64,000 bases of DNA from the NCBI RefSeq assembly GCF_026151205.1, contig NC_087083.1:9235460-9299459 (forward strand), in the 5' to 3' direction. Shown piece by piece: positions 1 through 64,000 of this stretch (positions are counted from its first letter, which is position 1; every line of letters begins with the position of its first letter). The position numbers were made by a program, and so were the translations under genes. The notes under the pieces were generated by a model. It was given only the letters and a program-made list of their open reading frames with translations, did no database searches and had not been told where the DNA came from. Source of the DNA: Bolinopsis microptera (lineage: Eukaryota; Ctenophora; Tentaculata; Lobata; Bolinopsidae).

Positions 1-300
1 CCAGAAGAATATAAAATTTAAAATATACATGCTTCTTATACTGATGATAGTTTTGACCTTCGCTTTATCATTTTATTAGCGACACAACAAATAGGACGAA
101 TCGCCAGGAAGCAGGAGAACTGTCATTTTATTATCTATCTATTTTATTATCTATCTACTATCTATCTTTTCACTCGATTACAGTCTTCCGCCAGGAAGCC
201 GTAGTTTACTGAACAGGGGTTTAACCTCAGTCCAATCGGGACTTCCTGGGCCTCTAGCTCTACTAACGTTAGGAATCAATCAGTCGCTTTGATAGTTTAA
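1..300. other. Non-coding flank
   Basis: No coding signal is visible. A short tetranucleotide microsatellite of the ATCT/TATC type lies at about 131-171. The rest is unremarkable AT-rich sequence. Confidence 0.5.
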
Positions 301-1570
301 GGACACGTTCATTGAAGTTTGAGGAAATTGGTAAATTTCTAAAACAGCGTTTTTGACGATAGTGGTTTAATTTTAACATATATTAATCTAGCGTGTTCAT
401 AAGTTCTGAACATTAGCCACGTGACCCATACTCCCATATGCACTGCTCAAAAATAAAATGTATTGTTTTTAGGCACTATTATGTAAAAAATGTCACATTT
501 TTGTGACATTGTTTACCATAGCTGCCCAATTAGCATTTTTTGGTCTAAAATATAGTAGATTAGGTCAATCTAACAATTATGATACAATGTAGGCCTAAAG
601 GGCAGTGATCGAACGGCTTTAAGGCAACATTTCGTAAACTTTGTCACACTCAGAATACGAGTCCTCTTTTCTACTGTGAGGTGTCCTCAAAACCCTTTCA
701 ACTCATTATTTGATAGTTCTTCTACCAATCATAGCCCTAAAATATGTTGTTTTTTTAAAAGTTAACAAATACATGCACTTGGCTATTGGGAAATGATGTA
801 AATTCTGTCACATTATATGGAATTTGAAATTCTGGGTGAATTTCCGAAATCATTTATATCTGATTTTGGTTTGGAAGGCGGGAAAACTCTATATAAGGAC
901 GAAACACGGATACAGTTGATTGAAGTATAGGGCAGTTGATGTAAACATCGTCACAAAATGATACGAAATCGTAAATGGACACGTTCATGTTGAAGTTTAA
1001 GGATATTGGTAAACCAAAAAAAAATAGCGTGTTCAGAAGTTCTGGACATTAGCCACGTGACCCATACTTCCATATACACGGCTCAGAAATACAATTTATT
1101 GTTTTTAGGCACTATAATGTAAAAAATGTCACATTTTTGTGACTGCCCAATTAGCATTTTTTGGTTTAAAATATAGTAGATTAGGTCATTCTAAAAATTA
1201 TGATACAACATTTGGCTAACGGGCAGGGATCGAACGGTTTTAAGGCAATATTTCGTAAACTTTGTCACACTCAGAATACGATACCTCTTTTCTACTGTGA
1301 GGTGTCCTCAAAACCCTTTCAACTCATTATTTGATGGTTTTTCTACCAATCATAGCCCTAAAATATGTTGTTTTGAAAAGTAAGCAAATACATGCACTTA
1401 TTGGGAAATGATGTAAATTCTGTCACATTATATGGAATTTAAAATTTTGGGTGAATTGCCGAAATCATTTATATCTGATTTTGGTTTGGAAGGCGGGAAA
1501 ACTGTATAATGGACGATGCACGGATAGAGCTGATTCAAGTTAAGGGCAGTTGATGTAAAAATTGTCACAA
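301..1570. repeat. Imperfect tandem duplication of the left part of the TIR element
   Basis: About 300-965 and 966-1570 align over most of their length. Shared landmarks include CATTAGCCACGTGACCCATA, then AAAAAATGTCACATTTTTGTG, then TAAACTTTGTCACACTCAGA, then GGAAGGCGGGAAAACT, in the same order. Each copy starts with the terminal repeat sequence, so the element's own left end has been duplicated internally. Divergence of several percent suggests the duplication is not recent. Confidence 0.75.
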
Positions 1571-1574
1571 TAAT

Positions 1575-2170
1575 AATAAGGGCAGTTGATATGAAAGAAA
1601 ATCTATCTAACTAATGCAATGGCTGATGTGACGAAATTTACATTTCTTGACCTTATTTTGAAGAAACATGCCTCGATTAGAATTCAATATTCTTCCAGGA
1701 ATTATTAGTAGGTTATTATTCAGCAAATCAGAACTCAAGTTTAACAATTCTGAGTTTAATTTTACTAAGTTACCGAAATGTGACGAAATTCACTTTTCCT
1801 GCCCCAACAGTATAATTTCAATGTGATTAAAAATGGGCATGGGTTTCTATATTTCCTTATCTCTGAATTAATCATTTCAAACTATAATTAGGACTGTTGA
1901 TGTGAAAGAAAGTGAATCTAAATTTTACAATGACGTATGTGACAAAATTTACATTTCTTGACCCTATTTTGAAGAACCATACCCCGATTAAAATTCAATA
2001 TTCCTCCAGGAATTATTAGTAGGTTTCTATATTTCCTGTATAAATCCATTCCAACTATTATAATAAGGGCAGTTGATATGAAAGAAAATCTATCTAACTA
2101 ATGCAATGGCTGATGTGACGAAATTTACATTTCTTGCCCCTATTTTGAAGAATCATACCTCAATTAGTAT
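1575..2170. repeat. Three internal repeats of about 150-170 bp inside the TIR element
   Basis: Copies begin near 1578, 1890 and 2065. Each starts around GGGCAGTTGATATGAAAGAA, contains the GTGACGAAATTTACAT motif followed by TTCTTGACC or TTCTTGCCC, and ends around TTTTGAAGAA plus an AATTATTAGTAGG segment (the third copy is cut earlier). They extend the dispersed-motif structure of the element and contain no coding frame. Confidence 0.7.
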
Positions 2171-2995
2171 ATAATGTTACTTTATCACCATCACTATGTC
2201 GATAAATTAGTTATTTTGCCAACACGGAGCAAATAAAGTTATAATTTTTTTTTTTGTGACGAAATTTACAAATTTGTACCCTGTTCAGGTGTTGAAATTT
2301 ATCCAATGTTAACATATCACTGCCATATAATAATTTATATGACCGGCGTATGGTTGAAATATTGTTAATTGATCCATAGTACGTAATATAGGGTGTTTAA
2401 GTTGGTATACTAATATTTACTCAATTTCACACATGTGTTGAGATATCATACAAATTTATGTGACTAAATTTACCTATTTCTGCCTTCTGTATTTGTATTT
2501 GCCTATAACAATGAAATATGTGAACAATTTCAAACACATTCAGCTCACAAAATAATGCTAGACTATTCGGTATTTCTTGTCAGGATGTCATAAACATCCC
2601 TCATAAAAATTTCTTAAATGTGTGACGGAGTTTACATGGTGCTACCATTTAAGGAAAAAAGTCGCTAAATATGTAGATAATAGTCATATACAGCTATTCT
2701 ATGAATTGGAAATTCGAAAATTTGGTCAAACACGGCAACAAGGGGTCCATATAAACTCCGTCACGTTTTTATAGTGTGACAAAGTTTACAACTCACTGCC
2801 GGCCGCATATTTAAGCGATATCTTATCGTCTGATAAAGATATCGTTATGCGACAAAGTTTATCTAGAGGATGAAACGATTATCTTAGGGTTAGAGGGTTT
2901 ATATAGTTTCATAGTGTGACACATTTTACATCATCGTGCCATTCAGTAGGGTCACTAATATTTACCAATATCCTCAAACTTCAATGAACGTGTCC

Positions 2996-4215
2996 ATAAA
3001 TGTTTCACTTCAATAAACGAGGAAATACTAACGTTACAAAATGGGACCTCGAACCAGATTTTATATCCAGATCAAATGTGTAATTATGATAAGAGTAACG
3101 AGAGGCGAAAACTAGTAAATAAACTGTGTAAAATGTTGTTTGTATATTTTACACGTTTTTAACATTTTTAACAATACTAAAATATTGGAGGGTTTCAAAC
3201 TTAGGTAAACTTCCGAGCGGAAGATTGTACAGTATGTATATATTGTACAGTATATATTGTAGAGTATATGTATAATGTATATATACAGTATATGTGTATA
3301 ATTTTATTGCCTAGTATAATACTAATACTTCATGTTTTATTCCCGGACAGCTCCAGCTAAACTGGAGCTCATGAATGAGCCCTCNNNNNNNNNNNNNNNN
3401 NNNNNNNNNNNNNNNNNNNNNNNNNNNNNNNNNNNNNNNNNNNNNNNNNNNNNNNNNNNNNNNNNNNNNNNNNNNNNNNNNNNNCTTTAATTAAGTCAGC
3501 TGGTTATTTATTTTTAAATTTAACGGTTGTCAAAATCAGCCTACGATTAAAAAAGTCAACGAATTAGATACATCTATTTTATGATGGATGATGTTATTCT
3601 AAAATGTTGACCATGACTTTAATGTAAGGATCCTCTAAATTCTATATTAATTTCAATCTTCCTTTAAAGATAGTTAAATGACTTATAATAAGGCTTATAA
3701 TAGTTAACAACCATTTCCATAGAAGACATATAGTAAATTTGTTAATGGTAGAATTATACCAGAAATGGAATATACGTTGACCTTTAATTAACAAAACTCT
3801 GGGACTCGGGGAAATTCAGGGAGATATAACGGAAAACGATCGAAGGAGCGATATCTTTCTCGGGTCAGTGCAGTCTATAAGTTTGTTTCAATGTTTCAGA
3901 GCAGTGCTGATAAACAAAGTCTAATAAGCCGGTTCCGCCCGGATGCTTTAATCTTTCCAGTCATAAGTATTCCAGTAAGTTCCTCGCCTTAATTTAATAT
4001 GAGCCTTTCAAATTAGTATTTTGTTTCTTATAAAGACTATTTACCCCCCTCCCGTCAGCCAGCGAGGGGGTTTAGAAGTGCTGACGAGTGACGGGTGTAG
4101 GCAGGGAAAATTAGTATGCGACTGATATAAACAGTTGGTCAACAGAGTTAAGTTCATTGAAGTACAAATATTAATGAAATTAGCGAAGTTTTATTGTTAA
4201 TAAAATTGATTTGAA
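2996..4215. other. Intergenic stretch with AT microsatellite and gap
   Basis: No gene is supported. A TATA/GTACAG-rich AT microsatellite lies at about 3218-3300. A short inverted repeat (GAGCTCCAGTTTAGCTGGAGC on the minus strand) sits at about 3350-3371 just before the N gap. From 3485 to 4215 I see nothing specific. Confidence 0.5.
3385..3484. other. Assembly gap (100 N)
   Basis: Exactly 100 N, the conventional placeholder for a gap of unknown length. Features flanking it may not be truly adjacent. Confidence 0.99.
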
Positions 4216-4666
4216 CCATAGTTGGTTCGTGCGCACTTAACGTACTTTTAAAACATAACGCACTTAACGTACGAAAAAACGTAAAACGCACTTTTACCTA
4301 CACTCGCTGGGCCATTTTCGATTTTTTCATTTTTGAATACACAGTTCAAAACATCAGACAGTGTTATTTCCAAGATTTCACATAAACTGTCATTGGTGAG
4401 CCTTACAGTAGCTATTTTTGGAATGCCAGTGTGCGTGTGCAGTGTTGCGGGCGTTGCCTCTGGACTGAGTGTAAACTGTAACGTGATATAAGAGCGAATT
4501 TTCCAGAACGTGTAAGATCTGTTCACTACACTGCTGCAGTCTACAGAAAATGCTGGTGAATTCAACGGTAAAACTAAACGTACTTAAACGCACTTTTAAC
4601 GCACTAAATAATTCAAACGCACTTTACGTACTTTTCCCGAAAAATTGACGCACGAACCAACTATGG
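4216..4666. mobile_element. MITE, 451 bp, with GCACTTTTAACGTACTT subterminal repeats
   Basis: A perfect 18-bp terminal inverted repeat, CCATAGTTGGTTCGTGCG, opens the element at 4216 and closes it at 4666. Just inside both ends are several copies of an ACGCACTTTTAACGTACTT-like motif. The open frames inside look like chance. No target duplication is obvious. Confidence 0.8.
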
Positions 4667-5132
4667 GTAAATATGTTACGTTTTTTTGCTTTTACTAAGC
4701 TATGTTGATATTTCTACTTCATAATTATAATTATTAGAAATCCTAATTAGTGGTGCAGCATGTATTTATATTGTATAGGCATCATAGGCATTTGAAACGT
4801 ATCGTTTTAAATTACAAACCGGTAAATATCAGTATTCTTCTTATCATATAAAAGACAAAATCAAAGCTTTGGGGTGCGAGTAAAAAACATAAAATACTCT
4901 AGAAGGTAAGTGAAATCGAGTATGCAGTTTGGTGTCTACAATTTTTTCTAGGCACAGGGTCCTTTGAAAGGACAAAAGGAAATCGCGGCATGTGCGGAAT
5001 CGCGATTCGTTCAGTTATCCGCGACAAATCGCGCATTCTCCTTCAAATCTTAGGGTCAATTAACACATTCTCGCTTACAAACAATCTCTATTGCTTCTCC
5101 TGGGAGAATTAAGAGATTAACTCAAACGATTT
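4667..5132. other. No gene seen
   Basis: AT-rich sequence between two MITEs; I see no coding or structural signal. Confidence 0.4.
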
Positions 5133-5300
5133 TTTTGCGATAGTCTAAACGCGCTAACTAGCTTTACGTATCGACAGCTAGCGCAATCTAGCACTATGTG
5201 GCGCTAATAAGCGCAACGTCATAGTTAGCGCTGTAAGTGCTAACTATATTGATATGTAATGTTAGTTAGCGCTTACCATCGCGTTTAGACTATTGCAAAA
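5133..5300. mobile_element. Small palindromic MITE, about 165 bp
   Basis: The left end TTTTGCGATAGTCTAAACGC is matched by an inverted copy ending near 5300 with one mismatch. The interior is rich in GCGCTAACTAGC-like words in both orientations, so a single strand could fold on itself. It is too short to code. Confidence 0.75.
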
Positions 5301-5954
5301 TAACCACTCAAGCTGATTCCACCGTCAAAGCTCTTATTGCAAAATAGTGAAATAATATCACAATTCGGTCTGATAAAAACGGGCGTGCCAGTAACACGAG
5401 TATTAGTAAGTCTTTCTGTTTTCTTCATTTTTTCTAGATGAGGAGACGCCAAATTTTCACACATAATTTCGATAACCGAAAACATAGTCAAGGAGATGGT
5501 CCGCAGATTGGGTGATGACAGTTAAGATGCCTACTTCTAAACTTATCAATAGGTTCACTAGGTTTAGGCTAATTATGTTTTGAATTAGGGCACTGTAAAT
5601 CCATCCACAACGTATTATCCGAGCCGGAGTGTCAGTGCTTTTATTCGAGATCTTTACCGAAGTTTGATTCAGCCAATATAAGATTCCCTAGGGTTGCAAC
5701 TTTTCTCCGTGTAGTTTTAGTTTTACGAAAGTTTCTGTACGCGCTTACAATTTTTGAACACGTCAACGTTCACCTATTATTTATCAAATGTTTCTGTATG
5801 ATCTGAGATTTAAAGCATCTTCAGATCCGTTATGATTCAGAAGCTTTTTTCCCTTTAAACAGTACGTTCACAAAATTGAGTGATGATAAATATTGAAAAC
5901 TAAGAAATTTTCTGTAAAATTCAACCTTGAAGGAAGAATAATCAGCTTCTTCTA
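5301..5954. other. Upstream region of the secreted coiled-coil gene
   Basis: No reading frame is supported. The stretch must hold the promoter and 5' UTR of the gene starting at 5955, but I cannot point to a TATA box or other element with confidence. Confidence 0.4.
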
Positions 5955-6866
5955 ATGGCCGCTCCAGTAAACATGATACTTGGATTTATGCTCTTATTAG
6001 CTTCAGTATCAAGTACTAACAACTCGCCCAGAAATAACATCATAGTAAGTTAGATATTAAACTTATTATGGTTTCTTTACTAGTAGTTCCAAATATAAAA
6101 GCGAGTTCTTCGTCTAATAGCTAATATCTCGTATTCTTTTTAATACCCTGGTCACCAACAAGTTCTTCAAATCTAACCATGAATTTCTTCTAAAACCTTG
6201 TTTATCCTAGTCAAATTTCAGGACGAAGACGATGTGGCTGACCTCAAGGATTTACTCCACTCATCAATGCAGAGCATAATCTTACTGAACGACCTGGTTA
6301 CCAAGCTCACGGAAAAAGTTGCTGATCTGACCATATCATTTGCTGATACCAAAGCCGATATGCGAAACCTGAAGACCACAGTTGAGGAAGAGAGGGCGAA
6401 CCTGAAGACTTCCGTTGAGGAAAAGATGACGAACCTGATGACCACAGTTGATAGTGAAATGGCAAACCTGAAGACCTCAGTTGAGGAAGATATGGCGGAC
6501 CTAAAAGCTAGCCCTAGGGAGGTGATGATAGTGAGTGGGGAGGAAGAAGCAGGTGAGGCTGGATGTGCTAGAGTATGTTCTGGAACCACTGGTCGAGGCA
6601 CCACAAATTGGATTGATTTTTCTTCTACCGGTGTCAATTTGAGTGTGGACATTAGCGACTGCGGGTTTGTCAAGGTACCAACTGTCACCATCTCGGTTGA
6701 GGGAAACTTTTATCTTTGGAAAAGTACCGGTCTTGCTGCAGTCCACGACACAACCACAACATCTTTTAGTATATATGTAGATGGACCAAAGTACGATCCT
6801 CAGGATGGAAACGCTGAGTCCTGGGGTTGGAATGTAGAATGGATATCTGTTGGATACATCTGCTAA
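5955..6866 (+). CDS. Secreted coiled-coil protein with conserved C-terminal cysteine-framed domain
   Basis: Two exons, 5955-6044 and 6222-6866, give 244 aa. Exon 1 starts at an ATG and encodes MAAPVNMILGFMLLLASVSS, a clear signal peptide. It ends at a GTAAGT donor in phase 0. Exon 2 begins after a TTTCAG acceptor, also in phase 0. Residues about 31-135 form an acidic coiled coil with a near-repeated 11- to 14-residue pattern (NLKTSVEE, NLMTTVDS, NLKTSVEE, DLKA). After a Glu-rich linker, residues about 145-244 form a compact beta-rich domain with three landmarks: CSGTTGRGTTNW, DISDCGFVKVPTVTISVEG and WNVEWISVGYIC at the extreme C-terminus. From memory, domains of this kind follow coiled coils in many secreted marine-invertebrate proteins. 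I cannot name the family; an oligomeric lectin-like or C1q-like trimer is a guess. Confidence 0.85.
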
Positions 6867-7431
6867 TTCAAACTGAAAAGAACAAACTAGACTTCTTCTG
6901 GTGGGACTGTTTGATTATTGACTTGGCGAATATTCTGATAAAAAGGGTTTTTGATCGTGTTTCTTTCTTGCATGATATAATCTATGGGGCTATGACCTAT
7001 CTTCTTGTATATCTTATACTATAACTATTGCTAGATAAAAGTAATTACTGGCCAAGTCGTCACGTTAAATTCTTTGTCATCGCCTTCATTGTTTTAGGAG
7101 TATCATGTTTTTATTTTACGGTTGATAATTTGTTGATATTTTAGCTAGGAGAAAGCACAACGCACTTTTAGAGCCGATGTTAAGCATTTAAAGTGAATTC
7201 TACTGGAAGTTTATTCATACGAATAAGTTTAACAGGCGATGGTTCCAGCGCTAATCAATTAAATTCTGTTAGTCATCTAGTTAAAGTGGTTTTATTGTGT
7301 TATCCGTTATTGTACAAGTTTGAAGATTTGCAATCCGATGACTTGATCAGAAAAAGTGAAGTGAAGAGTATGTTAAGAGAGTGGTAAGTGGTAGTACCAG
7401 TGGTTAAAAGAGTTGAAGGATAGGTTGAAAA
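6867..7431. other. 3' flank of the coiled-coil gene
   Basis: Probable 3' UTR and spacer. No further convincing reading frame is seen. Confidence 0.4.
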
Positions 7432-7633
7432 CTATATCCTGAATAGAAGAGACGGATAATATCTGAATCTACCTGGCTTATAACTTCTAATGTGTAGATT
7501 TGTGGAGTTCTCGACAGTCCCAACTGCACAGTTACTGGCTGAAAACAAAACCATAAAATTACATACATGGAACTGAAACTGGAAATCAATCTAACCTTCG
7601 AAATTTGTAAATTTATTTCTGAATTTGGGTCCA
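7432..7633 (-). CDS. Possible 3' end of an unrecognised spliced gene
   Basis: Two short stretches on the minus strand behave like exons. The first, 7596-7633, follows a TTAG acceptor and ends at GTTAG in phase 1. The second, 7432-7538, follows TTTTCAG, stays in the same frame and ends at TAG. Joined across a 57-bp intron they read GPKFRNKFTNFEASNCAVG and then TVENSTNLHIRSYKPG up to the stop. A tiny upstream exon near 7685-7700 is possible. I recognise no domain. The first donor is weak and the piece is short, so it may be chance or a relic. Confidence 0.25.
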
Positions 7634-7639
7634 CTAACT

Positions 7640-8251
7640 TAGGAAAGTGCAAGGTTTCCAAACAAATTAGATGTAAACTCACGTAAACACCGCGGTAGTT
7701 GCTAAAAGAACGTGTTCTTAGTAACACATGTGAGGTGGTAAGAGTGGGAGGGGTAATAGTCTCGGTCACACGACACCCTGACCCTATCTCCTGGTTCCAC
7801 GCTAGTTCCTGGCATTACCGTTCCGTGGTCCACGTGCTGACCAGGACATGGCTGGGCTGGATAATTATAATTTCAATGAAATATAACTTTTGTTTTTGAA
7901 TTTCCAACTAATTTCATCCTGCCGCCAACAACAGAACGACATCAACCCAAACAAACATAACTTAAAACAAGAGTTTGACGTTAATTTTATATTTCTATAG
8001 TGTCTATTCCCGTTTCCAATATCCATTTAAATTCTATACGACACACTGAAAGTAAATTCTATCCAGGTTGATCCGACCCGACACATCGTGTAGTTTCCCG
8101 GGCAGTCTCCAATTCCATAATCTAAAGAACCGTGACTAAGTAAGTGTAAACTGGTTAGCAGAATATACATTGTAAAACATCCCATTGATTAATATTTCAC
8201 TTGTTTTAGATAAAATATCCTTCATAATTGCTTTATGTTTTACCATATTGG
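7640..8251. other. No gene seen
   Basis: Spacer before the minisatellite, without coding support. Confidence 0.35.
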
Positions 8252-10268
8252 TTCTTTCTTAGTTGTGCATATGTTAATTGGTTCCTAAACTTTCTTAGTT
8301 GTGCATATGGTAATTGGTTCCTAAACTTTCTTAGTTATGCATATGTTAATTGGTTCCTAAACTTTCTTAGTTGTGCATATGTTAATTGGTTCCTAAACTT
8401 TCTTAGTTGTGCATATTTTAATTGGTTCCTAAACTTTCTTAGTTGTGCATATGTTAATTGGTTCCTAAACTTTCTTAGTTGTGCATATGTTAATTGGTTC
8501 CTAAACTATCTTAGTTGTGCATATGTTAATTTGTTCCTAAACTTTCTTAGTTGTGCATATGTTAATTGGTTCCTAAACTTTCTTAGTTGTGCATATGTTA
8601 ATTGGTCCCTAAACTGTCTTAGTTGTGCATATGTTAATTGGTTCCTAAACTGTCTTAGTTGTGCGTATGTTAATTGGTTCCTAAACTTTCTTAGTTGTGC
8701 GTATGTTAATTGGTTCCTAAACTTTCTTAGTTGTGCGTATGTTAATTGGTTCCTAAACTTTCTTAGTTGTGCATATGTTAATTGGTTCCTAAACTGTCTT
8801 AGTTGTGCATATGTTAATTGGTTCCTAAACTTTTTTAGTTGTGCATATGTTAATTTGTTCCTAAACTTTCTTAGTTGTGCATATGTTAATTGGTTCCTAA
8901 ACTTTCTTAGTTGTGCATATGTTAATTGGTTCCTAAACTTTCTTAGTTGTGCATATGTTAATTGGTTCCTAAACTTTCTTAGTTGTGCATATGTTAATTG
9001 GTTCCTAAACTTTCTTAGTTGTGCATATGTTAATTGGTTCCTAAACTTTCTTAGTTGTGCATATGTTAATTGGTTCCTAAACTTTCTTAGTTGTGCATAT
9101 GTTAATTGGTTCCTAAACTTTCTTAGTTGTGCATATGTTAATTGGTTCCTAAACTTTCTTAGCTGTGCATATGTTAATTTGTTCCTAAACTTTCTTAGTT
9201 GTGCATATGTTAATTGGTTCCTAAACTTTCTTAGTTGTGCATATGTTAATTGGTTCCTAAACTGTCTTAGTTGTGCATATGTTAATTGGTTCCTAAACTT
9301 TTTTAGTTGTGCATATGTTAATTGGTTCCTAAACTTTCTTAGTTGTGCATATGTTAATTGGTTCCTAAACTTTCTTAGTTGTGCATATGTTAATTGGTTC
9401 CTAAACTTTCTTAGTTGTGCATATGTTAATTGGTTCCTAAACTTTCTTAGTTGTGCATATGTTAATTGGTTCCTAAACTTTCTTAGTTGTGCATATGTTA
9501 ATTGGTTCCTAAACTTTCTTAGTTGTGCATATGTTAATTGGTTCCTAAACTTTCTTAGTTGTGCATATGTTAATTGGTTCCTAAACTTTCTTAGTTGTGC
9601 ATATGTTAATTGGTTCCTAAACTTTCTTAGTTGTGCATATGTTAATTGGTTCCTAAACTTTCTTAGCTGTGCATATGTTAATTTGTTCCTAAACTTTCTT
9701 AGTTGTGCATATGTTAATTGGTTCCTAAACTTTCTTAGTTGTGCATATGTTAATTGGTTCCTAAACTTTCTTAGTTGTGCATATGTTAATTGGTTCCTAA
9801 ACTTTCTTAGTTGTGCATATGTTAATTGGTTCCTAAACTTTCTTAGTTGTGCATATGTTAATTGGTTCCTAAACTTTCTTAGTTTTGCATATGTTAATTG
9901 GTTCCTAAACTTTCTTAGTTGTGCATATGTTAATTGGTTCCTAAACTTTCTTAGTTGTGCATATGTTAATTGGTTCCTAAACTGTCTTAGTTGTGCATAT
10001 GTTAATTGGTTCCTAAACTTTCTTAGTTGTGCATATGTTAATTGGTTCCTAAACTTTCTTAGTTGTGCATATGTTAATTTGTTCCTAAACTTTCTTAGTT
10101 GTGCATATGTTAATTGGTTCCTAAACTTTCTTAGTTGTGCATATGTTAATTGGTTCCTAAACTGTCTTAGTTGTGCATATGTTAATTGGTTCCTAAACTT
10201 TTTTAGTTGTGCATATGTTAATTGGTTCCTAAACTTTCTTAATTGTGCATATGTTAATTAGTTCCTAA
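8252..10268. repeat. 36-bp minisatellite, about 56 copies
   Basis: The unit is 36 bp, beginning TTCTTAGTTGTGCATATG and ending GGTTCCTAAAC, repeated about 56 times with few substitutions. Because 36 is a multiple of 3, one plus-strand frame stays open for 677 codons and reads a 12-residue peptide over and over. Variant units recur in the same order: a TTGTTCC unit, then a GTCTTAG unit, then a TTTTTAG unit, near 9175-9300 and again near 10075-10205. This indicates block duplication of several units. No exon signals or codon bias suggest that the frame is translated. Confidence 0.95.
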
Positions 10269-10327
10269 ATGTCAAAAATATCAAATAACGGAGTAGTTCG
10301 CTGTTTATTAGTCTCATGATTGAAATA

Positions 10328-10476
10328 CTGATATCTGGATATTATCCGGTTGGAAGAGACAAGGCTCAAATTATTTGTTATATAGTAGTGTTGAAAGTAT
10401 TAAAACAGTATTAATACTTTCAACACTACTATATAACACAAAACTATATAACAACCGGATAATATCCAGATATCAG
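10328..10476. mobile_element. Palindromic MITE, about 149 bp
   Basis: The ends CTGATATCTGGATATTATCC (10328) and its exact complement (to 10476) form a terminal inverted repeat of about 25 bp. The middle is a second palindrome built from GTAGTGTTGAAAGTATTAA and its inverse. The sequence AATGTCAAAAATA occurs just left (10265) and immediately right (10477), suggesting a duplicated flank. The core recurs at 29437-29525 and 49952-49998. Confidence 0.75.
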
Positions 10477-11074
10477 AATGTCAAAAATACTTTAACTTCC
10501 CACGATAGCTTGCACGTTAATCAATAATCATCTCTTAATGACGTATATGGTGGTCAGATCGCTGAGTCCCCGAGTATATGAATAAGGAATAGTAGTAGCT
10601 AGTAACCATGGTAACTAATAAGGAATAGGACGATCCCTTATAAGTTGGAAAAAGGTAAGTTTCTAGAAAGTAAAACGGATTTTTCTGCTTTTGAAAGATT
10701 TTAAAGATATGGATTCGACAATATTTGCCATTTTTGATTGCCTACAAATTGTTAAATCCTTTTCAATAAATAAAAATCAAAATATGCAGCGATTTTGTGC
10801 ATTTCAATCCCAAAGAAAAAGGTATAGTGACAGAACCAATCACAAAACAATATAAAATGAAATAAGAGTTCAATCCACCAAGTCTCTGCGTATTCCTGTT
10901 GAATTTCACCACAAATGTCATATTGCAAATTCCTTTCCTCAAAAATGGCTCCCCCCACCCCCACCCAAAGTGAAAGCGTATCTTTGTAATCTGTAAAGCA
11001 TACCAAAACCAAATGGATCAAATGTGAATGGATGCATAGATCAAATGAGATCGCAGAGGACTCATCCCACTTAA
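10477..11074. other. Downstream flank of the receptor gene
   Basis: Presumed 3' UTR and spacer of the minus-strand receptor gene. No other gene is supported. Confidence 0.4.
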
Positions 11075-14000
11075 TTAAACATCAGATATGTCTTTGGTGC
11101 GTTTACCCGGAGTCTGTTTACTTTCTTCGGCAATACCCTGGAAGTTTTTACATGCCCTTCGAGCCATCTCCATATTATTCGGTTTATTTGAAGGGCCTGG
11201 GAGCTCCTCTGCTGTGATGCAACCAGCATTTGGTACTTTTTCATCATTATCTACTTTTTTTAAGTTAAGCGATGTAAGTGTTGCCCAAGATTTTCCAGAT
11301 CGTGACACACTTTTCACACTAGCAGAGACTTTTGTTGTCAAGGTGTTGTCGTACAGCAGGGGGTTTATCACTGAATTGATTGGCAGCACCAAAATTGAAA
11401 ACAGAGCATACCATGGGCTGGCGTCTATAACACCAATAGTGTGCAGAGCACACGTACCAATAAAAGGTATCCAACAGCAAAAGTCAGTGAAGATGATGAT
11501 TGCTACTTTGCGGTTCATTTTCCGGTTTCTGTGCCTGACCATAGTGTTTGATTTGTTCTTTGTAAGACTTTTGGAAGATCTGGTTGATGTCACAGCAATA
11601 ACAATGTATGACAGTGATATCACCATGAAGCAAACGCAGTTGATCATCAATATAGCCCAAACATACCGTTTTTGCGGATCATCAGCTCCAACGAAGTATT
11701 TAAAAAGGCAGACACCGTCGTTGCCATAGAAACCGGCTTCTGTATGAGTAAGTCCACCATAATTCGACGTAAACATACTGTTCATTAGATCGATTATCAC
11801 TTTCCAAGAAAGATCCCGATCTTTCATTCTCCCATAGTAAGCCTTAAGCACACTTTTGTGTTTATTTTTGTCAGGAAAGCCAGCAAAAAGCGGAATATTA
11901 GTGCTGTATGATAAGCCATTCACAAAGTAGTCACCCAAGGAAGGGTGGAGCGGAATCATTGCTATTGCAAAAGATGCAATAATAACTGTGAGGATGATGA
12001 CAATGTTTTTGAGCACGCCAATCTTTGACAAGTGACCACCCAATTTCATTGCATTCTTGATTCCGTACATTCTAGCAATGCTCAGTATAGTCATCGAGAA
12101 GAGAGAGAACTGGGAACCAACAGTGCTGACAACACCTAGCACCGAGCAAGATGTGCTTGTCAACCAGGCCTTTTGAGTTTGGCAATACTGGTCACCCTTG
12201 ACATGATCAACAACAGAAATTGTTAGCAGGTATCCTCCGACTAGGAAATCCCCCAGGCTTATAAGCATGATGAGGAGTTTATTGAGCAATGACATAGCTG
12301 TAGAACACTTTTTAAAGGCAGTTATGCTTTGAATCAAAACTACACAGTTTAGAATGACTGCCAAGATTCCAATCGCCCATGAAACCCCCTTAAGAATTTT
12401 ATCTTCGATAATGTTTTTGCCACAGCGTTCATTACACTCATCAGAAAGGTCCATGCAGTCAAATACTCCATCACACTGCTGCGTCATTGCGATCAGGCTA
12501 GCTTTACTATCTTTACATCGAAAATGATTCGTGCACAATATTTCATCACTTCCATCTCCACAGTCATCAACTAGGTCACAGACTTTGTCAAAGGTCACAC
12601 AACGATTGTTTTCACATACGAATATATCACTGCTGTACGATTCTTCAGTGTTTATCAAAAATGTCAGTTGATCATTATCGACTACCGTATAAACTCGATC
12701 GGGAAACTGTCCCGGACAGGAATCATGACTGACTGGCTTTACCAGTGGACATTTGGCATCATTACTGCATTTCCCTTCACAACTCATGTAAATGTACAGT
12801 TCTCCATGCAAATATTCGCAGTTGAATATACTTTTGGGCAGAAATAACTTTTTTCTTTCCGTCAACCCAAAAACATTCCCCTTTGGATAGTTAAAATTCC
12901 TTGGATTACATTTTGAGGCGAGCTTTTCCAATGTCGTTAGTCCTTTAAGACAATAAGATATTTGGACGGTATCTGTTGATGACATCGTAGCATGCATTCC
13001 ATGAACATCAGGCTTGTCTCGCGATAGTTTGCATACAGCATTTTCATTTCCACATGTATCTACTCCGTCACAGAATTCATCCATTCCGATGAACTTTTTG
13101 TCTCCATGTAAGCAGATGTAGTCATCTGTACAAGATTTTATATCGCTATGGGTCACAAAACGAACAGTTTCGCCCATTCCACAAGTTGGCCATTCGTTCA
13201 GTTCGTCTTCCCCATCTTTACAATCTTTTACGCCATCTTTTAACCAGGCAAGTGGTATTTTCAAATCTTTGTCACCAACTCGTCGACGACAAGTATCCTC
13301 AGTGAGTAGCGAGCAGATGATGTTTTCTTCATCACTTTCATCATAACAGTCTGAAGTATTGTCACACATTTTATGTTTGTGTATATTGCTACATGTGGAT
13401 GAAAGATCAACGCACACATTTTCTATTCCATCACTACATAGGCTCATATCTTTTATTCCATGACACAACATTTGTTCCGAAACGGTCGCCTGATATCCAT
13501 TGACTCTGCAAGATAAACCAACTTTGGAGGGGTCGGAACAGTTTGTTTGATCTAGATAGTCTTCACAATATGGACTGTATGTTTGATTTAACCAGAAAGC
13601 TTTGTCAATAGCTGCTTGTGTATACTTGAAGGGGCTGCATCTGGTGTAGTTCAGAATAGGGACTGGGAGTGGGGATTCATCTTCCAGCCCGATGACATCC
13701 GAAATCGAGTATGGTTTGAGAAAGTGATTGCAACTATGAATGGTAAGATTAGTTTCAAATATTTCCCTAAATGCGCCAAAAGTTGTCATATTCTTTGTCA
13801 ATGAAGCGGTATTCTGATGATCCTCCAGTCCCACCAGATTAGGAGGACAATAGTGATCTCCGCAGTTTATTCCATAGCGGTATCCATTGCATTCTAATTC
13901 ATCCTCACAGTATTCTATGTCACAATATCCATCACATATTTTTGATCGAGTTAAATTTGTCCCACTGTATTGCGTGCAGTTAGCTTCGTCCAAGTCAGTG

Positions 14001-14322
14001 TTAACACACTCGCTCTCCTTGTTGCACGAGTAAGAAATGTCAGCCTTGTATCCACTGGTGAATATTCCATTCTTCTCTTGGCAGATATAGTACCCGCAAA
14101 AGAAGTTGTCATCGGACTTCAGCTCTTCATTGTGTCCTGCACCACATGTTTGATAGAACTTAGGATCATTTTCACACAACTCACTAAACTTACTCCATCC
14201 AGGCAAAGCTGCTTCGATACTGTAAAACGTCTCAGACTCCAGACATTGGAAGTATTTATTTCCATTGTAGTCTGTGCAGATGTTTTTCAAGAAGCTGTTG
14301 TGTTGTGAAATCTTACAGGTAT
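11075..14322 (-). CDS. Receptor exon 11: LDLa-rich ectodomain plus rhodopsin-type 7TM
   Basis: A single 3.25-kb exon follows a CTTTCCAG acceptor and encodes 1082 aa to the stop at 11075. The first ~630 residues hold dozens of cysteines and many N-glycosylation sites, with LDLa-like cores such as CDNTSDCYDESDEENIIC, CDLVDDCGDGSDEILC and CDGVFDCMDLSDEC, the last two directly before the membrane. The helices follow: TM1 near GVSWAIGILAVILNCVV, TM2 with LISLGDFLVGG, TM3 with SCSVLGVVSTVGSQFSLF, where ARMYG replaces DRY, and TM7 with NSVINPLLY (NPxxY type). A cysteine at the start of TM3 and one in a long second extracellular loop (GVCLFKYF) could form the usual disulfide. An intronless 7TM next to LDLa repeats suggests that the core receptor came from an older unit to which the upstream modules were added. 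Confidence 0.9.
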
Positions 14323-17300
14323 CTGGAAAGTTCGTGTGCATTCAAATAAATTAAGGTGTCAAAAGAAACGATTTAAAAGTTTTTTAAAATATTTTTAATC
14401 GAATTTTTGTGGAATATAGATACCTTTATTTAGCCTTAAAGGTCGAAATTTGAATATGCTTCAATGCCTACCTTTGTTTGAAAAGCAAGTCAGGAATACG
14501 TCTTGATGATGATTGCAAACAGATGCGTTCAGGGTTTTATAAGCACATTCTCTGAACGTTTCGTTATCTTCGTCACAAACCACTTCAGACAACATTGTTT
14601 CGTAATGTTTTTGTACGTTCCAATTTTGACCTATTGTCCAGTTTTCAGCTCCTCTGTATCCCATTTCTTGACAAATCAGATTAGCTGATTTGTCATTGAA
14701 GTTCTGTCCGCAAACTACTCCAGCCTGAGTGTTGAAACATTAACCTGGTAACCTGGTAACCTGGTAACCCGGTAACCAGGTAACCAGGTAACCAAGTTAC
14801 CAGGCAGACTAGCTGATTTGTCATTGACGTTCTGTCCACAAACTACTCCTGACTGAGTTGAAAAAATAAAATATCAGCTGTTATCAATAAATTACTGTTT
14901 GAAGTGCTTATATTAGGTTCGGGCGTTGACGAATTCAAAATTTAATTTTACAATACAGCTATTTTTATAATAGTCCCTTTTAATGGGAAAATTTTCAGAT
15001 TATCCTTCACCGTTGGTTGGCAAACATATATTTTAGGCAATGTTAAACTTGTGAAGTACATTTTAGTATTGGTGGAAATTATTAGATCTATAGTCATTCA
15101 GCAACTTACCTTGGAGTATCCAGCTCGGTTTGCAACAAGAAGACCGGCATTTTGTCCTAATCTTATATTTTTATTGTGCTTATCTATTAAGCTGAATAGA
15201 AATCCCCCTGATTGAAGATTTTCCATTATTGTTGAAAATAATGTACTGAACGTTTAAACGTCAAAAAATCTAACTATCTTATTAAATACTGATTATAACT
15301 CACAATCAAGGGATTATATGGAATTTCGATTAATTTGAAGAAACGGTTGAGTTTATTTATTTTAGACAAAATATAGCAAAGGTGCTTTAAATTAATGCAA
15401 TACAAAATAAAAACAAAATTACCTCCGTTTGTCATGTAACTTCTATTTGTAAGAATATGCATGCACTTTCCATAGTATTTTATCATCATCCCTTTGTATT
15501 TTCGTAATCTATTCAGGTCGACCTTAAATTTCTGCTCTATCTCTTTTCTGTTGATAGTCAGTACATAATACTTTTCAGTTACCAGCACATATATCTCGTT
15601 TTCTCTCGTTAAATCAGGCAAGTTTGCTTCAAATCCTTCTGCCCATTGATATTTGCTTATTTTCGAAGATACAATTAGCTTTCTGTATCTGTTTTTATTG
15701 TGAAGTCGAAAGTCGAGATGATACATGCTGTAGTCATCGTTGTCCACAAGGTTAAATGTGAATCCACATCCTTTTCCATAATCTCCAGTGAATAGAGCAT
15801 GAATGTAGAAGGTCGAGGAAACTTCCAACACCATATCAGTTGTAAAGATTTGCTTTCTATGAATGTCCGAATAGTTGTATTCCTTTAATTCAAAATTGGC
15901 AAACTTTTCGCGGCGCTCTGAAATCATTCAAAAGTATTAAATTAAGAGGCCAAAATATGAATATAAGATGTATCAAATAACACATATTATCACACTTTCG
16001 AGCCAAATTTGGCAGGAAAGCAGAATTGATATTACATGCCCCGATGGGGAGCACTGGCTCTCACCCGGGGGCATGAAATATCAATCAGTTGCTCAGAGAG
16101 ATCCCGACATTCCCATAGGAACAAGGAGCCCACACTCAACAACTGTTCTACTACTGTGAGGTACTGATTTAAATAAAGATTTAAATCAACAACCTGAAGT
16201 AGTCTATGACCGTAAATGCAATGATCAGATTAACTTTCCAGTATTAGGAAAAATATGTAAATATAGTTAGTTTTTAAAACATTTCCTTGCGTTTGAGATG
16301 TGTTAAGCGAAATAAAATTTTTTGTTGTAATACTTTTTCAAGCTGTTGCTTTTTTACTGCACTTCATAGTTCAAAGCCTAATTAGGCTTCGGATGATGAA
16401 ACAAAGTAAAAACTCCTTGGCTTGTACGAGCTTTAAGTGACTTAAGATTACTGAAAACGAGATCAAAGTTTACAAGCAGACTTGAAAGTTGCACAAAGTT
16501 TTGGTACTTGTCAGCGATACAATCAATCAGGCTAATTGATTTCCTTAATCGCTTACTTGAAATTAAAAAGGAAGTGTCAGAACAAACTACAGTCGCCCTC
16601 ACAAAAAATAGTAAACACTAAACGATGTTTGATTAATTCGAACGAAGAAAACACACAAAACAAGAATCTATTAAGTCAAGAGTTACTTTCATAAACAATA
16701 CTAAAGAGTACGGATGTCTGCTCTTGATATTAAAACAATCTAGAGTTGTATTGAAGAGATACATTATATTAGTACGGCTGTTCTGATAATTTCTAGTGAA
16801 GCAAATAATGGCAAGATGAATATAAGCAGACTATTATAATACTCGATAAAATTCAATAAAAGTCAATGATTACAAGTTCCAGTGATAAATCATTCTGAAA
16901 TAACAGACAATCAAGACGGACGATAATATTGTTGATATATGTATTAGGGCTTGTAGTACGAGTACAACATGAACAGTTGAAAATTTGGACTTATGAATAG
17001 ACAATCATGGCGCCACAGCCCAATTCAAATATAACAACCAGGAAATACTATCACCTTATCGCAGATTAGTATTACATGATAAGGACTAGGATGTAATCAA
17101 CACTAAAACAGATGTTCTATACATTATACATCTTCAGTTTTAATGACTCAAAATATATCTAATAGAAATAAAGTATAAGAATCACCTCACATCGATTGAT
17201 ATGCAGGAAATAATTTATAATTAAAATACGCGCTCGTGGTGGAATATTCTAGAATGCAATAAGTACAAGACCCATAGGCGTGAATATATTGATATTCGAT

Positions 17301-20300
17301 GCACTACGTACCAATAGAAAGCAAATTGGGCGCGGCATACAGCATTCACTGTGTCATAAATGTGGGAACGTGAGATCCTAATTTTACATATTGTATCTTC
17401 GATATCTGAAATACTAACTCATCGAGATCTATATAATATATAAATATATAGCTTAGACATTATAAACATAAATAAGTTCGGCATGTCTAGTTTGCTTTGG
17501 TGAGATTTATAACTAACGTTTGATCAAATTCTGCTTCTTATGAATAGACAATTATGGCGCCACAGCCCAATTCAAATATAACAACCAGGAAATACTATCA
17601 CCTTATCGCAGATTAGTATTACATGATAAGGACTAGGATGTAATCAACACTAAAACAGATGTTCTATACATTATACATCTTCAGTTTTAATGACTCAAAA
17701 TATATCTAATAGAAATAAAGTATAAGAATCACCTCACATCGATTGATATGCAGGAAATAATTTATAATTAAAATACGCGCTCGTGGTGGAATATTCTAGA
17801 ATGCAATAAGTACAAGACCCATAGGCGTGAATATATTGATATTCGATGCACTACGTACCAATAGAAAGCAAATTGGGCGCGGCATACAGCATTCACTGTG
17901 TCATAAATGTGGGAACGTGAGATCCTAATTTTACATATTGTATCTTCGATATCTGAAATACTAACTCATCGAGATCTATATAATATATAAATATATAGCT
18001 TAGACATTATAAACATAAATAAGTTCGGCATGTCTAGTTTGCTTTGGTGAGATTTATAACTAACGTTTGATCAAATTCTGCTTCTTATGAATAGACAATT
18101 ATGGCGCCACAGCCCAATTCAAATATAACAACCAGGAAATACTATCACCTTATCGCAGATTAGTATTACATGATAAGGACTAGGATGTAATCAACACTAA
18201 AACAGATGTTCTATACATTATACATCTTCAGTTTTAATGACTCAAAATATATCTAATAGAAATAAAGTGTAAGAATCACCTCACATCGATTGATATGCAC
18301 GAAATAATTTATGATTAAAATACGCGCTCGTGGTGGAATATTCTAGAATGCAATAAGTACAAGACCCATAGGCGTGAATATATTGATATTCGATGCACTA
18401 CGTACCAATTATAGAAAGCAAATTGGGCGCGGCATACAGCATTCACTGTGTCATAAATGTGGGAACGTGAGATCCTAATTTTACGTATTGTATCTTCGAT
18501 ATCTGAAATACTAACTCATCGAGAGCTATAAGTATATATAGCTTGGAAATTATAAACATAAATAAGTTCGACATGTCTAGTTTGCTTTGGTGAGATTTAT
18601 AACTAACGTTTGATCAAATTCTGCTTCTTATGAATAGACAATCATGGCGCCACAGCCCAATTCAAATATAACAACCAGGAAATACTATCACCTTATCGCA
18701 GATTAGTATTACATGATAAGGACTAGGATGTAATCAACACTAAAACAGCTGTTCTATACATTATACATCTTCAGTTTTATGACTCAAAATATATCTAATA
18801 GAAATAAAGTATAAGAATCACCTCACATCGATTGATATGCAGGAAATAATTTATGATTAAAATACGCGCTCGTGGTGGAATATTCTAGAATGCAATAAGT
18901 ACAAGACCCATAGGCGTGAATATATTGATATTCGATGCACTACGTACCAATTATAGAAAGCAAATTGGGCGCGGCATACAGCATTCACTGTGTCATAAAT
19001 GTGGGAACGTGAGATCCTAATTTTACATATTGTATCTTCGATATCTGAAATACTAACTCATCAAGAGCTATATATAGCTTGGAAATTATAAACATAAATA
19101 AGTTCGACACGTCTAGTTTGCTTTGGTGAGATTTATAAGTTCTAACGTTTGATCAAATTCTGCTTTCCCGGCCAAATTTGGCTCCAAAGAAAGTGTGATA
19201 AAACATTAATCACATGCCTTCTCATGCGATATCAACATTTTCAAAACTCGGCAAGCCTCGTGATTGAAAATGTCGATATAACCCTCGGCAAGCCTCGGGA
19301 AATATCGAAACTTTCGCTAACTCGGCAAGCCTCGTGGGCGAAAGTTTTGATATCGCATGAGAAGGCATGTGATAAATGTATAATATGTTATATCAAATAT
19401 TCATCTGACAGGTAGAATATTTGATATATTTATCTAATTTTATGTAATTCTTCTATATGAAATACTTTTATATTAAAGTAAATATTAACCAGTGTACCAA
19501 AGGCAAAAGCTGGTGCACAAACAACAAGTATCAAAGGTTTTTATTTTGAATATGATCATACCCTGTGAAGTTTTACAATTCTGTCTATATAGATGTCAAA
19601 CAGAGGCACATATTAGGTGCGGTAAAAAAATCGAAATTATGCGGTACCGCACCCGACTATAAAGGTAAAATGTGCGGTAAGTTGCGGTAAATTTTTACCA
19701 ATTATGCGGCAAATGTGCGGCGATTTTTTCGAAATTTGTGCGGGAATTGTGCAGTTTTCTTTTGCATTTTCTCAAGGACTTTGGAAATTCTAAACGTATA
19801 ACCGCCGCTCTTATCAAAAATAGGTCTGTTTATGTGTTACTGAGGGTGTAGTTCTTTACTAAGACCATGATTGAACCTATATTGAGATTCAGTTATCTGA
19901 GAACAGTGACGTGGTGAAGTTACGAATGATAACTGATAAACTATAATCAAAGTATGGTAACGACGAGGGTTTCATAACGGCCTGGGTCACGGTCCCGAAA
20001 GGGCCTGGGTCACGGTCCGAAAGGGCCTGGATCACGGTCCCGAAAGGGCCTGGGTAACGGTCCCGAAAGGGCCTGGGTCACGGTCCCAAAAGGGCCTGGG
20101 TAACGGTCCCGAAAGGGCCTGGGTCACGGTCCCGAAAGGGCCTGGGTCAGGGTCCCGAAAGGGCCTGTGTCACGTGGTAACTGGGTCACGTGGCCTAGGC
20201 ACGAGTTCCAAAAGGGCCTGGGTCACGGTCCCGAAAGGGCCTGGGTCAGGGTCCCGAAAGGGCCTGTGTCACGAGGTAACTGGGTCACGTGGCCTAGGTA

Positions 20301-23300
20301 TGAGTTCCAAAAGGGCCTGGGTCACGGTCCCGAAAGGGCCTGAATCACGGTCCTAAAAGGGCCTGGGTCAGGGTCCCGAAAGGGCCTGAGTCACGGTCCT
20401 AAAAGGGCCTGGGTCAGGGTCCCGAAAGGGCCTGAGACACGGTCCTAAAAGGGCCCGACTATAACATATTTTGGTTTTTACACTCGAAAATCTTAACGCG
20501 AAAATTTCAAAATTATGCGAAATCACGCGGAAAATGCTAGATTATGCGGAAATATGCAGAAAATTACAAAATGTGCGGACATGTGCGGAAAACAATAAAT
20601 TATGCGGACATGTGCGGAAAACGGTAAATTGTGCGATCCCGCACCCATCGCACCTAATATGTGCCTCTGATGTCAAAAGGTATTCATGGTATTATTTTAG
20701 TATTACCTTTTGTAATTTGGATGCATGTTGTCGACGAATCTATTTTGTGACTGTAAACAGCTGACTCCGTGCATTTAGCAGTGGTATTTGATTCTGAATC
20801 AAGTCTGTATCCTACATCACAGAATATCGTGACTGAAACTCCTGCGGGGACTTCACCACCCGGACTTAGAAATCCATGTTCCACTGAGAGTGGAGGACAA
20901 TACACTGAAAGTGAAATTTAAAAATGTTAGAGTATGAGTTTTAAGCACTTGAAGGAATCAAATAATCGGCATGTTTTGACCAGGTATTTGACAAACATTG
21001 CAAACTGGAGGTACCAAAAGTGACAAAAAGAACTCCCAAACTTAACCCATGGATTACAGACAGTATCATCCAGTCTGTAGAAAGAAAGCATGAACTGCGT
21101 AAGGAGTGGTCTGACACCGTTACTAATAAGAACCCTGGTGGTAATATCTTGCTCTACCAAGTATTTAGTGATTATCGTAGGATGCTTAAAGCTATCATTA
21201 AAGCTGCCAAACGTTGGCATTACTGTAACGAAATCCTAAACAACTGTGAAAATAGCAAGAAAACCTGGCAAATTATTAACGAACTCAGGGGCAAAAAGAA
21301 GAGGCAAACCAAGCCCCCATTTATCATTGACAACCAAAGAATAGTTGATAGAAGAGCTATTGCTAATGGATTCAATACTTGGTTTGTCTCTATTGCACCA
21401 AAGCTGAATGAGACACTGAATAATCTATCTTATGGTCTGCCTATATTACCCATGAAAACTTTCTATGACTTCCTGAACCCAAGAAATGAAAAAAATATTA
21501 GGCTAGAAGATTGCTCCTCGAACGAAATATTGAAAATCATAAGCGAGTTCGAAAATGGTAAAGCCAGTGACATTCCCATAAGTGTAGTAAAAAAGTCATC
21601 TCATGTAATTGCACCTGTATTATCGAATTACTTCAATATCCTTATGACCAAAGGTATATTTCCAGATGTCCTGAAGACTGGTAAAATAACTCCTGTATAT
21701 AAGAAAGGTAACCCAGAAGAAATCGAGAACTACCGTCCTATCTCCACACTGTCCGTCTTCGGTAAGATCTTTGAAAAGCTCATATATTCTAGAATATACG
21801 GATTTGTTAGCTCCCAGGGAGTTATATCGAAGACACAGTTTGAATTTAGGAAATCTCACTCAACATCTCATGCAGTCAATTACTCTGTAAATTTGATTAC
21901 GAAATCTCTTAAACTTAAGAATCATGTTTTAGGAATATTCATTGACCTAAGCAAAGCTTTTGACACTATCGACCATTCAACACTTCTTATAAAATTAGAG
22001 GGATGTGGAGTGAGAGGAGTTGCAAATAACCTCATCAAAAGCTACTTGACAAACAGGCAACAATACACCGAAGTTGTAGGAGAAAAATCAGATACCCTAT
22101 CTATCCAATTTGGTGTCCCACAGGGTTCAATTCTTGGACCTCTCCTATTTCTTCTTTATATGAACGACATCACAAACAATTCTAAACTAGGATCATTTGT
22201 TACCTTTGCTGATGATACCAATATATTTGTTGTCGGCAAAACAAAACGTGAGGCATATGAACGAGGAAATGAGCTTTTGTCATCATTGAAGTCTTATATG
22301 AGAGCGAATAAGTTACATATAAACATGTCCAAGTGCTGCTACATACACTTCAAACCCACCATGGCAGGTTCTAAGTCAGAGACTTTATCACACCCTGAAG
22401 TTGCATTAACTATAGACAACTTTCCAATCAAAAAGGTTTCATCCGCAAAATTTCTGGGTGTTATAATTGACGAGAACCTATCATGGGATGATCACATCAA
22501 AGCACTTAAGCGAACTCTAAATCATTCCACATCCACTTTATGTAGACTTCGCTGCTCCCTTCCAGAATTTCTACACCAACAATTATATTATACCCTGTTC
22601 GAATCACATCTTTCCTACTGTATATCTGTATGGGGTGGGGCAGCGAAACAACGTATAAGCTCATTATTTACTGCTCAGAAGTACTGTCTCAGAGTACTAT
22701 TTGGTGACAGGCTGGCGTACCTTGATAAGTTCAAGACTTGTGCACGTACTAGGCCCATAGGACACCAGAAACTTGACCAAAAATTTTTCATAAAAGAGCA
22801 CACCAAACCGATATTTAAGCATAATAATATTCTATCTATACAAAATCTCTATACATACCACAGTTACCTCGAGCTCTACAAGATAATGAAATTCCGTGCT
22901 CCAATATCCCTACATGAGGGTTACACATGTTCCTCAAGGAAACCCTGTCTTCTAATCTGTCAGGCAGACCCACCTGACAATCACAACACTAGATCAACCA
23001 AAATTTTTAACATTTTAACCCCAAAGTTCAGAATGACTGACTTTACTACTAGTGTAATGTGCTTGCGAGGTAAGTTAAAACGTGCGCTATTAGCTAATCA
23101 ACATAATCACGCCCTGCTTGATTGGACCGTCAAAGATTTTGACTGCACAAATGTTATTGTCCAAACATAACTGGCTGGTCACACACATCTCAATTAAAAT
23201 TACGCTAGGCCACTGTTTTCCAAGTCTTGTCCTGTGAGTAAAGTATGTGTGAGAAAGTTTTAATAAAATCATTGTATATTTATTTTTGAATTTAAAAAAT

Positions 23301-26300
23301 CTAATTTGAGAATGAAGGTTAAAGAAATTTTTAATTAGCACTGTATAGTTTAAGATATTTATAGCTTATTATAACAATTGATACAAAGGCCATAATCTTT
23401 CACCAGCTCTCCAATATCCACCTTGAAGCTGCATTTTATATCCTAAATATAAACTAAATCATGTTTTAGTGTAGACTTTTTGTCACAACAAGACTGCAAC
23501 CTATAGTAACAATTATAAACAGAACCTCTAATGTCTGCTAACAATTTTTCTTCTAGTCCTAATCTGAGCCTTGTCTCTAAAAACTTAACTGAACTAGCGT
23601 TTCGGTGTGTGCAAAAGCTTCCAGGCACGCGCATTCCTTGCCCCGTTAGTTACCTGTCCTTCATAAACCAAACTAGCAGTCAGGACAAAAAGTCATACAC
23701 CAAATGGGCATTATATTTTATGAATTATTTTACATCTTTTTATTCTGTAAAAATGTGCTAAAATTAAATTTCTTGTTTCATTGAAAAATTTCTTGTTTCA
23801 TTGATTGAATAATCGCAAATAATGCAATATAAAGCTATTTGGTGGACGTGAAAATTGAAATGTATATATTATGCTACGAAATATTGTATTTAGTAACAAC
23901 CCCAACCTCCCCAGTCCCTGAACAATATTCAGATCAAATTTATGGGAGAAGTTCTCCCATAAATTTGATCTGAATTATAATTGCGTTCTCCCGGGGAAAC
24001 GCAATTATAATTCTCAAAACAGAACTGTACCTTTTGTGCAAATATTGCAGCTTCTTTTACAGTTCTCTTTCATGTACAGAATGTAATCTCCTGTTGGATG
24101 ATTTATAGTTATCGCATTGGATATAATTTTGAATCATGTGTAAAATGTGTTCCTGTTCCTCCTTGTATTACTACTTAACTTAACACATTTGGATAATTCC
24201 AACAGATTCCCCGAAGAGATATAACCTGAATACAATCAATGTCTTTTTTATTGTGTTTTCTCAGTGTAAAATGGGAAATTATACAAACCTGTGTCACAAT
24301 GCCCCAAAGAAGCCCATTGAATGCAATCAGCAGCATCGTCGTGACAATCACTTTCAACTGAAACGAAAAAAATATTAATTCATATCTTTATTTCAAAATT
24401 TGACTGCACTTAGGATCAAAAGAAGAAAAAAGAAAAAACAATTTTTTGTGAACAACCCCTAAGTGAAGTAACTGCACCCACACGCAACCTTTAAAATTTC
24501 GGAACTGAGAGTATAGACACACGCCACACATGATTTCAGCTATAATATTATGAGTATTTATGATTTAGCTTTAAGATCAAAATACTTACCACTGCATGTA
24601 GGTATATCACAATACTCCCATCGAGGCACAGTTCCCTCAGCATTATAACACCAGGCGCCTGATTCACTGAGGAAAATGATGACACATGTTATAATGAAGA
24701 ATTTATTATGGAACAATGATTATGGAACACTGCCAGATACCAGATATCAGATATTGAAGACTTACCCGTCTGGATTTCTGCAATAGTTCTCTTGCAGTCC
24801 TGAATCAGAGTATCTGAAAATGTTTTTGTAATAAGCTATTGTCCTAAAGTAGGTAGTTTTGTGAATCGTAACTAACAATTTGGATTCTTCCGAGAGCCCT
24901 TTTAGAAACATTTCGAAGAATAAATCTAAATCTGGATTATGCCGTATTGTTGCCGCCTGTGGGTGAGACTAGCTTATACCTGTTGTGCCTTAGAAGCACC
25001 AAGAAAACTTACCTCTCAGCAGTTCTGCTGTGTTTATTAGGTGATTGAGAGTCCCATCTCTGGCAGACGTGTCCTGATACTGTGACAGATACAGTTCCCC
25101 TGTAGTCTGATCCATCCGCTTTACCAACACACTCGTCTGGAGCTGGAGTTAACCCATTTGTTAATCTTTTTAGAAACGTTAATAATGAATAAAAGTAGTT
25201 TCTTGATAAACGATGGCTTGATAGTGAGGTAAATTGGGGTTTACGGTAAATCTGCGTTTGCGGTAAATTGGAGCGCAGTAAATCTGCATTTGCGGTAAAT
25301 TGGAACGAAGTAAATCGGAATTTGTAAACAAGGCCAGGGCGAGGTTAATCGGACATCTGTGAATCGGAGCGCGCGGAGAATGTCGTATATGATCTACAAA
25401 GGCTGTAAGACCTCTGGAGTCGATGCAAACATTTTCAGACCTCTAGTTCATTAAAGGACTAGGAGGGCGTGGCAGCCTCATGATGATTAAAAAACATATT
25501 TTCCAATATCTGGCATTCTGGCTCATTATTGTTTATACGAAGTGGAAAACATACGATGTCAAGTTTAGAAACAATCACTAAGGTATTCTACTCTAAACTT
25601 AAGTTTTAATAATATGCAAAAATATTTTAACTTTATTATCATCACTCGATGGACGATGACGTCATCAAGTTAAGCGTTTTTAAAGCTTGATTGAGTATTT
25701 TTTCCTGTCGGGTCATCCTTTGGGATGTGGAGCTAAGTCTGGTTTGTATACTTAGGGGTTTCTCACATATTACGAAATAAATATTTTGGCAATTTTTAAC
25801 CCCCTCCCCTCCTCAATAATCAACCGTAATCAAGACCCCCCCCCCCCCCCCCCCCCCCCCCTTTTTGCCTTTTTTCTCATTTTTCCCTGGAAACACTTTT
25901 TAGTACGTTTGATGCTACCCTGATCATAATCAGGCGAAATTATTGTTATGATATCCGGCCAAACATCTTTCAAACTACTTTAGTTATCTTAAACAATAAT
26001 CTCAGAATGTGTGTGTGTGTGTGTGTGTTCTGTTTGTGTGTCTGCGTGTAATTTCCGAGCGGCTTCATCAAGAAAACGGTAAAAGTTACGGGGCTGGTTT
26101 TTTCGGTATAGTGCCGACAAAACTACGAGGAAGTCAAATGGTAAAGGGTTTTTAAATCGGTCGGTGGTAAGTGGTTTGATTGATGGTTTTTGTACCACAA
26201 ATGTTACATAAAATGGCTTGAGCAGCTTAATCAAGAAATCGGTAAGAGTTACAGGGCTTGCTCTCTTTCCCATTACTGCATAATATTATGTATCGTTGGT

Positions 26301-28083
26301 ACATATATCATTATTACACTGTCATGGATACTTTAAACTTATTTATAGGGGAGTGAGCGCCTATAGCGGTCTGTTTGAACTGTAGAGATAGTTCATACTT
26401 TCATACTTTTATACGACAATGTAATGCATGTTTTCAAATATGCGGGTGTGGTGCGGAGTTAATAAAGTTTAAGATACTATTGGATACGTGAGGGCACTCC
26501 GAATAGAATTGTTCAGATAATGCGGGTTTTGACTCAGTAGGTAAATTTAAATACTCCTACCCTTTTTAACTGCGGCAGTGAAATCCCGGCCGAAGGCCGG
26601 GTTACACTAGTAGTAGTTATATACCTTATCGGACCTTATTTGGACGGACATTACTTGAACGGACATAATTATGAACGGACATTAATATGAACGCTAGAAG
26701 GCAATCAAAACCATCAAAAATCCGAATTTTTTTCATCTTTTTTAAAACTTTTTTTAAATTTTAGCAAATAATTTTCAAACCCATTTTTCATACAGTAAGC
26801 AAAAAAAGCAGTTTTTAATCAGTAAACATGTTAAAATATGTGTACATGATTATTGTCTTCTATCACATATCATATTCATCAAATGGGTTTTCGTGCATTA
26901 AATATTCCATGCTTAAAGCATCAGTAATACCCGCTTTTTGGAAACCTTTTTTTTAATCAAACTACCTCGGTCCTACATTTCAGTGTAAACTTTTATAACT
27001 ATAAGTATAAGCAATTCGGCGTGAAGTGGTTTTATTTAAGACAACTTTAGGTTAACCTTAACATCACGTGGAGCTTTCAATTTCCCAACACTTATCTGTT
27101 TCATTACCTCCCCTGAGTAATATGAACTATAATAACGTCGGACAATGTTCTTGGCAACACGATTTAACGTAATATCTAGAGGCTGAAATGTGAAACAAGT
27201 GTGTGATGTTGGCGGGGACTAGCTCATGAACTATGTTGTTGAGTGCCATAATTTCGTTGAATTTTTCCGTCCCTTGAAGTGATCCTTGAAAACATCATAT
27301 ACTAGAAAAGTTTTCTGTGCCTCCGGCAGACCAAGGAGAACTTTTCGTCGTTAACATACGGCACTATATGATGTTCTCGATAAAATGTATTGTTGTAGAT
27401 TCATTTGCCCAATGTTTTTCGTTAAAAATAACCTCAAAGTCTTTCGGAAAGAAATGTAGATCAAGATATTGATAATGCCATAATGTGACATTTACAATTT
27501 AGATCGTTAAAATTTTACAATAACTAGTTTTCATTGATTCAACGATATAGTTTAGTTTAATGATACTGATAGCTATTGAAATTGACTGAAATTAAAAGTT
27601 GTCATATTCTGGACAAAAAGTTCGAAATGGAAACATTTTCGAAAAAAATTCAACGGACTTTAACTTGGACGGACATTAAATGAACGGACTTTATTTGAAC
27701 GGACATTAAGATGAACGCTAGGGCCTCCAGCGTTCAAGTAATGTCCGTCCAAATAAGGTTCGATAAGGTAGTCGGATATCTGATCAATTTCTAAATTTTA
27801 TCACTATCACTATCAGAGTGAAATTGAGTGGAAATTGAATTAAAATATTGTCAAATTGTTATTATTGTAGAAGGTAAAAAAGAACATTTTGATAACTTAA
27901 TCAACGACCAAATGATATCCAATAAGGTATATTCAATCATAATCGAAGCTGTTCTTATTAATTGATAAATTTTAGTATCAGTATCAATTATGCATAGTCC
28001 ATACCTTTTATTTGTTCAGCATCAGCAGGTCCGATTAACGTCACGAAAACCAAAGCCATCAACACAAGCCTTGGATACATCAT
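11075..28083 (-). CDS. Chimeric multidomain 7TM receptor: kringle, ShKT, sushi, galectin, SRCR, LDLa, GPCR
   Basis: I rebuilt eleven coding exons from splice sites: 28005-28083, 25013-25142, 24766-24813, 24590-24666, 24289-24357, 24031-24090, 20707-20904, 15423-15917, 15110-15207, 14472-14724 and 11075-14322. Every junction has GT-AG ends and matching phase. The sum is 4755 nt, that is 1584 aa plus stop, with no frame break. Predicted order by residue: signal peptide 1-22, kringle about 30-110, ShKT about 113-153, sushi/CCP about 156-218, galectin-like about 225-375, SRCR about 395-500, Cys-rich/LDLa region 503-1132, seven helices about 1147-1496, then an 88-residue cytoplasmic tail. The helical part resembles leucine-rich-repeat and LDLa-bearing receptors of the LGR/GRL101 kind, but no LRR is seen. 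The ligand is unknown; the modules suggest carbohydrate or pathogen-surface recognition. Additional symmetric phase-1 exons could be missing. Transcript data would settle whether this is one gene. Confidence 0.8.
14472..15207 (-). CDS. Receptor exons 9-10: SRCR domain
   Basis: Exon 15110-15207 enters in phase 1 after CAATCAG and ends AAG before GTAAGT. Exon 14472-14724 enters in phase 0 after CACTCAG and leaves in phase 1. Together they read GQNAGLLVANRAGYSK, then AGVVCGQNFNDKSANLICQE, MGYRGAENW, SEVVCDEDN, FRECAY and ending FLTC. This is the scavenger-receptor cysteine-rich fold: GVVCGQ-F-----A-L-C-E-GY, then a WDC-like CDE, EC and a final C. The usual N-terminal strand (RLVGG-type) is present as NIRLGQNAGLLV. 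SRCR domains bind polyanions and microbial surfaces in many animals. Confidence 0.85.
14741..14865. repeat. GGTAACC palindrome beside a duplicated SRCR exon fragment
   Basis: At 14741-14802 the 8-bp word AACCTGGT is repeated and then switches to its complement AACCAGGT, making a near-perfect palindrome of about 60 bp. Immediately after it, 14804-14862 repeats 14683-14736, the 5' part of SRCR exon 10 with its acceptor, with only a few substitutions. The duplicate contains an intact CAACTCAG acceptor but breaks off after about 15 codons, so it is an exon fragment. The receptor intron carries both. Confidence 0.85.
15423..15917 (-). CDS. Receptor exon 8: galectin-like lectin domain
   Basis: A 495-nt symmetric phase-1 exon (acceptor GATTTCAG, donor GTAATT) encodes 165 aa. 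The stretch GCGFTFNLVDNDDYSMYHLD, then FRLHNKNRYRKLIVSS, then QWAEGFEANLPDL, then YVLTINRKEIEQKF follows the galectin strand order (FxxNL, HFNPR, VxNS, WGxEER, FxxxVNG). The H and R of HxNxR (as HLDFR) and the W are present, whereas N-P becomes D-F and the later asparagine is serine. Sugar binding may therefore be altered or lost. A farnesoic-acid O-methyltransferase-like (Methyltransf_FA) beta-sandwich was considered as the alternative. Confidence 0.65.
15987..19201. mobile_element. 3.2-kb TIR element in a receptor intron carrying a satellite array
   Basis: The left end TTATCACACTTTC, then GAGCCAAATTTGGC and GGAAAGCAGAATT, recurs inverted at the right end (to 19201) with a 4-bp insertion, giving about 40 bp of terminal inverted repeat. 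No transposase frame is present. The interior contains four long tandem units (16991-19164) preceded by about 950 bp of non-repetitive AT-rich DNA. It lies between the galectin and sushi exons. The target duplication is unclear. Confidence 0.75.
16991..19164. repeat. Satellite-like tandem array, four units of about 547 bp
   Basis: Units start at 16991, 17538, 18085 and 18628 with TTATGAATAGACAATYATGG and are 547, 547, 543 and about 537 bp long. They are nearly identical; units 3 and 4 share small differences such as CAATTATAGAAAGC and a shortened TATATA tract. Each unit ends TTTGATCAAATTCTGCTTC. No open frame of note is conserved. Confidence 0.95.
19209..19373. mobile_element. MITE, 165 bp, ATCACATGCCTTCTCATGCG ends
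   Basis: The ends form an inverted repeat of about 28 bp that starts ATCACATGCCTTCTCATGCG and includes ATATCAA. Inside, the word CTCGGCAAGCCTCG occurs three times. It sits only 7 bp right of the 3.2-kb element, so the two insertions are adjacent or nested. Confidence 0.8.
19601..20669. mobile_element. Non-autonomous hAT element with 8-bp target duplication
   Basis: The left end CAGAGGCACATATTAGGTGC and its inverse ending at 20669 form a 20-plus-bp terminal inverted repeat. Both ends are flanked by the direct repeat ATGTCAAA (19593-19600 and 20670-20677). An 8-bp target duplication and CAGRGG-type termini are the signature of hAT transposons. No transposase frame remains. Both subterminal regions are packed with ATGTGCGG and GGTAAATT words, and a GC-rich minisatellite fills the centre. 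It lies in the receptor intron before the sushi exon. Confidence 0.9.
19975..20455. repeat. GC-rich minisatellite inside the hAT element
   Basis: About 20 copies of a roughly 23-bp unit starting GGGCCTGGGTCACGG and ending CCCGAAA. Variant units (GTAACGG, CAGGG, TCCTAAAA) occur, and a longer block containing CACGTGGCCTAGG appears twice. Its GC content is much higher than the surrounding DNA. Confidence 0.9.
20707..20904 (-). CDS. Receptor exon 7: sushi/CCP module
   Basis: A 198-nt symmetric phase-1 exon (acceptor TTTCAG, donor GTAATA) encodes one complement-control-protein module. Its four cysteines lie in VYCPPLSVEHGFLSPGG, VSVTIFCDVGYRLD, TAKCTES and TTCIQ, the usual spacing. The tryptophan common before the last cysteine is missing. 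Sushi modules mediate protein-protein contacts in complement and adhesion proteins. Confidence 0.85.
20930..23830 (+). mobile_element. 5'-truncated non-LTR retrotransposon in the receptor intron
   Basis: It holds the reverse-transcriptase frame 21020-23170 and a 3' UTR of about 600 bp. An AATAAA lies near 23261, and there is a duplicated TTTCTTGTTTCATTGA near the 3' end (23770-23810). It lies in antisense to the host receptor. The endonuclease half is missing, as expected for 5' truncation during target-primed reverse transcription. Confidence 0.75.
21020..23170 (+). CDS. Non-LTR retrotransposon reverse transcriptase (partial ORF2)
   Basis: An open frame of 716 codons. The N-terminal part contains the linker typical between endonuclease and RT (NSKKTWQIINELRGKKK). 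RT motifs follow in order: YRPISTLSVFGKIFEKLIY, IDLSKAFDTIDHSTLL, FGVPQGSILGPLLFLLY, the catalytic FADDTNIF and VSSAKFLGVIIDENLSWDDH. The C-terminal region ends with SYCISVWGG and later sequence. It belongs to the CR1/L2/Jockey side of non-LTR elements; I cannot fix the clade. The whole frame is intact, so the copy is young, but without the endonuclease domain it cannot move by itself. The start given is the first codon of the open frame, not a proven initiator. Confidence 0.85.
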   Translation: MTKRTPKLNPWITDSIIQSVERKHELRKEWSDTVTNKNPGGNILLYQVFSDYRRMLKAIIKAAKRWHYCNEILNNCENSKKTWQIINELRGKKKRQTKPPFIIDNQRIVDRRAIANGFNTWFVSIAPKLNETLNNLSYGLPILPMKTFYDFLNPRNEKNIRLEDCSSNEILKIISEFENGKASDIPISVVKKSSHVIAPVLSNYFNILMTKGIFPDVLKTGKITPVYKKGNPEEIENYRPISTLSVFGKIFEKLIYSRIYGFVSSQGVISKTQFEFRKSHSTSHAVNYSVNLITKSLKLKNHVLGIFIDLSKAFDTIDHSTLLIKLEGCGVRGVANNLIKSYLTNRQQYTEVVGEKSDTLSIQFGVPQGSILGPLLFLLYMNDITNNSKLGSFVTFADDTNIFVVGKTKREAYERGNELLSSLKSYMRANKLHINMSKCCYIHFKPTMAGSKSETLSHPEVALTIDNFPIKKVSSAKFLGVIIDENLSWDDHIKALKRTLNHSTSTLCRLRCSLPEFLHQQLYYTLFESHLSYCISVWGGAAKQRISSLFTAQKYCLRVLFGDRLAYLDKFKTCARTRPIGHQKLDQKFFIKEHTKPIFKHNNILSIQNLYTYHSYLELYKIMKFRAPISLHEGYTCSSRKPCLLICQADPPDNHNTRSTKIFNILTPKFRMTDFTTSVMCLRGKLKRALLANQHNHALLDWTVKDFDCTNVIVQT
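23928..24012. repeat. Two abutting perfect hairpins
   Basis: Positions 23928-23974 form a palindrome with 23-bp arms (CAGATCAAATTTATGGGAGA and its complement) and a 1-base centre. It is followed directly by 23973-24012, with arms AATTATAATTGCGTT around CTCCCGGGGA. They lie 19 bp from the donor side of ShKT exon 6, so RNA folding could affect that splice site. Confidence 0.8.
24031..24357 (-). CDS. Receptor exons 5-6: ShKT domain
   Basis: Exon 24289-24357 and exon 24031-24090, both symmetric phase 1, join to read SDCHDDAADCIQWASLGHC, then DTGDYILYMKENCKRSC, then NICTK. This is the six-cysteine ShKT pattern (C-x6-C-x2-WA-x2-G-x-C, then C-x3-C-x2-C), about 40 residues. The module is common in secreted and membrane proteins of invertebrates, often beside enzymes or adhesion domains. 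Here it is a receptor module, with no indication of a free peptide. Confidence 0.85.
24590..25142 (-). CDS. Receptor exons 2-4: kringle domain
   Basis: Exons 25013-25142, 24766-24813 and 24590-24666 join in phase and read ECVGKADGSDYRGTVSVTVS, then GHVCQRWDSQSPNKHSR, then LQENYCRNPDG, then ESGAWCYNAEGTVPRWEYC and DIPTC. All six kringle cysteines and the YRG, CQRW, NYCRNPDG and WCY landmarks are present. In the lysine-binding pocket the DxD pair near the fifth cysteine is not obvious, so ligand preference cannot be predicted. The acceptor of exon 2 is a tandem CTCCAGCTCCAG; either use keeps the frame. Confidence 0.9.
25143..25999. other. Intron sequence with poly-C tract
   Basis: Receptor intron 1. 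A run of 26 C lies at 25836-25861. A small cluster of GTAAATYGGAGCG-like words occurs at 25230-25370. No exon is seen. Confidence 0.5.
26000..26610 (+). mobile_element. Candidate non-autonomous Helitron
   Basis: The 3' end shows a perfect 7-bp-arm hairpin (CCCGGCC GAA GGCCGGG, 26585-26601), then 5 bases and CTAG at 26607-26610, followed by T. The 5' end starts with TC at 26000 after A and runs into a GT microsatellite. A TC start, a hairpin about 10 bp before CTRR, and an A/T insertion site define Helitrons. The 611-bp interior has two related GCGGCTTCATCAAGAAA-like blocks. No Rep/helicase is present. The 5' boundary is less certain than the 3' one. Confidence 0.65.
26622..27770. mobile_element. 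1.15-kb TIR element with TTGAACGGACATTA motifs
   Basis: The ends CCTTATCGGACCTTATTTGG (then ACGGACATTACTTGAACG) occur at the left from 26622 and inverted at the right to 27770, about 40 bp with one mismatch. A TA dinucleotide flanks both ends, consistent with a TA target duplication. TGAACGGACATTA-like words are repeated just inside each end. There is no open transposase frame. It lies in receptor intron 1. Confidence 0.85.
28005..28083 (-). CDS. Receptor exon 1: signal peptide
   Basis: The exon starts with two consecutive ATG codons (28083 and 28080), encodes MMYPRLVLMALVFVTLIGPA followed by DAEQIK, and ends at a GTATGG donor in phase 1. The hydrophobic core and small residues before DAEQ indicate a cleaved signal peptide, which fits a receptor with an extracellular N-terminus. 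The linkage to the kringle exons rests on strand, phase and the absence of another start. Confidence 0.75.
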
Positions 28084-28696
28084 GATTCTAAAAAAAAGTA
28101 AAATTGCTTAATCAAGATAAAATAACACAGTTTTATGTTAACACTAAAAGTAAATTACTACACCGTGGTTACAGGCACGTATCAAGAAGGATTTCTATGG
28201 ATTCGTGAACCCCCATTTGATTTATTAAGCTGCAAACTATTAAATAGTATAAAGGTTTAAACAAGGACATAATTATATTTTCTGAGTGCTGACTTACCTA
28301 CGTCAAACTAGTAATTATAAACTCACAAAAGAAGAAAAGACGAACGACCGATTCAATATCCTCATTATTATAATTAACAATATATCAATATATGTATCTT
28401 GATCTTAATGTATTAGCTCGTCACGAACGGAAGTCTATAAAACTGTATGTTCATTGTTCCTTCGGGTAACTAACAATACGTTAAAGAGCCCTATATTTTA
28501 CGTTGTCCAGGTCACTTATATTGGTCACTGAATAGCAGAAAGTAAATTATATGTCAAGTCTTAACTCTGTTAAACGGACGAGAGTGTAATTGCTAAATGT
28601 GGACCAACTATGGGGCTTACTGCGTAGGCTATCAGTAGGCAATCTATATTCTGTGGTTGCACCACGTACTATACTCCAGTAGCAGAGAGGGGTCGA
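28084..28696. other. Presumed promoter region of the receptor gene
   Basis: No reading frame. It must contain the 5' UTR and proximal promoter, but I see no element that I can name with confidence. Confidence 0.35.
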
Positions 28697-28786
28697 GTGT
28701 GCACTCCCTGCTACTGGAGTGTGCACTCCCTGCTACTGGAGTGTGCACTCCCTGCTACTGGAGTGTGCACTCCCTGCTACTGGAGT
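28672..28786. repeat. 22-bp tandem repeat, four copies
   Basis: The unit GTGTGCACTCCCTGCTACTG plus GA is repeated four times from 28697. An inverted piece, ACTCCAGTAGCAG, at 28673-28685 can pair with the TGCTACTGGAGT part of every unit. It lies about 600 bp upstream of the receptor start codon. Confidence 0.9.
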
Positions 28787-28985
28787 ATTAGTCGTGTCCA
28801 TTCAAATAAATCAAGACTTTGCACTAGTAAATAAAACCATGTCTGCAAAAGTAGTCAAACAGTTTTTAAACTGATCAGATAAGGATGTTGTCCCAGCTGT
28901 TTTTACTAAAGTACTAACGACCTTTACTGCTTAATTTACTACTTTACTACCTTACTTCTTTATCTAATACTCCCCTACAAAAAAT

Positions 28986-29109
28986 CTAAGACGGCTAGCG
29001 CGCATTAGCTGTCTTAGGCCGCACTTTTTAAGACAGCTAAAAATGAGGGTTGCTGCGCGCTAGCTGTCGTAGGTAGCTGTCTTAAAAAACTGAGCTAGCT
29101 AAGACAGCT
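28986..29109. repeat. Inverted-repeat cluster, probable small MITE
   Basis: Words of the form CTAAGACAGCTA and GCGCGCTAGCTGTC recur several times in opposite orientations within 125 bp and could fold into a branched hairpin. It is flanked by ordinary AT-rich DNA. Confidence 0.55.
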
Positions 29110-29436
29110 AATAATGACAGTTTAACCCTCATTCTAATGGGAGTTTCCAAAACTTTGCGTCGCGCGATATTCATCACGTATATTTGTGTCCATAAAACAT
29201 TTACTTATAAAATACAGGTTTGGTTTCCGCGCGCGCGGTAAAGTTAACCGTGGATTCCAAAAAAAAATAAGGACCCCCAACCCATGTAGCTGAACACCTC
29301 ACACTCTTGCTTGTGAACGGTGAATCAACTACCCGCCGAAGCGGTGGGTTGGGAGTCCCTCCGGAGATCATTTCGTCCGACGTAACGGAAAAAGTTAGGA
29401 ATATAGGCAAATTTTCAGTGTCAACGCCATCTTCAG

Positions 29437-29525
29437 GCTCAAATTATTTGTTATATAACAAATGATTTGACCTAGTATATATAGTAATGTTGAAAGTATT
29501 AAAACTTTAATACTTTCAACACTAC
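29437..29525. mobile_element. MITE core, second copy
   Basis: It shares CTCAAATTATTTGTTATATA and GTTGAAAGTATTAAAAC with the palindromic element at 10328-10476, including the central TTAATACTTTCAACACTACT inverse. Confidence 0.65.
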
Positions 29526-29889
29526 TTTAATACCTGAAAGCCTAAATTCTGGTTTAACCTATGTATTTTGTAGTACATTGTTTCTAAAAACTCACTTTTC
29601 TCTATTGATCAGCTACTCTCAACTGCTGTGTAGTTTGTCGAACTTTCTTGCTTTGATACCGGAAAACCCTCAGCAGGCTTCAGCTGCAGTTGGTCAAACT
29701 CACTGGTTGATTACTCGCCATCCAGGTGATCAGATATCTAATAAAACAAAAGTTAATAAAACTTGTATAAAGTTAATAAATGCATGTATTACCGATTATT
29801 CAACCAATACCATATCATAAATTCTAATATTGGAAACACTGCATAGAATGGATGTCTAAAACTGTAATTATAAAATTGAGAGGATTGCT

Positions 29890-30200
29890 CTATTAAAGAC
29901 CTAGGCTTATAAATTATAATATTGTTCACCAATCTAGAGCCGGTAGAGAATGTGGTGTCGCTATTGCCTTTAAGAAAGATCTTAGCTTCAATAAACGCCC
30001 TAAAAAGACCCATAACTCCTTTGAACAACGACCTTCTTCGTTTTTGCTGTGTCTATCGATCTTGTACAGCTAAAATGTCCAAAATGTCAGACTTTTTACG
30101 GGAATTTGATGAATATCTTGACAGTCTAACTCACCTTCCAGGTAGACTGATCATTGCCTGAGACTTTAATGTAGACCTCGCCGATCGCGATCCTGATACG
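29890..30200 (+). pseudogene. Endonuclease-domain remnant of a non-LTR retrotransposon
   Basis: The plus-strand frames read GVAIAFKKDLSFNKRP, then, after a frame change, CVYRSCTAKMSKMSDFLREF, EYLDSLTHLPGRLIIA, a stop, and DFNVDLADRDP. This is the APE-type endonuclease segment with the GDFN motif, in which glycine has become a stop (TGA at 30159). At least one frameshift and a stop make it a dead copy. No RT follows. Confidence 0.7.
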
Positions 30201-31317
30201 ATCTAATGACCCTTCCGGCATGGCACCACGGAAGAACTCGACAAAGTAACGAAAAAGTAACTGTTGGTATCTTCAGGGTAACTCCGATCCTAACGATACA
30301 ATTATTCATCATTTGCGATACAATTATTCATGACGGCAAATCTTAATTAATAAATACCCAAATTTGACAAAATGTAGAAATTACATCCAGTAGAGCAGTA
30401 GTTATTGTAATGATTGTAGGTTAGTCTAGACAAATATGTTTATACAACACAATAATTGTTCTCCGCTATTACTTTGACAATCAAGTACAATAGCAGGGTT
30501 ACCAAGTTCTGAAACTATCGAATTTTGAACCGATTATGTGGAATTGTGTTATTTGAATAAAATAACATTATAAAATTTACCGATATTCTGCAATCTTCAC
30601 GTCCGCCGTCCATGCATCTTAGTAGTTGATATGTGTTCTATATGTCACCGCACCAGTCTCTTGTTGGGTGGTCTGAAATATAGCGAAAAATAGCATCCAT
30701 GATCGTAAATCACATTATTTTGACTTATGCAAATCTATAATCTTTAACTGGAATGACCACTTTTAATTTTATACTTACTAAAATTCAAGATGTCATGATA
30801 CAATCAATTAAACAGATTCGACCTTGAACTGCGTGAAGTTTGGGCATTACTCACCTATTCAGCTAAGTTGAGTTTTGTCAAAGCAATTGACAGAGCAATC
30901 ACCTTCTGACCACCTCACAGCGAAGTAAAGTTTCACTCCTTCACTCCACCAGCTTAGACACAGCCCAGAGTTTGTATTGTGAAGAGTACGAACTTTGATA
31001 GCTTATCTTTGATGTTTGAATTATACAGGGGGGGGGGGGGGGGGGGGGCAAAAGTCAGTACCCATACGTTGGGCCTTATACAACCGCCGTGTTTTTTATT
31101 TGCAGGTTGTTGCTTTGCAGATGGCATACTGTACTTAGGCCTACTTTTTCAAGGATTCTGTCAATAAAGTTCGATTTTAAGGGGCCACACCCAATCAACA
31201 TTGAAGTGCTTATACCCGTGTTTGTGAACATGTTAGAGGCTCTGTTGTAACATATTGCAATAGGTTATTTAATCCGGAATATAATCTGAATTAAAAAGAT
31301 AGTGCAAAACGGATTTA

Positions 31318-31460
31318 AATAAATAAATAAATACTAACATTTATTACACGCTTCGACATTAAAATATACCCAACAAAGATGTACATTCATTAAACGAGTG
31401 TTGAAATGTCAAGATTATGGACTTTTTATCAGTTCAGATTTTATGGACAAATAATTGTAT
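31318..31460. repeat. Dispersed repeat, copy 1
   Basis: Contains CTAACATTTATTACACGCTT, then CGACATTAAAATATACCCAA, then AAGATTATGGACTTTTTATC and AGTTCAGATTTTATG. It matches 32417-32570 with a few indels. The first 30 bp also recur at 49175-49212. Confidence 0.8.
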
Positions 31461-32416
31461 GAAGTGACCAGAATAATGCACACTTTCATATCAGCTTAGA
31501 CATTATGGACAGATACTAGAAATATTATCAAAAGCTAGGTGGAAATAAAACGTCTTTATGGTATTTTTAAAACATTCTACAGATGATAATTATCTCACTG
31601 AGTAAATGACGAAGTTATCAAGCAATTTGTTTATCTCCTTAGCAAAATTGATTGGGTACTTAATGATTACCCAATTAAGACACCGTAATTGGGCTTTCTG
31701 CACGATTCACATAATGCGAATCTTGCCTCACCCCAATCACCTGATCACACATAATGAATAACCTCGTTAAGCTTTTTATCTCGCGTCGGTCATCTGAGAA
31801 GTTATAACTCTCATTTTTTCAGGACAAACGTAATTTAAATGGCCAAACACAATTCAATAAAATTTGGCTCGATCCAACTATCCAAACTATCAAATAAATG
31901 CCAAAATGAACCTTCATTTGAAAAATATGAACACAGATTTATGCTTCGATTTGACAAATTGCTTGAACCAGTGGTGGTAGTAAGTCATACCAGAAAGAAT
32001 TATTAAGAGTTATTACAATTGTGTACACAGTGACTGAGCTATCAAGGCCAACGTATTAAATTTTAGATGCGGGTCAGTCACGACTCACGATTCGGTGACT
32101 CAAAATTAAAGCGTAATGTAGGATTATGCCCCTGCTAAAATAGGTGCCTCTGCTCCGACTGATAAGGAGTAACTAATACCTTGATGAAGGCCTGCGCTTC
32201 GCTTCAGTTAAAAAATCTCAAATCGTGCAGGTAAATGTGCATAACTGACTGTACTATTGGATGGGGGGGGGGGGGGGGGGGTCAACCTCATTTACCTCGT
32301 CCAAATTTTGCCTTTTTAGGCTACCCGAATGAGGTAAAATTACACTATTTGCTGTGGAACTTGTTCAAGTTCTGCTTAATAATACTTTATTTATATCGAC
32401 TGGTTTGTCTTATATA

Positions 32417-32570
32417 AATATATAAATTCTAACATTTATTACACGCTTCGACATTAAAATATACCCAATAACGATGTAAATGTAAGTCATTCAAGCGAGA
32501 CTTAGTGTTGAAATACCAAGATTATGGACTTTTTTATCAGTTCAGATTTTATGAACAAATAAAGTAAAAT
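32417..32570. repeat. Dispersed repeat, copy 2
   Basis: Same family as 31318-31460, same orientation, about 1.1 kb away. A 10-bp insertion (ATGTAAGTCA region) distinguishes it. A retroposed or MITE origin is possible; ends were not resolved. Confidence 0.8.
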
Positions 32571-32948
32571 TATTTATCTGAGTAAAAGGACAGTATTTGA
32601 CGGTCGAAAGGCAAAGTTTAGCCTATAGACATTTGATCACATGTTCAAACTTCTATAGTTACCGCCTCCCGGGTGGACTGCCACTAGTGCAAGCCCGGAC
32701 CCATTTGCCTTTTATAAAAACAGCTAATTTTCCTATTAATAGTTGTTAATAGAACGATGAGCTGTTTTTAATTTAAGAAAAATCAGAGATTCAAAATTAC
32801 AGTGTAAAATTTATCTTTGATTTGACTTACATGTCACTGGTAAATTTCTGTTAGTATAATGTTGACAAATATCAAGCTAGCAGAAATCCACCGACGACAT
32901 TAAGGGAAGCATAAAAAATACTGGTTACGTTGCTCATACAGAGAAGCC

Positions 32949-33270
32949 ATGTTATCCACACAGGATTATAGAGATTTCTCACACAGAGAAAACCATGTTA
33001 TCCACACAGGATTGTTGAGATTTCTCACACAGAGAAAACTATGTTATCCACACAGGATTGTTGAGATTTCTCACACAGAGAAAACCATGTTATCCACACA
33101 GGATTGTCGAGATTTCTCACACAGAGAAAACCATGTTATCCACACAGGACTGTTGAGATTTCTCACACAGAGAAAACCATGTTATCCACACAGGATTGTT
33201 GAGATTTCTCACACAGAGAAAACCATGTTATCCACACAGGGTTGTTGAGTTTTATCACACAGCCTAGTCA
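32949..33270. repeat. 46-bp tandem repeat, seven copies
   Basis: Units start at 32949, 32995, 33041, 33087, 33133, 33179 and 33225 with ATGTTATCCACACAGG and contain GAGATTTCTCACACAGAGAA. As 46 is not a multiple of 3, the open frame across it cycles through all three frames of the unit and is not evidence for a protein. It abuts the 3' end of the orphan gene. Confidence 0.95.
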
Positions 33271-33298
33271 CCCACATAGGGTAGCCAATCATTTTGAT

Positions 33299-36254
33299 TT
33301 AGTAGTTACTTTCTGCTGAACCGACGGCTGCTGTTGTCGTATGCTGGTCTTCTTCGTCATAATTGTAGTTCTGCATAGGTATAGGATGCATTCTGGGGAC
33401 GAATTGATTAACCTGCGCAGCAGATGTCGGAGTGATATTGATCGACTGGTTAATGGCATCTCTGCGTGACATCTCTGCAAGCTTATCTCCATTTTTCTGC
33501 CTGCTGTTGTCCAAAAAATTCATCAGTAATCTCCTCGCACTTCTTACATCCTCAAAAGTATTAGGTAGGTGATCCATTGCTACCCTAATCAATGCAACTA
33601 CTACATCCCAGGTCATGTATTTCCAGTCATTTTCTGTATATTCTTTAACTTTTTCTTTCCTTGCTCCATTTATTGGCGGCAACTTTAAGGAATTAATTGC
33701 GTTGGGATTTCTTTTGTACTTATGATTAATGAGTAGCCTCCATACAGTGGTATGAGTCTTTTTTGAGGCTGGTAAGGCATTCAAAAGGACAAGTTTAAAC
33801 TCTTCCTCTAACTTTCCCCCGTCGGTATAAGCAGGGAGCAGAAGGTCTGATTTCTTGCTTTTCTCGCTACTCGAACACAATCTCTTGGCAGGAGGGCCAG
33901 GGGGAGTCTGATAGGCTGCATCCTCCACAGGCGTTTGTAGGTCATCAATAGTCCTTTTTAACCCCCGCACAGTGTGTTTCATCTCGACAAGGTAATCGGA
34001 CACGACCTTCTGCTCATCCTTCAAGGTTTCTACGGTTCTTTTGAGGATTTTTTTTTCCATCTCCGAGTTTTCAAATTTCTCCATTAATCCATTTAGAGCT
34101 TCTTTTAGTTCCTGAAAAATGTGTTCATAATCGAAATGCTTCAGTATATTAATTCATTCCTGTCAACCGTCTATAAATTTCTTAAAAATTATTTTACAAT
34201 TAAATCATGTTACTAGAACGATTAAAACTTTTAAAAACCTTGATTCAAATCCTCATTTGTACCATAGTGGTGCTATAGATCGAAAGGGATGGAGAAATGT
34301 TACCCTTCGACTTATAATCTAACATAAGAACCGAACTTAACTGTCATAATATATTTTGACGGTGCAAATTCATGCAATTGCCGATTTAGGGATGAAGCAA
34401 GTGTGTTTTCAGGGCTCTGAAAGTGTCATACTCTAATAGAAATTGTGGAAAATGGTTAATTTTAGTCCCATGTTTCTATGATTTAAAATGAAAGATTTTT
34501 GTGTATTTTTCGAAATTTCAGTAAAATTAAGAGCGTAAATTCCATTTATTTCGAAAAATAAAGCCCCAATTTTACCGCCTACATTGAGATCTCAAGACCT
34601 TCGGGAGCCAAATAACCAATTTTATGGGTGGGGCGTATACGTATGGGTTCCTGAAAGATGACCTTTGATACGAATTTTTCACAGAAATATTAAGTCTTGC
34701 CGTAACTATTATGGCTGTACGCATAAGGTAAGATAAAAATTAGTTTAATATAGTTTCATCTTTTTGGTCTAAAATTATTAAGGGCCTTTCAGTTGTAAAT
34801 AATGTGCTATTTTAAGTTCCCCTCAAATTCAAATTAAACATACAGTTTTGGCAAAATTCCGGAGGTACCCGGGTATAAAGTTGTTAACTGTTAAGGGTTA
34901 ATAACCCTAGAATGTCATGTGATTGAAGAGACACTTGTTTTAATTTAGTCACAAAATCCCTTTTGTACCAGGCTTTTTAATGAGTCCACTGACCATTCCC
35001 TTCTACAGCATCCCCTTTTTTAGGTGAACTTTTCCGATAAGTTCTCATGGATATCGTCTGACCCCAGCTTAGCTCCAGGATATTATAATTGTGCCCCTTT
35101 GGAGGGATACATTACAGTCTCGAATTATAGTGCAATGACTTCGAATTAATCGATGTTGCCTCTTATCTCAAAAAGTCTGAAAACTAGATTAATTTGCCTC
35201 GTTCTGCCTCTTCCTAATTTTGCTGATTTTAAATACCCCAAATGAGGCTAAATGAGGTTGGAAATGAATTTAAGGTTTTTAAGTGCGAAAGTTTGGAAAA
35301 ACGTAATGCAATAAAGTTCAAATTCAAGGTTTTTTAAAGGTTTTCCGCTTCAGAAATTGCAATCAGATCTACAGGGGGAAGGTATAATTTCAGAAAAACC
35401 CAATCAGATCTATACAGAGCTAGGTACAATTTCAGAAAGTCGGATCAGATCTACACCGAGCTAGGTATAATATCAGAATATCCAATCAGATCTATACCGA
35501 GCTAAGTACAAAATTTCAGAAAACTTATCAGATCTACATCAAGCTAGGTATAATTTCAGAAAATGTTATTAATCCGGAAAATCTAGTTAGATCAAGCTAA
35601 GTATAATTAAGTATGAAACCTTAAAGAACCTTAAAAACCCGAAAATTTGCCCGTTTTTCACGTATTTTTCAAGGTTTTTTGCCCAAAATTGTATAATTGC
35701 CAATTATAAGGTTTTTAAGGTTTTTAAGGTCCCCTGGTAACCCTGTATACGATAGACCAATAGGATATCAATACAGAAGGTTCAAAGTAGTCGATTAGAC
35801 ACTAGGTAATAATTTGGATTCAAAATATTGGACAAATTAAAAATAAAGATTGCGCGAATTTTAATTTATTTCGAATATCTCCAGTTAAGTCTGAGTGGCA
35901 GTAAGGTTGAGCATACGCTATTTGGTACTGGATCGTGATGTCCCATGATCATGATTTTGATATTCTGAACCTCAGTCCTTTCCCATATTAATCTGCCTCT
36001 CATATATCTCTCTTGAGCCTCATCGATTCCCACCCGACCATGAAGGATTGGCTACCTAGATATAGCGACAGCCAACTCATGGAAATATATTATATGCACA
36101 AGGCATTTGTATCGGCCTAATTAGTTCAAAGGCACTATATTCGTTCACAATAAAACTTGTGTTTGATGTCATTAAATCTTTTTTACGTTGCAAAAATATT
36201 TTGTTGCTGTAGAAGGCAATTTTCAAAAAAATTCTAGGTCAACATTTCAAAAAG

Positions 36255-36287
<33 letters not shown>

Positions 36288-39200
36288 TGCAAATAGTCAG
36301 GCGTCCAGGAATTTAACACCTAGTCAAAATTTGTTGATAACTGGTAAAAAAAGATTCTTGTAGGGTACTGCTTCAAAAATATATCCTTGCGTTTCAAATG
36401 AATCAAAGAATTCTCAGATATTTTTTATTTAATTTCAAAATTTACAATTGCATATTCATCCGGTAATCTTACTATATATAAAGCGAGACGATATATATAT
36501 AATATGGATCCGTGCCATTTTACTGACACCATGGAATCAACTTTATCGCGACTTTCTGCAAAAACCGTAAAAGACCCCGACATACAACTGAATTTTTTTT
36601 ACTGGGGCAAATGCTTTGATGGCCTTCAGATCAGCATGAAAAAATAAAAAATTGGCCAAGGAATAAGAATTTTAGTGCCAAAATTTGGACTCCCAAGTGG
36701 TGTCAAAAACGCGAATTAAATAGGTAATAATTATTTTAGTCTCTTGAGTCTTGACATAAGTATCGAAAGCAGGCATTGGCTCAACCTCCGAGGCGGGGTA
36801 TCCGTGAGGACCCTGGTTGTAATCAGCTCTGCACTGCTCGAGTGTATCCTGATTCCTGAAATCTCGGACACTGCCTACGTACGGGGTAGACAGCCACGGA
36901 TGATTTTGTCTGTGAGCTTTTCAGCCAGACCTCAGCTGGATCTCCTTTTCCTTTTTCTTTACTTCCTGTTCAGTCTACCTCTTCATCATCAGTTTGAGTT
37001 GCGTCGCCTTGCATTCGAACTTTGCCTCCACATGCACAGTTCACCACGGCACCTCTTTTGGATGCCTCTTGCCGGGCAACACTAGCTCTCAGACACTGGC
37101 TAACTTACTGCGCACGGTTTAGTTTCTGTGTCTTTTCTGTGGCCGTGTATTCCGTTTTATGCCACCCTCTCTGCCATTCTCGCGCTTGCGCTCACCCACT
37201 CCTCAGCCCCTATCAAGATTCTAAAAAAAGTGCGATGAGATTGGATTTTGAGACTAAAAGTGCGATTTTCACGTGTCACGTGCAGTGGCGAAATGTACTC
37301 CCCACCAACCCCCCCCCCCCCCCCCCCCCCCCAGCCTGCAAGATTTCTTGCCCCACAAATTATTTTCTATTTAAAAAGATTTCGCGAGTCCCTTCGTAAG
37401 CGAAATTGTAAGTAAGTTGCTTTATGTCGCTCGATGTTTATTTCTCAGAATTGTAAGTATGTCGCTGTTATATTATTGGATCCATAAATAACGAAAAATT
37501 TACGTGCATATTTTTATGAATTATATTATGTTACATATTGTAAATGGGATAAGACTTTCGTAGCACGATGGTTTAGGGCGCGATCGTTATGCAGTTGTCT
37601 CGGGTTCGAGTCTCGTTGACAGTCATTTTTTTGGCAATTATTAATTATTTTACTAAAATTATCATCAGAGCACCTTGTAATTTACGTTATCCGATAGATT
37701 ATACTGTTTGTACTTCAGCTAGAGAAGACTGGCATTTAAGGATTTGTCCGGGGAAGGCCTCGTTCGCACTAGAACACGTCAATTGTCAAATTATGGTAAA
37801 CGGAGTTATCTGGTAATGTTTGCTTTGTTTATGGCTAGAATTTAGAATGAAATCAATGTGATGAGGATCCAGAGTTAATTACTTGCTAGGATTAATAAGT
37901 CAGTTCTCCAGTTGAAGAGACCCTTTCTCAAACTTTTAATAAAGAAACATTCACTATGCCTATGGCAGTATCAAGTATATTCTGAGAAAGATGGAGTCGA
38001 CTGTAGCCAGGAATAGTACCTTGAGATTTCGACCGTTACCGGACCTCCTTTAATGGTAACCATGGTAACTATAGTAACCACTGTAAATCTTGATCTTATA
38101 AACCGATTAGTATCAACAACAACTAGTATCTTTTAAGACTTAGACACTAACAGTACAGAAAAGTAAGCCGTCAGACTAACACAAGTCACAACCAGTAATA
38201 ATTCAAAACAATCAATACCAAAAGTTCATTGACCATGAAAAGTCGGCTTGATGATAAAGACGAAAAGGCCAGTAAGATGAGGAATTGTATTATGGGGCCG
38301 TTGCATCACTTGCATTGTAAATAAACTAAGAATAAACACGCTGAAAAGCGATGAAAATGCAAGCGCGCGACCGAATATGTAGTGCTGAAAGAGGGTGCCG
38401 AAATCTCGCGGATAATCTCACGATATCGTGAGCCTAGCTATGAGATTTAAACGAAACTCGCAAAAATCTGGCACAAATCTCGCTCGCGTTACGTCGAAGT
38501 TTTCACGTTATAAACAAGTGATAAAATACACGTTAAGAGTATAAAATACATGTTAAGTTGAAAGTTCCTAATTCCCTCAACTTTTAAGTTAAACTTTTTC
38601 TGTTTCCTCATTTATTTACAAATTTTGTGCGATGAGTCTGGCTCGCAATATCGCATAAATCTTGACCTGGGCTCCTCAGTGGGCTGTTCATTTGACTGAG
38701 TTACTGGCTGGCACTCCCATCATCTTCTCACTCACCATCACTGCCCAATCAAATTTATGCAATCAAAATCACTATACACCCATAATAATATAATGATCAA
38801 AACACAAAGCTTTGAAATATACTTTTTTCTGTTTGAGATTTGAATAACGTTACTGTAATGTTCCAAATTATATTTTAAATGTTCAAAAATGTTCAATGAC
38901 ACCGCTTTAGGGTTAGACGGATCCTGCTAGTTATTCTACTGGATACGATAACTATTTCAAAATAATCTTGGCCTGGGACAAGAGCTGACCAGTGACCAGT
39001 CAAATGTATAGCCTTTTTTTCTTCCCAAACTTGATTCCTAGTCATATTTAAAATTTATTCCACTGGGGGGAGGGCGACCGCCCTGTTTGCCCCCCCCCCC
39101 CCCCCCCCCCCTGCGCAAGCCCCTTGGAATTCCCCATTAAATGACAATAACATACCTCTAAATCCTTACGGAGGATGTCTTCTGTAGGACTTGGCTTATC

Positions 39201-39709
39201 TTGGTTTACATGAACAGATTGTCCTAATGTCTCCCCTGAAGCTGACTGCACTGGTCTTACAACTTCACTGGTCGGAGCCACTGCAACTGGTCTTACATCT
39301 ACACTGGGCGGAGCCGGAGCCACTGGTCTTGCAACTGCAGGTTTTCTAATAGATATTTATTTTAGAGAAGATAGAGGAAATACACCTAGACTTGTAATGG
39401 CAACAAATGTTCCTTATACGATAGCAGGTTTCATACAGTAAAACCACGATTCACCACGCCCGATTTACCGGAAACCCTGGCCTGATATGATATACCGATA
39501 CCCCCTCCCCCCCCCCCCCCCCCAACCGTTGTCCCATTTATAACAACTTATATTTTTAAACTGGGCGTTTTACTGTACATTACTGTATTCAGTACTTACA
39601 ATATCACCAGAACTTCTTTTATGGCTTTCTCCTTAGCATCAAAGAAAGACAATTTTTTTTTATGAAAAATTTCTGCGATTTCTTTGTGAGGCTTTTTGGC
39701 TCTATCCAT
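33299..39709 (-). CDS. Orphan three-exon gene, 370-aa coiled-coil protein
   Basis: Exons 39600-39709 (from ATG), 39156-39345 and 33299-34111 join with GT-AG ends and agreeing phases (2, then 0) into 370 codons plus stop. The ATG follows an in-frame stop provided by a probable 5' UTR exon ending at 39767 before GTAAGT, and its context is GAAATGG. The N-terminus is basic (MDRAKKPHKEIAEIFHKKK). Residues about 37-85 are a Pro/Val-rich repeat (RPVAPAPPSVDVRPVAVAP). About 100-170 is a long coiled coil, followed by a nuclear-localisation-like PPAKRLCSSSEKSKKSD. Residues about 195-310 are a helical, tryptophan-containing domain (TVWRLLINHKYKRNP, WKYMTWDVVVALIRVAMDHL). I recognise no family. It could be a host nuclear protein or a domesticated transposon accessory protein. 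Confidence 0.7.
35346..35600. repeat. Degenerate minisatellite, about 42-bp unit
   Basis: Five or six copies of a unit built from TCAGATCTACACCGAGCTAG and GTATAATTTCAGAAA, diverged by substitutions and small indels. Confidence 0.75.
37556..37625 (+). repeat. tRNA-like sequence, probable SINE head
   Basis: TAGCACGATGGTTTAGGGCG resembles a pol III A box, and GGGTTCGAGTCTCGT, 30 bp further on, is a near-consensus B box. The acceptor stem does not pair convincingly, so a functional tRNA gene is unlikely. Confidence 0.5.
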
Positions 39710-39767
39710 TTCTGAAAACAGAGTTTTGTTGGTTTTTTAGTAGATCAGATAATCATAAAAACTTACC

Positions 39768-42307
39768 TGTTGGTCAGAAAAATCCTGTGTCAGCAGGTAT
39801 CAACGACTTGGAAGAAATTGGAGGACTTATGTCGGATAGAGTTCAGCTAGATGCTGAAGTCGCATTAAGTCAAATCACACTAAATCACGACTAAATTAAT
39901 AAAAAATTTGACGATTAACTTTGTGTAGCTTTAATTTATTTATCTATATTATCTTTTATCCCTTATCATCCATAGGGAATGTTTATTAGCCAAGTTTATT
40001 ATAGTTTATAATGGTAATTATAAATAAATGAAAATTCCAATTTTATGTGAAAACAAACAAACCCGTAGTGCAGTGGATTAATGCTGCAATCCAAACGTTC
40101 CTCCCACATGCCCACGTGCACAGATCTCCTCTTACAAACAACTTCCCGTTTGAAAGCTTCTTACTCTTATTTTTTGTATTCTTTTCACAGTACGAACTCA
40201 AAAACTAAAAGAAATTAGTCTTTTGTTAGTAAAATCCTACAACCCGTTTTAAGGCCAGTTGGGGAATCTATAATTTAGAGTTAACATTTGCTGACCGAAA
40301 TGACAAAAAATTGTGTGTAATAACATCTTAAACTTGATTTTATTAGCTTCAATGTTGTTTAGTCAATTTTGTAAGAATTGGTTAACCTCATTATTATTTA
40401 TAAAAAAAGTTGAGCAGTTACAAATATGTGCATGGCCTTAAGATATGGCAATTTAATTTTATCTTATATCATCGATATTCATTTTATTACCCTACTTTGT
40501 TGATGCGTAGATAGCACCACTTGCTTATTGAAAATTCGGAATACACTTTTAAGTTTATCTTCGATCAAGTTACCTTTGTCTCGATAATCTCTATTGGTGA
40601 TGAGTTTAAGTTCGGTACCTTCCATTCAACGATGGAGTAGTCTTTAATTATCGACTTTGTGTGACTCATTCTCTATAAGATAAAAGTTATGAGCTAAAAT
40701 GTTTACTAAAATCGATTTAAAATCGCTTGTGCAATACAATTACACGTATAAAACACTGACTTTTAACCCGCAATAATGTTGGCTAGGAACAATATTTTTT
40801 CATGGGACCAAAAGCATCTGATAGGTATTACCCCCCCCCCCCCCGGCCCCCCCTCTAGTCTATCAGCAACAACTATAAGTCAATTTCAAAAGAATTTTGA
40901 TGAGACCCCCTAGCGTCAAGTTCGAGATTCCAGCTTTTTGGTCGTTATCAGTCAATATAAATTAGTGAAACACGTAAATATTCTTTTTTTTCTTCTTCTT
41001 TTTTTCGTCACAGACGACTGGGACAAACGAAACTGACGTTTCATCGACCACATTGCACTCTTGTGGTGAAGTTTATGCCTGCAAAAACTCTCATGCAGTC
41101 TTTGGAGATTTATTTCTATCGGGAGGTGTACATATGTCGGGAACGTGTAGCCTATTCTGCTGTCATGCTGTGTATAGTTTCTCTGAAACCTTATAGGCTT
41201 CGTGAAATGACATGTTGCGTGTGTTCTGTGAATTCATAGCTGGAAGAGATATAATGATTGGGTGAGACAGTAAATTGAGTGATAAATTGATTGAATAATT
41301 GAGTGATAAATTGATGAATTAATTAATTTATAAATTATAATAAATTTTCGAAAACCTGCCCATTATGTAGGAGGTAAGAGGCACTAGATAGACTCCAGGC
41401 ACTTTGATTTTTACGTGGTACCATTATAATAGACCATGCTAAAGCCGATAGTTTGACCTAGCCTCGATCTTTCACACGGTCAAATTTTACCCCTCAAGTG
41501 GTTTTGAGCTCAAATATCTTCTCGCTGGTTTTAGCTATGCTGATGAACCCTAGTCTCAAGCATAAAATTCCCTACTTGTTGACGTATGGACACCAGTCAG
41601 ACCGAAATACTTCTTCTCTACGATAGCAAAATATAGCGTTTAGTCAATATTATACATATTTTCAAATTTGCTCATGACTTCCCATTTTTGGGTCTTATCT
41701 CTGATCTTAGGGGCTTTGACAACTTTCAGACAACAAACATTTAGTCATGTGACTGCCCTGGAAATATAACCGAGAGTACAGCCAAAACAGATCTGGGATC
41801 TTGGTAGGGTGCCGGTTATGTGGCTCACCAGCAGTTCCTACTGGGTCATTTTCGAAAGTGCCATAATACAGGATGGCCTTTTTGTCTCTGTATTTCTGGC
41901 TACAGACCTCTGCTGCTAAAATCGCTTTAGGATGCGATAGATAGGAAGTTTAGGCATACTCTCCGCTAAAATGTTTTTATGGAAGCTTTAACTACCTGTG
42001 AGGCGATTTTTGCGAACAGTGCTTTACTGCACAATTTTTTTTATAGGACCCCTCCCCTTGTTCGAGACCATTATCGGGGACAAAGATCAACCAATTTGAT
42101 CAAATGGGGGCGGAAACTGTTCGAGTATCGTTGAGGGTAAAGTTGGTGGTTGTGGTAGGTGGAAGCTGAGGGCTTAAAAGAAGGGAGTCTCATTTTTTAT
42201 TCATCACCGTACCCGTTGGTCAACAGCAAAATCAAGGAAGATCTTTTCGGTTAATTTTTAGGAGTTAACATCAGGAAATAATCTTAAATTCACACAGGAA
42301 ATAATAA
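39768..42307. other. Intergenic region, no gene seen
   Basis: Upstream region of the orphan gene and spacer. A C run lies at 40831-40844. The phrase CTTATCTCTGATCTT with GACAACTTTC near 41690 recurs near 43910, on the other side of the next transposon, so a small direct duplication brackets it. Confidence 0.45.
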
Positions 42308-43833
42308 GGTCAAGTTCGGAGACAACCTGTACATAAAATCAGTCACTAATTACACTCATTTCACTGCCATAAACGGTAAAATTAATTATAATTCCTCTGA
42401 AAGTCCAAGGGGTACAGGCTCTTCAGATATTATACTCCAAACCTTTCTATAATGATATCTGGGTTCAAAATTTAAATAACTCAACCTTGGTGGAGACAGT
42501 GGCCACCTGAAAATTACAAAAATAAAGGAGCTGTAAATCACTTATGAAAAAAATATGTACTCCAAATTTCACAATTTAAAGTAAGACAGGTGGGTACTCA
42601 AAAAGTGCCGGTTGAGCAGGTTTGTCTGCTCAACACAGGTGGAGCAGCTCACTGACTACATGAGCTAATATAAGTGACTAGAACTAACCCTCTCATGCTT
42701 TTTAATTGCTCCAAAGTCCTAATATTTAATATTATGGGTTATACCAATCATATTTCATAGAATAGGATCCTCAGAATCGGCTCAACCGAGGTGGAGACAG
42801 CATAACATGCAGTTCAAAATCTGTTATTCTGTAGTTTAGGAGCTGTAGAGTGACTGTGGCAGTCCATTTGCAATACCAATGATTCTAAATCATCTACCAA
42901 CTCATATTACAAGGCATCCTTGCTGAAAAGTACACTCAACATAGGTGGAGACTCAAATTTGGCAAATTTTGGCGTAAATTTGACCTCAGAAGTCAAGGTT
43001 CTCCACCGCGGTTGAGTGGTTGATGGCTAGTTTGATGAGTTGTATACATGCTAAAGGGTCACCCAATGTTATTTCTTCCAAAAATCAACTGCCAAAGCTC
43101 AACTCAACCCAGTGGGGCCAGTTTTAATGCATTTTTTAATGTTTTAATGTTTAATCAACAATTTCTCCACCTTGTTGAGTACCTTTTCACAACTTTGATA
43201 ATTTTTTCATTTGCTAGAACACTTTGCTTTAAGACAGAAGGGGTAACAGTTTTATGATCCCCTACAGTAGCAGTTAACAGAGCAGATTAGAATTAGTGAT
43301 AAAACCAATGAATTTAGGCATGTTTGACAGGCTTTTTACTGTTTCCTAATGAAAGATCTCCACCCTGTTGAGCGTCAATGGAAAAAACAAAATTTAACGG
43401 GAAGTAGAAAAGGCCGAGACGCAACTTTCTAGCTAACCTAGAACTCTCTAAACCTTTCTCCACCCCCGGTTGAGCAGCTTTGAAAAGTGCATTTAATTTC
43501 TCCACCTCGGTTGAGCACTTAAATAAAATATTGATAAAACTATCAGATTGCAAATTTGATGTAGTTTGTGTTACCAATAACCTTTTCCACCTTAATCAAA
43601 AGTTTCTTCAACCAGAGCCAGTCTCCACCTTAAATCTCCACCTTTTAAGGGTTTGTTTAATACCACCTGTATCTGCTCAACCGTTCAACCTTTTAATTTT
43701 TTTTTTACTCAGAGAAAGTCCTGAAAAATGTCTTGTCAGCCATATAATCAAGGAGTTTCAGTCTGTGTTGAGCTGGCTCCACCACACACTTCTAAAAAAG
43801 TAAAAAATGTACAGGTTGTCTCCGAACTTGACC
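42308..43833. mobile_element. 1.5-kb TIR element studded with TCTCCACCTCGGTTGAGCA-like motifs
   Basis: The left end GGTCAAGTTCGGAGACAACC (then TGTACAT) is exactly inverted at the right end, 43807-43833. The 4-bp direct repeat ATAA flanks both sides (42304-42307 and 43834-43837). No transposase is present. More than ten copies, in both orientations, of a motif near CTCCACCNNGGTTGAGCA are spread over the interior: near 42490, 42630, 42780, 42945, 43000, 43095, 43165, 43360, 43460, 43500, 43590, 43630 and 43675. A variant of the motif (GGAGACAA) is part of the terminal repeat itself. Confidence 0.85.
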
Positions 43834-45119
43834 ATAACACAGCAGCAACAATTCATATTGATCTTGCCCTGGCCCTGGGCCTCGTCCCAACAACAACTTG
43901 TTGTTCAAGTCTTATCTCTGATCTTGACAACTTTCGGATGACAACATTCGGATTCGGGTCTTGAAACTGTGCATGTGGGTAGGGTAATGGGTAGGGTGGT
44001 GTTGATTTTGTGCTTTGGTGTTGGTGTTGATTTTGTGGTGTTGACTTTGTGCTTTGTGATTTCTGAAAATAAGGCTGGGTGTTAGAATTATGTAGGTGAA
44101 TGTGTAGTCAGTGTGGCTTATGTTACAGCCCCACACCTAGTCATGAACATGCTATCGTATCTACCTCTGCTCTCCTCTGCTCTGTGATCACCTCTTCTCA
44201 GGGTGCAAAATGAATATATATATATAATAGGCTTATTAGTTTTTTAGAAATTTAAAAGTTCTATAAAAAATGTATATATGGATTATAAATATTTTGTTCG
44301 TGTGTTTTGTGTTATGCATCTTTATAGCTTTTTAAGAAAAGATTTTATAGAATGTTAGAGGTCAATAGGATCAGTTCCAGACGAATTGAGCATCAATAAC
44401 AACATAACATGTCTGAAGTGGTTTGTAAATGAGCCATTGTTAGCCCCAAGCGGTTTGGTTCCTTATTCCTGGCACTCCTATTTTATTTATGATTAAAGTG
44501 TGCGAAATAAAACTTATTGTTTCACGCAAAACTTATTGTTTCATTGAATTATCTCTTGTAACTTTAATTTTAGTTTCCCGTTGTGGCTTAGTTTGCTTTT
44601 GTGTGTATTTTTTCATTACTATACAAGTACTTAGTACAATATGGAAGAATGGACTGAATTTCCCCTATCTCGGGGAACAATTGTGAGTTCCAATATGATG
44701 AACAGGAAGATGTGGAGGGCTTGGTTTCTGTGTGGTTCATTGAGAATAGAAACAAACTGAAAAAGCATAGAGACGATGGCATTGACGGAACTATGGACAG
44801 ATAAAAATCAGGGCGAAGCGCATCCGTCTGTTTATTAAAAGACTATCGTATGCAGTAGACCTTGATGAGCATTATGATGGAGATCATAGAGTGCTTCAGG
44901 ACAGAAGCGCTAACTTACAGACGAGGAAAAAGTGTTCATACAGCAGGGCCAGCTGATGGTGCAGAAAGACGAACTACAGTTACTTAAGATGTCAGTTGAA
45001 GAGACAGTACAAACAATAGTATGGTGGAGTCAGGGATAAAGAGCTAGGGTGCAACTGCAGCTGTACACGCTATGTGACAGTAAAATTCTAAAATTCTGAA
45101 AAACGTGATGAAGAAAGAG
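43834..45119. other. No intact gene seen
   Basis: AT-rich spacer. From about 44780 the plus strand begins to resemble a degraded retroelement ORF1 that becomes recognisable at 45120. A GTGGTGTTGATTTTGTGCTTTG-type simple repeat lies at 43995-44055. Confidence 0.4.
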
Positions 45120-46079
45120 TGTTGCTGCAAAAGAGGACAGGAGCAAGAATCTGATTGTGTTTGGGCTGAAAGAAGAGGATGAAGAACAGCTTCCAGCTCT
45201 GGTAACCGCAATTTTGGAGGAGATCTGGGACAAAGCTCATTTCCAAGCTACTTGAGTTGGCTGGAAGGAACAAATTTCGCTTGGGTAGACTTCCTGAATA
45301 TGGGCAGTTTTGCGCAATTGAGCGTACAATTAAGCATGCCCTTTTTTTGCGATATGTAAACCTACATAATATCTCCACTTCTGATTGGAGAAAGGAGATC
45401 AACTTGAGTATCAAAATGATCAGAATCATCACATTTAGGCATGGTATTAAAGTCTACAGACTTGGTATTAAAGTCTTGTTGAGTTATGTGACCACGCCCT
45501 TCTTCGCTCTTCCGAGTAACGATTATCACACTTATTTCATGATATCTCAGCTTCTGGTGTGAGCTAAGGGCTCATTGCATCTTGAGCATAAAAATGGCAT
45601 CATCACATCGAGCGTTTAGCATGGTTTTAAATACAAATGACTTCAGCTCAGGTTCAGAACCTATTTTTACGCTGATTGCAAGCCGAAATCTATGTACTTA
45701 TTATAAGATATCTCAGCTTTTGGCATGATGGGAGCTAAAGGTTAAGGGCTCGTCTTGGGCATAAACATGGCCAGAATTATCACATTAAGTGGGGTAGATC
45801 ATGGTTTCATAGTCTACAGACTAGTCTAGACTTCAGGTTGTTGCTTTATTAGGTCATACCCTATTTTTGGCCTCAGATCTACCAACTACAGCTACAGGTA
45901 GTACAGCAGCTATCCGACCAGTCAAGATTGCCGTCCCAAGCTCAACAGCAGTTCATGAGATGAAAACAGGGAGACTGAGGCTAGTCGAGACCTACAACGA
46001 TGTGTGGATCTGTCCAGATAGATCCAGCAAAGAACAAGCAACAAGGAAGCATCTGGTTGCTGGCCTTCAAGAGGGCTGA
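45120..46079 (+). pseudogene. Degenerate non-LTR ORF1 (RRM type), split by an insertion
   Basis: The plus strand reads RNLIVFGLKEEDEEQLPALV, the first half of an ORF1 RRM, up to RLGRLP near 45290. About 590 bp later the homologous text resumes as RPVKIAVPSSTAVHEMK and YNDVWICPDRSSKEQATRKH. The intact relative at 50396-50989 reads SKIVFGLMETDDEKL, then RPIKISVTNSNNVHEI and YTSPDWSPEEQARQH in the same order, which fixes the identity. The inserted 590 bp carries repeats of the type seen at 47.7-48.7 kb. Confidence 0.7.
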
Positions 46080-46229
46080 ACAGACTCATCTCGACAACGA
46101 TATCATATCCGGTACGGGAAGGTCTGTAGCTGTGTTAAGAAGCCACATTGAAGCAATTCATGTCCCTAAGTGTGATAATCGTATCTCGAGAGTTTTTGAA
46201 CGTTATCTGTATTTGAGAGACAATTATAT

Positions 46230-46535
46230 AGGGGGGGGGGGTCCAAGGGGAACTTTGGGGAACTTTTTTTTGGGGACCTTCAGGAAACCTGGGGGACTCC
46301 CAAAATCCCCCAAAAAAATTATCATGCCAAAAAAATTATCATGCTGCAAGTATCAAACAAGTAAGTTAAGATTCATAAAATAACATACATGTTAACATTA
46401 ATGGGTATTAATGTATATTAGAGAAATTTCGAATAATTTTGGGGAATTTTGGGGAACTTTTTTTTTGTGGAACTTCAGAAATCTTTGGGACTTTCCCAAA
46501 GTTCCCCTTGGACCCCCCCCCCCCCCCCCCCCCCT
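46230..46535. mobile_element. Small TIR element with poly-G/poly-C in its termini
   Basis: The left end is a G run followed by GTCCAAGGGGAACTTTGGG. The right end is CCCAAAGTTCCCCTTGGAC followed by a run of 22 C. Both are flanked by TATATA. The inverted repeats are therefore about 20 bp plus the homopolymer. A second inner copy of GGGGAACTTTTTTTTGTGG is also present. No coding capacity. Confidence 0.75.
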
Positions 46536-46854
46536 ATATACATTATACATACACTATTTTTCAGTGTTTCACCATTTCATAACTTTAATATTATATGTGG
46601 AGATTATTTAGACTTTGGGTGGGCCCTAAAACTCCTGTTTTGAAAGGTTTCCTTTGTACTTATTTCACTGACACACGCTTTTTAGCACTTATAAGTCGGT
46701 CGGCTGCACATTTGTGTATATTTTGCTATTTTCAAATAAAAAATCATCTATCTTGTTGGTTGTTAGAAAATCACCAATTTGAGATATGGGCTATGGCACC
46801 TCTAATAGTGCAAGTGAAACCTCTAACATGCACCATGATATGCCTTCACTAAGC

Positions 46855-49703
46855 TTAAGCACTGTAACTGCAAAAAAAACTGCAAACAAAAATTGATAAG
46901 TTTCCAATTCGTACTAAAGAATGAACCTGTGGTGTTGGGGTTGTTGGGGATGTCCGGTCGCGGTGGGGGGATCGTGACCTGAAGTTATGCATGTTATTAA
47001 GGTTCCAATGAAAATATGGGCGCTCTAATGGAATGGTTTGTTGTCGTGGAGTCAAAAAATACAAAATTTGCCTTATTATAGCATATTGAAATATAAAAGT
47101 TTACAATTTATAGTTTTATTAGAAAATTCAATTAATTATTATATATGCATAAATCAAGCAAGAAATAACAAGAAATGAAACATATCGTAAATAATTATAA
47201 ATGTTTTGCTCCGTCACAATGCACAAGAAAGTTAGGGGAGTCAAGCGGACAGGAAATCGGACAGACATAATTATAACTAGCAAAAAACACATTTCTGGAA
47301 AGACTGTATCGGCAGCCCAGAGGTACTTGATCAGTTTGGCATTAAAAATAGCTATCCACTAAGAAATCCACTGATGAAATTACAGAATTGGAAGCTTCAA
47401 CGAAAGAATCGAGATGTGAGAGATATTTATTTTGAGACAATATTTACCTAGAATAGGTTCTTTCACTTTCGTTACCCCTTTGTCGACTTCGACCTGTGGA
47501 TGATTTTGTTAATCACACAATTTTTAACTAAAAATGTTGTCTGGAAAATAATGATTTGTGGCATGAAAGGTCAAAAAGCAGTTAATGATTTGGGGGAACG
47601 TCAACTTCATAAATATCCATACCTAAATCAGAAGGAATAATAGGTATTTATATGGTACATGGTACAGACCTCAGACACGAACCAAAATTGGCCTGAGATG
47701 CATGTTTATATTAGTGCTATGAACATATTTAAGGCCTAGGAGACTCTCACGAGTATAGATTTATGCACTTATTTCAAGATGTCTCAGCTTCTGATTGGAG
47801 CTAAGTGTTCCTATTGGGCATTGAAATAGTCAGAATCATCACATTGTGTGGGGGTAAAGCTAAAGTATGGTTTTAAAGTCTTCAGACTTCAGGTTGTTGG
47901 GTTATAGTAAGGTCAGATCCAATTTTTAAGCTCTTGCAAGTAGCGATTTATGCACTTATTTCAAGATATCTCAGCTTCTGATTGGAGCTAAGAGTTCATG
48001 CTTGGCATAAGATGGGCAGAATCATCTCATTGAGTGTAATAGAGCATGGTTTTAAAGTCTTCCTGAGGTTTTTAAGACTTCCGGAGGTTGTTGAATAAGT
48101 AGGTCAGAACCCATTATTACGCTCTTGCAAGTATGGTTACTGCAATGCAATGCAATGGTGAAAATATTTTTTGAATGGACCTTCATTAATCGCTAGGAAA
48201 AAGTTGTTTTGCTAAGATCAGTAAAATTCACTAAAACCTCTGCTCTTGTAACATGTTTCAAACCGCTGAATGTGATTATTCTGACCAATTCAATGCCCAG
48301 CATAGACTCTTAGCTCCGATCAGAAACTGAGATATCTCGAAATAAGTGCATATAAGTCGCTACTTGCGAGAACGTGAAAATGCGATCTGACCTAATAACT
48401 CGACAACATGAAGCTGAAGTCTGAAGACTTTAAAACCATGCTCTACTCCATTTTAAAACCATGCTCTACCATACACAATCTGACCATTTTTAAGCCCAAA
48501 TTGAACTCTTAGCTCCAATCAGAAACTGGGATATCTTTAAATAAGTGCATTAATCAGTACTTGCGAGAGCGTAAAAATGGGATCTGACCTAATAACTCAA
48601 CAACCTGAAGCTGATGTCTGAAGACTTTAAAACCATGCTCTACCCCACACAATATGATGAGCGCTTAGCTTCAGTCAGAAGCTGAGATATCTTGAAATAA
48701 GTGTAATAATTGTTACTCGTGAGATTGCTAGTATTATAGTTGACAGCGTGTATTATTGTAAATAAATATTATAAATAATAAAATTGTCTTTTCTCAAAAA
48801 CAATTCTCTTCTCAGTAAAATCAAAAACTATGTCCCCTAAGCCTTAAATATGTTCATAGCACATATAAACATGCATCTTAGGCAAACAAACTTTGGTTCA
48901 TGTCTGAGGATATTTTCTCAGTAAAATCAAAAACTAAGTCTCCTAAGCCTTAACTATTTACTATGTTGATAGCACTAATATAATCATGCATCTTAGGCAA
49001 ACTTTGGTTCATGTCTGAGATCTGTATCTCAATCAGAAGCTGAGATAATTTATAGTGGGGTTCTTAGTGGGGTTCTTAATTGTTTCACTTAATATGGGTG
49101 CGGTAAAAAAGGGTGTGATTCCGAAATGCCCCACTGGTGAAAAAGTGTACCCGAGTAGTTAGTGTTATTTAAATAAATAAATAATTCTAACATTTATTAC
49201 ACGCTTCGACATTTAGGACCATATAATGTCGGATTACATCGAGAAACTTAGCGGATGTGCTGGACTTTTGCCAGGATTAATGCCATTATCCAGCTTTAAA
49301 TGATTTATTGTTCTAGGTGTATAAAATTTGCTTGTAAGCAGTGTTATGTTGACCTTCTATAATTAACTTAAAACTGGTACGTACCGTTCCTGCATGTCTT
49401 GGCCAAGTGGCCTCGTGATCCACATCTGAAAATATTACATTAAATGAATGGAAGTTTCAATCAAGTTTCCTATCATTCAGCTTAGTAGACTGATGAGATC
49501 GCATAGATCCAATGGATCCTTAGCCACTTGCACTCCCTAGACTAAGTGACACTGGGATTTGAACTCTGGACCTTCTGCGCGGAAGGCTGATGCTTTAACC
49601 ACAAGGCCACCTAGCTAATTTCTATAAATTAAAAGAAGAGAAATCTTACGAGTAGCATGTTCTTTGGAAGATTTTTTTCTTGTTTTTTGCGTTAACCTTT
49701 CCC
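46855..49703 (-). CDS. 3' part of a CCHC zinc-knuckle, SR-rich protein gene
   Basis: Four minus-strand exons, 49650-49703, 49385-49425, 47448-47493 and 46855-46978, have GT-AG borders and agree in phase (2, 1, 2). They read GKVNAKNKKKIFQRT, then CYSCGSRGHLAKTC, a complete C-x2-C-x4-H-x4-C knuckle split by the first intron. RNGRSRQRGNESERTYSR follows, then SRSPHRDRTSPTTPTPQ and a hydrophobic tail to the stop. A knuckle followed by RS/SR dipeptides resembles splicing factors of the SRSF7 kind or related RNA-binding proteins. No RRM exon was found upstream, so the 5' end is missing. A possible 10-nt microexon near 49833 is phase-compatible but weak. The introns hold a SINE and a fold-back element. 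A retroelement-derived nucleocapsid-like protein is the alternative. Confidence 0.6.
47663..49027. mobile_element. Fold-back element with opposed repeat arrays
   Basis: The left arm opens with TACAGACCTCAGACACGAAC, CAAAATTGGCCTGAGATGC and TTAGTGCTATGAACATA. Inverse copies lie at 48840-48912 and again at 48945-49027. Inside, units of about 160 bp (CTTATTTCAAGATATCTCAG, CTTCTGATTGGAGCTAAG, then TGGTTTTAAAGTCTTC) run forward at 47755-48140 and reversed at 48260-48720. A short unique centre lies at 48140-48250. The insertion in the ORF1 relic at 45.3-45.87 kb contains the same units. It sits in an intron of the zinc-knuckle gene. Confidence 0.8.
49165..49215. repeat. Dispersed repeat, copy 3 (short)
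   Basis: AAATAAATAAATAATTCTAA and CATTTATTACACGCTTCGAC match the start of the repeats at 31318 and 32417, and the match ends after about 40 bp. Confidence 0.75.
49500..49615 (-). mobile_element. tRNA-derived SINE in a zinc-knuckle-gene intron
   Basis: On the minus strand, GGTGGCCTTGTGGTTAAAGC is an A-box region and GAGTTCAAATCCC a B box at the normal tRNA distance. Between them CCTTC and GAAGG form an anticodon-like stem. A tRNA-like part of about 70 bp is followed by AGTGTCACTTAG and unrelated tail sequence. Family assignment would need other genomic copies. Confidence 0.65.
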
Positions 49704-49951
49704 CTAAAAATGAGAAGTTAGAACATTTGACTTTTGGAGCACATTATTGGAAAAAATAGAGATGCTATGATATGGTAAACAATCAAATTAGAATTGCTCA
49801 TGCTCTTAACATTATGAATCAAACAGCTTACTTGGATCCGTCTATAATCTTTATAGTTACATTCATCATCTAGTTGTATATAAAATTTAGTGTCAATAAA
49901 GTGGCATAAATGTATTTAATAATATATATTATATATAAATGTGTTATATTA

Positions 49952-49998
49952 ATATAGTTTTAATACTTTCAACAATACTATATAACAAATAATTTGAG
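49952..49998. mobile_element. MITE core, third copy (inverted)
   Basis: TTTTAATACTTTCAACAATA and CTATATAACAAATAATTTGAG are the reverse complement of the core shared with 10328-10476 and 29437-29525. Confidence 0.65.
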
Positions 49999-50395
49999 AT
50001 AACGATGTATATTACTACCATTCAAAAATTAATAAAAATATTTGTGTCAAAGTTGTTGTACAGTGTGTACAAAGAGACGAAGATATTTGTCAGAGAAGCT
50101 GTCAAAATAAAGGATTATTATAATTAAATCTAAAATAGCTAATAATTGAATAAATTATTAACAGGCCCCTTAACGTGGGCAATAATGTACGCTTTATAAA
50201 TTATATAAAAAAATTGAAGTCTATTTTTCCAATGTTGTTAAGTGTCTCTTTAGATCTGTTTTGGTCTTTCGTGGGAGTTCCCACATCTGCTGGTTGAGAA
50301 TGCTCAACATAACATACATGAAGCTTGACTGATATATCGACCCGGACAGGCACCGAAGGAAGATGTGGAGGAGTTGAAGAGGAGTTGAAGAGGAG

Positions 50396-50989
50396 TTGAA
50401 GAGCTCTCTTATTCGGTCACAAAACTCGGTTATCAAACTGCAGAGTGAACTTCTTGAGGGCAAATCTGAGCAGTTGGAATCTGTTCAGACCACAGTCAAA
50501 TCTGCCGTTCAGGAAACTGTACAAGCTGAAATCAGGTCATACAGTAAAGCTGTTTTAAAGGACCCGCCGGAAACTGCACTGACCAAACAGGGCTTGAAAA
50601 AGGCAGTTCAGAGTGCTGTATCGAAGGAGGACCGCAGTAAAATCGTGTTTGGTTTAATGGAGACAGATGATGAAAAACTATCCGATAAAGTAGACGAACT
50701 GTTTGAACAGATCGAAGTGAAACCACGGTATGAAGCTGTCAGGATTGGAAGGAGATCAGCCGACAAGACCAGACCTATCAAAATATCGGTCACAAATTCC
50801 AATAATGTCCACGAGATATTATTGAAATCGAAGAACCTGAGACGGAGTCAGCACCACAAAACAGTTTACACTTCTCCAGATTGGTCACCTGAAGAGCAAG
50901 CCAGACAACATCTGCTCGTTTTGGAGATGAAAGAGAAGGCAAAGAAGGACTTGAAGAGACGATATTATATCAGTATTATCTTCAAATAA
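50396..50989 (+). CDS. Non-LTR retrotransposon ORF1-like protein (coiled coil plus RRM), truncated
   Basis: An open frame of 197 codons. The first ~50 residues are a coiled coil (VIKLQSELLEGKSEQLESVQ). Residues about 80-180 fit the RRM-like domain of L1/CR1-type ORF1 proteins: SKIVFGLMETDDEKL, EAVRIGRRSADKTRPIKISV, YTSPDWSPEEQARQHL and KKDLKRRYY. Such proteins bind retroelement RNA as trimers. The frame is broken upstream by three copies of an 11-bp repeat (GAGGAGTTGAA, 50369-50401). If one reads through an adjusted frame, the text upstream (APKEDVEELKRS) is also coding-like. Downstream the frame ends in IIFK where relatives continue. It is therefore a dead fragment, not a host gene. Confidence 0.7.
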   Translation: MKSSLIRSQNSVIKLQSELLEGKSEQLESVQTTVKSAVQETVQAEIRSYSKAVLKDPPETALTKQGLKKAVQSAVSKEDRSKIVFGLMETDDEKLSDKVDELFEQIEVKPRYEAVRIGRRSADKTRPIKISVTNSNNVHEILLKSKNLRRSQHHKTVYTSPDWSPEEQARQHLLVLEMKEKAKKDLKRRYYISIIFK

Positions 50990-51149
50990 ACATAGTCCAA
51001 TAACACTATACTACACTTCAATATGCTTGGTATTTAATCCTTGATCATAATAGTAGCAAAATTAACAAAATTAAATGCTATAATAAATCCTTATCTTTTC
51101 GTTAGATTTATCTTTCGCTTATACAGAGGAAACGGAAATTGTCCACTGC

Positions 51150-51365
51150 TGCCAATATTATTTCATATAAAAGCTGGCCAGTAAGATAGAGTACCACACT
51201 GGCCAGAGGTACTCAGACGCTGTAGGATACATTAGAAAGCGCCTTCGCTTTGAAATCCTTAGAACAACAGTGATTTCACTCCGTGGAGACAGAGGTGCAA
51301 GAAAAAACATCGTTGATATAAACAGTCTAGATCTTAACTTGGAGCCACAAGGCCAAGGGTAATTT
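51150..51365 (+). pseudogene. C-terminal fragment of an unidentified mobile-element protein
   Basis: The plus strand reads YSDAVGYIRKRLRFEILRTT and VISLRGDRGARKN, then DINSLDLNLEPQGQG and a stop. The pattern V-x2-[WY]-[IL]-R-x-[KR]-L-x-F-x-[IL]-L-R-x-[AT]-I-x-x-[LI]-R-G is familiar to me from the tails of proteins in several animal mobile elements; I cannot name the superfamily. Nothing upstream is intact. Confidence 0.5.
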
Positions 51366-51425
51366 TTGATTGTTAAGGGAATTTTTTAAATTCTTAGAGG
51401 GTTGATTTCATATAGGGTCATTTTA

Positions 51426-51595
51426 GATTAAATTAGATTAGATTAAGAATAATGACATAAACATCATCACTAGTTTTAAACATTCTTTCTGATTTCCTCA
51501 TTATCAGAACTGTGAACATTTCACAGCCTTCGTCATTAAAAAACAAACAAATTCTATAACTAACATAATTGTCATAATTTATTTACATATTAAAG
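51426..51595 (-). mobile_element. 5'-truncated retrotransposon 3' end
   Basis: Its 170 bp are essentially identical to 55790-55955, the 3' UTR of the retrotransposon at 55.8-57.7 kb. It ends in the same TAATC microsatellite (minus strand). It is a short recent insertion. Confidence 0.85.
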
Positions 51596-52724
51596 TAGAA
51601 ATTATTGCTATATTATGTGTATATTGTTTGAATAATTTTATATTATATTTGATCTTAAAATCGTCAACACTTCAGAATACTAGGCTAGATGTTCATAGAA
51701 CGAAATATTTGACTTTACTATTACCAGTTAAATATACAATTACGGAAGACCACTGCTTCTCGATGGTTGCTAAAACAAATTGAAAGCAATTCAAATATAC
51801 TTTCCTGTGACTTAACAGTTCAGACAGGAAAACTTACACCCTTGTTGGGGGTCAACCTCATGAACAGGTAAGTGAAACAAATTTTTTAGTGAAACAAATT
51901 TAAAATTTTATCCTTTATTTTACAATCATAATATAATAATATTTATAAGCCTCCGTTTTGAAAGTTTTAAATTTTGATATAATATTCACATCTCTATTAT
52001 ATTTAAAATTCAATTTTACTTTTAGATCGTAATATAAAGCCTGAGAGTATTATTTAAGTTACCCATAAACGAAATATGAAGTTCCAGCAAAAAAAACTTC
52101 ACAAAGCGAGAGATGATACTTATAGGCTAAGGTTAGGATAAAAGGATACAACAAGGATACAAAAGTGGAAGTTATTTTATTGAGTACAGTGTATTCTAAA
52201 CGACCCAAACATTTATTTGGCTCTTGCTATCTGATGGTTCAGCCGAATTAATTATAATCAATTTTTTTTGTTTTGTTTTCAAATTAGTTGTCATCCGGCC
52301 ACACATTGAACAATTTATATTGTACTACCATCAATTAGTGTATCAAAATATTTAATTGTAATTTTGCATAGCTCAAATGTAACGCTTGATTTGTGTATAT
52401 AATAATTAATTGAATTTAATCAAATCGAATAAAATATAGTACAATGTATTGATTGGAGGACTTTGCCGTTTCGACGCGCCGCGCGAACTGTCATTGTTGC
52501 TGCGCATCGAAGTCAACCCATTATTGAAATCAACCCATCAATAATCGTAAGCTTTGATTTTAATTGGGTGACATTGTTAATCAATGTATTGATAGCAAAA
52601 AAAGAATACAATTTTTATTAATTTTCATTTATTGGGAGAATTTTAAAATGATTTTTTAAATTTGCCATATATAAACAACCAGGACATGTTATTTTATATT
52701 TATACATAAATAAAATGTTGCAAT
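51596..52724. other. No gene seen; one dispersed repeat
   Basis: AT-rich. At 52195-52255, ACAGTGTATTCTAAACGACC and TTGGCTCTTGCTAT with GGTTCAGCCGAATTAATTA match the right edge of the window (63915-64000). Confidence 0.5.
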
Positions 52725-53045
52725 TCAACGAAATACTCAGCCTGTCGCAAGCAATACAGATTCAAGGGCAGGTCACTTCCGAACGTTGGGATGGCCTGAG
52801 GTGCCTATCTCCTTTTCAGAAACCCTAAGCCACTCTTATCTGTGCCGGGCACTTTACTAACTGTAAAGGATTAGTACTGCGAGCCAGAGAGTGTGTATCA
52901 ACAGCCAAAACTGTATTAAATCACAGCTTGGCCGACTTGTATCCGACCGGATTGGAACATGGGTGTTCTGCTTGGGAGGCAATTATGTTACCACCACATC
53001 ACCCGGCCTTCGCAAACGCCTCCACAAATAAGCGCCGCGCAGGGT
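52725..53045 (-). mobile_element. tRNA-Gly-like SINE
   Basis: On the minus strand TGATGTGGTGGTAACATAAT, then TGCCTCCCAAGCAG, then CCATGTTCCAATCCGG closely follow a tRNA-Gly (A box, CCC anticodon loop, B box). A body of about 220 bp continues to lower coordinates (GTGCCCGGCACAGATAAGAG) and ends near an ATTTTATTTATG tail. The tRNA part has no pairing acceptor stem, so it is a retroposon head. Confidence 0.7.
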
Positions 53046-54561
53046 CTATTAGTACAGGAAAGAAGAGTAAAATAAATTTTATGACATAACATCATTTCAC
53101 ATTTTTATAAAGTATCATCGAACTTTGTAAAAAGGCAATCAGCCAACGCGCGGCTTTTTATGGTTATCTATGATATCTATATATACACATATATTTAATA
53201 TGTTTTGTTGGTCTCTATTATTGATTATATATCTTACATTTCAAAAACAAGTTTGTAAAAAAATTATTCTCATCGGCATGATTTTTTGAAAGTTTTATTT
53301 TGAATTTATTAGTTTAGGTTTGTATGCATTATATTACCTCACGTTCCCCTTAGACGTTTTACTACTTTCACTAAGTTAGTGCGAGGCCGCGCAGCAGGCT
53401 TGCAACGTATGACAAGTTTAAGCTAATTATAAATGGATGAGCACCGAGCTGATATCAACTTGAAGGTGCCGCGCATTTACAAAACCTTGCACACTAGAAT
53501 CATTATATTACCGATTACTTATAATTGGCTTGAGCCCTTTACTGAAAAAGCATTAACTGTACCACTGTTCTTCTTTTGGCACGAAGGGGTTTTCGTACCC
53601 ACTCTTTCAGCAAGGCTAATCTTCTAGGAGTAGTCAAGAAACTTAAGTTTAGGTAAAATTGTGCTCCAAATTTTGGTGGATCTTGATACAAGGTCATTAG
53701 TTGGGAGTTGTGAAATGAAAGTGGTTTTATTTCTAGAAGATTTCTGATAATGCTGTTGCAGTGATACTGGGCACCTTAATTTTAGTATTTCGAAAACTTC
53801 CATAATTGTGTGATATGTATATACATTTTTTGAAAGCCAGGATGTTTTGTTGCTTGAAAAGTGGTTTAAAGTGCTCTAGTTGGAAGAATGTGTATGGTCA
53901 AGTGCCTGGTTGTCAAGTTCTCTTGTTCTTGCACATGTTAGAAACTTGTTTAGATGATGGGGCCTTCAGCTAACACTAATTCAATAACAGTTCCTCCATT
54001 TGATACAGATAATGAAAAGCAAGGGATCATACTGCATATTCGGAAAACAACAATTACAGGAAAGTTGACTGCATATTAATTTATTTGCAGTCCCTCGTAT
54101 CCCAAAATCATTCAGTTTATTATGCAGTTTATCGTGACAGTTTCTAAAGTAACACTGATTTTTTAGGTCTTCTGGAAAAAACTCCCTGTTGGATAGATTC
54201 GTTGTACAATACAGATATTAGTGGGTTAATCAGGCCTGATACTGCCTTTACTACATGTACTGGTATGTTGATTTGATTCGAAACTTTTACAAATAGTACA
54301 TTATACAATACAGCAAAGAGAATTAAAAATATACGAACCTTGCCATTTTGAAGTTCTGATGAGCAGTCATGTAGATATATATTAGCTATGTTCGATTTAT
54401 GTAAGTAGTTGTAGAAACTTCGATTTATTTGAATCCCTCTAATTAAGGTTAGATACCAGGGATACAGAACACCTATTGAATTCATTCGCTATAACTCTCT
54501 GATTAGGTATCTTTTCATTGTCTTCAGTAAATATAGGTCTGATGTCACGTTTCTGTTTGCC
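53046..54561. other. No gene seen
   Basis: AT-rich spacer. At 53070-53125 a weak match (ATTTTATGACATAACATCAT, then TATCATCGAACTTTGTAAAAA) to the retroelement tail at 54575-54640 suggests an older copy of the same 3' end. Confidence 0.45.
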
Positions 54562-54957
54562 AAAGTAAAGTAAAGTAAAGTAAAGTAAAATTTATGACAT
54601 CACATCACCACACATGTCTACAAACTATCATCGCACTGTGTGAAAAAACATATAATAAATATTTCCCCACCAACATTAATTAATTATCAAATACAATATT
54701 TAAAAACAATTTCATCAAAAACATTATCCTATTTTAAAAACTTCCCAGTGGAATAAAGATTTATAAAACGCTTCTTTGCCACATAAGGATGGAACCAAAG
54801 ATAATTGTTATGTTTCTCTTTATTACTTATGTTTCTCTTTATTACGAATTTTATTTATCAGTTCCCAGGTTTTCTTGGAATTTCCCTGAGTTTCAAGAAA
54901 TTCTTATAGGCTCTTGCCTGTTTGTTTTATTCGACTTAGCTCCTATTAGTGTTATAT
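54562..54957 (-). pseudogene. Non-LTR retrotransposon remnant with TTTAC tail
   Basis: On the minus strand, FLETQGNSKKTWELINKIRN is the endonuclease-RT linker seen in the intact element at 21 kb (NSKKTWQIINELRG). It is followed by stops and then, after an apparent deletion, by 3' UTR ending in five TTTAC units at 54565-54590. Only scraps of coding sequence remain. Confidence 0.7.
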
Positions 54958-55656
54958 AGTAGAGGCTCTTACGGGCATTGTCTGCTCGATACGCTAGGGA
55001 CCCCAGATACACTTTACTAGACGTATTTTTGACCGTAGAATCGATTAAAGGTGGTTTAAAGATGATTGGACTGAGTTAGTGCGGTTAAAATTGCAAAAAA
55101 CCGATTTTGTGGCCAAAAATAGGCTAAAAAACCATGTTTTTTGATAATTTGAGCTAGTTAATTTTGTTGGCATGTCGGCAAAACTTGCATGAAGATAGTT
55201 AAAAGACAGCCGCACAAGATGGTATAAAAATAAAACAAATCCCTCTATTTATGCGCAGGTAAAAATCTAAAAAAGTGGTAAAAATTTTGACTTTTTTGCT
55301 TGAAGTTTGAATAATTTTTTGCAGTTGTATCAAATAAACCCAAAAATAGTCACATCGTGTTTGCCTTAATTTTTCCTTTCCGAGAAGTACCCACTTCATA
55401 TACTTTATCGAAGTTTGAAAATTGTCACTCCGCAAGCGTTTTTGCCAAATTTTCGATGCGCACTACGCGCAAAAGCATTTAGTTGGTATCAATTGGCACC
55501 CGCGCGTTCATCATAAATTTCAAACAGCTATAACTCAGCAAGATTATGTCCGTTCTAGCTGATCCTTAGACATCATACTATTGTGTCCAATTAGCGGTTA
55601 GGTCTCTAAACTCATAGCAGAAAACACGTCTTTTTGCCCGTAAGAGCCTCTACTAA
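54958..55656. mobile_element. 0.7-kb TIR element, TAGAGGCTCTTACGGGCA ends
   Basis: The left end AGTAGAGGCTCTTACGGGCA is exactly inverted at the right end. There are no coding frames of interest. The start abuts the retroelement remnant. A target duplication could not be identified, so its superfamily is open. Confidence 0.8.
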
Positions 55657-55788
55657 TAATTTTTGCTTCATTTTGCGATTGACTCTATATATATATAATT
55701 TATCCCATATATAACGTATATACAGGGTGGCCCATAAAACACTACCCATCCTTATCTCTTAAAATTGTTACAGCTCGCTGAGATCTTA

Positions 55789-57715
55789 GATTAGATTAGA
55801 TTAGATTAAGAATAATGACATAAACATCATCACTAGTTTTAAACATTCTTTCTGATTTCCTCATTATCAGAACTGTGAACATTTCACAGCCTTCGTCATT
55901 AAAAAACAAACAAATTCTATAACTAACATAATTGTCATAATTTATTTACATATAAAAAAGTTTAAAAAGTTAAAAACCGTTAATTTAAAAAATAAATAAA
56001 AATAAATTCATGAGATATTTATTCCCTTTCTCTTGGCAACACGAGGGTTTTTATATAAATATTGGACTTGTTGCTTCTTCTTTTCGATATAATTTACACC
56101 CTCTATTTTTGCTAAAACTATATTTGACACTTCCCAAAAGTTGCCTGTGTCTACTAAATTATTAGTCTTTTTAAATTCTTCTAGATTAATTTTAAAATCA
56201 ATAACAGACACTGAATTTCTAACAAAAGATGGCAATTTATTCCAAAAGCTGATAACACGCTCTGATAAAAAATTATTAGACAAGGTTTTAATATTTCTAT
56301 CAATATTGTTAGATTTAGTGCTAACAATTTTATCTCCCGATCTACTTAAATTGAAAATATCTTTTCCATACTCAACCAATCCATTTAAAATTTTGTAGGC
56401 TTCAATCAAATCTCCTCTAACCCGTCTCTCTGCGAGTGTTGTAATCTGTAAGGCATCCAACCTTTCACTGTAAGGAAGTGTTCCAATATCATCAATAAGG
56501 CGTGTGAACCTTCTCTGGACATTTTCCAGTTCAATGATAGAAGCCCAATTCCCATGGCAGGCAGGTGGAGACCACAACTGAGCACAATACTCCAAGTGGG
56601 GTCTTATTATAGTTTTATAAACATTTCTCATAACATTAATTTCTCTTATAATGAGATTCCTTGTAACCCATGCAATCATACTGTTTGCTTTACTAATACA
56701 ACTTTTAATATGTTTCGACCATTTCAAATCTGAAGAAGTTAAAACTCCAAGATCTTTCTCTGCTTCAATACATTCAAGTGTAACACCACTAAATACATAT
56801 TCTTGAAGGGGATTTTCATTAAATGGAACATGCATTATTTTGCATTTGCTAGGATTAAACTTTAACAGCCACACATTTTGCCAGTTTTGCAAGCTTTCTA
56901 ACATATTGAAAGTGCTTTCAGTGTCATTGGCATCCATAATAACTTTAAGATCATCTGCAAACAGTTTTGATATACCATTAACACAATCAGGCAAGTCATT
57001 GATAAAAATGACAAACAATAAAGGACCTAAAACAGACCCTTGTGGGACGCCTGATAAAACATCACGAAGGTAGGAATATGCTCCACCAACAAATGTCTTA
57101 AATCTTCTTCCAGATAAAAAGTCTTTCACAATATCTAAGGTGTTACCACTTATACCCAAATTTCTCATTTTTGTAAGTAGTCTATGATGTGGAACACTAT
57201 CAAATGCTTTACAAAAATCTAAGTAAAACACATCTACGGGTGCACCATCTTCTAATAGTTCAATGATACATTCTACACTCTCTAATAGATTAGATAAACA
57301 AGATTTACCTTCTACAAATCCATGCTGGTTTGGATTTATCTTCTTACTAACAAAACTCATAATATGCCTCCTTACTAATTTTTCATATAATTTACATAAA
57401 ATGCATGTAAGTGACACTGGCCTGTAATTTAGGGCATCTTTCCGACTACCCTTTTTATAAAGAGATGTAACATTTGCTGTCTTCCACTGTTCTGGAATTT
57501 TTCCACTTGAAGCACATGTTTGAAATAATTTAGTCACAGCAGAAACAAAACTTGAATTATGTTCAAGTTCTTTTAATAATTTAGGATGAATGCCATCTGG
57601 CCCTTTACTTTTACTAATATTAATTCTTTTCAGTTCTCTGCCAACATCATCCATTGTTATCTCAATATTTTCAATGTGTAACTCATCCGCAATAAAATAA
57701 CATTCTCTGTTCAAA
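55789..57715 (-). mobile_element. 5'-truncated non-LTR retrotransposon nested in the fold-back element
   Basis: The 3' end is a TAATC microsatellite (55789-55808 read on the minus strand). The 5' end falls inside ORF2 just before 57714. ATCTT occurs at both junctions as the probable target duplication: GAGATCTT on the left, AAATCTT on the right. The empty site can be read from the other arm of the host element. Confidence 0.8.
56008..57714 (-). CDS. Non-LTR retrotransposon reverse transcriptase (partial ORF2)
   Basis: An open frame of 568 codons. RT landmarks: ISKSKGPDGIHPKLLKEL, YRPVSLTCILCKLYEKLV, FCKAFDSVPHHRLLTKM, SGVPQGSVLGPLLFVIFIND, the catalytic LFADDLKVI, EKDLGVLTSSDLKWSKHI and RPHLEYCAQLWSP. 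This is the CR1/Rex/Jockey-like layout. The endonuclease is missing because of 5' truncation. No stops or shifts occur, so the insertion is recent. It differs clearly from the RTs at 21 kb and 59.6 kb. The start is the first codon of the open frame near the truncation point. Confidence 0.85.
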   Translation of the reverse strand: MNRECYFIADELHIENIEITMDDVGRELKRINISKSKGPDGIHPKLLKELEHNSSFVSAVTKLFQTCASSGKIPEQWKTANVTSLYKKGSRKDALNYRPVSLTCILCKLYEKLVRRHIMSFVSKKINPNQHGFVEGKSCLSNLLESVECIIELLEDGAPVDVFYLDFCKAFDSVPHHRLLTKMRNLGISGNTLDIVKDFLSGRRFKTFVGGAYSYLRDVLSGVPQGSVLGPLLFVIFINDLPDCVNGISKLFADDLKVIMDANDTESTFNMLESLQNWQNVWLLKFNPSKCKIMHVPFNENPLQEYVFSGVTLECIEAEKDLGVLTSSDLKWSKHIKSCISKANSMIAWVTRNLIIREINVMRNVYKTIIRPHLEYCAQLWSPPACHGNWASIIELENVQRRFTRLIDDIGTLPYSERLDALQITTLAERRVRGDLIEAYKILNGLVEYGKDIFNLSRSGDKIVSTKSNNIDRNIKTLSNNFLSERVISFWNKLPSFVRNSVSVIDFKINLEEFKKTNNLVDTGNFWEVSNIVLAKIEGVNYIEKKKQQVQYLYKNPRVAKRKGINIS

Positions 57716-58494
57716 TCTTGCTATTTATTTTATTTCAGAATGGAAAAGCGCCACAACTTACGTTCTGATTAATATTTTTGCTTCAAATTTTTAGAGAATG
57801 TCGATCATAATTAGACACAACTTCGTGCTAAGTTTTGTGTGAGTCTGAGATTGTCCGACAATGTTAGCTCCTGAGCGTGCTAGCTTTAATTTCTCACCCA
57901 GAATTGTTTACATTGGTTAATAGGAACCACCAAAAAAACTCCTGGGTAAAAAAATTAAAAAACCACCGATTTATTTATGTTTTACCAATTCTATTCATCA
58001 TGATCCATCGCACATTCCATGTGAGAAGAACAGTATAAACAAGCAGGAAGAATCATCTGTGATAGTCCTTATCAGTTAAAATATAGAGAGAATGGAATGT
58101 GCGATGGATCATGGTGAATAGAATTGGTAAAACGTGAATAAATCGCTGGTTTTTTGATTTATTTACCCAGGATTTTTTTGGTGGTTTCTATTAACCAATG
58201 TAAACAGTTCTGGGTGAGAAATTCAAGCTAGCTCGCTCAGGGGCTAAATTGGTCAAATAAGCTCATCGAAGCTCTCACTCACACGAAACTTGCCACAAAG
58301 GTTTAGCTACTTGTTATTAACATTCTGTGAAATTAAGAAGCAAAAATATTTATCAAAACATAAGTATGCCACTTTTTGTTTTTAAAATAATTAGCAAAAT
58401 CTCAGCGAGCTGTTACAATTTTAAGAGATAAGGATGGGTAGTGTTTTATGGGCCATCCTGTATAACGTATTATTATTATATCAAAAATTTTCAC

Positions 58495-58556
58495 AAGATA
58501 ACACTAGTGATGATGTTTATGTCATTATTCTTAATCTAATCAAATCTAATCTAACA
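58495..58556 (+). mobile_element. Very short retrotransposon 3' end
   Basis: AACACTAGTGATGATGTTTA, then TGTCATTATTCTTAATCTAA and further TAATC units match the last ~60 bp of the element at 55.8-57.7 kb, in opposite orientation. An extremely 5'-truncated copy. Confidence 0.75.
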
Positions 58557-59569
58557 CATTCTTGTTTTGTTAATCCAATGTTAATTGAAAATAAGTTATT
58601 TAAACTTTCAAATTATTTCTACTTCACCAATTTTATTTCACTTGGACAAATTAATATTTTGTCGATAGATGTCAAGCAAAAAGAGATTGCGGGATGTTTC
58701 ACAGAATATGCAACAAAGTCTATCTGTCGAAAAAGGTTTGTGAATTAAACAATTTACACGATTTTTTACACGATTAGAAAATTTATTTTTTATACTGGAA
58801 TAATAACAATTTCAAAATATAAAATAAATTACCCTCTGAAGTAGAACAGATGATGAGAGAGCTTCAAACATGGCGATGTGATTTTTGAATCCATGTCTAA
58901 GCTTATATAACATATTGAAGGTCTTTGAGCGATAATTTTTGATCTGGGTGCTTAAACTGAAGAAAGAATATTCAAACAATATACACATAATATAGCAATG
59001 GCCAATTGGCTGACTATGAGGTCATGGCCTGAACAAACAATTTTTTTAAATAGTCAGGGGATGCTAAAGCAGAGCACAAATGTGTAATAAGTTAATAGAT
59101 TTAAAAAAAACTGATTCATGTGATGCATTACGCAGAGCACAGATAAAAATACAGATTCAGTGATTAAAATTATAGCTGTGAGTGTCAATAAATTACTGTG
59201 TCATAAAAAAGGAACGATGTACACGTGATCTGAGATACCAATATCTCAATATCAAAAGGATAGTGTCTAGAAACATTCATAGTCCTTAAATGATTCAAAA
59301 ATCACATAAATCGAGCTACCAAATATGTGATTCTCTTTAAAGTGTGACAATTGAATCATATGTAATGTTCAAGTTGTAATGACATTTTGAAAGGAAAGGT
59401 AATGAATCGATAATCACATTTCAAAAATTCAATTAAGTATTATACAATACTGATTGATTCATTTGTCACATTATGGAGACAAAATTATCATGGCTTGAGT
59501 TGTAAAAGTACTTGCCTAGTTTACTCAGTTTAAAATCAGTGTTTTGTGATTATTGATTCCACTATTACT
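58557..59569. other. No gene seen
   Basis: AT-rich. Repeated words of the AATCACAT/ATGTGATT type occur here and again after the next retrotransposon (62300-62700), so that element may be inserted in another motif-rich repeat. Confidence 0.4.
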
Positions 59570-59610
59570 CTAATAACGAACTTCTCCATGACCTTAGTTT
59601 TGTAGGCAAG

Positions 59611-62040
59611 TTGATAAAAAGAGTAGTGCTCAGGCGTCTAAATGAACATCTAGAAAACAACAACCTGAACATCCCACAGCAGTCTGGATACAAATCAAAA
59701 CACAGCACCGAGACTCTGCTTGTGAGAGTTGTTAACGATCTGCTCATTGCATCTACAGAAAGCAAGGCAACTGTTGTTCTTCTCCTAGATCTCAGCGCAG
59801 CTTTTGATACAGTTGACCACTGCAAACTACTGAACATCCTCAGAAATGAGTTGGGAATAACAGGGACAGCTTGGAAATGGTTCAGCAGCTTCCTCACAGG
59901 TAGATGTCAAACGATTAAAGTTGGAAATGAGGAATCTTATGAGATAGTGATTAAGTTCGGAGTCCCACAGGGCTCTGTGCTGGGTCCGGTCCTGTTCAAC
60001 ATCTACATTCGCTCTTTGTACTCAGCAGCACATGATTTGAACTTCTCCATCCAGGGTTACGCCGACGATCATCAGCTGTATAAAAGTTTCAAGCCAAACG
60101 AGGAGCCCACCGTCCTTATCAACGATGTTCCCAAATGTTTCCAAGAAATTAATGACTGGATGAAAAAACATTATCTACAGCTCAATGCAGGAAAAACTGA
60201 GATTCTTGTTTTTGGGACACCGCTTGTTCTCCAGCAGCTGTCTATAGGGGGCGTGTTTGTTAACTCTGAGACGTGTGTCAGGCTGTCATCTGTTGCAAAG
60301 AACCTCGGATTTCGTCTCGACTCTCAACTAAACTTTGGTGAGCAAATCAAGCAACTTAAAACATCGTGTTTTCTGAAACTAAGAGACCTTGCTAAGATGA
60401 AAACATTCCTCACAACCAAACAGATGGGAACACTGACTCAAGCAATTGTAATCTCATCGCTTGACTACTGCAATGCGCTTTACTATGGTTGTAGTCAAGC
60501 CTCAATTACGCAGCTGCAGAACATTCAGAATTGAACCGAGCATGCCGTCTGGTTTTTGGATTCAACATCTACATTCGCTCTTTGTACTCAGCAGCACATG
60601 ATTTGAACTTCTCCATCCAGGGTTACGCCGACGATCATCAGCTGTATAAAAGTTTCAAGCCAAACGAGGAGCCCACCGTCCTTATCAACGATGTTCCCAA
60701 ATGTTTCCAAGAAATTAATGACTGGATGAAAAAACATTATCTACAGCTCAATGCAGGAAAAACTGAGATTCTTGTTTTTGGGACACCGCTTGTTCTCCAG
60801 CAGCTGTCTATAGGGGGCGTGTTTGTTAACTCTGAGACGTGTGTCAGGCTGTCATCTGTTGCAAAGAACCTCGGATTTCGTCTCGACTCTCAACTAAACT
60901 TTGGTGAGCAAATCAAGCAACTTAAAACATCGTGTTTTCTGAAACTAAGAGACCTTGCTAAGATGAAAACATTCCTCACAACCAAACAGATGGGAACACT
61001 GACTCAAGCAATTGTAATCTCATCGCTTGACTACTGCAATGCGCTTTACTATGGTTGTAGTCAAGCCTCAATTACGCAGCTGCAGAACATTCAGAATTGA
61101 ACCGAGCATGCCGTCTGGTTTTTGGATTCAACATCTACATTCGCTCTTTGTACTCAGCAGCACATGATTTGAACTTCTCCATCCAGGGTTACGCCGACGA
61201 TCATCAGCTGTATAAAAGTTTCAAGCCAAACGAGGAGCCCACCGTCCTTATCAACGATGTTCCCAAATGTTTCCAAGAAATTAATGACTGGATGAAAAAA
61301 CATTATCTACAGCTCAATGCAGGAAAAACTGAGATTCTTGTTTTTGGGACACCGCTTGTTCTCCAGCAGCTGTCTATAGGGGGCGTGTTTGTTAACTCTG
61401 AGACGTGTGTCAGGCTGTCATCTGTTGCAAAGAACCTCGGATTTCGTCTCGACTCTCAACTAAACTTTGGTGAGCAAATCAAGCAACTTAAAACATCGTG
61501 TTTTCTGAAACTAAGAGACCTTGCTAAGATGAAAACATTCCTCACAACCAAACAGATGGGAACACTGACTCAAGCAATTGTAATCTCATCGCTTGACTAC
61601 TGCAATGCGCTTTACTATGGTTGTAGTCAAGCCTCAATTACGCAGCTGCAGAACATTCAGAATTGAACCGAGCATGCCGTCTGGTTTTTGGATTAAAGAA
61701 GAGAGACTCAGTCGAGGAGAAGCTCAAATCCCTTCATTGGCTCAAGGTGAAGGAAAGGATTGAGTTTAAGTTATGTTTACTGATTTTCAAAGCAGTCAAT
61801 GGTGTTGCTCCTGCATATCTGTGTGATCTAGTAACATTTGTTAGTTCGAGTAGCAGAAGAACTTCCTCCTTACACCTACCTGTCGGATCTACAAGATCGC
61901 ACCCAAGAGCGTTTCAGACTGTTGCTCCGAAAATCTGGAACCAACTACCAATTGAAATTAAGACTTGTTCTGATGTTGATCTGTTCAAAACATTATTAAA
62001 AACTCACCTGTTTAAGAAAAGTTATGGCATAAGCGATTAA
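59611..62040 (+). pseudogene. L2/CR1-like reverse transcriptase, broken by tandem duplication
   Basis: The first frame (59611-60534) reads RT motifs LDLSAAFDTVDHCKLLNIL, FGVPQGSVLGPVLFNIYI and the catalytic YADDHQLYKSF, where H replaces the usual T. The palm and thumb segment then repeats in two more frames (60531-61100 and 61097-61666), and the true C-terminus follows at 61663-62040 (SLHWLKVKERIEFKLCLLI, PAYLCDLV). Each copy ends QNIQN then TGA, where relatives continue QNRACRLVFG, so a small frameshift just before RACRLVFG is present in all three copies. The frames overlap by 4 nt. The protein cannot be made as one chain. Confidence 0.85.
59995..61692 (+). repeat. Exact 566-bp tandem triplication
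   Basis: Copies 59995-60560, 60561-61126 and 61127-61692 appear identical over their full length. The junction shows a 2-bp microhomology (TT). Because 566 is not a multiple of 3, each copy shifts frame. Confidence 0.95.
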
Positions 62041-62285
62041 TTGACAAAATAACTTTATGTTATTTGCTTAAACTGTTTAGGATGCAACCTAATGTCTTGA
62101 TCTTTTTGAACTTATTAGCAATTAGACTGTTAGCTCGCTTCATAAGCATGTCATCTTCGTTCCAAAACTTTTTATGTCCTATGCATACACTCCTTGATAG
62201 TCATCTTGATCTAGTATCTTTGTTTCACACAATAGAGCATAGGTTTTGTGGTTTATCACCAAATTTTATTATTATTATTTATTAT

Positions 62286-63684
62286 AAACAAGTGTCACAA
62301 CAAATCACTGCAGATTTACTATGAATACCAACCTGATATAGAGCCAAAAAGTGATACATTCCCCTGATACAGCATCATTTCAATACATGCTCATTAATGT
62401 GATTTTTGACTCATTATGGCACTTTATCTAAATTCTCTAAATATTAGTTAGCATGCTATAATTGTGATCGATAGAGTTCATTATTACAATCATTCCGTTG
62501 ATATTCATATCACATTCATCATTTTAAAACAATTAGTCAGAATTAACCCTGTGTGTGATAATTGCATCGTAACTCCACATTTAACCGGTGATTCTTTGCA
62601 CTTTTAACACTCAAAAAGGTTCAATAATCACATTGAGAAGCAGGACTAACCCACAGAATGTTAATTCATCATTAGAGGTGCAAGAAATGAATATTTTGTG
62701 ATTTCTGGCTCATATCTGCACAATTAACAGATATAAAGAGATGAATGACTTAATTATGTGACATTTCAATCTTTTTGGACCACATATTACAATTTGGTTA
62801 ACTTTCATATCATACTCCTTGAGAAACAAGTATTTCAAAATGCTTCACACAATTTTGGCAGTGAAAAATCAATATCTAGTGCCACCTTTTTATGAAAACC
62901 AAACCAAAACCAAACCTTTTTTTTTTTTACCTTTTTATCCAAATGCATAATTGACTCGAAGTTCATGCATTCCGATCAATGTGCAGCTAAGGTGGTTAAA
63001 ATGTCTAGAAAATACCATATATTTGCATAATTTGCACTAATTAACCATTTTTAGAGCACATATTAGCTTTGTAAATAATGCTGCATTATCTAGATATATT
63101 ACTACCATCTCATTTATATGCACAGAAACATTGCTGAGTCCTTTGTTGCGTCCATGGTTAATAAAGGTCTAAAATTGACCTAAATCAGTGTTTTTGGTCG
63201 TTTTAACCGCCATACGGCCACACATTTTGTTGCATTTTCTTTAAAATCACTTATTATCCTTCAGCTATCTCTCATAATCAAATATCAAAACAAATAAGGC
63301 ACCAAAAGTTCGGTGGTTGCTGAATAATGGTTAATTTGTGATGGCTTCTGTTGACCGAAGGTCCAAAATAAACATGTTTTAACCACATTGAGGCCACATC
63401 TAAGGTTTTATGGTATTGAGACCATAGCCAAAAGTTGTGGGCACCTGAATGCTTTTGGAATTATGGTGATATCTCGATGCTGTGCCATACCAGGTGGTTA
63501 AGTACGCCCACGCGTACTAACATGGTTTTTTTGATATACCACAGTTGCTGGTTAACTGTTCTAGATCAGACCTTCACTAAAAGTATTGGGCACCATGGTG
63601 GTGCCATAATATGTAAAGAAATTAAGCTTAAACTAAATATGTTGGCCTACTGATGGTTAAGTTCGCGGAGGGGAGGGGGGGGGG
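62286..63684. other. No gene seen; GGTTAA-type motif cluster
   Basis: Between 62980 and 63665 the word GTGGTTAA or its inverse TTAACCAC and close variants occur about nine times, a dispersed-motif pattern like the TIR elements elsewhere, but I could not find paired termini. A G run lies at 63675-63687. Confidence 0.45.
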
Positions 63685-63815
63685 GGTAGATGAAGTGAGA
63701 TTCCTTGGTGTTATCATAGACCATGAACTATCCTGGGAACCCCAACTAGATAACATAAAATGTAAAGTAACTACAAGTAAAGCTATGAGTATTACTGAAA
63801 GCACAGTGTAAGGCC
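63685..63815 (+). pseudogene. Reverse-transcriptase fragment
   Basis: The plus strand reads VRFLGVIIDHELSWEPQLDN followed by IKCKVTTSKAMSIT, then a stop. It corresponds to the post-catalytic FLGVIIDENLSWDDH region of the RT at 21 kb. Only about 40 residues survive. Confidence 0.75.
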
Positions 63816-63914
63816 TACACGGACCGCCTCTAACTAGCCAATCCCTGTTTACATGCCGTGTAGCAGGGGACTAGATAGAGCTAAACTAGTAAGCGGGGCA
63901 TATCCAATACACTG

Positions 63915-64000
63915 TATTATGACGGCCCCAAGTATAGCTATTATGACGGCCCCAACGTTAATGTGGCTCTTGCTATGTGTTGGTTCAGCCGAATTAATTA
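63915..64000. repeat. Dispersed repeat at the window edge
   Basis: ATTATGACGGCCCCAA occurs twice in 40 bp, then GTGGCTCTTGCTATGTGTTG and GTTCAGCCGAATTAATTA, which match 52195-52255. It continues beyond the window. Confidence 0.65.

Follow-up and report, generated by a model that had tools for sequence, protein, structure and literature searches.

Organization of the locus

The window, by which we mean the whole 64,000-nucleotide stretch of the Bolinopsis microptera genome that was analysed (C12:9235460-9299459), carries on its minus strand a chain of eleven exons, rebuilt from splice sites and reading frame, with lengths of 79, 130, 48, 77, 69, 60, 198, 495, 98, 253 and 3248 nt. The chain is open and consistent in phase from the ATG at 28083 to the stop at 11075, and its 4755 nt correspond to 1584 codons plus the stop. 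All ten donors are GT, an AG acceptor precedes each following exon, and exons 2 to 11 are entered in phases 1, 2, 2, 1, 1, 1, 1, 1, 0 and 1. The first-pass annotation of this DNA had proposed eleven minus-strand exons with GT-AG borders, consistent phases and 1584 codons, and our reconstruction reproduced it. The start of exon 2 is ambiguous, as acceptors at 25142 (adopted here), 25136 and, for a longer exon, 25283 all give an open frame. Phase 1 is the intron class used in exon shuffling, and all six module borders fall in it, as in an exon-shuffled mosaic with symmetrical phase-1 borders.

As a control for chance, exon 1 was held fixed and exons 2-10 were replaced by random AG/GT-bounded segments of equal lengths from outside the gene. 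None of 200,000 random chains was open, a rarity that is somewhat overstated because exon 11 was excluded and the freedom among acceptors was ignored. The conservation of the exons in a paralogue, copy B (see below), is a stronger test of the exon chain than this control.

Domain composition

All of the following features lie on the minus strand. Exon 1 (28005..28083) holds the start codon and, judged by eye, a likely signal peptide (MMYPRLVLMALVFVTLIGPADAEQIK); it is present in both close paralogues, copies A and B, and its donor is kept in B. A kringle is spread over exons 2 (25013..25142, first part), 3 (24766..24813, middle part) and 4 (24590..24666, last part), placed by the splice chain and by a Pfam match of the joined protein (Kringle, 2.5e-24, residues 35-110). 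Exons 5 (24289..24357) and 6 (24031..24090) encode the two halves of a ShKT module (ShK, 2.2e-6, residues 115-152, joined protein). Exon 7 (20707..20904) encodes a sushi/CCP module, which matched Pfam at 1.7e-5 when the exon was searched alone and was absent from the joined-protein matches at E≤1. The N-terminal part of an SRCR module lies in exon 9 (15110..15207), a homologous piece of which occurs in paralogues on contigs C13 and C7, and the module itself in exon 10 (14472..14724; SRCR, 6.5e-12, residues 418-498, joined protein). Exon 11 (11075..14322), which opens at a phase-1 acceptor, encodes a Cys-rich, LDLa-bearing ectodomain, a seven-transmembrane (7TM) domain (11345..12427), a cytoplasmic tail and the stop. 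LDLa was matched at 1e-6 in the joined protein, with four stretches at E≤1, and four were also found at E≤5 on the exon 11 ectodomain; the best-scoring Pfam repeat (12533..12628, residues 1068-1099) lies beside the 7TM domain. In copy B and the C13 relatives, two LDLa stretches were found at E≤0.1.

The 7TM domain matched the rhodopsin-class (class A) family 7tm_1 at 1.9e-12 (47.6 bits against a cut-off of 30.5), and a sequence search of the PDB gave LHCGR (1.2e-16), TSHR and FSHR as the closest solved structures, followed by RXFP1 (7.1e-12) and LGR4. From these matches, we predict that the heptahelical domain is of the LGR-type class A. No leucine-rich repeat (LRR) family was found by Pfam at E≤1 on the joined protein or at E≤5 on the exon 11 ectodomain, neither GPS/GAIN nor 7tm_2 was present at E≤1 on the joined protein, and an NCBIfam search of the receptor exons gave no match. 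The kringle, ShKT, sushi, SRCR, LDLa and 7TM parts listed by the first-pass annotation were all recovered by Pfam from the joined protein or its exons. Its description of the heptahelical domain as LGR/GRL101-like was borne out for the LGR-type 7TM by the PDB matches, but it does not extend to full membership of the LGRs or of GRL101, which we rejected: multiple LDLa repeats are present, but an LRR ectodomain was not found by Pfam. Assignment to the Adhesion GPCRs was also rejected, as GPS and 7tm_2 were both absent.

In each of the five aligned members, the acidic residue at the site that we take to be the DRY motif is replaced by A or V and the arginine is invariant, giving (A/V)R(M/L/F). 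What is presumably the NPxxY motif is kept as NPLLY in five of five. Since the acid of the DRY-type motif is replaced, coupling may be unusual.

A divergent galectin-like exon

Exon 8 (15423..15917) gave no match to Pfam Gal-bind_lectin at E≤5 or E≤10, and no PDB match at E≤1 as a single sequence. Searched as a profile of five homologues, however, the family matched galectin or congerin chains in 53 of 54 PDB hits at E≤10, with weak E-values (best 0.0032). Gal-bind_lectin matches below the cut-off were found in three of the five aligned members (best 0.0016); the C13 and C7 homologues scored 0.0013 and 0.0048, or 18.7 and 16.8 bits against a cut-off of 22.1. Genome-wide, 30 galectin matches exceed the Pfam cut-off, and exon 8 of the window is not among them. 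Of six residues that we take to be the sugar contacts of galectin-3, H, R and W are kept and two N are changed to D and S; the sixth, E, is ambiguous in the alignment of the window and is not kept in copy B or C13. Because the window exon has no Pfam match and yet the family profile matches galectins of the PDB, we call exon 8 a divergent galectin-like domain, as predicted from the sequence profile. The plain label of galectin given to this module earlier therefore needs qualification: homology to galectins is found through the five-member profile, but the domain is divergent, lies under the Pfam cut-off and has partly changed contacts.

Elsewhere in the genome, galectin matches at C1:3477635-3506610 form a lectin cluster with dense F5/8-type galactose-binding matches (C1:3474921-3516374, minus strand).

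Paralogues and their differing modules

Two close paralogues were found on contig C5. Copy A (5.673-5.736 Mb) keeps all eleven exons, which are 98-100% identical to those of the window, and its exon 8 is split by a 19.6-kb insertion (C5:5677871-5697474) whose inverted ends are similar and which is accompanied by a 7-bp target duplication. Copy A is thus a disrupted copy; we rejected the possibility that it is an assembly duplicate, since it lies on another contig and has insertions of its own. It also holds a stray fragment of the sushi exon (C5:5736121-5736199). Identity to copy A is lower in the flanks (87-93%) than in the gene (99.8%), which might reflect gene conversion or a separate duplication.

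Copy B (exons at about 5.990-5.997 Mb) has its signal, ShKT, sushi, galectin-like, SRCR and 7TM exons in collinear order within about 7 kb, and its exon 11 is 93% identical to that of the window. Exons 1 and 5-10 show no gaps in the alignment and have their GT and AG conserved, the acceptor of exon 11 is kept, and all eight shared exons have open frames. No match to the kringle, including exon 2, was found in the copy B region, and a second ShKT module (Pfam, 2.5e-6) with phase-1 borders stands at the position of the window's kringle.

More distant relatives carry other combinations. A pair of genes on C13 have a 7TM identity of 70% to the window gene. The first has two three-exon kringles, a galectin-like domain and SRCR before the 7TM exon, with a frame break in exon 11; the second has the galectin-like domain and SRCR before the 7TM exon, and a stop-bearing stretch of about 100 nt inside its galectin-like region may be an intron. 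The gene at C5:12.24M/12.25M (7TM identity 53%) has a kringle (3.8e-27), an F5/8C galactose-binding domain (3.4e-8) and sushi (9.2e-5). The two inner introns of the kringle are placed alike in the window, both C13 kringles and C5:12.24M, and the C13 kringles have their 3' border 12 nt further on, likewise in phase 1. Judging from order and strand, the C13 kringles and the one at C5:12.25M, which lies about 11 kb upstream of the 7TM exon, would belong to the same transcripts as their 7TM domains. The gene at C12:13.76M (7TM identity 53%) has LDLa (7.6e-11), sushi (2.9e-6) and an F5/8C-like domain (8e-6) that, at 26.8 bits, is just under the cut-off of 27.8. At C7:16.55M, SRCR (6.7e-15) stands beside the 7TM exon, and the genome-wide SRCR matches include some upstream of two 7TM loci on C7. 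Relatives of the window gene share part of its architecture, but module order varies within the family: ShKT replaces the kringle in copy B, and further relatives have other modules.

Five tandem SRCR matches lie directly upstream of a 7TM locus at C7:16546148-16553989 (plus strand), probably an SRCR-array receptor of the same family. Upstream of the paralogue at C13:2114413, the DNA is a tandem repeat.

One gene or two

The exons might have been wrongly joined from two neighbouring genes, one for a secreted kringle-to-SRCR protein and one for a separate 7TM receptor. Introns 1, 6 and 7 are long (2.9, 3.1 and 4.8 kb) and contain repeats and a reverse-transcriptase frame, and AATAAA words occur in eight of the ten introns, including the last; these features would suit such a misjoining. 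However, the last intron, between SRCR exon 10 and 7TM exon 11, measures 149 bp, copy B is both collinear and compact, and SRCR and 7TM exons are neighbours in paralogues on C7 and C13 as well. Moreover, the 7TM exon opens at a phase-1 acceptor at all seven readable edges (the window, copy B, the two C13 genes, C5:12.25M, C12:13.76M and C7:16.55M), taking the first of two adjacent AGs as the acceptor at C5:12.25M; the sequence compared at an eighth locus (C1:5116996) began inside the 7TM exon and so lacked that edge.

Selection is similar on the two sides of the last intron. Between the window and copy B, dN/dS was 0.324 over the 386 codons of exons 5-10 taken together, against 0.349 in exon 11, so that the pooled module exons are under purifying selection similar to that on the 7TM exon. 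Within exon 11, the ratio is 0.309 for the ectodomain, 0.237 for the 7TM domain and 0.604 for the tail. The sushi exon and SRCR exon 10 give 0.25 and 0.27. The signal exon (0.83) and the galectin-like exon (0.69) have higher ratios, in small samples, and exon 5 shows three non-synonymous and no synonymous changes. Because single exons are small samples, we claim constraint for the pooled module exons and not for the signal exon or for exons 5 and 8 singly.

A separate 7TM gene is unlikely given the collinearity, splice sites and selection of copy B, the phase-1 acceptors and the 149-bp last intron, and with SRCR beside 7TM in the paralogues as well we rejected the two-gene reading as highly improbable. 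The exons from kringle to 7TM very probably form a single gene, as the sequence comparisons indicate. The single transcription unit assumed by the first-pass annotation thus finds strong support in a collinear, splice-conserved paralogue under similar purifying selection.

A large family of 7TM loci

A search of the genome (264.65 Mb in 232 contigs) with the 361-residue 7TM domain matched at least 113 loci on contigs C1-C13 (114 matches, one locus being in two pieces), a lower bound since 113 of 557 first-look candidates were scored. A stop lies inside the 7TM match in eight of the 114. Apart from the window and its four close copies, identity in the 7TM domain is 43-53%, and most of the loci lie in an open frame of roughly 1000-1300 residues, forming a large set of single-exon receptors.

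We compared these loci with genome-wide domain matches (150 for SRCR, 98 of 154 for kringle, 48 of 76 for ShK and 84 of 150 for sushi, the remainder being further matches of the same arrays). Among the matches listed, SRCR lies within 20 kb upstream on the same strand of at least 5 of the 113 loci, three of which are the window and copies A and B, and a kringle of at least 2; ShK and sushi gave none, in listings that miss domains split by introns and that lack the C13 kringles as well as the ShKT and sushi of the window gene itself. For SRCR, kringle, ShK and sushi, respectively, the listed matches gave 1, 0, 0 and 1 of 113 downstream on that strand and 0, 1, 1 and 1 on the opposite strand. 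In a comparison of the tables by eye, no galectin match was seen within 20 kb upstream of any 7TM locus on its strand, and half of an F5/8C match, containing a stop, was noted some 8.5 kb upstream of the 7TM locus at C13:5085354. With SRCR at 5 and kringle at 2 of the 113 loci among the matches listed, the multi-module form may be a small subfamily. The most economical account is an LGR-like family in which phase-1 recognition modules have been shuffled into some members.

Relation to known receptors

Among the titles and abstract openings listed in searches of the open-access literature, we recognised no class A GPCR that combines kringle, galectin and SRCR. This agrees with the earlier statement that no receptor with this module order was known, but the principle as such has been seen before in a different class of GPCR, since Adhesion GPCRs of amphioxus are described with kringle, somatomedin B, C-type lectin, SRCR and LDLa modules (PMC2246102). 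As in the window gene, recognition modules including kringle and SRCR stand on their N-termini, and domain shuffling was proposed there too. Unlike them, the window receptor is of the rhodopsin/LGR class and has no GPS or 7tm_2 match. Choanoflagellate GPCRs are tabulated with LRR and LDLa in the rhodopsin family and with kringle in the Adhesion family (PMC12716839).

GRL101 and the LGRs of basal metazoans are among the nearest described receptors (PMC4079206). GRL101 and other type C2 LGRs resemble the window receptor in that their LGR-type class A 7TM domain is preceded by several LDLa repeats. However, they have LRRs, whereas in the window receptor no LRR was found and kringle, ShKT, sushi, galectin-like and SRCR modules stand instead; the (A/V)R(M/L/F) at the DRY-type site is a further difference, with GRL101 compared by description and not by sequence. 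The type C1 LGRs RXFP1 and RXFP2 are similar in the 7TM domain and in the possession of LDLa, but in RXFP1 a single N-terminal LDLa is joined to LRRs (PMC4837482), whereas the window receptor has as many as four LDLa stretches, and no LRR was found in it. SRCR proteins of the ctenophore Mnemiopsis also resemble the window receptor in that the legend of the SRCR panel names sushi, LDL and ShKT modules, whereas 7TM is named in the legend of the CTLD panel and not in that of the SRCR panel (PMC11797021). Clades of ctenophore GPCRs are described as having radiated independently (PMC13231562).

Proposed function

A receptor whose modules serve external recognition is, overall, the best explanation of this gene, and we consider it reasonably probable. 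The gene would encode a membrane receptor made up of a signal peptide, kringle, ShKT, sushi, galectin-like and SRCR modules, a Cys-rich LDLa stalk and an LGR-type class A 7TM domain, phase-1 recognition modules having presumably been shuffled in front of a constant LDLa-7TM exon in some members of a large set. Displayed at the cell surface, the N-terminal modules may capture large external ligands, such as glycans or proteins displayed by microbes, by prey or by adjacent cells. Occupancy might then be relayed to the 7TM domain through the LDLa stalk, by analogy with RXFP1, in which LDLa is needed for activation (PMC4837482), and the 7TM domain would signal through G proteins. We infer from this a role in environmental or immune sensing. 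In Mnemiopsis, 12 SRCR genes were reported to change on re-exposure to bacteria, 8 of them upward (PMC11797021).

It is unlikely, though worth weighing, that the protein is instead a receptor for an endogenous peptide hormone, of the relaxin/GRL101 type, whose additional modules would provide no more than spacing, adhesion or clearance. Its 7TM domain is indeed nearest to those of glycoprotein-hormone and relaxin receptors, several LDLa repeats are found in GRL101 as well (PMC4079206), and a starfish receptor resembling GRL101 has been proposed to bind insulin-like peptides or to serve chemosensation (PMC6267866). Against this, the LRR, which is the ligand-binding part of LGRs, was not found, and at least 113 related loci with changing lectin-type modules fit external recognition better than they fit one hormone. 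A chemosensory rather than immune receptor, in which shuffled modules would give breadth of contact cues from prey, mucus or gametes, seems slightly less likely again: Mnemiopsis has independently radiated GPCR clades and changes in GPCR copy number that were discussed as sensory (PMC13231562), but the modules in question are of kinds usual in defence or adhesion proteins. We regard an allorecognition receptor as very doubtful, even with a multi-copy receptor and recently duplicated copies. Unrelated individuals of Mnemiopsis reportedly fuse readily, which argues against strong allorecognition.

External recognition remains the reading that we prefer, and a broader form of it can be put forward tentatively, as a possibility short of an even chance. 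The gene may belong to a germline-encoded, exon-shuffled repertoire of LGR-type GPCRs, with a constant LDLa-7TM exon at more than 100 loci behind interchangeable phase-1 modules (kringle, ShKT, sushi, galectin-like, F5/8C and SRCR). If so, a single signalling core would read many kinds of external surface, and the repertoire would be an independent class A counterpart to the extensive sets of innate receptors in sponges and sea urchins. The ligands of class A GPCRs are usually small or soluble. In a class A receptor that bears several recognition modules in series, scavenger and lectin-type recognition would be tied directly to G-protein signalling, and the modular outer part suggests a route by which a single signalling core could serve a wide variety of sensors. 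The idea is open to testing with paralogues in which a single module has been exchanged.

Repeats and mobile elements

Intron 6 contains an open reverse-transcriptase frame of 734 residues (20966-23167, plus strand) that matched a group II reverse-transcriptase model at 4.8e-16, below the cut-off; our reading is that it is of the non-LTR type. This stretch is present in copy A at 99.4% identity and absent from copy B. The start of the SRCR exon is partly duplicated at 14741-14869 (minus strand; coordinate transferred from copy A), with an 8-bp tandem repeat (TAACCAGG) between this second copy and exon 10. Upstream of the gene, similarity stops at the same base (window position 28972) in copies A and B, and the stretch 28347-28972 is present twice in tandem in copy B. 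Immediately downstream, an array at 8254-10269 repeats a 36-bp unit 56 times, and the array is also present beside copy A. Another reverse-transcriptase frame, at 59557-61663 (plus strand), has a 566-bp tandem duplication that repeats a stretch of its protein.
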